From a virus: a stretch of 41,681 nucleotides of DNA. The notes under the pieces are model-generated. The model was not told the origin of the DNA. It saw only the letters and a list, made by a program, of their open reading frames with translations, and made no database searches. Below are positions 1 to 41,681 of the stretch, one piece after another. A program made the translations under genes and the position numbers. The stretch's first letter is position 1. Every line of letters begins with the position of its first letter. Location of the stretch: the IMG/VR virus record IMGVR_UViG_3300048930_001427, positions 1-41,681 of that record; one strand, 5' to 3'.

Positions 1-504
1 ATGAAGATGACGAAACTCGACATCGACCGAGAAGTCGCCGTGCTGCAAAGCATGACGACGAATGAACTCGTCGAACGCTACGCCCAGGTGTTCGGCGAAG
101 AAACGCGGACCAGGCACAAGCCGTATCTGCTGCGCCGGATCGCCTGGCGTATCCAGGCCATCGCCGAGGGCGACTTGAGCGTCCGCGCCCGACGCCGCGC
201 GGCCGAGCTGGCCAACGACGCTGACGTGCGGAAGACGCCGCCCAAGACCATGCCCCTGCCGGCCAAGACCGGTCCAACGATCAAAGCCGACATGCCGGCC
301 TCGACCGATTCCCGTCTGCCGGCCACGGGCACGGCGATCGTCCGCAAGTACAAAGGCCGCACCATCCAGGTCGTCGTGCTGCCGGACGGTTTCGAATACG
401 GCGGCACGCGGTACAAGTCCCTATCGGCCGTCGCCAAGGCCATCACCGGCTCGCATTGCAACGGCTATCGATTCTTCAAGCTGGAGGCGACGACCAATGA
501 GTAA
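1..504 (+). CDS. DUF2924 family protein
   Basis: A 167-aa basic protein. Its N-terminal half (about residues 10-75) has the DUF2924 signature: a leucine-rich helix, then an F-G-E-x-T-R-T stretch, then RRIAWRIQA, then R-A-R-R-R-A-A-E-L-A. The C-terminal part (about 108-160) ends in a compact segment with a GGTRYKSLSAVAKAITG core, resembling the small DUF2924-associated domain. Members are known as neighbours of large serine recombinases in mobile elements. Their biochemical role is unknown. The stop overlaps the recombinase start by 8 bases, so the two are translationally coupled. The ATG is the first base of the window, so an upstream extension cannot be excluded, although the homology begins close to this start. 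Confidence 0.85.
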   Translation: MKMTKLDIDREVAVLQSMTTNELVERYAQVFGEETRTRHKPYLLRRIAWRIQAIAEGDLSVRARRRAAELANDADVRKTPPKTMPLPAKTGPTIKADMPASTDSRLPATGTAIVRKYKGRTIQVVVLPDGFEYGGTRYKSLSAVAKAITGSHCNGYRFFKLEATTNE

Positions 505-2068
505 ACGAACATCCGAGAAAAAGCAGCCAAAGGCCGTGGTCCGTTGTGCGGTCTACACCCGCAAATCGAACGAGGAAGGTCTTGACCAGGATTTCAACAC
601 GCTGGACGCCCAGCGCGAATCCGCCGAGGCGTATATCACCAGCCAGAAGACCGAAGGCTGGACATGCCTGCCCGACCAATACGACGACGGCGGATTCACC
701 GGCGGCAACATGGATCGGCCGGCGCTTCGCCGTCTGATGGCGGACATCGAAGCGGGCAAAGTCGACGTGGTAATCGTCTACAAGGTCGACCGCCTCAGCC
801 GATCGCTGCTCGACTTCGCCAAGATCATGGAGGTGTTCGACAAATTCAACGTCGCGTTCGTTTCCGTGACCCAGCAATTCAATACCTCGACGCCGATGGG
901 CCGGTTGGTGCTGAACGTGCTTTTGTCGTTCGCCCAGTTCGAGCGCGAGATCATCGGCGAACGCATCCGCGACAAGATCGCCGCCCAGCGCCGCAAGGGC
1001 AAGTGGGCCGGCGGCTATCCCGTCCTGGGTTACGACGTCGACCGCACCAACCGCAGCCCCAAGTTGATCGTCAACGCGGACGAGGCGGCACGGGTGCGGG
1101 CCATCTTCAATCTGTACCTCGAACTCGGTTCGTTGTTGCGGGTCGCCGAAGAGCTGCAAAACCGAGGATGGACGAACAAGCACTGGATCACGAAGAAGGG
1201 CGGCACGAAAGGCGGCCGCCCGTTCGAGAACGGAAGCGTCTATTGCATACTGACCAACCCGATCTACATCGGCAAGGTCAAACACAAGACCGACCTGTAC
1301 GACGGCGAGCACGAAGCGATCATCACGCCCGAACTGTTCCAGAAAGTCCAGCGGCAACTCCAGCACAACGGACGCACCGGCGGCGCTCGGCTTCGCAACC
1401 GCTACGGCGCGCTCCTGCGGGGTCTGCTCTTCTGTAAAGCCTGCGGGCGGACGATGGTCCACACGTTCACGAGCCGCGGGCAGAGGCGATACCGCTACTA
1501 CACTTGCACACACGCGATTCACGGCGGCCGCCACAAGTGTCCGTCAGGTTCCTTGCCCGCCGCCGAAATCGAACAGGTTGTCGTCGAGCAGATTCGCTGC
1601 ATTGGCAAAGACCCGTCCCTGCGCGACGACGTGTTCCAACAGGCCCAAGCTCATATCGACGGTGAGGTCGATGAACTGAAGACGCAACAGAAACAGCTTC
1701 AACGCGAGTTGAATTGGCACCATGCCGAGATTCGCAAGCTCGCCGTCGACAGCCAGGCCGACTCCGCGACTACCGCTCGCATCGCCGACCTGCACGAAGA
1801 GATCGCCCGCGTTGAGGGCCGTCTGGCGGATCTGCGAACTCAGATTGAAGACGCCGCCAGCGGACGCCTCGAACAGAACGACGTCGATGCCGCGTTCGCC
1901 GACTTCGATAACGTCTGGAGCACGCTTAGCCCACGTGAGCAAGCGGATGTGTTGTCGCTGTTGATCGCCAGCGTCGAATTCGACTCGGAGGCCGGTACTA
2001 TTTCCGTTTCCTTCCACAACGCCGGCATCAAGGCGCTGGCACAAACCAAACTCGGAGACGCCGCATGA
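497..2068 (+). CDS. Large serine recombinase (integrase)
   Basis: A 523-aa site-specific recombinase. The N-terminal resolvase domain (about residues 15-165) shows YTRKS with the candidate nucleophile Ser24, the L-D-A-Q-R-E motif and VDRLSRS. A recombinase domain follows (about 165-290, with GYPVLGYDVD), then a zinc ribbon (about 312-350, C-x2-C ... C ... C). A coiled coil lies at about 390-460, as in phiC31-type integrases. Such enzymes integrate or excise DNA between short attP and attB sites through a Ser-DNA covalent intermediate. It is the obvious candidate integrase of this element. It overlaps DUF2924 upstream and an HTH gene downstream (ATGA), so it sits in a three-gene operon. The domains appear complete. 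Confidence 0.95.
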   Translation: MSKRTSEKKQPKAVVRCAVYTRKSNEEGLDQDFNTLDAQRESAEAYITSQKTEGWTCLPDQYDDGGFTGGNMDRPALRRLMADIEAGKVDVVIVYKVDRLSRSLLDFAKIMEVFDKFNVAFVSVTQQFNTSTPMGRLVLNVLLSFAQFEREIIGERIRDKIAAQRRKGKWAGGYPVLGYDVDRTNRSPKLIVNADEAARVRAIFNLYLELGSLLRVAEELQNRGWTNKHWITKKGGTKGGRPFENGSVYCILTNPIYIGKVKHKTDLYDGEHEAIITPELFQKVQRQLQHNGRTGGARLRNRYGALLRGLLFCKACGRTMVHTFTSRGQRRYRYYTCTHAIHGGRHKCPSGSLPAAEIEQVVVEQIRCIGKDPSLRDDVFQQAQAHIDGEVDELKTQQKQLQRELNWHHAEIRKLAVDSQADSATTARIADLHEEIARVEGRLADLRTQIEDAASGRLEQNDVDAAFADFDNVWSTLSPREQADVLSLLIASVEFDSEAGTISVSFHNAGIKALAQTKLGDAA

Positions 2069-2472
2069 TCACGATTACCAAGCAGGTCCACTTCACCCGC
2101 GGCGGTGCTGGCCGCCGCAAGATGAGCACCACGCCGCCGAAACCCAAGGTCGAGCGGAAGCCGCGCATCCCGCACATCGCGAAACTGATGGCACTGGCGA
2201 TTCGGTACGACAAACTCCTACGCGACGGAACCGTGGCCGACACGGTGGAACTGGCCGAACTCTGTCACGTCTCACAGCCCCGCATCACGCAGATTCTGAA
2301 CCTCAACCACCTGGCCCCCGACATCCAGGAAGACCTGCTCCACCTGCCGGCTGTCGCCACGGGCCGCGACCCCATCCACGAACAGATGCTTCGCCCCATA
2401 AAGGCCGAAATCAGTTGGGAAAAGCAACGCGAGATGTGGTCGAACATTGAGCCGCAACTAGCTGCCAGTTAA
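2065..2472 (+). CDS. Small HTH protein downstream of the recombinase
   Basis: A 135-aa protein that starts inside the recombinase stop codon (ATGA overlap). The first 35 residues are basic and proline-rich. Residues about 58-80 form a convincing helix-turn-helix (V-E-L-A-E-L-C-H-V-S-Q-P-R-I-T-Q-I-L), similar to the KorB/ParB-type HTH. A second possible start is an ATG at 2122. Its position suggests control of the recombinase operon or a recombination directionality role. Neither is demonstrated. The HTH itself is clear from sequence; the exact family is not recognised. Confidence 0.7.
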   Translation: MITITKQVHFTRGGAGRRKMSTTPPKPKVERKPRIPHIAKLMALAIRYDKLLRDGTVADTVELAELCHVSQPRITQILNLNHLAPDIQEDLLHLPAVATGRDPIHEQMLRPIKAEISWEKQREMWSNIEPQLAAS

Positions 2473-2903
2473 TGTCTTACAACATTCTTGGAAAATCCGT
2501 CGGGGAAGGGATTGCATGCTAGCACTCGCGGGCTAAGATATGCCGAGAAGTACACAGATGAACAGTATTTCGTCTTTCCGGTGCCGGGACTGCCGGGCTC
2601 CGGGGAAAACGCGGCTCACCCCGATCTAACGCCGCACAGCCAACTTGAAGATCGACTGCCCGTTGGCAACGTGGCCCGCTCTATCGGGTCCGCGTGGCGG
2701 TAACCAGCAACTCCACTGCGTCCTCCGTTCGAACCCGTGGTCTCGCGTCGGCGAAACCAGCGGTCGTGCGCGAGCCGTTGCGCCAACGTCGGCCGGTCAT
2801 CGAGTCCGCTTTCGCGTATTGCCGTCTGCTGATGGATTGTGGCGACGCTCCCCAAGAGAAGGAAACGAAATGATGTGATGTGCAGCTTGCTGGAGACCCA
2901 CCG
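2473..2903. other. 431-bp intergenic region without a supported gene
   Basis: No open frame here has convincing protein character. Short frames on both strands are rich in R, S, P and G and have no ribosome-binding site. The stretch at about 2480-2495 (CAACATTCTTGGAA) closely resembles one at 23190-23203 (CAACATTCTCGGAA) just upstream of the element repeated at 5850 and 23202. A purine-rich AAGGAAACG precedes a two-codon ATG ATG TGA mini-frame at about 2870. The region could hold the promoter of the next operon or an attachment site for the recombinase. Nothing in the sequence settles this. Confidence 0.4.
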
Positions 2904-4094
2904 ATGGCCATGCACTATGACCCCCGAACCCTGTTGAAAAAGATTGCCGTCCCGTTGATGCACGAGTTCTTCCAGCGCCGAGGAGAACTGCTCGAACTGC
3001 CGTGGGACGAGCTGATTGCGAAACGCCAAGTCGCGCCCGTCTACGAGGCTTGGCAACGTCTGCCGGACGCACGCCGCCGGCAGGTGCAGACGATTCTGCA
3101 AGACCTGCTCGAATTGGCCGACGACCGTGGCATGAAGGTCTTTGCCGAGGAGGTGCGAGCGAAGTCGCCCGACCGCGTGTGGGAATTCATTTCCTGCCGC
3201 AGCCGCTTGAACAAGGCGATGTGGTTCTTTCTCAACTTCCCTGAGTCGTTCGAACGGGCGGCGTTATTCGCCCGCGCCGATGCGCTCTCATCCGGCCGCT
3301 ACGCGGTGCGCCGCAACAGTCTGCCCAAGACGCCGATCGACGTGACGTCGGACACGACACGATCATTGGAGTCGGCGCTGCGGGACTACTACTGGCCAAA
3401 CGAAATGCGTGGCAACCACTGCCACGTCGAACACTACACGCGGTCGGGCGGCAACGAGTACTTCTTCGCCTACCTGGACGATTGGCCCGACACGCGGTTG
3501 GTCTTCGAGGATAACGGCGAACTAGGACCGAAATCGGAGCTCTACGCCTTCTCGATCCTGTTCGTTTTCTGCCCGCACGACGGATCGCTCGAGCTCGTCG
3601 CCAAGGGCGGGCCCGACGTGCATTACCCGCTGCAACAAGCCTTCTGCAAATCGGTGTTTGACTTGCAAATCGAACCGGCTGACCCGCTGCGGCCCGAGTA
3701 TCGGCTGCAGCACGTACTGAATCCGGAGTTCACGTATCCGACAGAAACCAGCGACGGCGTCGCCCGCGTGCGGCTGACTCGCATCCGCCTGGCGACCAAC
3801 TCGAACACGTTCCCTGTCGTCGCCTTCGACCTGAAGTTTCGCGCAAGCGTCACCCGCACGCAGTGGCTCGACATCATCCACCGCGACATCGAGGCCCACG
3901 GCCTGCGGTTGAACCAGGTCGTGGTGCAGCAGGCGACGTTTCAATTGATCTTCCTGAAGAACGGCTTCGCGCGAGCCAAGACGATGACGTTCACGGTCAA
4001 CGCTCCAAGCTTGTGCAACCTGAAAATGAAGCCGGACGAAGACCGCGAAATCGGCGAGCGTTGCCTCAAGCTATGGAGGATGGTCGATGAGTGA
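2904..4094 (+). CDS. Unrecognised protein A of a two-gene module
   Basis: A 396-aa protein from the ATG at 2904, chosen because a GGAG lies 8 nt upstream. An in-frame GTG at 2880 lacks one. The N-terminal third is helical. The middle contains His/Cys clusters (around CRSRLNKAMWFF and NHCHVEHY). The C-terminal half looks like a beta-rich fold, with regularly alternating hydrophobic residues. No signal peptide or membrane segment is visible. No family motif was recognised, so no function is proposed. It overlaps the next gene by 8 bp, which suggests a co-translated pair. Its position between the integration module and the sigma factor is typical of accessory cargo. Confidence 0.75.
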   Translation: MAMHYDPRTLLKKIAVPLMHEFFQRRGELLELPWDELIAKRQVAPVYEAWQRLPDARRRQVQTILQDLLELADDRGMKVFAEEVRAKSPDRVWEFISCRSRLNKAMWFFLNFPESFERAALFARADALSSGRYAVRRNSLPKTPIDVTSDTTRSLESALRDYYWPNEMRGNHCHVEHYTRSGGNEYFFAYLDDWPDTRLVFEDNGELGPKSELYAFSILFVFCPHDGSLELVAKGGPDVHYPLQQAFCKSVFDLQIEPADPLRPEYRLQHVLNPEFTYPTETSDGVARVRLTRIRLATNSNTFPVVAFDLKFRASVTRTQWLDIIHRDIEAHGLRLNQVVVQQATFQLIFLKNGFARAKTMTFTVNAPSLCNLKMKPDEDREIGERCLKLWRMVDE

Positions 4095-5067
4095 TCCCTT
4101 GTCGTTTATTTGGCCGCACTGCGATTCGGCCGAACCGTTGTTTTCCGAACACGCGCTGACACCGTGGTCACGCGGCGCTTTCGGTGATCTCGTCGCCGCC
4201 GGGTTCCTGTGTCCGGCGAACAACTCCGATTCCGTGGTGTGCCCGTCGTGCGGCGATCACGTGGAAGAAGTGCTGTTGACGGACGGTCCCGATGGCTTGT
4301 CCGAGTTCTCGATCTATTGCCCGGCGTCATTGCGAGTGAAGGTACAGCCACTGCTACTGCGCCAGTGGACGATCGATTTCGATGTGCTGACGCAGGCCGT
4401 CGCGGCATCGTTGTCGTTGGGTGGGCTTTGCACTGCTCTCGCACCTGGACGCCTGTGGCGATTGGGCCGCACCAAGTGGCAAGGCGCGTCACGCGACGTG
4501 CTGTTCGCGCGTGGCTTGAATTGGCCCGACGGCCGCGCGCTGGCCAGTCAGATCGCCCACACGACGCGTCCGATCGTGTTTGTCGCCGATAGGTTTCCTG
4601 CCGCGGATATTTGGCCGGGCCGAGTTCCGTCGGTGATCGCGATGTCACAGGTGGCCACTTCGCGTGGCGGGCAGATCGAAATCGACCACGACGCGGTGCT
4701 GGCCGTGATCCTCGAAGTTGACAGCGACCGCGCGGCGGACTCATCGGCCACGATCGACGCAGGCCAACTCAAGGTGATGATCCGCCAACAAGTGAAAGCC
4801 GAAGAAAGGTCACAGCTCACGGACGACATTCTCGTGGCGGCATATCGCCAGGAGGGATCAGTGCGGAAGGCGGCAACGTTCCTGTCGAAGCAGACCGGCC
4901 AGTTGGTCACGAAAGACAAAGTGCAATCGGCCGTCGCCCGTGCCGGCGGCGCTGATGCCGTGGCTCGGGACGGCGACAGCGGTTCCGTCGTGCGTACTGT
5001 CGCGTCGCAACGCCGCGACAGGTCGAAAAAAATCTTGCGAAAGCCTGAACTCGTGGAGGACCAATAG
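4087..5067 (+). CDS. Unrecognised protein B of a two-gene module, zinc-finger and HTH-like
   Basis: A 326-aa protein. Cys42, Cys52, Cys55 and Cys78 could bind zinc near the N-terminus. The centre has two alternating hydrophobic strands (R-P-I-V-F-V-A-D-R and V-I-A-M-S-Q-V). Residues about 246-285 look like a helix-turn-helix (AAYRQEGSVRKAATFLSK ... VTKDKVQSAVAR). The last 40 residues are basic. The start overlaps protein A by 8 bp. The C-terminal HTH suggests DNA binding, perhaps as the regulatory or targeting partner of protein A, but this is inference. The family was not recognised. A mobile-element-borne defence or regulatory pair is one possibility. Confidence 0.75.
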   Translation: MSDPLSFIWPHCDSAEPLFSEHALTPWSRGAFGDLVAAGFLCPANNSDSVVCPSCGDHVEEVLLTDGPDGLSEFSIYCPASLRVKVQPLLLRQWTIDFDVLTQAVAASLSLGGLCTALAPGRLWRLGRTKWQGASRDVLFARGLNWPDGRALASQIAHTTRPIVFVADRFPAADIWPGRVPSVIAMSQVATSRGGQIEIDHDAVLAVILEVDSDRAADSSATIDAGQLKVMIRQQVKAEERSQLTDDILVAAYRQEGSVRKAATFLSKQTGQLVTKDKVQSAVARAGGADAVARDGDSGSVVRTVASQRRDRSKKILRKPELVEDQ

Positions 5068-5260
5068 CTTACGTCGTCGATTGCGCTGCCCGCCAAGCGT
5101 GTGCTGAACGCGACAAACGCGACAGCGCGGGGGCCGGGTGAGGCCGTGAGGGCCGACACCTGGGAACCGCAAGTCGCGTCGGTGTGATCCGCGGTGGCGC
5201 ACCGCGGCACGGCGCGCTCGGAACTTCGTCAGGTCGCCACCTCCGGTCTCGGAGGTAGCG
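5068..5260 (+). promoter_or_regulatory. Structured leader of the sigma-factor gene with mutually exclusive hairpins
   Basis: This 193-bp gap contains three pairing options read directly from sequence. First, CCGCGGTG (5189-5196) pairs perfectly with CACCGCGG (5200-5207) around a 3-nt loop. Second, ACCTCCG (5239-5245) pairs with CGGAGGT (5250-5256), which buries the Shine-Dalgarno GGAGG located 5 nt before the sigma-factor ATG. Third, GGTGGCG (5193-5199) can pair with CGCCACC (5235-5241). The third pairing would break the first hairpin and remove part of the strand that hides the ribosome-binding site. That is the logic of a translational switch. No known riboswitch class was recognised. Confidence 0.45.
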
Positions 5261-5851
5261 ATGAACGAGTACGACGTCCAGCAACTGGTCCACAACGAGT
5301 ACGCCAAGACATCGATTCGCGTGAAGGCGCGGCAACTCTGCCGGCGGGCCGACTTCAATCGGTCGGAACGCGAGGATGTCGAGCAGGATCTGTGGTTGCA
5401 CCTGCTCACGCAAGCCCAGAACTTCGACTCCGAGCGTAGCGCGCTCAACACCTTCATCGACCGCATGGTCAACAGCGCGGCGGCCCATCTCGTCCGCCGG
5501 CGCGAGAGCGATATGCGGGCGGACGGCTTTCGCACACACTCGCTCGATGCATCCCCGCGTGGCAAGGACCAACACAAGAAGTCACTGCGATCCTCTCTTT
5601 CTCCCGACGACGGCACTCGCCGTTCGTTCACCATTCCCAAGAGCGATCTGGACGAGTTCGAGAACCGCGAGGCACTCGAGTTCGCTTTGGCCTCGATGCC
5701 CGACGGGGTTCGCAACCTTTGCTCGCGGGTGATGGGGGGCGAATCACCGACGGCACTGGCCCGCGAACTGGGCATCTCCCGCCGCCGCGTTCGCCGAATG
5801 CTCGACGAGGCTCGCGAGCATCTGGAGCGCGCCGGTTTCGGCGAAGAGTGA
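5261..5851 (+). CDS. Sigma-70 family RNA polymerase sigma factor, ECF-like
   Basis: A 196-aa protein with the two-domain layout of small sigma factors. Region 2 lies at about residues 10-75 (D-V-E-Q-D-L-W-L-H-L-L ... L-N-T-F-I-D-R-M-V). An acidic/basic linker follows. Region 4 lies at about 130-185, with an HTH (SPTALARELGISRRRVRRML). Such factors redirect host RNA polymerase. In a phage this would switch on a specific gene set. An element repeated at 5850-5905 and 23202-23255 is a candidate target, because one copy begins at the end of this gene. The start ATG has GGAGG 5 nt upstream, inside a potential hairpin. Confidence 0.75.
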   Translation: MNEYDVQQLVHNEYAKTSIRVKARQLCRRADFNRSEREDVEQDLWLHLLTQAQNFDSERSALNTFIDRMVNSAAAHLVRRRESDMRADGFRTHSLDASPRGKDQHKKSLRSSLSPDDGTRRSFTIPKSDLDEFENREALEFALASMPDGVRNLCSRVMGGESPTALARELGISRRRVRRMLDEAREHLERAGFGEE

Positions 5852-5905
5852 ATTTTTTCGCGCGAGGGCGGACATCTCGCCCTCGCGCTGCATATGTAAC
5901 CAAAC
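5850..5905 (+). promoter_or_regulatory. Repeated intergenic element, copy 1 (candidate phage promoter)
   Basis: GGACATCTCG...TGCATATGTAAC at 5870-5900 matches 23221-23251 with only 3 mismatches in 31 nt. Weaker similarity (GAATTYTTTC) extends about 20 nt upstream in both copies. Both copies lie in intergenic DNA, 25-45 nt upstream of the start of a plus-strand gene. The spacing of GGACAT and TATGTAAC is compatible with the two boxes of a promoter, but that reading is inference. Confidence 0.5.
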
Positions 5906-5926
5906 ATGGCAACGAAAGGATCACCA

Positions 5927-6739
5927 ATGCAAACGACACTGGAATCGACTTCCTTCCTGATTCGCGAACGGGCCGAGACCTATCACGCTCGGGCGGGCGA
6001 ATTCCTCTCCAGCCATCTCTTGGCAGATTTCCGCAGGTGTCCGCTGCTCTATCACCGCAAGCGCTGCGGGTTGGTGCCCGATGAAGATCGGCCGGCGTAT
6101 CTCGTGGGCCGGGCAGCCCACACGGTGATCCTCGAAGGCACGGAAGCCTTCCGCCGGTCGTATGCCGTCGGCGCGCCGGTCAATCCCAAGACCGGCCAGC
6201 CGTTCGGCTCTTCTACAAAAGCCTGGGCCGAATGGGCCGAGGCACAGGTCGGCAAGGACGTGCTGACCGACGCGCAACACGACCTGGTCATGCACATGGC
6301 CGACAGCGTGAAGGCTCACGCTTTGGCACAGGAACTCTTGTCCGACGGTGTCGCGGAAGGTGTGGTGCGAGCCGACTACTGCGACAAGCCGTGCCAAATC
6401 CGCATGGATTGGCTGAATCCACACCAAGCGCTTTGCGATCTGAAGACGGTCGACAACCTCGAGTATTTCGAGAGCGACGCCCGACGATACGGCTACTGCC
6501 ATCAATTGGCGTTCTACGTTGCGGTGCTCGGCCAACGCATCGGCCTGCGGATGCCGGCCTTCTTCATCGCCGTCGAAAAGCGCGAGCCGTATCGCACCGG
6601 CGTTTGGCGCGTAACCGACGACGTGCTCGATCACGCGACACGGGAGAACGAAGCGGCGATCCGGCGGCTGCACCAATACGAGGCCAGCGGGATTTGGCCG
6701 AGCGGTTACGAAGACCAGCGATTCTTTGACTACCTGTAA
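5927..6739 (+). CDS. PD-(D/E)XK exonuclease, exodeoxyribonuclease VIII-like
   Basis: A 270-aa protein of the RecE-like PDDEXK family (DUF3799 type). The N-terminus has the characteristic L-x-D-F-R-R-C-P-x-L-Y-H-R-K and G-R-A-A-H. The core shows R-M-D-W (about 160) followed by C-D-L-K-T (about 170-174), the D and D-x-K metal-binding residues. Q-L-A-F-Y, which serves as the downstream Q-x3-Y motif, comes at about 194. It would resect double-stranded DNA to make 3' ends for annealing by the recombinase encoded next. The ATG at 5927 is preferred over the one at 5906 because AAAGGA lies 6 nt upstream of it. Confidence 0.88.
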   Translation: MQTTLESTSFLIRERAETYHARAGEFLSSHLLADFRRCPLLYHRKRCGLVPDEDRPAYLVGRAAHTVILEGTEAFRRSYAVGAPVNPKTGQPFGSSTKAWAEWAEAQVGKDVLTDAQHDLVMHMADSVKAHALAQELLSDGVAEGVVRADYCDKPCQIRMDWLNPHQALCDLKTVDNLEYFESDARRYGYCHQLAFYVAVLGQRIGLRMPAFFIAVEKREPYRTGVWRVTDDVLDHATRENEAAIRRLHQYEASGIWPSGYEDQRFFDYL

Positions 6740-6828
6740 GCCGGCGACGGGCGGTTGGTGTTAGCGGGGGTGACCGAGTCGGCTGCCTTCCGTCCGTCGC
6801 CAAGTTTTCAACCACAAGGAAATGACAC

Positions 6829-7629
6829 ATGGGAATGATGCAAACGATTCAACGCGGAAAGAAACCTGTACCACCGAGGATTCTGCTATTCGGCCAGGAA
6901 GGCGTCGGCAAGAGTTCGCTCGCTTCGCAAGCGCCGAAGGCCATTTTCATTCCGACCGAAGACGGCCTCGGCCAAATCGACTGCCATCAGTTTCCGCTCG
7001 CCCAGTCGTTCGACGACGTGATGGCGGCATTGTCAGCGCTTTACTCCGAAAAGCACGACTACCAGACCGTCGTCGTCGATTCGGCCGACTGGCTGGAACG
7101 CCTGGTGTGGGATCGCACCTGCCAAGAATTCGGGGCGCGGTGCATCGAGAAAGTTGACGGCGGTTACGGCAAGGGTTACACGCATGCGCTTACGCATTGG
7201 CGCAAGTTCCTGGAAGGACTGATCGCCCTACACACACAGCGGGAGATGATGGTCATTCTGGTCGCACACGCCAAGGTCGAACGGTTCGAAGACCCCGAGT
7301 CGACGGCTTACGACCGCTATTCGCCGCGTCTGCACAAACATGCTTGCGCCTTGCTCACTGAGTGGGTGGACGCGGTGCTGTTTGCCACGCGACGGATTCG
7401 CGTCGAGACCGAAGAGGCGGGTTTCAACCGCGAGCGTGGCGTCGCACACGCGGTCGGCAAGGACGGCGGTGAACGCATTCTGCGTACAGTCGGCGGACCC
7501 GCCTGCGTCGCCAAGAACCGCTTCAACCTGCCGGCCGAATTGCCTCTCGATTGGCAAACCTTGTTCAACGGAATCGTCAACGGCTCGACCAACAATCAAC
7601 ATCAAACAGGAGAAAAGAGCAATGGCTGA
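6829..7629 (+). CDS. Sak4-like AAA ATPase (phage RecA-like recombination protein)
   Basis: A 266-aa nucleotide-binding protein of the AAA_24/Sak4 group. Walker A is G22-Q-E-G-V-G-K-S-S30. A Walker B-like strand (V-V-V-D-S-A-D) lies at about 80-87. The E-K-V-D-G-G-Y-G-K-G and V-A-H-A-K blocks are family hallmarks. Sak4 proteins are known to be minimal RecA-fold proteins that cooperate with an SSB in phage single-strand annealing. The gene is flanked by the PDDEXK exonuclease and a DUF669 gene, the usual trio. The C-terminal 8 bp overlap the DUF669 start. Another in-frame ATG three codons in (6838) is possible. Confidence 0.9.
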   Translation: MGMMQTIQRGKKPVPPRILLFGQEGVGKSSLASQAPKAIFIPTEDGLGQIDCHQFPLAQSFDDVMAALSALYSEKHDYQTVVVDSADWLERLVWDRTCQEFGARCIEKVDGGYGKGYTHALTHWRKFLEGLIALHTQREMMVILVAHAKVERFEDPESTAYDRYSPRLHKHACALLTEWVDAVLFATRRIRVETEEAGFNRERGVAHAVGKDGGERILRTVGGPACVAKNRFNLPAELPLDWQTLFNGIVNGSTNNQHQTGEKSNG

Positions 7630-8098
7630 CCTACGTGGATTCGATGCGAACGAAGTGGAACCGAGCGTCGGGTTCGATCCGATCCCGGCCGGCAACTACG
7701 AAGTCGTGCTTGTCGGCAGCGAAATGAAGGACACGAAGACCGGCGACGGCCAGTACCTGCAACTGGAATTCGAAGTGATCGCCGGCGAGTACAAAGGCCG
7801 AAAGCTGTGGGACCGGCTGACGTTGCAGCACAGCAACTCGCTGACGGTCAAGATCGCGCGCGGGAAGTTGTCGAGTCTGTGCCGCGCGTGCGGCGTGATG
7901 CAGCCGAAGGATTCGTGCGAGCTGCACAACCTGCCGATCACGGCCAAGGTGCGGGTCAAGCGGCGCAAGGACATCGACGAACTATCCAACGAGATCGCCG
8001 CCTACGAGAAGCGCGAAGCGGCAACCGGGAAGCCGGTTCAAGCCGCGAGCGATACGCCTCCGTGGCGGCGTCAGTCCCGCGAGGAAGTTCCGTTCTGA
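7622..8098 (+). CDS. DUF669 family protein, putative ssDNA-binding partner of Sak4
   Basis: A 158-aa protein beginning at the ATG at 7622, with AGGAG 11 nt upstream. Residues 15-70 match the DUF669 pattern: I-P-A-G-N-Y-E-V-V-L ... T-K-T-G-D-G-Q-Y-L-Q-L-E-F-E-V ... G-R-K-L-W-D-R-L-T-L. The C-terminus is low complexity and ends in E-E-V-P-F. Acidic-aromatic tails of this type occur in SSB proteins, which supports a single-strand-binding role, although DUF669 function is not firmly established. The gene overlaps the ATPase gene and completes the recombination trio. Confidence 0.85.
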   Translation: MADLRGFDANEVEPSVGFDPIPAGNYEVVLVGSEMKDTKTGDGQYLQLEFEVIAGEYKGRKLWDRLTLQHSNSLTVKIARGKLSSLCRACGVMQPKDSCELHNLPITAKVRVKRRKDIDELSNEIAAYEKREAATGKPVQAASDTPPWRRQSREEVPF

Positions 8099-8115
8099 TT
8101 GTTTTCAGCCCGGCG

Positions 8116-8189
8116 GAAGCGGATACGCCAATAGGTAGAGCGGTCCCGACAAGGAGACGCCGTGCGGGTTCGAATCCCGCTCCGCTTCT
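8116..8189 (+). tRNA. Degenerate tRNA-like sequence
   Basis: The acceptor stem AAGCGGA (8117-8123) pairs perfectly with TCCGCTT (8181-8187) and can extend by G8116-C8188. The T arm GCGGG-TTCGAAT-CCCGC (8164-8180) is perfect. U8, A14, G18G19 and A21 equivalents are present in AATAGGTAGAG. The 5' strand of the D stem (CGCC instead of a GCTC type) does not pair. The anticodon arm is one base short, needs a bulge to fold, and lacks a usable seven-base loop, so no anticodon can be assigned. It may be a decayed phage tRNA or an attachment-site remnant. A T-rich run follows. Confidence 0.4.
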
Positions 8190-8230
8190 TTTTCATTGCA
8201 CGAAATGAGTTGTAACGGCAAACAGCAACC

Positions 8231-8800
8231 ATGAAACACATCTCTATCACAATTCAAGGCACGACTCCACTGCTTTGCAACCGATTCACGGACGCAGCAC
8301 AAATCGCCTCGACTAACGGCAACAAGTTATCGATGGTTGGCGACAAAGGGTCTCCAAAGGAACAAGCCGCGTCCAAGCTGTACCTGAACGACGAGGGCGT
8401 GCCGATCATTCCTCAGCCGAACATGTACCGTTGCCTCGTCGATGGCGGCAAGTTCTTCAAGTCCGGCAAGTCGAAGATTACTACGCAGAAATCAAGCCTG
8501 TTGCCGGCATGCATCGAGATCGAGGAGTTTGCGCTGCCTATCGAGCATCGTGAGCCGTGGACCGTAGACACACGGCCAGTGCGGATTCCCAGCACCGGCG
8601 GGCGAATCCTCTGCCATCGACCATGTTTTCATGACTGGCGATTGTCCTTCACGTTGCTGGTCGATACCGATCTGATTTCGATTCAGCTCGTCCGAGACAT
8701 CGTGGACGCCGCCGGCAAGCGTATTGGCTTGGGCGATTTTCGACCGGATTGCAAAGGCCCGTTCGGCCGGTTTTGCGTGGTCCATTGGGAAGAACAGTAG
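8231..8800 (+). CDS. Conserved-looking phage protein of unknown function
   Basis: A 189-aa protein with a repeated beta-strand character. It opens with I-S-I-T-I-Q-G-T-T-P-L-L-C-N-R-F, has a central P-Q-P-N-M-Y-R-C-L segment, and ends with a glycine-rich G-L-G-D-F-R-P ... K-G-P-F-G-R-F. The glycine-rich end resembles loops in ferredoxin-fold RNA-binding (RAMP-like) proteins. That is a loose resemblance, not a family assignment. It lies between the recombination trio and the RusA resolvase, so a role in DNA recombination or replication is likely from context. The ribosome-binding site is weak. Confidence 0.75.
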   Translation: MKHISITIQGTTPLLCNRFTDAAQIASTNGNKLSMVGDKGSPKEQAASKLYLNDEGVPIIPQPNMYRCLVDGGKFFKSGKSKITTQKSSLLPACIEIEEFALPIEHREPWTVDTRPVRIPSTGGRILCHRPCFHDWRLSFTLLVDTDLISIQLVRDIVDAAGKRIGLGDFRPDCKGPFGRFCVVHWEEQ

Positions 8801-8807
8801 ATCATTC

Positions 8808-8861
8808 GTAGCGACGCGCGGCTTTGCGGCGCAAGGCGTTGCCTGGCACGGCATGACAAGG
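8808..8861. repeat. GGCAAGGC-family intergenic repeat, copy 1
   Basis: This fills the gap before the RusA gene. CAAGGCGTTGCCTGGCACGG (with the following CA, 8832-8853) recurs at 9607-9628 with one mismatch in 22. The start GTAGCGACGCG (8809) recurs at 23489. The sequence is a mosaic of GGCAAGG, GGCACGG and CTTTGCG words. Confidence 0.7.
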
Positions 8862-8883
8862 TGACGTGAGGAAAGGTGACTTC

Positions 8884-9246
8884 ATGATACGACTCGAGCT
8901 GCCGCATCCACCAACAGTGAACAAGTATTACCGAAACGTTCGCGGCCGCACGCTCATAAGCCGCGAGGGCCGCGCATATCGGCAAGCAGTGTGTTCGCTC
9001 CTCTGTGGCCAGGTCGCACGCCCCTTGAACGTGCCGCTGGTCGTATCCGTTGTACTTCATCCACCAGATCGCAGGCGGTTCGATGTCGACAACCGACTCA
9101 AGGGATTGCTCGACGCCTTGCAACACGCCGGCGTGTACAGCGACGACAGTCTGATTGAGAAGCTCACGGTTGAGAAACGAGAACCGGTCCAGGGAGGCAA
9201 AGCCATCATCGATGTGTGGGAGCGCGACAACCTGGAAGCCAATTGA
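8884..9246 (+). CDS. rusA: RusA family Holliday-junction resolvase
   Basis: A 120-aa endonuclease of the RusA family. The N-terminus has P-P-T-V-N-K-Y-Y-R and I-S-R-E-G-R-A-Y-R. The catalytic core R-R-R-F-D-V-D-N-R-L-K-G-L-L-D-A-L carries the conserved aspartates, followed by A-G-V-Y-S-D-D-S-L-I-E. RusA dimers cleave four-way junctions and are common phage substitutes for RuvC. The start is placed at the ATG at 8884, with AAAGGTG just upstream, rather than the GTG at 8866. Length matches the family (about 120 aa). Confidence 0.93.
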   Translation: MIRLELPHPPTVNKYYRNVRGRTLISREGRAYRQAVCSLLCGQVARPLNVPLVVSVVLHPPDRRRFDVDNRLKGLLDALQHAGVYSDDSLIEKLTVEKREPVQGGKAIIDVWERDNLEAN

Positions 9247-9334
9247 AACGCTGCAACGCAACGCGCAGCCCTGGCCAAGCGCGGCTATATGCACGGCGGA
9301 ATCGGCGCGACACAGAAATGTATTCTTGAGGTGA

Positions 9335-9586
9335 ATGAACGTGGCAGTTCCCAATGATCCCGTACTCGTACAACAACACTGTGGTCACGATCCCGTCGAG
9401 AATCCGGCTCACTACACATTCTCTGACGTTGAACCAATTGATGTCATCGAAGCATGGGGACTTAACTTTCACATGGGCTGCATATTGAAGTACGTCTGTC
9501 GTGCTGGCCGGAAAGGTGACAAGGTTGAAGACCTCAAAAAGGCTCGTTGGTATCTCGACCGCGAGATTCAAAGGTTGACGGAGTAG
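9335..9586 (+). CDS. DUF3310 family protein
   Basis: An 83-aa protein matching DUF3310: N-P-A-H-Y near residue 23, then P-I-D-V-I-E-A-W-G, then F-H-M-G-C-I-L-K-Y-V-C-R-A-G-R-K-G, then D-L-K-K-A-R-W-Y-L-D-R-E-I. The family is very common in phage early regions, sometimes fused to nucleotide kinases. Its function is not established. GAGGTGA directly precedes the ATG. The 88-bp gap upstream (9247-9334) has no other clear feature. Confidence 0.9.
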   Translation: MNVAVPNDPVLVQQHCGHDPVENPAHYTFSDVEPIDVIEAWGLNFHMGCILKYVCRAGRKGDKVEDLKKARWYLDREIQRLTE

Positions 9587-9600
9587 CCGGTTTTCACAAT

Positions 9601-9665
9601 GCGTGGCAAGGCGTTGCTTGGCACGGCACGGCGGGGCTTTGCGAGGCACGGCAAGGCAAGGTTTT
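9601..9665. repeat. GGCAAGGC-family intergenic repeat, copy 2
   Basis: This is the longest run of GGCAAGG/GGCACGG words. It shares 21 of 22 bases with copy 1 (9607-9628), and the 16-mer GGCAAGGCAAGGTTTT (9650-9665) exactly with copy 3 (23549-23564). It is open in the frame of the helicase, which can mislead start calling. Confidence 0.75.
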
Positions 9666-9683
9666 CATTCGGCGAGACGCGAC

Positions 9684-11384
9684 ATGGAACTGCGGGGCTA
9701 TCAGCAACAAGCCGTCGAAACGGTTTACCGTCACCTGCGCGAGCGAGACGACAACCCCGTGGTCGTGCTGCCCACTGGTGCCGGCAAGAGTTGGGTGATT
9801 GCTCAGTTGGCGGCAGATGCTGTGACTCGCTGGAACGGGCGCGTGTTGATCCTGGCCCACATGCGAGAATTGCTCGAACAAAATGCCGACAAGATTCGCC
9901 GGTTGTGTCCCAACGTTCGCGTCGGCATTTACTCGGCGGGACTCAAACGCCGTGATACCGATTCGCCAATCCTGGTCGCCGGAATTCAAAGTGTCTACAA
10001 ACGCGCGTGTGAACTCGATGCATTCGATCTGGTGATCGTCGATGAATCGCATTTGATTCCCGCCGATGGCGAGGGAATGTATCGGCAGTTTCTCGCCGAC
10101 GCGAAAGTGATCAATCGACACCTGCGCGTCATTGGTTTGACCGCGACGCCCTATCGTCTGGACTCGGGTCCGATTTGTTCCCCCGATCATTTTCTGAATG
10201 CCGTCTGCTATGAGATCGGCATCAAGGAACTGATTCGCGATGGCTACCTGTCGCCATTGGTCTCAAAGGCGGCGGTGGCCAAGGTGGATACGAGTGGCCT
10301 GCACACGCGTGCAGGTGAATTCGTTAGCGACGAAGTCGAACAACTAATGGACCAGAACCCAGTCGTTGAGGCCGCCTGTCGAGAGATTATCGCGCTGACT
10401 CAAGAGCGACGCTCCGTACTCATCTTTGCCGCGGGCGTGCAACATGGCCAACACGTGCAACGGATGCTTCAGCAGCGGCATGGCGTCGAGTGTGGATTCG
10501 TGTGTGGCGAAACTCCGGCGCGCGAGCGGGACGATGTCTTGGCTTGGTTTCGTGGTGAATCGACGAACGAACTATTCGGCCGCAAGCAACTGAAGTACCT
10601 GGCCAATGCGAATCTGTTGACGATCGGGTTCGACGCGCCAGCGGTCGACTGTGTGGTGTTGCTGCGACCCACCATGTCGCCTGGACTGTTGGTGCAGATG
10701 TGCGGTCGAGGCTTCAGGCTACACCCTGACAAAGCCGATTGCCTCATTCTTGACTTCGCGGGCAACATCGAGCGACACGGGCCCATCGACCAGATCAAGG
10801 CCCAAGATCGCAAGTCCAACGGAGTCGCCAATGGTGAAGCGCCGGCCAAGGAATGTCCGGAATGCCATTCAGTGATCGCCGCGGCTTACTCGGTGTGTCC
10901 CGATTGCGGTTACGAGTTCCCTCCGCCCGAGCGCCAGAAGCACGAAGCCACGGCGACGGAAGCGGGCGTGCTCTCCGGCCAGGTGACGCTCACCAAGTAC
11001 GCCGTTAGCGACGTGTACTACGGCGTCCACACCAAACGCGGCGCGACCGAAGACGATCCGAAAACAATGCGAGTCGACTACAAGGTCGGCTGGCACGAGT
11101 ACAAGTCGGAATGGGTCTGCTTCGAGCACACCGGCTACGCCAGGCAAAAGGCAATCACCTGGTGGAAACGGCGCTCGCCCGATCCCGTCCCCGACACGGC
11201 GGAACGAGCCGTCGAACTCGCGCAATGCGGGGCACTGGCCACCACATCTTCCATCACCGTCCGCTCTGTCGCTGGCGATCCCTATGAACGCATCGTCGGG
11301 TACGAGTTGGGCGACATACCGGAACCAGTGCCTGCGGATGTGTTGGAGTTCTACGAAGAAGACCCTGATGAAGTCCCGTTCTAA
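9684..11384 (+). CDS. DEAD/DEAH-box (SSL2-like) helicase
   Basis: A 566-aa superfamily-2 helicase. Motifs in order: Q-x-x-A-V near residue 8, Walker A P30-T-G-A-G-K-S36, motif Ia L-A-H-M-R-E-L, motif II D-E-S-H (about 120), motif III T-A-T-P-Y-R (about 153), motif V G-F-D-A-P, and motif VI Q-M-C-G-R-G-F-R. A C-terminal zinc ribbon (C-P-E-C ... C-P-D-C, about 391-410) and an E-E-D-P-D-E-V-P-F tail follow. Phage SSL2-like helicases unwind or remodel DNA during replication or recombination. The ATG at 9684 is used because the in-frame sequence upstream is intergenic repeat. The acidic tail resembles the end of the DUF669 protein. Confidence 0.93.
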   Translation: MELRGYQQQAVETVYRHLRERDDNPVVVLPTGAGKSWVIAQLAADAVTRWNGRVLILAHMRELLEQNADKIRRLCPNVRVGIYSAGLKRRDTDSPILVAGIQSVYKRACELDAFDLVIVDESHLIPADGEGMYRQFLADAKVINRHLRVIGLTATPYRLDSGPICSPDHFLNAVCYEIGIKELIRDGYLSPLVSKAAVAKVDTSGLHTRAGEFVSDEVEQLMDQNPVVEAACREIIALTQERRSVLIFAAGVQHGQHVQRMLQQRHGVECGFVCGETPARERDDVLAWFRGESTNELFGRKQLKYLANANLLTIGFDAPAVDCVVLLRPTMSPGLLVQMCGRGFRLHPDKADCLILDFAGNIERHGPIDQIKAQDRKSNGVANGEAPAKECPECHSVIAAAYSVCPDCGYEFPPPERQKHEATATEAGVLSGQVTLTKYAVSDVYYGVHTKRGATEDDPKTMRVDYKVGWHEYKSEWVCFEHTGYARQKAITWWKRRSPDPVPDTAERAVELAQCGALATTSSITVRSVAGDPYERIVGYELGDIPEPVPADVLEFYEEDPDEVPF

Positions 11385-11400
11385 GCGAAAGGAGTTCTGT

Positions 11401-11634
11401 ATGTCCCGAAGTTGTTCTTGCTGCCGATTCTGGGAGCGTGTCCATGCCGAAAGCGATGTCGGCCAGTGTCGTCGTTATCCGCCGCAAGCATCCGACATCG
11501 AAACGACCGAGGATTCGCCGGCGGGTCTGGCGATTCTCCACGACTGGCCGCTGACATTGGCCAACAACTGGTGCGGCGAATTTATAAGTCGCGTCTTGCC
11601 GTTCGTTCACCCATCGCAACCGGCGGCCAATTGA
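11401..11634 (+). CDS. Small cysteine-rich protein
   Basis: A 77-aa protein starting at the ATG at 11401 with AAAGGAG 6 nt upstream. C5-S-C-C8-x-F-W and C23 resemble phage zinc-binding miniproteins whose cysteines sit before a conserved tryptophan (W-C-G-E-F near the C-terminus). The family name is not recalled, and a metal site is inferred from the cysteines. It follows the helicase by 16 bp and precedes the phosphoesterase by 3 bp, so it is part of the same operon. Confidence 0.7.
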   Translation: MSRSCSCCRFWERVHAESDVGQCRRYPPQASDIETTEDSPAGLAILHDWPLTLANNWCGEFISRVLPFVHPSQPAAN

Positions 11635-11637
11635 ACG

Positions 11638-12486
11638 ATGCCCAGACGAAAGAAGTCCAACCAGATCAACAGCATTGTTGTCGTCAGCGACACGCATTGT
11701 GGCTGTCGGCTCGGCTTGTGCCCGCCGACCGGTGCGCGGCTCGACGACGGCGGTCGCTACATACCCAGCCGGTTGCAGCGAGTGGTTTGGGGCTGGTGGA
11801 TCGAGTTCTGGGAAACCTGGGTGCCGAGCGTCACACATGGCGAACCATACGCGGTGGTCGTTAACGGCGATGTGATCGAGGGCGTTCACCATCGAGCCAC
11901 CTCCCAGATATCGCACAACCTGGAAGACCAGTGCGAGATCGCCCGCGAAGTATTCGAGCCGATCGTCGCGCAATGCGATGGCCGCTTCTACATGGTGCGC
12001 GGGACGCCAGCCCACGTCGGCGAACAAGGCGTCCACGAGGAGCGACTGGCTAAACAACTCGGGGCCGTGCCGAACGAAGAAGGTCAATTTGCGCGGTACG
12101 AGTTGTGGAAGACGTTCGGCGATGGCCACTTGGCACATTTCAATCACCACATCGGCACCACATCGTCGAGCCAGCACGAAACGTCCGCCGTCAACGCAGA
12201 ACTAGTCCACGCGTTCGTCGAAGCCGGAAGGTGGAATCGCACACCACCTGCTGTCGTGACCAGGTCGCATCGCCATCGGTGCTCCGAAGTCCGCATCCCC
12301 TCGCAACACGGTTACTCGATCTCCTTCGTGACGCCAGCCTGGCAACTGAAAACGCCCTTCGCGTACAAGGTCGCCGGTTGCCGGCAAACCACACCGCAAA
12401 TCGGCGGCAGCCTGATCCGTCAGGGCGACGAGGAGCTGCATACACGGCACTGGGTCCGCGACATCGGGAGGTCGAAGGCCGCATGA
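11638..12486 (+). CDS. Calcineurin-like metallophosphoesterase
   Basis: A 282-aa protein with metallophosphoesterase motifs: S-D-T-H (residues about 18-21), N-G-D-V-I-E-G (about 80), R-G-T-P-A-H in place of the usual G-N-H-D/E, H-F-N-H-H, and S-H-R-H-R as the last metal motif. The variant third motif is unusual but occurs in phage members of the fold. Substrate cannot be read from sequence. Candidates are nucleic-acid ends or cyclic nucleotides. Its stop overlaps the next start (ATGA), tying it to the wHTH gene. The family call is firm, the substrate open. Confidence 0.8.
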   Translation: MPRRKKSNQINSIVVVSDTHCGCRLGLCPPTGARLDDGGRYIPSRLQRVVWGWWIEFWETWVPSVTHGEPYAVVVNGDVIEGVHHRATSQISHNLEDQCEIAREVFEPIVAQCDGRFYMVRGTPAHVGEQGVHEERLAKQLGAVPNEEGQFARYELWKTFGDGHLAHFNHHIGTTSSSQHETSAVNAELVHAFVEAGRWNRTPPAVVTRSHRHRCSEVRIPSQHGYSISFVTPAWQLKTPFAYKVAGCRQTTPQIGGSLIRQGDEELHTRHWVRDIGRSKAA

Positions 12487-12779
12487 ACGAAATCACGCAC
12501 GAAGAATTGCTCGCGGAAATCGAGCGAGTCGAAAACGGCCATGACGACGGCGCGACAGTGACCGAGCTTGTCGAGCACACTGGCCGCTCCCGGCTCGTGA
12601 TCCTCAACCGGCTAAAGGCCGCGGACAAGGAAGGCCGGCTTGTCGTCAGTCGCAAGGTGATCCGCAGCATCGATGGCCGCCCGTTGTGGGCACCATGTTA
12701 CAAGATCGTCAAACGCCGAACCGCGAAAGGAAAACGAAAGGCATGTCCGCCATCTGCGAAACGTCGCAAACAGAAATGA
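12483..12779 (+). CDS. Small winged-HTH protein
   Basis: A 98-aa basic protein. Residues 24-65 (T-V-T-E-L-V-E-H-T-G-R-S-R-L-V-I-L-N-R-L) form an HTH, and the following L-V-V-S-R-K-V-I-R-S ... P-L-W-A-P-C-Y segment is the wing. The last 25 residues are lysine/arginine-rich. It is coupled by ATGA overlaps to the genes on both sides. The likely role is DNA binding, either transcriptional control or a replication accessory. Its target is unknown. Confidence 0.75.
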   Translation: MNEITHEELLAEIERVENGHDDGATVTELVEHTGRSRLVILNRLKAADKEGRLVVSRKVIRSIDGRPLWAPCYKIVKRRTAKGKRKACPPSAKRRKQK

Positions 12780-13201
12780 GCTATCGCATTCAGACACGCG
12801 CGATCCGCATGGTCGTTCGTCGCACGAGCCTCGTCCGACTGCCGCCGCTCATTTACCTCGCCGGTCCGTACACCAAGCCCGACCCGGTGGAAAACACCAA
12901 CCGCATGATTCGCATCGCGGATGCGCTGTTGGACCTGGGCGTCGTGCCGATCGTGCCGCACTTGACGATGTTCTGGCACCTGGTGCGCCCGCGGCCATAC
13001 GACGAGTGGTTGCAGTACGACCTGCAAGTCATGTTGCGCTGCGACGCCGTGTTGCGTGTGCCGGGCGAATCGAACGGCGCGGACGGTGAAGTGCGTGTTG
13101 CTCGCCGACTCGGCATTCCCGTGCTCTATGCCGAAACGGCCGAACCCAACGACTGCACGGCGGCCGTGGCGGCTTGGCAGGAAACACCCGTTAGTCAATG
13201 A
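12776..13201 (+). CDS. Nucleoside 2-deoxyribosyltransferase-like (DUF4406-type) protein
   Basis: A 141-aa protein from the ATG at 12776. An upstream in-frame ATG at 12743 is equally possible. The core begins L-I-Y-L-A-G-P-Y-T, then N-x3-M-I-R-I-A-D-A-L-L, P-H-L-T-M-F-W, and D-A-V-L-R-V-P-G-E-S-x-G-A-D-G-E-V-x-x-A. This is the nucleoside 2-deoxyribosyltransferase/DUF4406 fold, with the small-residue-rich loop near G-E-S-N-G-A. Such phage proteins are thought to act on nucleosides or nucleotides. It lies next to a dATP/dGTP-diphosphohydrolase-like gene, so a nucleotide-pool role fits. Confidence 0.78.
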   Translation: MSYRIQTRAIRMVVRRTSLVRLPPLIYLAGPYTKPDPVENTNRMIRIADALLDLGVVPIVPHLTMFWHLVRPRPYDEWLQYDLQVMLRCDAVLRVPGESNGADGEVRVARRLGIPVLYAETAEPNDCTAAVAAWQETPVSQ

Positions 13202-13219
13202 ACTCTTGCGGGAGAAGTG

Positions 13220-13342
13220 ATGGAGAAGGAATCCGAATCGACATCGTGTCTGGACTGCCAGCGCGAACTGCCCGAATCGCAGCAGTGCGCCGATTGCGGC
13301 AAGTGCCACACATGTTGTCGCTGTTGTCCAGGGGAGGGTTAG
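13220..13342 (+). CDS. 40-aa cysteine-rich miniprotein
   Basis: A short gene with a clear GGGAG six bases before its ATG, fitting exactly between its neighbours (18 bp after one, 3 bp before the next). Its 40 residues carry nine cysteines, in the order C10-x2-C13, C23-x2-C26-x2-C29-x2-C32-C33-x-C35-C36. That could hold one or two zinc ions in a treble-clef or ribbon fold. No family is recognised. The tight packing and ribosome-binding site argue that it is real despite its size. Confidence 0.6.
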   Translation: MEKESESTSCLDCQRELPESQQCADCGKCHTCCRCCPGEG

Positions 13343-13345
13343 CCT

Positions 13346-13702
13346 ATGACCGAACCGCCCACGATCATCCAGTTTCCGACCGGCGCGCGGCGTTCAGGCG
13401 ATGCCGAGGCGGAGCGCTACGACCTGATCACACCCATCGGCCTGCGCCGTCTCGCGGAAACCTATGCCGAGGGCGCGGCGAAGCACGGGGACCGGAATTG
13501 GGAACTCGGCATGCCGGCGTCGGCGTTGGTCAACCATGCACTACGGCACATCAACTTGTGGATGAGCGGAGACGACAGTGAAGACCACCTAGCCCATGCC
13601 GCATGGAACTTGTGCTCGCTAATGCATTTCGAGGAACTGCGGCCGGATCTGATCGACGTGCCGGCACGGCCGCGCTCGCCCGACGCGGAGGCATCCGGAT
13701 GA
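13346..13702 (+). CDS. dATP/dGTP diphosphohydrolase N-terminal-domain (MazG/MazZ-like) protein
   Basis: A 118-aa protein whose core matches the phage dATP/dGTP diphosphohydrolase family: R-Y-D-L-I-T-P, L-A-E-T-Y-A-E-G-A-A-K-H-G-D-R-N-W-E, H-A-L-R-H-I-N-L-W, D-H-L-A-H-A-A-W-N-L-C-S-L-M-H-F-E-E. The E, H and D residues fit a MazG-like all-alpha NTP pyrophosphatase metal site. Family members remove dATP and dGTP pools, and one (MazZ) supports 2-aminoadenine DNA in phages with PurZ. No PurZ is encoded here. It overlaps the next gene by 4 bp. Confidence 0.82.
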   Translation: MTEPPTIIQFPTGARRSGDAEAERYDLITPIGLRRLAETYAEGAAKHGDRNWELGMPASALVNHALRHINLWMSGDDSEDHLAHAAWNLCSLMHFEELRPDLIDVPARPRSPDAEASG

Positions 13703-13965
13703 TGCGCGTCACGATGCTGAACCGATATTGGCGGCTCCGCTTCGCCCGCAATCTTTTTCATCGAGGTGATTGCGACGCGCCGACTCGCGCGAAGAAGGAA
13801 ATCCGTGTCGATACCCGATTGCGAGGTGAGGAGCGATTGGAGGTATTGATTCACGAAATGGTCCACGCCGCCGGTTGGCACATCGACGAAACGTTCGTGG
13901 AGCAATTCGCCCACGACGCGGCGCGGGCATTGTGGCGTCTCGGTAACCGGGAAAGAACCAAATGA
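13699..13965 (+). CDS. Small zincin-like metallopeptidase domain protein
   Basis: An 88-aa protein with the zinc-protease signature H52-E-M-V-H56-A-A-G-W-H, followed by an acidic I-D-E-T-F-V-E-Q-F helix. This looks like a minimal SprT/zincin core such as occurs in phage early regions. It may process a protein or be a degenerate DNA-associated SprT-like domain. The ATG at 13699 is chosen because GGAGG lies 7 nt upstream. The next codon pair offers another ATG at 13702. It overlaps the upstream gene by 4 bp. Confidence 0.72.
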   Translation: MMRVTMLNRYWRLRFARNLFHRGDCDAPTRAKKEIRVDTRLRGEERLEVLIHEMVHAAGWHIDETFVEQFAHDAARALWRLGNRERTK

Positions 13966-13980
13966 AACGAGAATCCGGCG

Positions 13981-16227
13981 GTGGCTGATCTCGATGTTGC
14001 ACTGGCATACTTGCGCGCGGGGCTCTCGGTCCTACCGGCAGACGGGCCCCAAAAGCGTCCGGCCGTTGCGAGTTGGAAAACGTTCCAACAGCGACTGCCG
14101 ACCGAGGAGGAGGTACGCGACTGGTTTGCCCGCGACCGGCCAACGTGTCTCGTGGCCGGCAAGGTGTCAGGCGGCTTGGAGATGATCGACTTCGATTGCG
14201 CCGGCGAGAAGTTCGCGTGGTGGAAGCAACTGGTCGAACTGAAAGCGCCCGGCCTGGTCGAGCGGCTGGTGATCGAGCGTTCGCCGTCCGGCGGTTGGCA
14301 TGTGGTCTTGCGCCACGAATCCGAGGTCTTTGGCAATTTGAAGCTCGCGGAGCGCGCGGTCGTTGTACCGAGCGATCACGAGGTGGCGCTTTACGGCAAG
14401 AACTACAAGCCGCGCAAGGTCGGCGATCATTGGGAGGTGTGGCTCACGCTCATCGAAACGCGTGGTGAAGGCGGCATCTTTCTGTGCGACCCCACACCGG
14501 GATACGAACTGGTTCAGGGACGTCTGGACTCGCTCCCGGTCCTGACCGAAGAGCAGCGATTCGTGCTGCTCGACGTCGCCTGGTCGCTGAACGAACTGCC
14601 GCGCCACGTCGAACCTGCATCCACGCCAGCCGGAAGCTACGAACCCAACGGCCGTCCCGGCGACGACTTCAACGAGCGAGGCGACGTCAGAGCCTTGTTG
14701 CGTAAACATGGCTGGACGCTCGTCAAAGGCGGCGACAACGAGTATTGGCGACGGCCGGGAAAGTCCGCCGGCACCAGCGCGACGCTCAAAGACGGCGTGT
14801 TGTACGTGTTCAGTTCGAACGCTGCACCGTTCGAGCCGAACCAGGCGTACAGTCCTTTCCGCGTGTTCACGTTGCTGGAACACCGAGGCGATTACAGCGA
14901 CGCGGCATCGGCATTACGCGCCGCAGGGTTTGGTGATCCATCGCCGTCGCAGCCGATCACGGAAACGCCGCAGGAGTCACCTCCGACTGGCAATACGCAA
15001 CCCGATCCTGGCCCGTTCCCGGAACACCTGCTCGACGTGCCCGGCCTGATCGGTGACATCATGCAATTCAACCTGGCGACGGCGTTTCGGCCGCAGCCCG
15101 TGCTCGCCCTGGCGGCCGCGTTGTGTCTTCAGGCTGTGTTGGCTGCCCGCAAAGTTCGTGATGATCGCGGCAACCGAACCAACTTGTACGCGATCGGCGT
15201 CGCGCCGTCGGGCGCTGGCAAGGACCATGCCCGCAAGATCAACAAGCAGATTCTGTTCCTGGCGGGACTCAACCGGCATGACGGCAGCGAAGACCTCGCC
15301 AGCGACGCCGGATTGATTTCCGCCGCCGAAAGCGAACCGGCCATCCTGTTTCAAATTGACGAGTTCGGCCGTTTCCTGCGCACGATCGGCGATCCGAAGA
15401 AAGCGCCGCACCTGTTCAACGTATTGACCGCTCTGATGCGACTCTATTCCAGCGCCGACGTCGTGTTCCGCGGCAAGGCGTATGCGGACAAACGCCGCTC
15501 GCTGGTAATCGACCAGCCGTGCGTCAGCCTCTACGGAACGACGGTGCCGGAGCATTTCTACGAGTCGTTGACTGCCGACAGCGTCAACGATGGATGCATT
15601 GCTCGGTTGCTCGTGTTCGAGGCGTCGGCGACGCCTCCGCGACGTCGGGCGAGCGTGCAAGACGTGCCGATGGCGATTGTGGACGCCGCTCGTTGGTGGG
15701 CCGATTTCAAACCGAGCGGCAATCTCAACAGCGAACATCCGGAGCCTGCGGTCGTTCCAACGACACCGCAGGCCGCGGCCGTGTTTGATCAACTCGCTGG
15801 CGTCGTCGATCACGAGTTATCGCAGGCACACAACGGGCAACGTGCCTTGTGGGCGCGCGTCGAGGAAAAGGCCTGTCGCCTGGCGCTGGTCTATGCGTGC
15901 TCGGCCAATCGCGAGCAACCGCAGATCGACGAGGCGGCCGCGCGCTGGGCCTGTGAGCTGTCGGAATACCTGACGCGCCGCATGCTGTTCCTAGCCTACG
16001 AGTGGGTCGCGGACGGGCAGTTCGACGCAAAACAAAAGCGCGTGAAGCGGATCATCCGACAAGCCGGCGGGCGGATCAGCCGCAGTGAACTATGCCGCAA
16101 GACGCAGTCGCTCACGCAGCGCGAGCGTCAGGAAGTGCTCGACAACCTGCGCGAGACCGGACAGGTCCGCGAATCCGTCGTGCAAACCAAAGGTCGCAGC
16201 CGCGTGGAATACGAACTGTGCGGCTGA
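13981..16227 (+). CDS. Bifunctional primase-polymerase / DUF3987 helicase-like replication protein
   Basis: A 748-aa protein with a GTG start. The N-terminal Prim-Pol domain (about 1-200) shows the hDhD metal motif M-I-D-F-D (about 68-72) and an S-P-S-G-G-W-H-V-V (about 102-110) containing the sxH motif. Residues about 340-700 match DUF3987, with Walker A V-A-P-S-G-A-G-K-D (about 407-415) and Walker B L-F-Q-I-D-E-F-G (about 455-462). The last 60 residues form a probable winged helix. It should prime and perhaps extend DNA at the element's origin. The 537-bp gap directly downstream, with inverted repeats, is a candidate site of action. Confidence 0.9.
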   Translation: MADLDVALAYLRAGLSVLPADGPQKRPAVASWKTFQQRLPTEEEVRDWFARDRPTCLVAGKVSGGLEMIDFDCAGEKFAWWKQLVELKAPGLVERLVIERSPSGGWHVVLRHESEVFGNLKLAERAVVVPSDHEVALYGKNYKPRKVGDHWEVWLTLIETRGEGGIFLCDPTPGYELVQGRLDSLPVLTEEQRFVLLDVAWSLNELPRHVEPASTPAGSYEPNGRPGDDFNERGDVRALLRKHGWTLVKGGDNEYWRRPGKSAGTSATLKDGVLYVFSSNAAPFEPNQAYSPFRVFTLLEHRGDYSDAASALRAAGFGDPSPSQPITETPQESPPTGNTQPDPGPFPEHLLDVPGLIGDIMQFNLATAFRPQPVLALAAALCLQAVLAARKVRDDRGNRTNLYAIGVAPSGAGKDHARKINKQILFLAGLNRHDGSEDLASDAGLISAAESEPAILFQIDEFGRFLRTIGDPKKAPHLFNVLTALMRLYSSADVVFRGKAYADKRRSLVIDQPCVSLYGTTVPEHFYESLTADSVNDGCIARLLVFEASATPPRRRASVQDVPMAIVDAARWWADFKPSGNLNSEHPEPAVVPTTPQAAAVFDQLAGVVDHELSQAHNGQRALWARVEEKACRLALVYACSANREQPQIDEAAARWACELSEYLTRRMLFLAYEWVADGQFDAKQKRVKRIIRQAGGRISRSELCRKTQSLTQRERQEVLDNLRETGQVRESVVQTKGRSRVEYELCG

Positions 16228-16298
16228 AACAAGATCGTTGAATGAACAATGTTGGAGCGCAAGTGTTCGTGAAGCTTGGAGATGCAGAAACGCGGTGG

Positions 16299-16395
16299 CT
16301 TCTTTCACTTCTTTCACAAGGGGTAGAACACCCAAGAAGAAAAGAGAAGCGCGCGCGGAGAGGGAGAGAGAGCGGTATGAAAGAAGTGAAAGAAG
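16299..16395. repeat. Perfect 18-bp inverted repeat around a purine tract
   Basis: The left arm CTTCTTTCACTTCTTTCA (16299-16316) and right arm TGAAAGAAGTGAAAGAAG (16378-16395) are exact reverse complements, separated by 61 nt. Each arm also contains a short internal direct repeat. The spacer is almost pure purine between 16333 and 16372. Confidence 0.85.
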
Positions 16396-16409
16396 ATAAT
16401 ATATTATCT
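16394..16409. repeat. 16-bp AT-rich perfect palindrome
   Basis: AGATAATATATTATCT is self-complementary over its whole length and abuts the right arm of the 18-bp inverted repeat. It is one of the few AT-rich patches in the element and could be a duplex-opening site or an operator. Confidence 0.8.
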
Positions 16410-16764
16410 ATCTCTATATTCCGTCTCCTCTTACGGCGTCTCCGTCGTCCCGCCTTGCTTCACTTCCTTCAGCGTGGACTCGTTCGCCACGTGTTCCCCC
16501 CGTTAGCCCACGTTGGCGACGTATCACCCGCCGCGACGACGATGCCAACGCCCGCGCCCGACGCGATACGTGGCCACACGTCGGCCCACGGCCCGTCTGC
16601 CAAAGTGGCAGAGCGAAAGACCAGTCGGCAGCCGGTTGATAGGTACTTGGGAGAAAATCGGTTTTTCAAGACGCCCGCGGGAACAGTCGCGCTATCGACC
16701 ACAGTTTGTTTTGTTTGTCCGGCGGTTTTTTGAGTGAACGCAATCCCCCAGCAGGAGAAACGAT

Positions 16765-18165
16765 ATGAAGATCGAGATGTGGCCCGTCGAGCGGGTCAAG
16801 CCGTATGAGAACAACCCCCGCGTAAACGACGGGGCCGTGGACGCCGTGGCAGCGTCGATCCGCGAGTTTGGATTCAAGGTGCCGATCGTGGTCGATGGCG
16901 AGGGGGTCATCATCACCGGCCACACGCGATACAAGGCGGCGAAAAAACTGGGAATGGAGGAAGTCCCGGTAATCGTCGCCACCGATTTGTCGCCGGCTCA
17001 GATTCGTGCCTTCCGAATCGCGGACAATCAAACCGCGTCGCTGGCCGACTGGGATTTCGACCTGCTGCCGATCGAACTGGGAGAGTTGCAGGCTGCGGAT
17101 TTCAATTTGCAGTTGCTGGGCTTCGACCAGGACGAACTGGCCAAGCTGCTGAACCCCGGTGTGCAGGACGGACTCACCGACCCCGACGACGTTCCGGCTC
17201 CACCGGACGAAGCCATCACACAGCCGGGCGACCTATGGATTCTTGGCAATCATCGGTTGCTATGCGGTGATTCGAGCAGCACGGCCGATGTGGACCGTTT
17301 GCTCGACGGCGCGGCGATCCATCTGTGCAATACAGATCCCCCGTACAATGTGCGAGTGGAACCGCGCAGCAACAACGCCATCGCGGCTGGTCTGAGTTCC
17401 TTCGCTAACCCGAACGATCCGGCCGCCAGGAAGTTGAAGGCCGGCCAAGGCAACGCGGCGTTTGACATCGCACGCGGCAAGACCAAGGTCGGCAACGAAC
17501 ATCATCAGAAGTTTGACCTCGCCCGCCATCCCGAAAAGGCGAAGCCGACGCAGAAGAAGATGCGGGCCAAGGATCGGCCGCTGGCCAACGACTTCGTTTC
17601 CGACGAGGCCTTCGACGCGCTCCTGCACGCCTGGTTCGGCAACATCGCCCGTGTCTTGCTCGCCGGCCGCAGCTTCTACATCTGGGGCGGGTACGCCAAC
17701 CTCGGCAATTACCCGCCGGTGCTGAAGGCGCACAAGCTCTACTTCAGCCAAGGCCTCGTCTGGGACAAGCAGCATCCCGTTCTCACACGCAAAGATTTCA
17801 TGGGCTGTTTCGAGCTTGCGTTCTATGGCTGGAAGGAAGGCGCTGGCCACGAGTTCTTTGGCCCGAACAACGCCCAAGACCTGTGGCACGTCAAGAAGGT
17901 GAACCCGCAGAACATGGTTCACTTGACCGAGAAGCCCGTCGAGCTGGCCGTCCGTGCAATGCAGTTCTCGTCACGACCCGGTGAACATGTGCTCGACCTG
18001 TTCGGGGGCAGTGGCTCGACGCTCATCGGCGCAGAGCAAACTGGTCGTAAAGCATTTCTGATGGAGCTCGATCCGTTGTACTGCGACGTGATCGTTCAGC
18101 GGTTCGAGCAGTTCACCGGCAAGAAGGCCGAGCGAATGGCCGCGCCGGTGAAGCAAGCAGCCTGA
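16765..18165 (+). CDS. ParB/Srx-domain DNA methyltransferase
   Basis: A 466-aa fusion. Residues about 1-95 are a ParB-N/sulfiredoxin-like domain (V-K-P-Y-E-N-N-P-R, G-H-T-R-Y-K-A-A-K-K-L-G, A-D-N-Q-T-A). After a linker comes an amino-methyltransferase with catalytic motif IV T-D-P-P-Y-N (about 189-194) and the SAM-binding F-G-G-S-G-S-T (about 413-419) near the C-terminus. That motif order is the beta class (N6-adenine or N4-cytosine). No restriction enzyme is adjacent, so it is an orphan, as often in phages, possibly for anti-restriction or regulation. A CAGGAGAA precedes the ATG. Confidence 0.92.
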   Translation: MKIEMWPVERVKPYENNPRVNDGAVDAVAASIREFGFKVPIVVDGEGVIITGHTRYKAAKKLGMEEVPVIVATDLSPAQIRAFRIADNQTASLADWDFDLLPIELGELQAADFNLQLLGFDQDELAKLLNPGVQDGLTDPDDVPAPPDEAITQPGDLWILGNHRLLCGDSSSTADVDRLLDGAAIHLCNTDPPYNVRVEPRSNNAIAAGLSSFANPNDPAARKLKAGQGNAAFDIARGKTKVGNEHHQKFDLARHPEKAKPTQKKMRAKDRPLANDFVSDEAFDALLHAWFGNIARVLLAGRSFYIWGGYANLGNYPPVLKAHKLYFSQGLVWDKQHPVLTRKDFMGCFELAFYGWKEGAGHEFFGPNNAQDLWHVKKVNPQNMVHLTEKPVELAVRAMQFSSRPGEHVLDLFGGSGSTLIGAEQTGRKAFLMELDPLYCDVIVQRFEQFTGKKAERMAAPVKQAA

Positions 18166-18183
18166 CCATCCACGGAGGATTCA

Positions 18184-18555
18184 ATGAAACGTCCGGTACG
18201 ACAGCAACTCAAGGGCGCGTTTCCGCTTTGCCGATGGTGCAGCGGGAGCGGATGCATGGCCTGCGACGAGGAACGACGGCGGTACGAAGAGCAGCAGTCC
18301 AAGCCGATCTTCACGGCGGACAGAAACGACCCGGATGACATGGCGGCCCTGCGACGCGTCGTCGGTCGCGAGGCGCTCGAGCGTGCGTTTGGCGAAGGCG
18401 GCGGCGGAATTGCCGAAGTCGAATACAACGCGGCCGTCGAGTCTTTGCTTCAGGCACTGCGGAAATCGCGGGTGAGGGACGAGGACACGTCAAGCTCCCC
18501 GGACGCCGCGTCATCGCCCACGTTGGCCCACGTTGCGCAGGAGGCGGGCGGTTGA
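18184..18555 (+). CDS. Small zinc-finger-like hypothetical protein
   Basis: A 123-aa protein. C16-x2-C19-S-G-S-G-C24-x2-C27 near the N-terminus resembles a DnaJ-type zinc knuckle. The rest is helical, with a serine/alanine-rich tail. GGAGG lies 6 nt upstream of the ATG. It follows the methyltransferase by 18 bp and ends the plus-strand operon before a terminator-like hairpin at 18577. The function is unknown. Confidence 0.65.
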   Translation: MKRPVRQQLKGAFPLCRWCSGSGCMACDEERRRYEEQQSKPIFTADRNDPDDMAALRRVVGREALERAFGEGGGGIAEVEYNAAVESLLQALRKSRVRDEDTSSSPDAASSPTLAHVAQEAGG

Positions 18556-18576
18556 ACAGAAACGCGACCAACGAGA

Positions 18577-18599
18577 AAACGCCGCACCGGGCGGCGTTT
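18577..18599 (-). terminator. Hairpin terminator between convergent operons
   Basis: AAACGCCGC (18577-18585) and GCGGCGTTT (18591-18599) form a perfect 9-bp stem with a 5-nt loop. On the minus strand the stem is followed by TTTTCTCG, so it should terminate the minus-strand cluster ending at 18621. It may work in both directions. Confidence 0.75.
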
Positions 18600-18620
18600 G
18601 TGGTGACGACGTGGCCAACG

Positions 18621-18851
18621 TTACGGCTGGCCGGTTTGCCGTCCGACGATCTCGAATTGGTCCGGCGGCGAGACCAGCATCAGCGTCCGCCCGCTATCCC
18701 AAGCCACGTCGATTTGGTGCCAAAGTCCGCGACCACCGCCGTGCCGCGCGACGCGAACGACGGTTCCGAGTTGTCCCGCCTGGATAGGATCGGGTTCGTC
18801 TTGCATGGCGACGAGGCGAATGCGGTCGCCCGGATTCGGAATCGATGTCAT
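18621..18851 (-). CDS. DUF4314 family protein
   Basis: A 76-aa protein matching DUF4314: P-N-P-G-D-R-I-R-L-V-A-M-Q-D-E-P-D-P-I, G-x-L-G-T-V-V-R-V, W-H-Q-I-D-V-A-W-D-S-G-R-T-L-M-L-V. This is a small SH3-like barrel found in phages and mobile elements, of unknown role. The ATG at 18851 has AGGAG 10 nt upstream and overlaps the end of the previous minus-strand gene by 4 bp. Confidence 0.88.
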   Translation of the reverse strand: MTSIPNPGDRIRLVAMQDEPDPIQAGQLGTVVRVARHGGGRGLWHQIDVAWDSGRTLMLVSPPDQFEIVGRQTGQP

Positions 18852-19081
18852 TGCCGTTTCTCCTTTGCGAGCATTTCGTGATGCCAGTTCCAAAGTTCGA
18901 TCTCGTCCTGTGCGGCCTCGCGAACGGTGCGGATTTCGATCGGCACGTCTCTGCCGAGCCGTTCCCGCAGATCGGCGTACAGGTCATGCAGCGCGGTCTG
19001 TCCGAGTTCGCGAGCCTGCGATTCGTCTTCCGCCTCCACCAGCACGTAGCGTGCGAGCGTCGCGACATAGTAGGTCTTCAT
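18848..19081 (-). CDS. Small hypothetical protein
   Basis: A 77-aa mixed alpha/beta protein, starting K-T-Y-Y-V-A-T-L-A-R-Y-V-L-V-E-A-E-D-E-S-Q-A-R-E-L. That strand-helix opening resembles the start of small DUF-type phage proteins that carry an internal A-x-x-E-A-x-A cluster. The start at 19081 has AAAGGA 7 nt upstream. The frame continues open upstream for 61 codons without a stop but looks non-coding there. It is coupled by overlap to the DUF4314 gene. No function is assigned. Confidence 0.7.
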   Translation of the reverse strand: MKTYYVATLARYVLVEAEDESQARELGQTALHDLYADLRERLGRDVPIEIRTVREAAQDEIELWNWHHEMLAKEKRQ

Positions 19082-19254
19082 GGTTTGTTCCTTTCCGTTT
19101 CGCGGCGGCCGGCCCATCCAACCGCCGACACACAGGAGCCACAAACGGTTGCACGCATCAATAGGCGAGTCGGGGTAGGTCGCGACCAGTTCGCGGTATT
19201 TGCGCCGTGTCGCGGCCGGGTGCGGCGTTTGGCCAGCGTCCCCACCAACGAGAA

Positions 19255-19284
19255 AACGCCCCACAGTGGCGAACCGGGGGCGTT
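19255..19284 (-). terminator. Hairpin terminator after the HARE-HTH gene
   Basis: AACGCCCC (19255-19262) pairs with GGGGCGTT (19277-19284). On the minus strand it is followed by TTCTCGTTGG, part of a flank shared with the terminator at 18577 (CCAACGAGAAAACGCC in both on the plus strand). It lies just after the gene ending at 19307. Confidence 0.65.
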
Positions 19285-19306
19285 GGGCCGGAACCCGTCG
19301 CGGGCG

Positions 19307-19678
19307 TTAGCCGTTGGCGGCGAACTTTCCGCGTTCCGTCTTCTTGAAGCGGGCGTCGTTTCCCTTCGTGTTGATCTCGCGCAATATGGCGCTATAAAGA
19401 GTGGCCGAAGGGGTCTTGCCGCCGGGGCTGGTCCAGAGGTTCTTGGCGGCGAGCGTCTCGATCAGCTCCTTGCAGTTCATCGCCTGCTTGGTGTCGGCCA
19501 GTACCTTCGCCGCCGCGTCGAGCGCGCTGAGCTTCTTGTCCTTCGCCTCGCCGTCGGGCCTGGCAGCCTTCGTCTTCTTGGCGTCGGGCTTCGGCGTCGA
19601 TGCCTTCTTCGGGGCGGCCTTCTTCGTCGTTGCCTTGCGGGCCGGGGCCTTCTTCGTCGTGGTCTTCTTGGTTGCCAT
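19307..19678 (-). CDS. Histone-H1-like tail plus HARE-type winged-helix protein
   Basis: A 123-aa protein. Residues 1-50 are a lysine/alanine/threonine tail with KKAPARK and KKAAPKKA repeats, like histone H1 or bacterial H1-like proteins. Residues about 53-123 form a HARE-type (HB1/ASXL) winged helix: S-A-L-D-A-A-A-K-V-L, M-N-C-K-E-L-I-E-T-L-A-A-K, W-T-S-P-G-G-K-T-P-S-A-T-L-Y-S-A-I-L-R-E-I, R-F-K-K-T-E-R-G-K-F. Proteins of this design are typical of planctomycetes. It probably binds DNA non-specifically through the tail. The ATG at 19678 has AGGAG 9 nt upstream. Confidence 0.88.
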   Translation of the reverse strand: MATKKTTTKKAPARKATTKKAAPKKASTPKPDAKKTKAARPDGEAKDKKLSALDAAAKVLADTKQAMNCKELIETLAAKNLWTSPGGKTPSATLYSAILREINTKGNDARFKKTERGKFAANG

Positions 19679-19729
19679 GATCTGGCTCCTTCTGAAAATC
19701 GTTCGCGATGGTTGGGCTGCCATCATCAG

Positions 19730-19750
19730 GCGGCGGGAACCACCCGCCGC
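19730..19750 (-). terminator. Strong GC hairpin without a T tract
   Basis: GCGGCGGG (19730-19737) and CCCGCCGC (19743-19750) form a perfect 8-bp stem with loop AACCA, in the gap between two minus-strand genes. There is no run of T after it on either strand, so it may attenuate or protect transcript ends rather than terminate. Confidence 0.45.
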
Positions 19751-19786
19751 GACGCCTGCCGGCGCGGGCCGGCCAGCGTTTCGGCT

Positions 19787-20050
19787 TCAGTACGCGACCT
19801 GCCAGGCCCGCTTGGTGCCGTAGCAGAGCTGTTCGCCTTCGCAGATGTAGACCACATGGTCCGCGTCCACATCGCCGTCGTCGTTCGGGTCGTCCTCGTC
19901 CGCCGCGTCGTTGATCTCCTGGCCCGACGCCAACCCGAAGATCCCGTTCTCGAACGGCCAGTTGCTCTGCGTCATCAGTCGCACTTCGGCGTCGTCACCG
20001 AGTTCGGCTCGGTAGTCTTCCAGGCGTTCGATCAATTCGCTGATGGTCAT
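19787..20050 (-). CDS. Small acidic hypothetical protein
   Basis: An 87-aa strongly acidic protein. It starts T-I-S-E-L-I-E-R-L-E-D-Y-R-A-E-L-G-D-D-A-E-V-R-L-M-T-Q, a recurrent phage and plasmid miniprotein opening, and has an aspartate-rich run near residue 50-65. It ends with an H-V-V-Y-I-C-E-G strand. An AAAGGAG lies 8 nt before the ATG. Function is unknown. High acidity is compatible with a DNA-mimic or an interaction partner of the basic H1-like protein encoded next, but that is a guess. Confidence 0.75.
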   Translation of the reverse strand: MTISELIERLEDYRAELGDDAEVRLMTQSNWPFENGIFGLASGQEINDAADEDDPNDDGDVDADHVVYICEGEQLCYGTKRAWQVAY

Positions 20051-20077
20051 GGTTCGGGCTCCTTTCGTGCTTGGTGG

Positions 20078-20305
20078 TTACTCTTCGGTGCCGTCGAGAA
20101 AGGCGACGATCGCCGAGAGGCGGTTGTTGACTTCGTTGACGCTGCCGACGTCGGCCCAGTTGATGGGGTGCTCGTCGTTGCCGGGCGCGGGCAGGTCGAA
20201 CAGCAGCTCGCGGATGCGTTCGACCAGGTCTTGCGCGACCAGGTGGGCATTCTCGTAAGCGGCCTCGGCGGTCAGGTTCGGCTTCTTGTTTCGGTTGGCG
20301 GTCAT
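20078..20305 (-). CDS. Small helical hypothetical protein
   Basis: A 75-aa helical acidic protein (L-V-A-Q-D-L-V-E-R-I-R-E-L-L, N-E-V-N-N-R-L-S-A-I-V-A-F-L). GGAG lies 8 nt before the ATG at 20305. It is the first gene of the minus-strand cluster, facing away from the packaging genes across a 170-bp divergent region. No family is recognised. Confidence 0.7.
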   Translation of the reverse strand: MTANRNKKPNLTAEAAYENAHLVAQDLVERIRELLFDLPAPGNDEHPINWADVGSVNEVNNRLSAIVAFLDGTEE

Positions 20306-20475
20306 GCGTGTTCTCCGTTGGTTTGGCGTTTGGGAATTGCGTTCGGACAGTCACACATCAGCCATGCGGGGCGAAACACAGCAAGCGCTGTTGCGCCCGA
20401 TTTCGCCGGAATTCGCCAGGTTTTTCCGGTGGGAACCGCCGCGAATTCGCTTAGCTGTTGGCAAAAGGAGGCGTC
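20306..20475. promoter_or_regulatory. Divergent control region between the minus cluster and packaging genes
   Basis: The only divergent gap in the element, so it must hold promoters for both sides. GAATTCGC (20409-20416) and GCGAATTC (20441-20448) are exact inverted repeats 24 nt apart. GCGAATTCGC at 20441-20450 is itself palindromic. Operator use is plausible. No clear -35/-10 pair was identified. Confidence 0.45.
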
Positions 20476-20682
20476 ATGTCGGGCGATTCGCCGCAACTGA
20501 ACCCGTCGGCGCTAACCGTCGAACAAACGGCTCAAGTCATTTCGGCGGCCGGCGGCAAGCGTTTGTCCGTCGAGCTGATCCGAGCCGACATCGCCGCCGG
20601 CGCGCCGACGAACGAAAACGGAACCATCAATCTGGTTATGTATGCAGCGTGGCTGCTTAAGGACCGGGCGCGTGGCAATTAA
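20476..20682 (+). CDS. Small HTH-like protein upstream of the terminase
   Basis: A 68-aa protein beginning at the ATG at 20476, with a perfect AAAGGAGG 4 nt upstream. The pattern L-T-V-E-Q-T-A-Q-V-I-S ... L-S-V-E-L-I-R-A-D-I-A-A-G-A-P ... L-V-M-Y-A-A-W-L resembles a short winged HTH. The first 55 residues of the adjacent terminase show the same pattern, so the two domains look like paralogues. A small-terminase-like DNA-recognition role is inferred from this and from position. It overlaps the terminase start by 11 bp. Confidence 0.7.
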   Translation: MSGDSPQLNPSALTVEQTAQVISAAGGKRLSVELIRADIAAGAPTNENGTINLVMYAAWLLKDRARGN

Positions 20683-22993
20683 TCCGCGACATTTGAAACC
20701 TGGGGAGCTGTGCCGGCTGCTCAATTCGACGCCGTTGGGCGAGGTCATCAGCGAGCGGCAGCTCTATCGCGACCGCCAGCGGGCCGGGTTCCGCGTCGGC
20801 GACGGCAAGCACGTCGATCTGTTCCGCTACGTCGCCTGGCTCGTTCAGATTCGCCACGAGCCAAAGCCAGAGCCCGATGGTGATCCGTATGCGACGCTGA
20901 AAGAGCGGGCGCGGGCGCGCAACGCGGCGCTATCGCTCGCCGGCCGCGATATCGGCGATTTGCCGGATGTCGGCAACCCAGGTCGCAAAGCAGTGGCAGC
21001 GTCGGACTTTCGATCGTTCTGCGAATCGTATTTCCCGCTGACGTTCCATCTGCCTTGGTCGCCCGATCACCTGAAGGTGATCGCGAGAATCGAGCAGGCA
21101 GTCTTGCATGGCGGGCTGTTTGCGATGGCGATGCCGCGAGGATCGGGAAAGACGACCATCTGTGAATGCGCCTGCATCTGGGCCGTGCTGTACGGGCATC
21201 GCGAGTTCGTCTGCCTGATCGGGTCGGACGAAGGCCACGCAATGGACATGCTGGAGTCGATCAAGACGGAACTCGATGGCAACGACTTGCTGCTCGATGA
21301 TTTCCCGGAGGTCGTTTACCCGATTCAATGCCTCGACGGCATCGCCAACCGTTGCAAAGGCCAGCTATACAGAGGCGAACGGACGCACATCAGTTGGACG
21401 GCCAAGGACATTGTTCTGCCATCGCTCAAGCCGGCGGGTTGGCCGGACAACGAACTGCTGGAATCGTTCACTCGCCTCGATGGTTCGTCGCTGGCCAGCG
21501 GCGCGATCATCAAGGTGGCCGGCATCACAGGCCGGATTCGCGGTATGAAGTTCAAGCGGTCCGATGGGATGACTGTCCGGCCGTCGCTGGTCGTGATCGA
21601 CGATCCGCAAACGGACGAGTCGGCGCGTTCGCTCTCGCAGTGCGCCACGCGCGAGAGCATCCTGGCCGGCGCGGTGCTTGGCCTTGCCGGACCTGGGAAG
21701 AAGATCTCCGGCATCATGCCTTGCACGGTCATCCGGCCCAGCGACATGGCGGACAATATCCTCAGCCGCGACAAGCATCCGGAATGGAACGGCGAACGGA
21801 CGAAGATGGTTTACTCGTTCCCCACCGACGAGAAACGCTGGCAGCGGTACGGCGAGCTTCGCGCTGAAAGCCTCCGAGTGTACGGCGACATTCGCTTGGC
21901 CACCGATTTCTATTCCGCCGATCGCGAAGCGATGGATATCGGTGCCGTGGTCGCCTGGCCGGAACGGTTCAACCACGACGAAGTCTCGGCCATTCAACAC
22001 GCGATGAATCTGAAGCTGCAGGATGAAGCCGCGTTCTTCGCGGAATACCAGAACGAACCCCTGCCGGAAGAAACCGCCGAAGCCGACGAGCTGACCGCCG
22101 ATCAGATCGCGGGCAAGGTGAACCGCCTGCCGCACGCCCGCGTGCCGGTGGGCTGTGATCACGTAACAATGTTTGTCGACGTGCAGGCGACGATGCTGTT
22201 CTACGTTGTCGCCGCCTGGGGCGACGATTTCACGGGATACGTCGTTGACTATGGAACGTATCCCGATCAGCAGCGGCCGTACTTCACGCTGCGCGACGCC
22301 CGGCGAACGCTCACGTGCGTCGCACAATCGTCGGGGTTGGAAGGGGCGATCTACGCGGGCCTTGAATCGCTCACCAACGCCGAGCTAAAACGCGAATGGA
22401 AACGTGACGACGGCGCGGCTCTGCGCATCGAGCGATGTTTCATCGACGCGAACTGGGGAAGCTCGACGGACGTCGTCTATCAGTTCTGCCGGCAATCCGC
22501 GCACGCCGGAATCGTCATGCCTGGTCACGGCCGGTTTGTCGGCGCTTCGAGCCAACCGTTCTCCGAATACAAGCGGCGGCCAGGTGACCGCATCGGTCAC
22601 AACTGGCGGATTCCTAATGTCCAAGGCAAGCGGGCAATCCGCCACGTCTTGTTCGACACGAACTACTGGAAATCGTTCTGCCACGCGCGGCTCGCAACGC
22701 CGATGGGCGACCGTGGCTGCCTTTCGCTTTTCGGCGAGAAACCCGAGCAACATCGACTCTTCGCGGAACATCTGACGGCCGAATACCGCGTGAAGACCGA
22801 AGGCCGCGGCCGCACCGTCGACGAATGGAAGCTGCGGCCGGAGCGAGGCGACAACCACTGGTTCGATTGCCTAGTCGGATGTGCGGTCGCGGCATCCGTA
22901 CAGGGAGCGACGCTGCTGGAGACCGGCGCGGTCGGGCCACCGCAGCGCAAGCGAGTCAGCTTTGCCGAAATGCAGCGGAGTAGGCGACGGTGA
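20672..22993 (+). CDS. Terminase large subunit with N-terminal HTH-like domain
   Basis: A 773-aa packaging motor from a GTG at 20672, with AAGGA 8 nt upstream. Residues 1-60 are an HTH-like domain similar to the preceding 68-aa protein. The ATPase has Walker A M-P-R-G-S-G-K-T-T (about 153-161) and Walker B L-V-V-I-D-D-P-Q (about 306-313). The nuclease region carries V-T-M-F-V-D-V-Q (about 497-504), C-F-I-D-A-N-W-G (about 588) and D-N-H-W-F-D-C-L-V-G-C (about 726), as in GpA-like terminases. It cuts and pumps phage DNA into proheads. It is longer than most GpA proteins (about 640 aa), consistent with the extra N-terminal domain. Confidence 0.92.
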   Translation: MAINPRHLKPGELCRLLNSTPLGEVISERQLYRDRQRAGFRVGDGKHVDLFRYVAWLVQIRHEPKPEPDGDPYATLKERARARNAALSLAGRDIGDLPDVGNPGRKAVAASDFRSFCESYFPLTFHLPWSPDHLKVIARIEQAVLHGGLFAMAMPRGSGKTTICECACIWAVLYGHREFVCLIGSDEGHAMDMLESIKTELDGNDLLLDDFPEVVYPIQCLDGIANRCKGQLYRGERTHISWTAKDIVLPSLKPAGWPDNELLESFTRLDGSSLASGAIIKVAGITGRIRGMKFKRSDGMTVRPSLVVIDDPQTDESARSLSQCATRESILAGAVLGLAGPGKKISGIMPCTVIRPSDMADNILSRDKHPEWNGERTKMVYSFPTDEKRWQRYGELRAESLRVYGDIRLATDFYSADREAMDIGAVVAWPERFNHDEVSAIQHAMNLKLQDEAAFFAEYQNEPLPEETAEADELTADQIAGKVNRLPHARVPVGCDHVTMFVDVQATMLFYVVAAWGDDFTGYVVDYGTYPDQQRPYFTLRDARRTLTCVAQSSGLEGAIYAGLESLTNAELKREWKRDDGAALRIERCFIDANWGSSTDVVYQFCRQSAHAGIVMPGHGRFVGASSQPFSEYKRRPGDRIGHNWRIPNVQGKRAIRHVLFDTNYWKSFCHARLATPMGDRGCLSLFGEKPEQHRLFAEHLTAEYRVKTEGRGRTVDEWKLRPERGDNHWFDCLVGCAVAASVQGATLLETGAVGPPQRKRVSFAEMQRSRRR

Positions 22994-23184
22994 AACAGGA
23001 TCGTGATCCAAAACCCGAACGCGGCATTCGCTGCCCCCAGTGCGGCTGCCGGCACTTCTACACGACCAACACCGAGCCGCTGCGCGACGGCCGCATCCGC
23101 CGCCGCAAGATCTGTCGCAACTGCGGCCGCCGACTGATCACGTTCGAGGGAACGTCGAGCAGCCTCAAGACCGAGCGTTGCTAG
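22990..23184 (+). CDS. Small zinc-ribbon protein
   Basis: A 64-aa protein, GTG start overlapping the terminase stop by 4 bp. C15-P-Q-C18-G-C ... G-R-I-R-R-R-K-I-C42-R-N-C45-G-R-R-L-I-T-F-E is a zinc ribbon closely like the N-terminal ribbon of NrdR, without its ATP-cone. It probably binds DNA. Coupling to the terminase suggests a packaging or late regulatory role, but this is inference. Confidence 0.75.
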   Translation: MKQDRDPKPERGIRCPQCGCRHFYTTNTEPLRDGRIRRRKICRNCGRRLITFEGTSSSLKTERC

Positions 23185-23201
23185 ATGTAGCAACATTCTC
23201 G

Positions 23202-23255
23202 GAATTCTTTCCACGCGCCCGGACATCTCGCGTTCGCGTTGCATATGTAACCGTA
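23202..23255 (+). promoter_or_regulatory. Repeated intergenic element, copy 2 (candidate phage promoter)
   Basis: GGACATCTCG...TGCATATGTAAC at 23221-23251 is the near-identical partner of 5870-5900 (28 of 31 bases). The gene downstream starts at 23295, 44 nt away. A promoter here would drive the portal-capsid-tail operon, separating it from terminase transcription. Confidence 0.5.
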
Positions 23256-23294
23256 CATACGCAACACACATTTCTCGCCGCTGAACGCACCGCA

Positions 23295-23492
23295 ATGGCC
23301 GACAGCCTCGACGACAAGATTCGCCAGAACGCCGAAGGGCCTGCCAAGGTGTCGGGTGATGCCGGTGCCGTGGAGCAGCATCGGTTATCGGACTTGATCG
23401 AGGCGGATCGGCATTTGGCCTCGAAGGAAGCCGTCCAGAAGAAGACTCGCGGACTGAAGTTCAATCGGTTCGTTCCGCCAGGCACACAGTAG
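23295..23492 (+). CDS. Small virion-module protein before the portal
   Basis: A 65-aa hydrophilic, helical protein (A-D-S-L-D-D-K-I-R-Q-N-A ... H-R-L-S-D-L-I-E-A-D-R-H-L-A-S ... K-F-N-R-F-V-P-P-G). Its place between terminase and portal is where lambda-like phages carry gpW-type head-completion proteins. The sequence is of similar length (gpW 68 aa) but is not convincingly gpW. Conservation in related phages would be needed to name it. The ribosome-binding site is weak. Confidence 0.65.
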   Translation: MADSLDDKIRQNAEGPAKVSGDAGAVEQHRLSDLIEADRHLASKEAVQKKTRGLKFNRFVPPGTQ

Positions 23493-23565
23493 CGACGCGG
23501 CGGGGAAGGGCGTGGCGAGGCCAGGTCAGGCAAGGCCTGGCGCGGCGTGGCAAGGCAAGGTTTTT
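23489..23565. repeat. GGCAAGGC-family intergenic repeat, copy 3
   Basis: This fills the gap before the portal gene. It begins GTAGCGACGCG like copy 1 and ends with the 16-mer GGCAAGGCAAGGTTTT, identical to copy 2. The in-between words GGCGAGG, CAGGTCAGG and AAGGCCTGGCGCGG vary. Confidence 0.7.
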
Positions 23566-23579
23566 CACGAAAGCGTAAC

Positions 23580-25034
23580 GTGTTGAGTTGGCTCACAAAC
23601 TTGATTTCCCGTAAGCGCAACGGTGACGGAGCATCGCTCCGGCCCCACCGATTCGTTCGCGGCCGCTACGATGCGGCCTCGACCAGCGACGAAAACCGGC
23701 GGCACTGGGCAAACGCCGACGCCTTGTCGGCCAATGCCGCCAACAGCCCCGAGGTGCGGCGCGTCCTGCGGACTCGCGCCCGCTACGAAACAGCGAACAA
23801 CTCTTACGCTCGCGGCATCGTGTTGACTTTGGCCAATGACGTGGTCGGCACTGGACCGCGACTGCAATTGCTCACGGCGGACGCTGAAGCCAATCGGGCC
23901 ATCGAACGCCAGTTCATGATGTGGTCTAAGGCAACTCGACTGGCCGACAAGCTTCGCACGATGCGGATGGCTCGCGCGACCGATGGCGAAACGTTCGCGA
24001 TCTTGACAGTCAATCCGCTGCTGACAACCGCAGTGCAACTCGACCTGCGCCTGATCGAAGCCGACCAAGTCTGCTCGCCCGATTTGTCGGTGCAAGAGGC
24101 GAACAACATCGACGGCATTGTGCTCGATGAGACAGGCAACCCGGTTGAGTATCACGTCCTGCGGCGTCATCCAGGCGAAGTCGCGTACGGCGCTGGTCGC
24201 GAATTTGACCGCGTGCCGGCTTCAGTCGTCATTCATTGGTTCCGCTGCGACCGGCCGGGCCAAGTCCGCGGCATTCCCGATGTGATGCCGGCACTGCCGC
24301 TCTTCGCCCAACTGCGGCGTTTCACACTTGCCGTGCTGGCGGCCGCCGAGACCGCCGCCGACTTCGCCGGCATTCTCTACACCGACGCACCGGCCAACGG
24401 CGAAGCGGACGCCGCCGAACCATTCGAGCCAATCGAGTTGGAGAAACGAGCACTACTCACAATGCCAGGCGGCTGGCGCATGGACCAGATGAAGGCCGAG
24501 CAGCCTTCGACGACTTACGGCGAGTTCAAACGCGAAATCCTCAACGAGATCGCACGCTGCCTCAACATGCCGGCGAATGTCGCGCGGGCGGACAGTTCGG
24601 GATACAACTACGCCTCGGGTCGGCTCGATCACCAAACCTACTTCAAATCAATCCGCGTCGAGCAATCGCATCTCGAATGCGTTGTGCTCGACCGCATTCT
24701 TTCCGCCTGGCTCGACGAGGCGGCGTTGATCCCCGGCCTGATTCCTTCCGGCCTGCCGCCGTTCTCCACCTGGGACCACCAATGGTTCTGGGACGGCAGG
24801 GAGCATGTCGATCCCGCCAAGGAAGCGTCGGCGCAGGCCACGCGCTTGACCAGTCACACCACGACGCTCGCCGAGGAATACGCTCGCCGCGGGTTGGACT
24901 GGGAAGAGCAACTTCGCCAGCGAGCCAAGGAAGTTGCCCTGATGACCGAACTCGGAATCGCGCCGGCAAAGATCAGTCCAACCACGGTCCCGTCACAGGA
25001 AGAGGAGGAAGCGGATGCCGAGCGAACTCAATGA
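23580..25034 (+). CDS. Phage portal protein, lambda family
   Basis: A 484-aa portal of the lambda gpB type. N-terminal R-Y-D-A-A-x-T-S, N-S-P-E-V-R-R-V-L-R-T-R-A-R-Y-E, N-S-Y-A-R-G-I-V-L-T-L-A-N-D-V-V-G-T-G-P-R-L-Q, later V-I-H-W-F-R-x-D-R-P-G-Q-V-R-G-I-P and N-M-P-A-N-V-A-R-A-D-S-S-G-Y-N-Y-A-S-G-R are family hallmarks. It forms the dodecameric ring at the DNA entry vertex. The GTG at 23580 is used because the in-frame GTG at 23547 lies in intergenic repeat. It overlaps the capsid gene by 20 bp. Confidence 0.92.
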   Translation: MLSWLTNLISRKRNGDGASLRPHRFVRGRYDAASTSDENRRHWANADALSANAANSPEVRRVLRTRARYETANNSYARGIVLTLANDVVGTGPRLQLLTADAEANRAIERQFMMWSKATRLADKLRTMRMARATDGETFAILTVNPLLTTAVQLDLRLIEADQVCSPDLSVQEANNIDGIVLDETGNPVEYHVLRRHPGEVAYGAGREFDRVPASVVIHWFRCDRPGQVRGIPDVMPALPLFAQLRRFTLAVLAAAETAADFAGILYTDAPANGEADAAEPFEPIELEKRALLTMPGGWRMDQMKAEQPSTTYGEFKREILNEIARCLNMPANVARADSSGYNYASGRLDHQTYFKSIRVEQSHLECVVLDRILSAWLDEAALIPGLIPSGLPPFSTWDHQWFWDGREHVDPAKEASAQATRLTSHTTTLAEEYARRGLDWEEQLRQRAKEVALMTELGIAPAKISPTTVPSQEEEEADAERTQ

Positions 25035-27057
25035 ACTGCGGTTGGTAGGGCCGGCGACCGTCGAAGCGACGGCCGATGGCGCGGAGGAGACGCCGGCGCT
25101 CATTCATGTCGCCGCCTACAACGGTGGCCTGATGCGGGTCGCGGAGTTCGGCCGCGTCGTCCTCGACGTGGAAGGCATCGAATCGCCGGAACGTGTGCCC
25201 CTGCTGGCCGACCACGAAAACAGCATCGACGCGGTGCTGGGAAGTGGTACGCCGGCCCGCGCCGAAGGCCGGCTGGCCGTCAATGGCACGCTATCCCGCA
25301 CCAGTGAAAAAGCTCGCCGCGTGATCGAACTAGCCCGCGACGGCGTGCCGTTGCAGGCCAGCGTCGCTGCCGAGCCTCTGCAAACCGAACGGATCGTCAA
25401 GGGAAAGCAGGCCATCGTCAACGGCCGCACGATCCGCGCGGACGACAGCAGTTTCCTCCTCGTGAAACGCTCGCGCCTCAAGCACGTCGCCATCGTCGCC
25501 AACGGGGCGGATGACACGACAACCATCGATATCGCGGCCTCGGCCGCACAACCGCAGAAAGGTGGACTCATGCACGCAAAGCTCCGTGAATGGATTGAGG
25601 GGCGTGGCTTCTCGCCCGACAGCCTCAGCGAACAGCAAGTCACTTCGCTTCAGGCGATGTACGAGGCCGAGCGCGTCGCTCGGGAGGGTGGAGACGACGG
25701 TGAGGCGAACCAGGTGATCGAAGCGGCGCGGCGCGAGCGGGCTCGCCGCACCAAGATCAAGGGTCTGATCGCCGCGGCCATCGACAACAATCCGGGCTGC
25801 GACCTGGATGCCCTCGAACAAATCGCCGACGAGGCCATCAAGGGGGGCTGGACGATCCAGGAAACGGAACTGGCCATTCACCGCGAACTGCTCAAGCGGC
25901 CAAACGTCGGCGTTCCGCGCGCGACCACCTCCTCGTCGATTCCGACGACTCCGGTGCTGGCGGCCGCGCTACTGATGCGCTGCGGTGTGAACGACGACTG
26001 GCTGGCAAAGGACCGCGACTTCGGGCCGCAAGTGGTCGAAGCCGCTTGGAAGCGACGCAGCAGCGGCTTGCATGCGACGATTGCCGCCGCGCTCCAGGCC
26101 GATGGCAAGTCCGCGCCTCACGATGGCTTGGAACTGTTCCACGCCGTGGTCCAGCACCAGATTCAGGCCGGTTTCTCGACGGTCGATCTCCCCGGTCTGC
26201 TGGGCACCGTCGGCAATAAGCTGCTTCTCGATGCGTTTACGCGCGTGGACGGCACTTACGAGCGGATCGCGCAGCAGGCGGACTTCAACAACTTTCTCAC
26301 CTACACGATGTTCCGCCTCGACCATACGGGCGAGTTCGCCAAGGTCGGGCCGACGGGCGAGATCAAGCACGGCAAGCTGAACGAGACGACCTACACGAAT
26401 CGTCTGGAGACGCGCGGCCAGATGCTGACCTACAGCCGCGACGCCGTGATCAACGACGACGTGAACGCCTTCCAGCAACTCTTCGCGTCGGTGGGGCGTA
26501 AGGCGCGCCTGGCGGTGGAGAAAGCGCTGTACAGCGCCGTCATGGAAGCCAGTGATTCGTTCTACACGGCGGCCAAGGGCAATCGCCTCACCGGCACGTC
26601 GTTGTCGGTGGAAGGGCTGGGACTCGGCGAAGCGGCGATGCTCGGGCAAGTGGCTGCGGACGGCGACCCGATCTACAGCCAGCCGGCCATCCTGCTCGTG
26701 CCGCCGGGGCTCAAGTACCTGGCCGACCAACTGTGGACCTCGGCCACCGTGAATCAGTCGCCGGCGAACAACAAGTCGCAGGGGGTCGACAACCCGTACC
26801 GCGGGCGGTTCCGCGTCGAGTCGTCGCCTTACTTGGCGCTCGCAGGCATGCCTGGGGCGTCGAACAGCAACTGGTATCTGCTGGCCGATCCGAACAACCT
26901 GCCGGCGTTCCAGGTCGCGTACCTGCGCGGCCAGCGCCAGCCAACCATCGAAACGGCCGACGCCCAGTTCAACACGCTCGGCATTCAACTGCGGTGCTAC
27001 TTCGACTTCGGCGTCGCCCGGATCGATCATCGCGGCGCGCTGAAGGCCAGCGCGTAA
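25015..27057 (+). CDS. Prohead protease - major capsid protein fusion
   Basis: A 680-aa fused polypeptide. Residues about 20-175 look like the HK97-type prohead protease: P-L-L-A-D-H67-E-N-S-I-D-A-V-L-G-S-G and the L-Q-A-S116-V-A-A-E-P serine motif, giving a plausible His/Ser pair. Residues about 190-270 are charged and helical, like a scaffold/delta domain. Residues about 300-680 are the major capsid protein (phage Mu-like/HK97 fold), ending V-A-R-I-D-H-R-G-A. The protease would release itself and mature the shell. No stop or frameshift separates the parts. The fusion is not unique among phages but is uncommon. Confidence 0.85.
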   Translation: MPSELNELRLVGPATVEATADGAEETPALIHVAAYNGGLMRVAEFGRVVLDVEGIESPERVPLLADHENSIDAVLGSGTPARAEGRLAVNGTLSRTSEKARRVIELARDGVPLQASVAAEPLQTERIVKGKQAIVNGRTIRADDSSFLLVKRSRLKHVAIVANGADDTTTIDIAASAAQPQKGGLMHAKLREWIEGRGFSPDSLSEQQVTSLQAMYEAERVAREGGDDGEANQVIEAARRERARRTKIKGLIAAAIDNNPGCDLDALEQIADEAIKGGWTIQETELAIHRELLKRPNVGVPRATTSSSIPTTPVLAAALLMRCGVNDDWLAKDRDFGPQVVEAAWKRRSSGLHATIAAALQADGKSAPHDGLELFHAVVQHQIQAGFSTVDLPGLLGTVGNKLLLDAFTRVDGTYERIAQQADFNNFLTYTMFRLDHTGEFAKVGPTGEIKHGKLNETTYTNRLETRGQMLTYSRDAVINDDVNAFQQLFASVGRKARLAVEKALYSAVMEASDSFYTAAKGNRLTGTSLSVEGLGLGEAAMLGQVAADGDPIYSQPAILLVPPGLKYLADQLWTSATVNQSPANNKSQGVDNPYRGRFRVESSPYLALAGMPGASNSNWYLLADPNNLPAFQVAYLRGQRQPTIETADAQFNTLGIQLRCYFDFGVARIDHRGALKASA

Positions 27058-27093
27058 GGCAACCCTTAATCGTTCAATCAGGAGACGAACCTC

Positions 27094-27429
27094 ATGGCGG
27101 ATTTCATTCAGGATGGCGCGTCCATCGACTATACGCCCGGCAGCGACGTGGCGGCGGGCGACGTTATCGTGCAAGGCGATTTGGTCGGCGTGAGCAAGTC
27201 GCCCATTCCTACGGGACATGTCGGCGCCTTGGCGGTGCAAGGGGTGTTCGACTTCCCCAAGGAAGCCGAAGGAGGCGTGACCTTCGCGGTCGGAGCGATT
27301 GCCTATTGGGACGCCGCCAATAGCTTTGCGGTGGCCACCGATGGTGCGGGCGCCAACAAGCGCCTCGGGAAAGTGCTCGTCGCGGCGGCGGACGCCGATG
27401 CGCTGGTCCGGATTTTGCTCATCCCCTAA
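27094..27429 (+). CDS. DUF2190 capsid decoration-like protein
   Basis: A 111-aa beta-rich protein: D-Y-T-P-G-S-D-V-A-A-G-D-V-I-V-Q-G-D-L-V-G-V, G-A-L-A-V-Q-G-V-F-D-F-P-K, G-A-I-A-Y-W-D-A-A-N, L-G-K-V-L-V-A-A-A-D-A-D. This matches DUF2190, associated with head decoration or cement proteins. CAGGAGA lies 9-10 nt upstream of the ATG. It lies directly after the capsid gene, as expected. Confidence 0.88.
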   Translation: MADFIQDGASIDYTPGSDVAAGDVIVQGDLVGVSKSPIPTGHVGALAVQGVFDFPKEAEGGVTFAVGAIAYWDAANSFAVATDGAGANKRLGKVLVAAADADALVRILLIP

Positions 27430-27437
27430 GCGAGCAT

Positions 27438-27824
27438 GTGATCGTGGATTTGCTCAACCAAGGCTCTGCCTGGCTGCAAAGCCAGCGGAAGAAACACGCA
27501 ACGCGCGAGGTCACCTATCGGCGTGGAGCGGCGGCGACGGTCGTGCTGGCGACCGTCGGCCGCACCACGTTCGAGCAAGACAATGGGGCAGGCATCCTCC
27601 TCCACGCGCAAGTGCGGGATTACCTGATCGACACGGCGGACCTGGTGTTGGTGGGAGAAGCATCACTACCGGCCAACGGTGATCGGATCGAAGAGATCGA
27701 CGCCGGCCAAACGTTCATTTACGAAGTGCTTCCGCTCGGTGGTGAGCCCTGTTGGCGTTACAGCGATCCGTATCGACAGACCTTGCGGATTCATACCAAG
27801 TTGGTGGAAACGGAAGAGGTGTAA
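27438..27824 (+). CDS. Head-tail connector-like protein
   Basis: A 128-aa protein, GTG start, 8 bp after the decoration gene and directly abutting the next. It has alternating strands (A-A-T-V-V-L-A-T-V-G, L-I-D-T-A-D-L-V-L-V, T-F-I-Y-E-V-L-P-L-G-G) and an aromatic C-terminal segment with P-C-W-R-Y-S-D. Length, fold character and position fit a head-closure/stopper protein. The family was not named from sequence. Confidence 0.65.
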   Translation: MIVDLLNQGSAWLQSQRKKHATREVTYRRGAAATVVLATVGRTTFEQDNGAGILLHAQVRDYLIDTADLVLVGEASLPANGDRIEEIDAGQTFIYEVLPLGGEPCWRYSDPYRQTLRIHTKLVETEEV

Positions 27825-28250
27825 GTGGCCACGATCCTGCAGATTGCCGACGCGGTCGTCGCGGAGCTCAACAGCGCTACCTTCAGCCAGTCGTTGACCG
27901 CCGAACGGCACTACGTTCCCGCTTTCAAATTGCCCGATATGTATACGTTGCATGTCACCGTGGTTCCTAAAAGCATCGCCAGCAGCGCGCTCGATCGCCA
28001 GCGCAACACGTTTCTGTACGAGATCGATCTGGCCGTTCAACAACGGACCGACCAATCACCGGCGATGCTCGACGCGCTAATGACGCTCGTGGAAGAGATC
28101 GCGGATCACTTCCGCGTGGGACCGTTGGCGAGTTTTCCGGGGGCGCGGTGCGTCGAGGTGAAGAACGCGCCCGTATTCGCGCCGGAGCATCTCAATGAAC
28201 TCCGGCAATTCACTAGTTTATTGACCCTCACCTTTCGTGTGGTGCGCTAA
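27825..28250 (+). CDS. Tail terminator/completion-like protein
   Basis: A 141-aa protein, GTG start with AAGAGGTG upstream. An N-terminal helix (I-L-Q-I-A-D-A-V-V-A-E-L-N) precedes strands (T-L-H-V-T-V-V-P, Y-E-I-D-L-A-V-Q-Q-R) and a long helix (M-L-D-A-L-M-T-L-V-E-E-I-A-D-H-F). The last segment is T-S-L-L-T-L-T-F-R-V-V-R. That layout is shared by tail terminator proteins of siphoviruses. It is the last classical head-tail gene before the exported-protein insertion. Confidence 0.65.
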   Translation: MATILQIADAVVAELNSATFSQSLTAERHYVPAFKLPDMYTLHVTVVPKSIASSALDRQRNTFLYEIDLAVQQRTDQSPAMLDALMTLVEEIADHFRVGPLASFPGARCVEVKNAPVFAPEHLNELRQFTSLLTLTFRVVR

Positions 28251-28263
28251 GAAGGAGACGCGA

Positions 28264-28836
28264 ATGAAGTGGCTGTTGTCCGTGGCGGTCTTGTTATGCA
28301 CCTGTGGAGTGGCATATGCGCAAACCCTAGAGCCCCCCGATCCGCGCCTAGCAGCGGATCTGCCGCGCGAGTTGCGTGAGTGGTTTCGCAACGAGGATGG
28401 AAGCTGCGTCCAGTGCAGCCTCGGCATGTGTGGCGTGGATCAAAACGTCCCCGCCGCCGCGACCTTGCTCTGGGACACCGAGTACGGTCCACGCGAGCGA
28501 GGGGGCTCCGGTCCCTCACGGGTCGCGGCGTACAGTCAGCGTCGCGGCATACGTATATATAACGTCACCGGGCGCAACACTTGGGACTGGATGCAGTGGG
28601 CCGCTGCCTCCGGTCGGGGGGCCGCCATCGGCGCCGGAACCGCCCACTTTCAAACCTTGATGGGCTACGACCAGCGGACTGGAACCTGGTTCGTCTGCAA
28701 CAACAATAGCCCCCAGCGCATCGACGCCTACGACGAAGCTGCTTTTCGTCGTCTGCATCTGGCGAGCGGCCAGTGGGTCGTGATCTTGGATTACCCGCCG
28801 CATCCGGAGCGGCCGCACTACGTGCAGTGGTGGTAA
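28264..28836 (+). CDS. Exported papain-like cysteine protease candidate
   Basis: A 190-aa protein with a typical signal peptide (K-W-L-L-S-V-A-V-L-L-C ... A-Y-A, cleavage before Q21). The mature part has G-S-C48-V-Q-C51-S-L-G-M-C, G-A-G-T-A-H128-F-Q-T-L-M-G-Y-D, and W-F-V-C-N146-N-N-S-P. Cys, then His, then Asn in this spacing is the catalytic layout of papain/C39-like peptidases. It is too small for a multidomain enzyme. It could cleave peptidoglycan peptides at lysis or process a surface protein. AAGGAGACG precedes the ATG. It sits unexpectedly inside the head-tail module. Confidence 0.7.
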   Translation: MKWLLSVAVLLCTCGVAYAQTLEPPDPRLAADLPRELREWFRNEDGSCVQCSLGMCGVDQNVPAAATLLWDTEYGPRERGGSGPSRVAAYSQRRGIRIYNVTGRNTWDWMQWAAASGRGAAIGAGTAHFQTLMGYDQRTGTWFVCNNNSPQRIDAYDEAAFRRLHLASGQWVVILDYPPHPERPHYVQWW

Positions 28837-28878
28837 CGGACGGTTTCTATTCTTTTTAATCGCGGAGGACGTTCACTG

Positions 28879-29835
28879 ATGGGACGCATGTTTTTAGTGT
28901 TGGTGTTCAGTTGCCTGGGCGCGCTAGCGCAGGGGCAGGAAGAAGTGGATCAAGCGGAAGTGCTGCGGATGGGCGACCTGGTGCAGCACATCGATGGTAT
29001 TCGCAGCGATGGCGCGGATCATTTTGTGGCCGCGATGGCTCCACCGGCCAGTGATGCCGACAAGTGGCACATTAGCGTGCTCAGTATGCAAGGGTGTCCG
29101 GCCTGTCAAGCGCTCAAGAACCAGTGGACGACGAACGCCTGGCTGCTCGCGCTCGCCAACCCCGACGACCCGAAGCAATCGTGGGCACACTACAACATCT
29201 ATTTGCGCGAAGATCGAAGCCAGGCCTTTCGCTTCGAGAACCTCCGCATTACAGCCTATCCCACGATCGTCGTGCAACCACCACGGAGTGGTCGCTATGG
29301 CGATGCGCGCACGGTGGTGTTTCAAGCCGCCTATGGGGGCGATCCCGAGCGGCTGGCGCGCGACATCACCGGGGCCATTCGCCGGTACGTGGAGAAGTTC
29401 GCCCAAACGCAGCCGGCGCCGCAAGCGCCGTATCGATCGACCGCGGGACCGATCGGCATCCATCCGCCGTGGCAACCCGCGCCTCCAGTCGATCCGCCTA
29501 CGCCGGCAGTCACGCCGGTTTTTCCCGACGGCCGGCCGTTGGTCCCGCCGAGTCCGCCGACGCCAGATCCGACGGAAACGCCAGCGACCGGCCAGTGGGG
29601 CACCGTGGGCACAGTAGCCGCGACGTCACTCCTCACCCTGTTGTTGACCATCGGGATTCCTTGGGCGCTAAGAACCTTTCGCCAACATCGGATCAACAGC
29701 GGACAACCGACGTTTCTCTCGGACGAACAGTTCCATGCGCTGCTGACGGCGTTGAGCGCGGCCGCGACCGTCCAGACCGTGAGGAGGGCCCAGACGGTCC
29801 ACTCCGACGCGCCTGGCGGGGCATCAAGTTCATGA
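28879..29835 (+). CDS. Thioredoxin-like protein with signal peptide, proline-rich linker and TM segment
   Basis: A 318-aa protein. Signal peptide at 1-18 (F-L-V-L-V-F-S-C-L-G-A-L-A). The thioredoxin-like domain (about 50-165) has the redox motif C73-P-A-C76 in Q-G-C-P-A-C-Q-A-L-K and a cis-Pro-like T-A-Y-P-T-I. Residues about 175-240 are a proline-rich linker, residues about 243-265 a hydrophobic membrane helix, followed by a short basic/helical tail. The topology would place the thioredoxin domain outside the inner membrane and the tail inside. It may assist disulfide chemistry of the Cys-rich protease encoded upstream. GGAGG lies 10 nt before the ATG. Confidence 0.78.
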   Translation: MGRMFLVLVFSCLGALAQGQEEVDQAEVLRMGDLVQHIDGIRSDGADHFVAAMAPPASDADKWHISVLSMQGCPACQALKNQWTTNAWLLALANPDDPKQSWAHYNIYLREDRSQAFRFENLRITAYPTIVVQPPRSGRYGDARTVVFQAAYGGDPERLARDITGAIRRYVEKFAQTQPAPQAPYRSTAGPIGIHPPWQPAPPVDPPTPAVTPVFPDGRPLVPPSPPTPDPTETPATGQWGTVGTVAATSLLTLLLTIGIPWALRTFRQHRINSGQPTFLSDEQFHALLTALSAAATVQTVRRAQTVHSDAPGGASSS

Positions 29836-29957
29836 TCACCAGTTGGTGGCAACTCGCGGCCTGGACGCCGCGACTGCTCTTGGCGCTGCTGGTATTGCTG
29901 GCGGCGCTGGTGATTGCGGCCCTGGTGCGGATGGTGTGGGAGGTGTTTCGCCCATGA
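29832..29957 (+). CDS. 41-aa single-pass membrane protein
   Basis: A short gene coupled on both sides by ATGA overlaps (29832-29835 and 29954-29957). Its 41 residues are W-W-Q-L-A-A-W at the N-terminus, then one long hydrophobic helix (L-L-L-A-L-L-V-L-L-A-A-L-V-I-A-A-L-V) and a short V-W-E-V-F-R-P end. This is compatible with a small holin-like or accessory membrane peptide. Translational coupling makes it more likely to be real than its size suggests. Function is inferred from topology only. Confidence 0.6.
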   Translation: MITSWWQLAAWTPRLLLALLVLLAALVIAALVRMVWEVFRP

Positions 29958-30349
29958 TCGGCGTCAGTGTCCAGACCAAGGACGAAACCAAACGCGTTCA
30001 GGCGAAATCCCAACAGGGAAACTTTAAGAGCCTGGGACACGCGGGCGCGACCATTCGCCTGGTCGCCCGACGTAGCATTCGCCGCCGCAAGAAGGCAAGT
30101 CCGGCCGGGCAACCGCCCAGCACGCGCAAAGGGCAACTACGGGGCGCGATCATCTACGACGTGGAGCGCTCCAAAAGCGTGGTCGTGATCGGGCCCGATC
30201 ATGCCAAGGTCGGTAAGTCGGCCAGCGCCCACGAGCATGGTGGCCGGTACAAGCGCGAGCGTTATCCTCAGCGTCCTTTCATGGGGCCCGCGTTGGAACA
30301 AGTCCGCGATCGACTGCCGCAGCTGTGGGCGAATTCCGTCCAAGCCTAA
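29954..30349 (+). CDS. HK97 gp10-like tail-completion protein
   Basis: A 131-aa basic protein beginning in the stop codon of the membrane peptide gene. Basic N-terminal helix, R-K-G-Q-L-R-G-A-I, V-V-V-I-G-P-D-H-A-K-V-G, and H-E-H-G-G-R-Y-K-R-E-R-Y-P-Q-R-P-F-M-G-P-A-L are recurring features of HK97 gp10-type (head-tail or neck) proteins, particularly the R-P-F-M/L-x-P-A-L end. It returns the gene order to the standard head-tail junction after the three exported-protein genes. Confidence 0.72.
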   Translation: MIGVSVQTKDETKRVQAKSQQGNFKSLGHAGATIRLVARRSIRRRKKASPAGQPPSTRKGQLRGAIIYDVERSKSVVVIGPDHAKVGKSASAHEHGGRYKRERYPQRPFMGPALEQVRDRLPQLWANSVQA

Positions 30350-30367
30350 ACCCAGGAGAATCCTTCC

Positions 30368-30829
30368 ATGAGCACCCGTTTGGGCATGGACGCGAAACTG
30401 TACCGCAACACCGGCACGTATGTCGCGCCTGTGTGGGCGGAAGTCACCAATGTCAAAGACCTCACGTTGAATCTCGAAAAGGGAGAGGCTGACGTCACCA
30501 CCCGCGCCAATGGCGGTTGGCGGGCGACCGTGGGGACACTTAAAGACGCCAGCATCGACTTTCAAATGGTCTGGGATACGGCAGACGCCGGGTTTGCCGC
30601 GATGCAAGCGGCTTTCTTCGGCAATACGCCGATCGAGTTCGCGGTCATGGATGGCGACATGACCGATCCCGAGTCGGAAGGACTGCGAGCCACGTTTGAC
30701 ATCTTTAACTTCACCCGCAACGAAGCGCTCGAAGAGGCGATCATGGTCGACGTGACCGTCAAGCCGACCTATGCGGACAATCCGCCCGAGTGGATCAACG
30801 GCCAAGGCAGCTCCAGTTCCTCGGCCTGA
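30368..30829 (+). CDS. Major tail (tube) protein candidate
   Basis: A 153-aa beta-rich protein: G-M-D-A-K-L-Y-R-N-T-G-T-Y, W-A-E-V-T-N-V-K-D-L-T-L-N-L-E-K-G-E-A-D-V-T-T-R, then G-G-W-R-A-T-V-G-T-L-K-D-A-S-I-D-F-Q-M. The V-K-D-L-T-L ... A-D-V-T-T-R pattern is common in siphovirus tail-tube proteins. The C-terminus ends in a serine run (S-S-S-S-S-A), echoing the serine-rich tail protein further down. Position before the tail chaperones supports the call. CAGGAGAA precedes the ATG. Confidence 0.78.
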   Translation: MSTRLGMDAKLYRNTGTYVAPVWAEVTNVKDLTLNLEKGEADVTTRANGGWRATVGTLKDASIDFQMVWDTADAGFAAMQAAFFGNTPIEFAVMDGDMTDPESEGLRATFDIFNFTRNEALEEAIMVDVTVKPTYADNPPEWINGQGSSSSSA

Positions 30830-30847
30830 TAGGAGAACGGTCACCGC

Positions 30848-31468
30848 ATGAAAACTTTCACCGACAACGCCGGCCGGACCTGGACCGTGGCGATCAACGT
30901 CGATGCGATCAAGCGCGTCAAGTCGCTGCTCAGCATCAACCTGCTTGAAGCGGTCGAAGGGAAGCTGATCGAGCAACTGGTTTCCGATCCGGTCATGCTC
31001 TGCGACGTCCTGTACGTGCTGTGCCAGCCGGAAGCGGACGCCAAGAGCGTCAGCGACGAAGATTTTGGCCGCGCGATGGCGGGGGACGCCATCGATCACG
31101 GCACGACTTGCCTGTTGGAGGAACTCGTCGATTTTTTCCCGCTGGCGAAGCGTCAAGTGCTGGCCAAGGCGCTCGCCAAGCTGAAGGCCTTTCAGACGAA
31201 GGCGGTCGAGACGGCCAGCAAACGCTTGGACGACCCGCAACTCGACCGGCAGCTGGAAGAACTGCTGAATCAGAGAGAGCCGAACTTCTACCAGCGGATC
31301 AGAGAGCTACAGGAGAACGGGGCGACGGGAGAGGAGGTCGAGGCGGCATTCGAGGCCGAACGACAACGCATTCGACAGCGGATCAGGGAGGGCGAGTTAC
31401 CGGCGCTGACGCCTGGCGACTCGTCTGGCAACTCGCCGGCCTCGTCGGCATCGAGCCCGGCCCGCTGA
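30848..31468 (+). CDS. Tail assembly chaperone, first reading frame
   Basis: A 206-aa protein. The N-terminal half (T-W-T-V-A-I-N-V-D-A-I-K-R-V-K ... L-E-A-V-E-G-K-L-I-E-Q-L) and the charged helical C-terminal half (L-D-R-Q-L-E-E-L-L, E-A-A-F-E-A-E-R-Q-R-I) fit a gpG-like tail chaperone between the tube and tape measure genes. Its end overlaps a second open frame (-1) that carries the rest of a chaperone. A perfect T-TTT-TTC slippery heptamer is in frame at 31132-31138. Confidence 0.75.
   Translation: MKTFTDNAGRTWTVAINVDAIKRVKSLLSINLLEAVEGKLIEQLVSDPVMLCDVLYVLCQPEADAKSVSDEDFGRAMAGDAIDHGTTCLLEELVDFFPLAKRQVLAKALAKLKAFQTKAVETASKRLDDPQLDRQLEELLNQREPNFYQRIRELQENGATGEEVEAAFEAERQRIRQRIREGELPALTPGDSSGNSPASSASSPAR
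31132..31138 (+). promoter_or_regulatory. In-frame slippery heptamer T TTT TTC
   Basis: Within the chaperone reading frame, codons TTT TTC preceded by T form a canonical -1 slippery heptamer. A slip here would enter the frame that encodes the second chaperone part. It lies early, however, about 250 nt before the second frame looks protein-like, so a different, unidentified site nearer 31390 may be the real one. Confidence 0.35.
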
Positions 31469-31692
31469 CGCTGCGGGAACTGGTCTGGATGGCCGACGCC
31501 CGCAGGCGCGACGCGTGGCAGCACACGTCGGCGCTGCTCGCCATGCTCGCCAATATCCATCGCAACCCCAAGAAAAAGCCCCAGCCGTTCACGCCCGCAG
31601 ACTTCAACCCGCTGGCCGACGAGCGGAAAAAGCCTGTAACAGCCAAGACCGGAGTGCGGACCTTGAAAACCATTTTCGTGGATCGCAGGTGA
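31381..31692 (+). CDS. Tail assembly chaperone, second part in the -1 frame
   Basis: The -1 frame relative to the preceding chaperone is open through 31692. From about 31400 it reads D-A-W-R-L-V-W-Q-L-A-G-L-V-G-I-E-P-G-P-L-T-L-R-E-L-V-W-M-A-D, followed by H-T-S-A-L-L-A-M-L-A-N-I-H-R and P-F-T-P-A-D-F-N-P. This W...AG..G..P...T.REL pattern is that of a small phage chaperone. It has no own start codon near the conserved part. An ATG at 31489 would lose half the domain. Production by -1 frameshifting, as for lambda gpG-T, is therefore likely. The exact joint is unknown, so the start here is only the visible limit. Confidence 0.65.
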   Translation, partial: DQGGRVTGADAWRLVWQLAGLVGIEPGPLTLRELVWMADARRRDAWQHTSALLAMLANIHRNPKKKPQPFTPADFNPLADERKKPVTAKTGVRTLKTIFVDRR

Positions 31693-31695
31693 GTC

Positions 31696-33696
31696 ATGGC
31701 GACAGGACAATCCATCCGCGCCGGCGCGGCCTACATCGAGCTCTCGACGCGCGACAGCAAGCTCATCAAAGGGCTGCGCCGCGCGTCGCAGCGATTGAAG
31801 GCGTTCGGGGCCAGCGTGCGGGCGATGGGGCTGAAGTTCGTGGCGCTGGGCGGGGCCGTGCTCGCGCCGCTGATCGGCATGGTCCGGCACTTCGCCGACG
31901 TGGGAGACAAGCTCAACAAGATGTCGATCCGCACCGGCGTGTCCGCCGAGGCGCTTTCCGAGATGGGGTTCGCGGCCGAACAGTCAGGGGCTGATCTGGA
32001 AACGTTGGAAGCGGGGCTGCGGCGGATGCAGGCGTCGGTGCTCGATGCGGCCACCGGCTCCAAGACGGCGCAGGAAAGCCTGGCCATGCTCGGCGTCACC
32101 GTCGAGCAGCTGGCCGACCTCACGCCCGAGGCGCAATTCAAGCTGCTCGCGGATCGCCTCTCGCAAGTCGAAGACCCGACGCTCAAGGCGGCGCTGGCGA
32201 TGCGGCTGTTCGGCAAGAGCGGGCAGAAACTCATTCCGCTGCTCTCGGCTGGCGCGAAGGGGATCGAAGAGCTGCAGGCGGAGGCCCGGCGGCTCGGCCT
32301 GTCGGTCAGCACCCAGGACGCCCAGGCGGCCGCCGATTACGCCGACGCCTGGAATCGTCTGACCCGCACGCTCAAGGCGGCGGCATTCGCCATCGGCGCG
32401 GCGCTGGCGCCGATGTTGACGAAATTGATGGGCTACGTAACCCGCCTTGTGGTCAACGTCATCAACTGGATCAAACAGAACAAAGCCCTGGTCGTCACCG
32501 TGTTCAAGATCGCCGTCGCGGTGATTGCGGCAGGCGTGGCCCTGATCATTCTGGGCGGCATCATCTCGGGTGTCGGCATGGTCATCGGCGCGGTGGTCAC
32601 GATCATCGGCGCGATTGGCGCGGCCATCGGCGTCTTGGGCCAGGTCATCGCAGCGTTGTTGACGCCTATTGGACTCGTGAGCATCGCGGTGGTCGCGCTC
32701 GGCGCGTACCTCTTATATGCGTCGGGCCTCGGCGGCAAGGCGCTGGCCTGGCTCGGCGAGCAGTTCGAAGTGCTCAAAAAAGACGCCTTGGCGTCGTGGC
32801 AGGGGATCAGCGACGCCTTGGCCGCGGGCGACTTGGCGCTGGCGGCGAAGATTGTCTGGCTGGCGCTGAAGATGGAATGGCAGCGGGGGATTCACTTCCT
32901 CAACGGGCTGTGGATCGGGGCCAAGGAGTTTTTTATGGCGCTCTGGACCGACGCCGTGTTCGGCATCGCCAAGATTCTCAACAACGGCTGGGCCGCCATC
33001 GAAGTCGGCTGGAGCGAAACGGTCGGGTTCTTGGCCGACGCCTGGAGCATCTTCACCAACCTGCTCACCAAAACGTGGCACAACACGATCGGCTTCATCA
33101 AGAAAGCCTGGGTGCGGCTCAAGGCCCTGTTCAGCGAGGACGTGGACGTCGACGCCGAAGTGAACCGGATCAACCAGGAGACCGCGGCCGCCACCGGCGC
33201 TGCCGACAACAAGATGCTCGAGGCCGTCGGCCAGCGGGATCGTGAGCGGACAGCGCGTCAGCAGCAGATCGAGCAGGATCGGGCCGGCACGGAAGGGGAG
33301 TTGGGGAACATGCAGGCTGCAGCGCATGCGCGGCGGCAACAGCAGTTCGCCGGCGACCTGGCCAAGACGGAAGGCGAGCTGGCAGGCGCGCGCAAAGAGT
33401 GGCAAGACGCCATTGCGGAAGCGGCCAAAAAACGGGCCGCGGCGGGCAAAGACGGTGAAGGGGGCGAGCCGGAGTGGCTCAAAAAGGCGAAAGCCATGCT
33501 GGCTGGCGGCGCTGGCATTCTCGGCGACGAGCAGCGCAAAGTCGAAGCCAAGGGGACGTTCAACGCGCTGGCCGCGCGCGGCATCGGCGCAGACACCCTG
33601 GCCGAGCGAACCGCCCGCGCCGCCGAGCAGATCGTGATCAACACCAAAGACCTGCTGGCGCAGGCCAAGCAAGGGAAGCTCGTATTCGCCGCGTAG
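31696..33696 (+). CDS. Tail tape measure protein
   Basis: A 666-aa protein. The N-terminus has R-A-G-A-A-Y-I-E-L-S-T-R-D-S-K-L-I-K-G-L and M-G-L-K-F-V-A-L-G-G-A-V-L-A-P, then M-S-I-R-T-G-V-S-A-E-A-L-S-E-M-G-F-A-A-E-Q-S-G, typical of tape measures. A hydrophobic block (about 265-345) and alanine-rich coiled coils (about 480-640) follow. It sets tail length. At about 1.5 A per residue, 666 aa predicts roughly 100 nm, a short siphovirus tail. It follows the frameshifted chaperone by 3 bp. Confidence 0.88.
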   Translation: MATGQSIRAGAAYIELSTRDSKLIKGLRRASQRLKAFGASVRAMGLKFVALGGAVLAPLIGMVRHFADVGDKLNKMSIRTGVSAEALSEMGFAAEQSGADLETLEAGLRRMQASVLDAATGSKTAQESLAMLGVTVEQLADLTPEAQFKLLADRLSQVEDPTLKAALAMRLFGKSGQKLIPLLSAGAKGIEELQAEARRLGLSVSTQDAQAAADYADAWNRLTRTLKAAAFAIGAALAPMLTKLMGYVTRLVVNVINWIKQNKALVVTVFKIAVAVIAAGVALIILGGIISGVGMVIGAVVTIIGAIGAAIGVLGQVIAALLTPIGLVSIAVVALGAYLLYASGLGGKALAWLGEQFEVLKKDALASWQGISDALAAGDLALAAKIVWLALKMEWQRGIHFLNGLWIGAKEFFMALWTDAVFGIAKILNNGWAAIEVGWSETVGFLADAWSIFTNLLTKTWHNTIGFIKKAWVRLKALFSEDVDVDAEVNRINQETAAATGAADNKMLEAVGQRDRERTARQQQIEQDRAGTEGELGNMQAAAHARRQQQFAGDLAKTEGELAGARKEWQDAIAEAAKKRAAAGKDGEGGEPEWLKKAKAMLAGGAGILGDEQRKVEAKGTFNALAARGIGADTLAERTARAAEQIVINTKDLLAQAKQGKLVFAA

Positions 33697-33708
33697 CACG
33701 GATGAAAC

Positions 33709-34494
33709 ATGTCCATCACCATCGACGAACGATACAACAGCCGCGAGGCGACCGAGAGCGAAGACCCCAGCACCGAGCTCTTATATGTCGTCCAGGGGAC
33801 CGACGACGATCTGACGGTCAAAGGACTCGTCGCGGCCACCGCGCCGGCGTTCTACGCGGGCCTCAAACGCGATAGCTTCACGATTTCCACCGTGGGCGGC
33901 GGCGTGTGGGAATGTGCGGTGCGCTACGTGAAGCTCGAAGACGAGTCGCAGTTCACGTTCGACACCGGCGGCGGCAACCAGCACATCAGCCAGAGCATGG
34001 TGACGGTCGGGCGCTACGCCGCCCCCGGCGAGATCGCCCCGGACTTCCAAGGCGCAATCGGCGTCAACCAGGATCAGATCGAGGGGACGGATATCACGGT
34101 CCCGGTCTATAACTTCACCGAGACGCACCAGATCGACGATGCGCTGGTCACCGGCGATTACAAGGCGGCCCTCTTCTTTCTGACCGGCAAGGTGAACGAC
34201 GCGCCGTTCAAAGGGTTCGCCCGCGGCGAAGTGTTGTTTTTGGGTGCGAGCGGCGCGAAACGCGGCTTTGACGATTGGGAGATCACCTATCGCTTCGCGG
34301 CCAGTCCCAACGTGGTCAACCTGCACCTGGGGAACATCGTGGTCGCCAGCAAAGAGGGCTGGCATTACCTCTGGATTCGGTTCGCCGACGATGAAGACAA
34401 CGTGGCCAAGGTGCTGATCAAGAAGCCGATCACGGCTTACGTCGAGCAGGTCTATGAGTATGGTGATTTTTCCGGCCTGGGGATCGGAACCTAA
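33709..34494 (+). CDS. Tail-tip-region protein, family not recognised
   Basis: A 261-aa beta-rich protein with no membrane segment. Segments such as W-E-C-A-V-R-Y-V-K-L, D-D-W-E-I-T-Y-R-F-A-A-S-P-N, H-Y-L-W-I-R-F-A-D-D and V-E-Q-V-Y-E-Y-G-D-F-S-G-L-G-I-G-T are typical of structural proteins. Position after the tape measure suggests a distal tail or baseplate-like protein. It is coupled to the serine-rich gene through a TAATG overlap. Not identified by family. Confidence 0.7.
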   Translation: MSITIDERYNSREATESEDPSTELLYVVQGTDDDLTVKGLVAATAPAFYAGLKRDSFTISTVGGGVWECAVRYVKLEDESQFTFDTGGGNQHISQSMVTVGRYAAPGEIAPDFQGAIGVNQDQIEGTDITVPVYNFTETHQIDDALVTGDYKAALFFLTGKVNDAPFKGFARGEVLFLGASGAKRGFDDWEITYRFAASPNVVNLHLGNIVVASKEGWHYLWIRFADDEDNVAKVLIKKPITAYVEQVYEYGDFSGLGIGT

Positions 34495-36365
34495 TGGGCG
34501 ACCGCTTCAAGAAGACGCAGACCGGTCAGCCGCTGGAGGTTTCCTCCGAGGTGTGGAACGCCTTCTTGGACGCGGTCCGCGCTCAAAAGGGGAAGAAGCA
34601 CGACGAGCTCGCCGACGCGCTCGACCAGATTCGCCAGGCCGACATCATCAAGCTGCGCAACAGCAGCGGCGACGACCGCGCGCGGTTCCATGTGCTGGGC
34701 ATCTCGTCACCCATCATCACGCCGACTTCGCACCTGCGCGAATTTAAGAACCAGGTGGCCCTCGAAGGCGTTATCCCCCAGCATCCCGAGCATTTCGGCC
34801 GGTTTGCGATCCTGCTCGACCCGCTACGCGCGGACAAGATCGGGCGGGCGTGGGTCAGCGGCACTTGCCCGGCCTACATCGAGGTCGAGGACGAGTGCCA
34901 CGAGTTCGCCGACATCAAGCCTGGCGATCCGACGACACTATTGAGCCGGCCCGCCGGTTCCGCCCGCATCCTCTGGCGCGAAGGGGGCCTGGGCGGACAG
35001 TGGGCAGTGGTGCGGCTATCGAACACGCCCGACGACTTCTGGCGCTTCCGCTTGCTGGAGCCGCTCGCCCATTGCGGCAGCGCTCAAGCGGCGCGGCTCG
35101 TCTACAGCGGCGGCGCCTGGTGCGACCTCGAGTGCCCGCTGACGGTGTACGACTCGCTGGGGCTGGCCGACGGCGAGCGTTCGCCGTCAGCACCGTCATC
35201 GTCGTCGTCGTCGAGCGGCGAACCGACCGCGCAAGGCACGGTCGGCTGGGCCAAGTGGATGGCCGATAGCGAACGATGGGAGGTCGTCACCCTCACGGAG
35301 AGCGACTGCTGCTCATCCAGCAGCTCCTCGATCCCACCGCCGCCACCACCGCCGCCATCGTCGTCATCATCATCCAGCAGCAGTTCGTCGAGCAGTAGTT
35401 CGTCGTCATCGTCGAGCAGCAGCAGTTCGCCGTCGTCATCATCGTCATCGTCATCATCGTCATCGTCATCGTCGAGCAGCGAACCGCCGTCGAGTAGTGA
35501 GCAGCCACCGAGTAGCGATTCGTCATCGTCATCGAGCAGCAGCAGTTCGTCGAGCGGGCCGCCGCCGCCAAGCAGCAGTGAATCATCGTCGTCGTCCAGT
35601 TCCAGCAGCAGTTCATCGAGCAGCAGTTCGTCGGAGCCCTCGTCCAGCGAATCGTCATCGTCGGAAAGCAGTTCCTCGGAATGCCCGCCGCTGAGCGGCT
35701 CGGTGACTTTTCAAGAGACCGATGTGCGCTGCGAGGGGGGCCAACTCAATGTCTATAAGCGGGACGTGACGATCAAGATCGAACGCTGCACACTCACCAA
35801 GACGGAAGGCGCGTGGCAGCATAGTCACCAAGCGGGTTGCTGTTGCTGCGAGTGTTGCAGCAGTTCGTCGTTATCGTCGAGCAGTAGCAGTTCGTCGAGT
35901 CAACCGCCGCCGAGCAGCAGCGAGCCATCGTCGAGCGGGCCTCCGCCGAGCAGCAGTGAATCATCGTCAGCGCCGCGTAGCAGTAGTTCGTCCTCATCGT
36001 CGAGCAGCAGTTCGTCGAGCAGCGAACCGCCGTCGAGCAGTGAGCAGCCACCGAGTAGCGGTGATTCATCAGGTATTGGCTCGTCGAGCAGTAGTTCGTC
36101 GAGTTCGTCGGATTCGGAGACGCCGTCGAACCCGCCGAGTTCCGCGCCGCCAACATCCAGTTCGCCCCCGACGCCTCCGGGCGAAGGTTCGTCCAGCTCA
36201 TCGAGTTCGTCGAGCGATTCAGATACACCGCCGAACCCGCCGAGCTCCGCGCCGCCAACATCCAGTTCGCCCCCGACGCCTCCGAACGAAGGTTCGTCCA
36301 GCTCGTCGAGTTCGTCGAGCGATTCAGATACACCATCCAGCCCGCCCTGGAGCGGTTCGTCCTAA
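34494..36365 (+). CDS. Serine-rich repeat tail protein (putative fibre/adhesin)
   Basis: A 623-aa protein. Residues 1-225 form a folded N-terminal domain (P-L-E-V-S-S-E-V-W-N-A-F-L-D-A-V-R ... Q-V-A-L-E-G-V-I, I-L-W-R-E-G-G-L-G-G-Q-W-A-V-V-R-L), probably docking to the tail. Two low-complexity blocks (about 274-399 and 455-620) consist mainly of serine with short E-P-P and E-Q-P-P breaks. A small Cys-bearing domain (about 400-455, V-T-F-Q-E-T-D-V-R-C ... C-C-C-C-E-C-C) separates them. The last block carries 35-aa repeats. Such a stalk is an ideal O-glycosylation substrate, and glycosyltransferase genes follow 13 bp later. Confidence 0.85.
   Translation: MGDRFKKTQTGQPLEVSSEVWNAFLDAVRAQKGKKHDELADALDQIRQADIIKLRNSSGDDRARFHVLGISSPIITPTSHLREFKNQVALEGVIPQHPEHFGRFAILLDPLRADKIGRAWVSGTCPAYIEVEDECHEFADIKPGDPTTLLSRPAGSARILWREGGLGGQWAVVRLSNTPDDFWRFRLLEPLAHCGSAQAARLVYSGGAWCDLECPLTVYDSLGLADGERSPSAPSSSSSSSGEPTAQGTVGWAKWMADSERWEVVTLTESDCCSSSSSSIPPPPPPPPSSSSSSSSSSSSSSSSSSSSSSSSPSSSSSSSSSSSSSSSSEPPSSSEQPPSSDSSSSSSSSSSSSGPPPPSSSESSSSSSSSSSSSSSSSSEPSSSESSSSESSSSECPPLSGSVTFQETDVRCEGGQLNVYKRDVTIKIERCTLTKTEGAWQHSHQAGCCCCECCSSSSLSSSSSSSSSQPPPSSSEPSSSGPPPSSSESSSAPRSSSSSSSSSSSSSSSEPPSSSEQPPSSGDSSGIGSSSSSSSSSSDSETPSNPPSSAPPTSSSPPTPPGEGSSSSSSSSSDSDTPPNPPSSAPPTSSSPPTPPNEGSSSSSSSSSDSDTPSSPPWSGSS
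35313..35690 (+). repeat. Serine-codon microsatellite block 1
   Basis: Nearly uninterrupted TCG, TCA and AGC/AGT serine codons in the reading frame of the tail protein, broken only by proline and glutamate codons. TCG/TCA alternates with AGC in runs, so slippage would change length in frame. Confidence 0.9.
35860..36362 (+). repeat. Serine-codon block 2 with 105-bp tandem repeats
   Basis: A second serine block. From about 36131 it contains a near-exact 105-bp (35-aa) unit repeated from 36236 (P-P-S-S-A-P-P-T-S-S-S-P-P-T-P-P then a serine run and S-D-S-D-T-P), followed by a truncated third unit ending in the stop codon. Confidence 0.88.
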
Positions 36366-36378
36366 GGAGCAACGTTCG

Positions 36379-37431
36379 ATGCAAGTGTTTTTGATGGGCT
36401 ATCCCGGCGACTTGGGCGGGGCCAGCACCGAGGCCTGGCACACGGTGAAGATCTGGCGGCGCTTTGGCGTCGAGGTCCACCTCATCCCGACCTGGGGTGC
36501 CGACGAGCGGTGGAAGGCTCGCCTCGATGCGCTCGGCTGCGTCACCCACGCCGCGACCGCCGAGACGCTCGCCGACGTGCCTGGACTGGCCGGCGGCACG
36601 GTCGTCAGCTTCTGCAACAGCGCGTTTCTGGCCAATGCCAGGCGGCTGCGCGAACTGGGTTGCCGAATGGTGTGGGTCAACTGCATGACCTGGCTGTTCA
36701 ACGCCGAGCGGGACTTCTATCGCGCGTGCGGCCCATTCGACGCTTTTGTATTCCAAAGCGAATTCCAACGCGGGCAACTCGAGCCGCAACTCGCCGAGTT
36801 CGGCTACCGGAGCGCGCAAGGGCATCTGATCCGCGGCGCATTCGACGCCGACGAGTGGCCCTTCTGTCCGCGGCCGCATGCCGCCGGTGAAGCGTTCGTC
36901 GTCGGTCGCGCCGCGCGCCCCGACTTGGACAAGTGGTCGAGCAACACCTGGCCGATCTACCAGCGCATCCAGTATCACCCCAAGCGCGCGCTGATGCTCG
37001 GCATGAACGAACGGACGCACACCAAACTGGGCCCAGCGCCGGCGTGGTCGGATTGCCTCAAGCCGCTGGCGATCACGGCGCAGGACTTTTTCCGCCAGTT
37101 GCATTGCACCTTGCCGGTCAACGGCGGCGCGCGCGAGAACTGGCCCCGCGTCGGCCTGGAGGCGATGGCGATGGGCGTGCCCGTCGTCACGCAAAACGAG
37201 TGGGGCTGGCGCGAAATGATCGAGCACGGCGTGACCGGGCTGCTCGGCAAGTGCGACGAGGAGCTCGCGCACTACACCGCCCTGCTCGCCTACGACGAAG
37301 ACCTGCGGATGCGGATCGTCCATGCCGCCCGCGCGCGACTCGTCAACGAACTGGCCAATCCCGACGTGATCTGGGCTGCCTGGCAACGCGCGTTTGATTC
37401 ATTGGCCGTTGCACGGAGGGCCGCCGCATGA
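36379..37431 (+). CDS. Glycosyltransferase, GT4-like (GT-B fold)
   Basis: A 350-aa protein starting at the ATG at 36379 with AAGGAG 9 nt upstream, 13 bp after the serine-rich gene. The C-terminal half carries the GT4-type donor-binding block E-N-W-P-R-V-G-L-E-A-M-A-M-G-V-P-V-V (an E-x7-E motif, about 252-260), then E-M-I-E-H-G-V-T-G-L-L. The N-terminus has the Y-P-G-D-L-G-G-A-S-T-E-A acceptor-side loop. It would transfer a sugar from a nucleotide-sugar donor. Tight linkage to the serine-rich gene suggests that protein as acceptor (inference). Its stop overlaps the next start (ATGA). Confidence 0.85.
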   Translation: MQVFLMGYPGDLGGASTEAWHTVKIWRRFGVEVHLIPTWGADERWKARLDALGCVTHAATAETLADVPGLAGGTVVSFCNSAFLANARRLRELGCRMVWVNCMTWLFNAERDFYRACGPFDAFVFQSEFQRGQLEPQLAEFGYRSAQGHLIRGAFDADEWPFCPRPHAAGEAFVVGRAARPDLDKWSSNTWPIYQRIQYHPKRALMLGMNERTHTKLGPAPAWSDCLKPLAITAQDFFRQLHCTLPVNGGARENWPRVGLEAMAMGVPVVTQNEWGWREMIEHGVTGLLGKCDEELAHYTALLAYDEDLRMRIVHAARARLVNELANPDVIWAAWQRAFDSLAVARRAAA

Positions 37432-38165
37432 TCACCGCAGTCATTCTCAATTGGAAACGCCCGGCGAACGTCGCCCGCATCGTGGACGGCTGGCGCGCCG
37501 GCGGCATCGTCACCGAGGCCATCGTCTGGAACAACAACCCGGCCGAGCGGTTCCGCCACGACTGGGCGAAGGTGATCAACGTCGAACAAGACCTGGGCCT
37601 TTATACCCGCTTCGCGGCGGCGTGCCTCGCGCGCCACCCGTGCGTTCTCATCCAGGACGACGACATCGAACTGCCGACCGAAACGCTGCGCGCCTTGTAC
37701 GACGCCTGGCGGCAAGACCCCGATATTCTGCACGGCATCTTCGGGCGTCGCCCCAAAGCGGACGGTTCCTACGACCCGCGGAATGTGGCGAGCGGCGAAG
37801 CGCCCGTGGTGCTCACGCGCGCGCTCTTGACGTCGCGGCGCTACGCCGCCGACTTCTTCGACGTTGCACCCCAGTTCGAGACGATCCAGCGCGACGGAAA
37901 GCCCGCCGGCAACGGCGAAGACATCCTGTTTAGTTATACGGCGCTGCGCCACACCGGCCGCCTGAATCGTGTGCATCGCCTGCCCGTCACCGGCCGCCTG
38001 AATCGTGTGCATCGCCTGCCCGTCACCGAGCTCCCCGCGCCGCATTCGATCCACGGCCGCAATTGGTCTGCACATCTAGCTCATCGCAGTCGCTTGATGC
38101 GGGCGTGCGAAGCCTGGCTCAAAGGAGAATCGCATGAAGATCGCCGCGATCTGCTGCACGTATAA
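37428..38165 (+). CDS. Glycosyltransferase, GT-A-like
   Basis: A 245-aa protein beginning I-T-A-V-I-L-N-W-K-R-P-A-N-V, with D77-D-D79 in L-I-Q-D-D-D-I-E-L, the metal/nucleotide-sugar DxD of GT-A enzymes. N-G-E-D-I-L-F-S-Y at about 164 resembles the acceptor-side E-D motif. The C-terminal region contains a perfect 12-aa duplication (T-G-R-L-N-R-V-H-R-L-P-V) caused by a 36-bp tandem repeat. The gene end overlaps the next gene by 32 bp. The fold assignment is reasonable, the sugar unknown. Confidence 0.8.
   Translation: MITAVILNWKRPANVARIVDGWRAGGIVTEAIVWNNNPAERFRHDWAKVINVEQDLGLYTRFAAACLARHPCVLIQDDDIELPTETLRALYDAWRQDPDILHGIFGRRPKADGSYDPRNVASGEAPVVLTRALLTSRRYAADFFDVAPQFETIQRDGKPAGNGEDILFSYTALRHTGRLNRVHRLPVTGRLNRVHRLPVTELPAPHSIHGRNWSAHLAHRSRLMRACEAWLKGESHEDRRDLLHV
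37952..38023 (+). repeat. Perfect 36-bp tandem duplication inside a glycosyltransferase gene
   Basis: Units 37952-37987 and 37988-38023 are identical and add twelve residues in frame. A few bases of a third unit follow. Perfect identity implies a recent event. Confidence 0.95.
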
Positions 38166-38877
38166 GCGCCCGACGCTCTTGGCCGAGGCCATCGAATGCT
38201 TCGTGCGCCAAGATTACCCGGCCGAGCTGCGCGAGCTGATCGTGCTCGATGACGCCGGCCAGTATGGCCACCAGCGTGGCGCTGGCTGGCGCGTGGTTTC
38301 ACTCCCGGTTCGTTTCCGCACGCTCGGCGAAAAGCGGAACGCCTCGGCGGCGCTGGTGTCGGCCGACGTGGACGCCTACTGCGTGTGGGACGATGACGAC
38401 ATCTATCTCCCCTGGCATATGAGCGCCGCCGCTGCGGCGCTGGCTGAGGCGGACTATACGATCCCGACCGTCATCTACAACGACAAGCGCAGTCGCCTGG
38501 AGCGGAAGACGAACCAGTACCTGTTCCACGGCGCGTGGGCGTTCCGCCGCGAGGCGTTCGAACGCGTCTGCGGCTATCCCTTCATGCAGAGCGGCCAGGA
38601 CCAGGGACTGCTCAAGCGGTTCAAGGCCGCGAACCTGCGTCGCTCCGATCCGATCAAGCACGACGGGCGGCCGAGTTATGTCTATCGCTGGTACACGGCC
38701 CATTCGCATCACATCTCGGCGCTGGGCAAGGACGGCTACGAGCGGCTCGGCCGCGTCGCCGCCGGCCGCGCCGCCACGATCACGCCCAGCTGGTCCCGCG
38801 ACTGGCTCGCGCTGCGCGCCGCCGCTTCCGCTTCGTCCACACAGGATCAATCGCATGAACATTCAAGCGCGCAATGA
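38134..38877 (+). CDS. Glycosyltransferase family 2-like
   Basis: A 247-aa GT-A protein: A-A-I-C-C-T-Y-K-R-P-T-L-L-A-E-A-I-E-C-F, L-I-V-L-D-D-A-G-Q-Y, G-E-K-R-N-A-S, and V-W-D86-D-D-D89-I-Y-L-P. All are standard GT2 elements. The C-terminal 80 residues contain H-G-A-W-A-F-R-R-E-A-F-E and Q-D-Q-G-L-L-K-R-F, the usual acceptor-side region. AAAGGAGAA lies 6 nt upstream of the ATG. It overlaps its neighbour on both sides, so the five genes of the cassette are co-translated. Confidence 0.86.
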   Translation: MKIAAICCTYKRPTLLAEAIECFVRQDYPAELRELIVLDDAGQYGHQRGAGWRVVSLPVRFRTLGEKRNASAALVSADVDAYCVWDDDDIYLPWHMSAAAAALAEADYTIPTVIYNDKRSRLERKTNQYLFHGAWAFRREAFERVCGYPFMQSGQDQGLLKRFKAANLRRSDPIKHDGRPSYVYRWYTAHSHHISALGKDGYERLGRVAAGRAATITPSWSRDWLALRAAASASSTQDQSHEHSSAQ

Positions 38878-39484
38878 GACGTATATCTCCCGCTTCATCC
38901 GCGGCACGCCCGACGCCATGTACGACATCGGCGTAGGCCCCAAATCGGAATGGCGAACGCTGGGAGCGAAGTTCCCCGCGATGCGCATCTACGGCTGCGA
39001 GCCCGAGCCAAAACAGCACGCCAAGCTGCTCAACGCGAAATTCCCCGGCCCGCTGGCCCAGGTCGCGATCGGTGAGACCGCAGGCGTCGCGACGCTGCAC
39101 GTTCCGACGCACAATGCGATGTGCGGCAGCCTGTTTCCGGTGCCCTACGCCAACGCGACGTGCGAAGTGGAGGTCTGGACGCTGGACTACTTCGACGAGC
39201 AGAATTGCCTGCCCGCCCGCATCCTGCTCTGGCTCGACATCGAGGGGAGCGAGCTCGCAGCGCTGCGCAGCGGGCGTCATCTCTTGGCGTCGGGGCGGGT
39301 GCGGTGGATCAACCTCGAAGAACGACGCGCCGGCCACCGGCCCGCGGAAGGCTGGTGCGATCCTGGCGAACTCCACGCCTTTCTCATCGAGAACGGATAC
39401 CAGCGCGTGGCCGAATACAACCGCCATGCCACGCACCAGGACGTCATCTACGTTCACAAGGATGAAAAGCCATGCTCCGCGTGA
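38855..39484 (+). CDS. FkbM-like methyltransferase
   Basis: A 209-aa protein with Y-D-I-G-V-G-P-K-S-E (SAM-binding motif I), G-C-E-P-E-P (motif II), T-L-D-Y-F, and L-L-W-L-D-I-E-G-S-E-L-A-A-L, the hallmark FkbM stretch, at about 127. FkbM enzymes O-methylate sugars and polyketides. In this context it would cap or decorate glycans built by the neighbouring transferases. It starts at the ATG at 38855, inside the previous gene, and overlaps the next by 13 bp. Confidence 0.85.
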   Translation: MNIQARNETYISRFIRGTPDAMYDIGVGPKSEWRTLGAKFPAMRIYGCEPEPKQHAKLLNAKFPGPLAQVAIGETAGVATLHVPTHNAMCGSLFPVPYANATCEVEVWTLDYFDEQNCLPARILLWLDIEGSELAALRSGRHLLASGRVRWINLEERRAGHRPAEGWCDPGELHAFLIENGYQRVAEYNRHATHQDVIYVHKDEKPCSA

Positions 39485-40194
39485 TCACCATGACCGCCTA
39501 CCGCCGGCCGGCCTACACCCGCGAGGTGCTCGAGGCGCTCGTCAGGTGCGACGGCATCGCCGACTGGATTCTGCTGCCCAACGTCGAACCGGGCCACGAA
39601 GAAGTGATCGGGGCCTTCCGCGACTGGAATGCCTGTGAGTCGCGCTTGTTCGTCAACCGCAACCGGCTGGGGTTGAACAAGAACACGCACGACGCGCTGT
39701 TCCGCGCGTTCCAGATTCGCGCCGACGTGATCGTCCACCTGGAGGACGACACAGTCCCCAGCCCCGACGCGCTGCGGTATTTCGACTGGGCGGTGCGCGA
39801 TCTGCTGATCCCCGACGTGAAGTCGTCCGACGGCCATCAAATCCTTCTGGCGTCGGGCTACAACAAGCCGAAGTCGGAACCAACGCCCGAGCAAAGCCAT
39901 GTCTGCGCGACCCGCCCGATTTGGTCGCCCTGGGGCTGGGCCGTAGATCGCCGCCGCCTCGTCTGGCTGATCGCCCACTGGTGTACGCGCAACAAGAAGT
40001 GCTTCACCTGCCAATTCAAATCGCACTACCGCCGCACCCGCCGCGAGGTGTTTCCGACGCTCAGCCGCATCCAGAACATCGGCTACGAGCAAGGCGAGAA
40101 CGACCGAACGCCGGAGTGGTACCGGGCGAACCATCGGACGCCGTGGGTCGCCCCAACCGCTGCCGATGGATCGTTCTCGCTCCGAAGGAGTTAA
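39472..40194 (+). CDS. Glycosyltransferase, GT-A-like, last gene of the cassette
   Basis: A 240-aa protein: R-V-I-T-M-T-A-Y-R-R-P-A-Y-T-R-E-V-L-E-A-L at the N-terminus, N-R-N-R-L-G-L-N-K-N-T-H, and V-H-L-E91-D-D93-T-V-P-S as the metal motif. P-W-G-W-A-V-D-R-R-R-L and a C-terminal G-Y-E-Q-G-E-N-D-R-T-P-E-W-Y follow. The pattern is that of GT-A transferases related to the eukaryotic-type GnT-I (GT13) shape, but only the fold is claimed. It ends the plus-strand operon. Confidence 0.8.
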   Translation: MLRVITMTAYRRPAYTREVLEALVRCDGIADWILLPNVEPGHEEVIGAFRDWNACESRLFVNRNRLGLNKNTHDALFRAFQIRADVIVHLEDDTVPSPDALRYFDWAVRDLLIPDVKSSDGHQILLASGYNKPKSEPTPEQSHVCATRPIWSPWGWAVDRRRLVWLIAHWCTRNKKCFTCQFKSHYRRTRREVFPTLSRIQNIGYEQGENDRTPEWYRANHRTPWVAPTAADGSFSLRRS

Positions 40195-40316
40195 ACCCTT
40201 GGTCAAATCCAGGCTGCGTGAGGGCACGTGTCCGTTTGACTTAACGAACGTCTAAACCTGTAGATGCTTGCTTACGCGAGAAATTTGCACAGATTGAGGC
40301 CAGCCAGCTCAATACT

Positions 40317-41063
40317 TCATCGTGACGTGTCCGATTGCGTCTTGTCATTGGGCGTGACAACAAGTGGTGGAAATGAGGCAAACGCGCTCCATTTACCATA
40401 GTGCAGGTTCAACAGACAATCGATGCTAAACGCTCGTATGGTGCGACGCAAACTGGGGACGGGAACTTGTACGCTTCGCAGTGGAAAGCACGCCTTGAGC
40501 ACCTTCTCTGCTCCGCATGGCGATACAGCATATGCCGGGGTTCCAAAGGCGTTGTCGAGTCGGCGCACTAACGAAGGTTGAAAGCAATGGCGGAATTGTC
40601 GCAGGGATACGGTGCTAATCGGGCGATTGTCAAACGATGATAGATAGCTCTGAATACCGGGAATGAGTTCCATCGAAATCGCTGAATCGAAGTTGTACCC
40701 AAATAGCATAAAGTCCCAGTCCACTGGAAGTTGCGCGTGCGCGATTTGCCATTGGGTGACGAAGTCATGCCGAAAGATGGCGTCATCTTCGCAAACAAAG
40801 AAAGGGCGGTCTTGCCGTTGTGCCGTGAGTAAGACGTTGCGGTGACTCAATGCGCAGGCAATCTGTCCAGTATTGAAGCCTATCTCTCCGGTGATAAGGC
40901 CTTCTTGACGCACCTGATCGATGTTCAACGCATGGCCGTCTACCGCGCTCACGAATTCAAAACGTAGTCCCGGCGTCTCTTCGTTCCAGGCAAGGAATTG
41001 TGCTCGACGATCCACTCGACGTTCAAGGTTTAGCACACGGATTGACAGTTCTGGTACAGGCAT
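40317..41063 (-). CDS. Glycosyltransferase family 25-like protein
   Basis: A 248-aa protein from the ATG at 41063. A TTG eight codons upstream (41087) is an alternative. I-R-V-L-N-L-E-R-R-V-D-R-R-A-Q-F, G-Q-I-A-C-A-L-S-H-R-N-V-L and F-F-V-C-E-D-D-A-I-F are GT25 (LPS beta-1,4-galactosyltransferase) signatures. The H-R and E-D-D residues are the catalytic and metal sites. It lies convergent to the phage genes, in DNA of visibly lower GC content. It is either the host's glycan locus beyond the prophage end or separate cargo. Confidence 0.85.
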   Translation of the reverse strand: MPVPELSIRVLNLERRVDRRAQFLAWNEETPGLRFEFVSAVDGHALNIDQVRQEGLITGEIGFNTGQIACALSHRNVLLTAQRQDRPFFVCEDDAIFRHDFVTQWQIAHAQLPVDWDFMLFGYNFDSAISMELIPGIQSYLSSFDNRPISTVSLRQFRHCFQPSLVRRLDNAFGTPAYAVSPCGAEKVLKACFPLRSVQVPVPSLRRTIRAFSIDCLLNLHYGKWSAFASFPPLVVTPNDKTQSDTSR

Positions 41064-41138
41064 CGTTCGTGAGGTCGTAGAATCCAAGAAACGCTACTCT
41101 CAATCAAAAGGTCGATTGGAACTAGAAGATGACTTGCA

Positions 41139-41681
41139 TCAACAATTGGCAGAAGATGTGTAATTGGCGTAGACCTTCTCCTCGATCAACGGAGATCGTA
41201 ATAGCTCATTGATTTGTCGCTTGACCGCCGCCCGCTGATCGTTCGTGAGATAGACGGAACGCGCTAATTCAACGAACTTTGGCCCGAAGTCTTGTATTCG
41301 CTCGCAACTTCTAATCTCATCTTCAATGCGCCAAAGCGCCTGGTTGATCTCACGCAGCTTGTTTGTCAGTTCCACCAAGGAGGGTGTCGGAGAAGGAGCG
41401 TATGCACCGAGCGCTTGGCGGAGCGATTCAAGCTCGCGTCGAACGTTGGACAGTTTTACCGCGTCCTTCAGATTGCGCTCCTTAATCTCCAGAATGGTGA
41501 CCTTGTCGATCAATTCACCTGCAGATGTTGCAATCTGGAACTCTGAAGTGGGCCCAGGACAACTTTGAGGCAGCAGCCGATCGCGTCGTCCCTGCTGAAC
41601 AAGTCGCAACTCATCGGAGATGGCTTGAAACACGTTCGCCCAGTCCTTAAATTCTGGTTGACGGAACAAGCGCATGGTCGG
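41139..41681 (-). CDS. C-terminus of a GT9/DUF6165-type protein (partial, runs off the window)
   Basis: 180 residues are visible and the gene continues past the right edge. The beginning, P-T-M-R-L-F-R-Q-P ... D-W-A-N-V-F, resembles the end of heptosyltransferase-like GT9 proteins. From about residue 50 it matches DUF6165: G-E-L-I-D-K-V-T-I-L-E-I-K-E, K-L-S-N-V-R-R-E-L-E-S-L, R-E-I-N-Q-A-L-W-R-I-E-D-E-I-R, and F-V-E-L-A-R-S-V-Y-L-T-N-D-Q-R-A-A-V-K-R-Q-I-N, ending E-E-K-V-Y-A. DUF6165 often accompanies glycosyltransferases, and its role is unknown. Reading frame and stop are intact. Confidence 0.75.
   Translation of the reverse strand, partial: PTMRLFRQPEFKDWANVFQAISDELRLVQQGRRDRLLPQSCPGPTSEFQIATSAGELIDKVTILEIKERNLKDAVKLSNVRRELESLRQALGAYAPSPTPSLVELTNKLREINQALWRIEDEIRSCERIQDFGPKFVELARSVYLTNDQRAAVKRQINELLRSPLIEEKVYANYTSSANC

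Follow-up and report, generated by a model that had tools for sequence, protein, structure and literature searches.

A putative planctomycete phage encodes a serine-rich probable virion protein followed by a candidate glycosylation cassette

The window analyzed here is the 41,681-nucleotide viral record IMGVR_UViG_3300048930_001427 (positions 1 to 41,681), a temperate siphovirus-type phage with a serine integrase, terminase, portal, capsid-protease, and tape measure. Prophages in Planctomycetota MAGs (L008–L010) support a planctomycete host. The serine-rich protein gene, the gene before it, and the five cassette genes behind it are on the plus strand. A 261-residue gene (33709..34494) that matched no Pfam or PHROG family lies between the tape measure and the gene for a serine-rich protein (34494-36365), and it overlaps the start of that gene (TAATG). 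The serine-rich protein has 623 residues, 216 of which are serine (35%). It begins with MGDRFKKTQTG, ends with SSPPWSGSS, and has a maximum KD19 of 0.61. The sequence divides into an amino terminal base (codons 1–272; 34494..35309), a first serine stalk (codons 273–396; 35310..35681), a 59-residue Cys-rich module (ETDVRC...GCCCCECC; 35682..35858), and a second, serine/proline-rich stalk (codons 456–623 plus the stop; 35859..36365). The Cys-rich module is conserved in many relatives including L018, and a weaker form is present in L028. The open reading frame coordinates and composition bear out the preliminary description of a 623-residue protein with two serine-rich stalks and a glycosyltransferase cassette 13 bp behind it.

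The tract uses five serine codons that span the TCN and AGY boxes, and identical neighboring codons occur at a frequency of 0.32 compared to 0.25 expected if independent. This codon mix and the small excess indicate that the tract is maintained as protein sequence and did not arise by simple slippage; the codon mix rules out slippage as its sole origin. Runs of 20–41 serines are retained in many phages, and the tract length is variable among the relatives, whose proteins are 447–865 residues long.

The base domain was modeled with AF2. A model built from 10 close homologues was uninformative (pLDDT 39), and a model built from 25 diverse homologues had a pLDDT of 77 with a core above 90. Residues 46–179 of the latter match HFTV1 (Z 12.0), T1 (Z 9.1), and phi29 gp8.5 (Z 7.2–7.8), which predicts a capsid-cement/head-fiber-base fold with Z scores up to 12. 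By prediction this fold is common to the phi29 gp8.5 head fiber and the cement proteins of T1, HFTV1, TW1, and lambda gpD (Z 5–12), but the identity to these proteins is only 5–15% and the long serine stalks set the phage protein apart. Its gene also differs from cement genes in sitting after the tape measure, and the phage has a separate cement gene (PF09956) at 27094-27429. The position after the tape measure, the conserved linkage to the 261-residue gene, which also precedes this N-terminal domain in relatives, and the predicted fold, rather than proteomics, point to a virion protein. Gene order suggests a location on the tail and the fold suggests the capsid or a fiber base, so the original label of tail fiber is not established.

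Five genes follow the fiber gene. The first (36379..37431) begins 13 bp past the fiber stop, has an AAGGAG upstream, and encodes a GT4 glycosyltransferase (PF00534, 5.7e-11; 42.7 bits against a cut-off of 26.4, which places it in CAZy GT4) with an E253-x7-E261 motif that is invariant across 11 GT4s. It is the proposed initiating enzyme. The second (37428..38165) encodes a GT64-like GT-A glycosyltransferase (PF09258, 7.4e-10; 39 bits, cut-off 21.3) with DDD at residues 77–79. Alignment shows a 12-residue internal duplication, GRLNRVHRLPVT, in this phage's copy, and a PDB search with the GT64-like pair gave no match. A GT2 glycosyltransferase (38134..38877; PF00535, 1.9e-6; WDDDD) is followed by an FkbM-family methyltransferase (38855..39484; PF05050, 2.6e-11, 44.4 bits, cut-off 22.7; TIGR01444, 39.2 against 37.7), which is a candidate glycan O-methyltransferase. 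The last gene (39472..40194) encodes a GT-A/GT2-like glycosyltransferase with a weak PF13641 match (7.5e-4) and an EDD motif (LEDD), and it is conserved in L002, L008, L015, and L028. Every gene after GT4 overlaps its neighbor. The Pfam matches and coordinates confirm the gene order given in the preliminary description, and the DxD and E-x7-E motifs it noted are present (DDD in the GT64-like protein, DDDD in GT2, EDD in the last enzyme, and E253/E261 in GT4). No transmembrane segments were found in the cassette enzymes, none of which exceeds a KD19 of 1.32. The dN/dS of the cassette genes is 0.09–0.17, and they are under strong purifying selection.

The synteny proposed earlier for related planctomycete prophages was searched, and the order of a serine-rich gene followed by transferases recurs in more than 20 contigs. 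This recurrence and the low dN/dS indicate that the gene order is not due to chance. The cassette contents are modular across phages and include radical SAM proteins, pyruvyltransferases, and methyltransferases, with GT4 as the constant first gene. Among 50,697 deposited phage records, tblastn found no match to the fiber base or GT4 and one weak match to the last glycosyltransferase.

Fiber-domain scans identified two groups of N-domain relatives. All 15 with serine stalks have a downstream GT4, 14 of them within 30 bp and one (L015) at 2.0 kb. GT4 is downstream in 0 of the 7 with other carboxy termini (collagen-like, globular, or GSG), for which 0.75–7.7 kb of downstream sequence was available. 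GT4-bearing, serine-stalked states and the other states are interspersed in the tree. A sister lineage with Ser/Gly stalks and a Hint-like segment is without GT4; its stalk genes are followed directly by GT25-sulfotransferase and GT32-like genes. GT4 is also found behind unrelated serine-rich fiber genes (L018 and L195). A serine-rich open reading frame, defined by a 40-residue window with at least 50% serine, is located within 3 kb of GT4 in 33/40 informative phage-type loci; the related sequences in these counts are not independent of each other. In 322 kb of flanking sequence more than 5 kb away there are two such frames, both associated poly-Ser-RHS genes. Individual loci depart from the pattern. 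GT4 (55% identity) is directly behind a 341-residue virion gene with 6% serine in L192, and in L028 the whole cassette follows a gene that carries no more than short SSSEEE linkers, so a long poly-serine tract is not strictly required. In L005 most of GT4 and GT64 is deleted and shorter serine stalks are kept, which may be an assembly error.

A distant GT4 clade (27–32% identity) occurs in planctomycete chromosomes. A poly-serine or poly-serine-RHS frame lies within 3 kb in 12 of the 22 informative loci, and the remaining 10 have no serine-rich gene nearby. A 22-codon WSN scan across 392 genomes lacked specificity, since it also picks up antisense Asp/Glu-rich genes, and only whole-genome tract listings of named genomes were used. 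The neighbor of GT4 is the sole genuine Ser/Thr tract of at least 14 codons in G306 and G396 and the sole tract of at least 18 codons in G273; G372 has two long tracts, one of them 2 kb from GT4. The listings of G264, G298, and G201, where GT4 has no adjacent poly-serine gene, show no long tract.

We estimate a probability of about 0.74 that the transferases glycosylate the stalks of the serine-rich protein, which would make it a fiber or decoration protein with its own modifying enzymes. The idea that they instead alter the host surface polysaccharide to exclude other phages, with the serine-rich neighbor incidental, draws on the GT4, GT2, and FkbM families being typical of surface-polysaccharide clusters, on EPS families among the weak best matches, on a GT25 gene nearby on the minus strand, and on the L192 GT4 without poly-serine. 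Lysogenic conversion of this kind is quite improbable given that the overlapping genes lie behind the tape measure and fiber in one late unit and that the link between GT4 and serine stalks extends to chromosomes and to phages whose fiber genes are unrelated. The membrane flippase and membrane glycosyltransferases of gtr-type seroconversion clusters are also absent from the cassette. GT64 was found in 2/388 genomes, both at a prophage locus, and the last glycosyltransferase is intact only at a prophage locus among the 388, with fragments or distant matches elsewhere. Host LPS loci, named in the preliminary description as the place where transferase homologues would count against action on the fiber, yielded none. 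A host-LPS origin of the transferases was rejected: outside the prophage loci, the GT4 matches in the host MAGs are all generic (E about 1e-7 to 1e-11), the exception being a partial second copy on a short contig (L055). Synteny and the host genomes thus uphold the earlier preference for the serine-rich protein over host LPS, and the protein remains the inferred acceptor.

Capsid or tail-tube proteins might be the main acceptors, with the serine stalk only a flexible linker. Poly-serine linkers separate domains in secreted enzymes of Saccharophagus (PMC2386152), and L028 and L192 retain GT4 with little or no poly-serine. This arrangement is unlikely; GT4 is missing where the fiber is without serine stalks though the tail genes remain, and in chromosomes the distant GT4 adjoins poly-serine proteins at sites where no phage capsid gene was seen in the vicinity. 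The variable tract length and slight excess of identical adjacent codons would fit a functionless low-complexity expansion with the cassette as a hitch-hiking moron that closes the late operon, but the mixed codons, the retained serine runs, the constant GT4 linkage, and the strong purifying selection leave very little room for it.

Serine-rich repeat (SRR) adhesin loci (Fap1, GspB, and SRRPs) encode a serine-rich acceptor with two serine regions around a nonrepeat domain, an adjacent initiating glycosyltransferase, and variable extending glycosyltransferases (PMC5207161, PMC6973325). Likewise, the phage stalks (273–396 and 456–623) flank the Cys-rich module, and the putative initiating enzyme is adjacent with variable extenders. 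Unlike the SRR loci, there is a single GT4 in place of the GtfA/GtfB pair, with no DUF1975 match. PDB profile matches of GT4 at E ≤ 1e-3 were BshA-type, PglA-type, and other GT4s, none labeled GtfA or GtfB. Pfam scans of the ten genes in 31696-41675 gave no accessory Sec component (SecA2/SecY2/Asp), and the fiber has neither a long signal peptide nor a wall anchor. The phage system also differs in its putative virion acceptor, its methyltransferase, the radical SAM or pyruvyltransferase genes of relatives, and the sulfotransferases of the sister lineage. The SRR parallel drawn in the preliminary description holds for the serine regions and adjacent glycosyltransferases, but, as these absences indicate, the phage locus is not derived from an SRR system. 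Mycobacteriophages Che8 and Rita encode transferases thought to glycosylate virion proteins, and a masking role was proposed (PMC11256854). Their acceptor is the major capsid protein, whereas the proposed acceptor here is a dedicated poly-serine fiber encoded directly upstream. Saccharophagus and Teredinibacter enzymes have long serine runs between domains, and the excerpted text of PMC2386152 notes no dedicated neighboring glycosyltransferase; here one lies 13 bp away and is tracked across lineages.

The preferred reading is a virion fiber or decoration protein in which a cement/head-fiber-type base would bear two mucin-like serine stalks. Its gene would be expressed late, sharing a transcription unit with the tape measure and the modifying enzymes. 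GT4 would add the first sugar to stalk serines while the protein is still in the cytoplasm, either ahead of assembly or as it proceeds. Judging from their families, the GT64-like, GT2, and last glycosyltransferases would lengthen the glycan and the FkbM enzyme would O-methylate it. A glycan-coated stalk would probably resist proteolysis and stiffen the fiber; it might also mask the particle or display sugars used in adsorption. Since phages swap the enzymes after GT4, the glycan could vary rapidly around a constant initiating step.

GT4 relatives beside poly-serine proteins in many phages and bacterial genomes suggest that serine stalks coated with sugars may be widespread. At somewhat under even odds, one GT4 family initiates a planctomycete poly-serine O-glycosylation common to viruses and cells, acting on mucin-like virion fibers in phages and on poly-serine RHS/YD and other poly-serine proteins in cells; exchangeable finishing enzymes (methyl, pyruvyl, and radical SAM, with sulfate in the lineage without GT4) would diversify the glycan. 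If the preferred reading is correct, these viruses carry a dedicated acceptor together with a glycosylation line of their own, which would be the viral equivalent of mucins or SRR adhesins in uncultured planctomycete phages. It gives testable predictions on virion protection and on changes of surface chemistry by enzyme swapping. It would also name a candidate serine O-glycosyltransferase family and suggest an unrecognized class of poly-serine glycoproteins in Planctomycetota.

The IMG/VR record comprises 41,681 bases, has no attached host genome, and encodes a temperate siphovirus-type gene set. PHROG matches identified a serine integrase (497-2068), genes for recombination and replication, the terminase (20642-22993), portal (23547-25034), capsid-protease (25015-27057), major tail protein (30368-30829), and tape measure (31696-33696); a cement protein (PF09956, 1.8e-21) begins at 27094, after the capsid gene. 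Parts 89-478 and 481-759 of the 783-aa terminase match different PHROGs, and an inserted segment is possible. A 551-aa ORF at 18845-20500 has no PHROG match and lies in a stretch with strong AT skew (-0.30). Downstream of the tape measure, a 261-aa gene starting at 33709 precedes the serine-rich gene (34494-36365), which is in turn followed by five enzyme genes ending at 40194, with each gene starting inside or just past its predecessor. ORF and family checks bore out the coordinates and gene kinds given for 34494-40194 in the preliminary description. The minus strand at 40317-41675 encodes a GT25 enzyme (PF01755, 2.7e-13) and a DUF6165 protein, convergent to this cassette, in lower-GC DNA (54%) that may be cargo or host flank.

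The first 272 residues of the serine-rich protein form its base; two stalks (codons 273-396 and 456-623) follow, separated by a Cys-rich module (397-455). The base and Cys module are conserved across relatives, and stalk length is highly variable. Serine accounts for 216 of the 623 residues, encoded by TCG (80), AGC (57), AGT (32), TCA (28), and TCC (19), and adjacent serine codons are identical at a frequency of 0.32, compared with 0.25 expected for independence. TCN and AGY codons are not interconvertible by one silent change, which indicates that serine itself is maintained. The protein has no family match in Pfam or NCBIfam, and its sole PHROG match covers 21 low-complexity residues. The base was modeled using 25 diverse homologues (pLDDT 77, core above 90), and residues 46-179 of the predicted model match capsid-cement and head-fibre-base domains (Foldseek, VIA-align). 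Decoration and appendage proteins of phages consistently rank highest: HFTV1 (Z 12.0), FCWL1 (9.3), T1 (9.1), phi29 gp12 (8.7), TW1 (7.4), and phi29 gp8.5 (7.2-7.8). The protein can safely be assigned as a virion fibre or decoration protein. The tail location in the earlier designation as a phage tail fibre is putative, as a common fold does not fix location.

The cassette enzymes are a GT4 (36379; PF00534, 5.7e-11; E-x7-E invariant in 11 relatives), a GT64-like enzyme (37428; PF09258, 7.4e-10; DDD), a GT2 (38134; PF00535, 1.9e-6; DDDD), an FkbM methyltransferase (38855; PF05050, 2.6e-11), and a GT2-like enzyme with a weak match (39472-40194; PF13641, 7.5e-4; EDD). All five have dN/dS values of 0.09-0.17 against the related locus L008. 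None contains a transmembrane stretch and the proposed acceptor lacks a signal peptide, features that fit modification in the cytoplasm.

The synteny expected in related prophages was found. Viral contigs share the arrangement in which a tape measure, a 261-aa gene, a serine-rich gene, and GT4 succeed one another, as do prophage loci in MAGs of Pirellulaceae, Planctomycetales, and Phycisphaerae; the last two genes are 12-29 bp apart in most syntenic loci. Scans with the fibre base, run without any GT4 information, were used to ask whether GT4 tracks the stalk or the phage. GT4 lies downstream of all 15 distinct serine-stalked homologues (L002, L003, L004, L005, L008, L009, L010, L015, L016, L017, L019, L154, L156, L157, and L158), within 30 bp in 14 and at 2.0 kb in L015; these counts include L003 and L157, whose contigs hold only the GT4 start, and L005, whose GT4 copy is damaged and which has shorter stalks and a deletion inside the cassette. 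In contrast, GT4 was absent from the 0.75-7.7 kb examined downstream of seven base homologues with other C-termini (collagen-like GPTG in L161, GSG-rich in L163, and L162, L164, L165, L166, and L175). The probability of 15/15 versus 0/7 is about 6e-6 with kinship ignored. The two states are interspersed in the tree, with L166 and L163 near stalked clades, and L155, the sister to the clade containing the window, has 5% serine and no GT4 start in 183 downstream bases. In the L161 homologue (8001-9074), the collagen-like repeats replace the serine stalks, and a weak MptE-like match lies downstream. GT4 also stands behind fibre genes with different N-termini yet serine-rich regions (L018 and L195). 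Among 40 informative phage-type GT4 loci, an ORF with a 40-aa window of at least 50% serine occurs within 3 kb in 33 (36 at a 40% threshold). Flanking sequence beyond 5 kb from GT4, 322 kb in all, holds just two such ORFs, both associated poly-Ser-RHS genes (L048 and L137).

One lineage pairs its stalks with another enzyme family. The fibres of L171 (8001-9632), L173 (8001-9611), and L174 (8001-9656) have Ser/Gly stretches flanking a Hint/intein-like segment, recognized by eye and without a Pfam match for L171. Directly downstream, a GT25-sulfotransferase fusion (PF01755+PF13469) takes the place of GT4, and L174 also carries GT32-like genes. Thus, stalked fibres adjoin modifying enzymes even when the family differs; these fibres are possibly self-cleaving and sulfated. 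There are exceptions to the GT4-serine pairing. GT4 directly follows a 341-aa virion gene with 6% serine in L192, the cassette follows a gene with short SSSEEE linkers in L028, a GT2-GT4 fusion follows a 13%-serine gene in L138, and DSSAP or GSG repeats replace poly-Ser in L193/L194. Acceptors of GT4 may include other serine-containing molecules or ones of a different kind.

A distant chromosomal GT4 clade, 27-32% identical to the phage enzymes, emerged from profile searches covering 392 and 398 planctomycete genomes. A serine-rich ORF lies within 3 kb at 12 of the clade's 22 informative loci, in many cases encoding a giant poly-Ser-RHS protein (PF05593 in L048 and L126); the L053 neighbor ends in 49 serines. 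Proteins that fuse long poly-Ser tracts to RHS/YD repeats are encoded near a distant GT4 on Planctomycetota chromosomes at L048 4569-11615, L126 418-7005, L125 14493-19484, L134 1-2392, and L137 1-5212. Serine runs are rare in the chromosomes examined; genuine serine tracts were recognized by eye in the DNA, since antisense Asp/Glu-rich genes fit the search pattern as well. Genomes G306 and G396 (7.7 Mb each) each have a single genuine Ser/Thr tract of at least 14 codons, in a gene 0.74-0.78 kb from GT4; this is one orthologous locus (GT4s 86% identical), so the two are not independent. The only such tract in G388 is a prophage fibre, and the only tract of at least 18 in G273 is in a gene 134 bp upstream of GT4. 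G372 has two tracts: one lies 2 kb from GT4, the other on a short, GT4-free contig (L091). G264, G298, and G201, whose GT4s lack a serine-rich neighbor, have no such Ser/Thr tract anywhere in the genome.

The transferases had been proposed to act on the fibre rather than on host LPS. Homologues were not found in host LPS loci lacking the serine-rich gene: GT64 occurs in 2 of 388 genomes, both times at a prophage, and the last GT is intact only at these two loci, with fragments and distant matches elsewhere. The next-best GT4 matches in three host MAGs are generic, except that one short contig holds an incomplete second copy. Poly-serine linkers described elsewhere (PMC2386152) show that a serine tract is not by itself evidence of glycosylation, and GT4 co-occurrence is therefore the weightiest evidence. 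From this co-occurrence we infer that the stalk serines would be the glycan acceptor.

The suggested parallel with serine-rich repeat adhesin loci applies to the mode of working but not to family membership. In those loci, Gtf1/2 is described as adding GlcNAc to serine and a variable enzyme set as extending it (PMC5207161, PMC6973325), and the cassette would work alike through proposed serine initiation and variable extension. The window locus lacks that family's GtfA/GtfB pair and accessory Sec, and its proposed acceptor has neither signal peptide nor anchor. Mycobacteriophage capsid glycosylation (PMC11256854) appears similar in working.

The site directly behind the cassette is a cargo hot spot. 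Anti-phage defence genes (DrmD, HmaA/HmaB, MkoA and DrmC-like, and PDC-S15) lie there in related prophages (L008 16802-19681, L019 11999-18798, L009 7171-12163, and L002 16846-17661). Small radical SAM proteins (CxxxCxxC) are encoded directly 3' of GT4 at L009 4229-4990 (PF04055, 3.2e-6), L017 8600-9358, and L043 11054-11815. In L009, GT4 is followed by radical SAM, methyltransferase-like, and GT2-fusion genes, the first of these also occurring in L017/L043; L010 has a GT2 fusion, FkbM, and GT32-like genes, L025 has GH130-like and pyruvyltransferase genes, and L008, L015, and L016 have an additional methyltransferase-like gene. This variable gene content after GT4 suggests a pathway in which the first step would be fixed and the finishing steps exchangeable.
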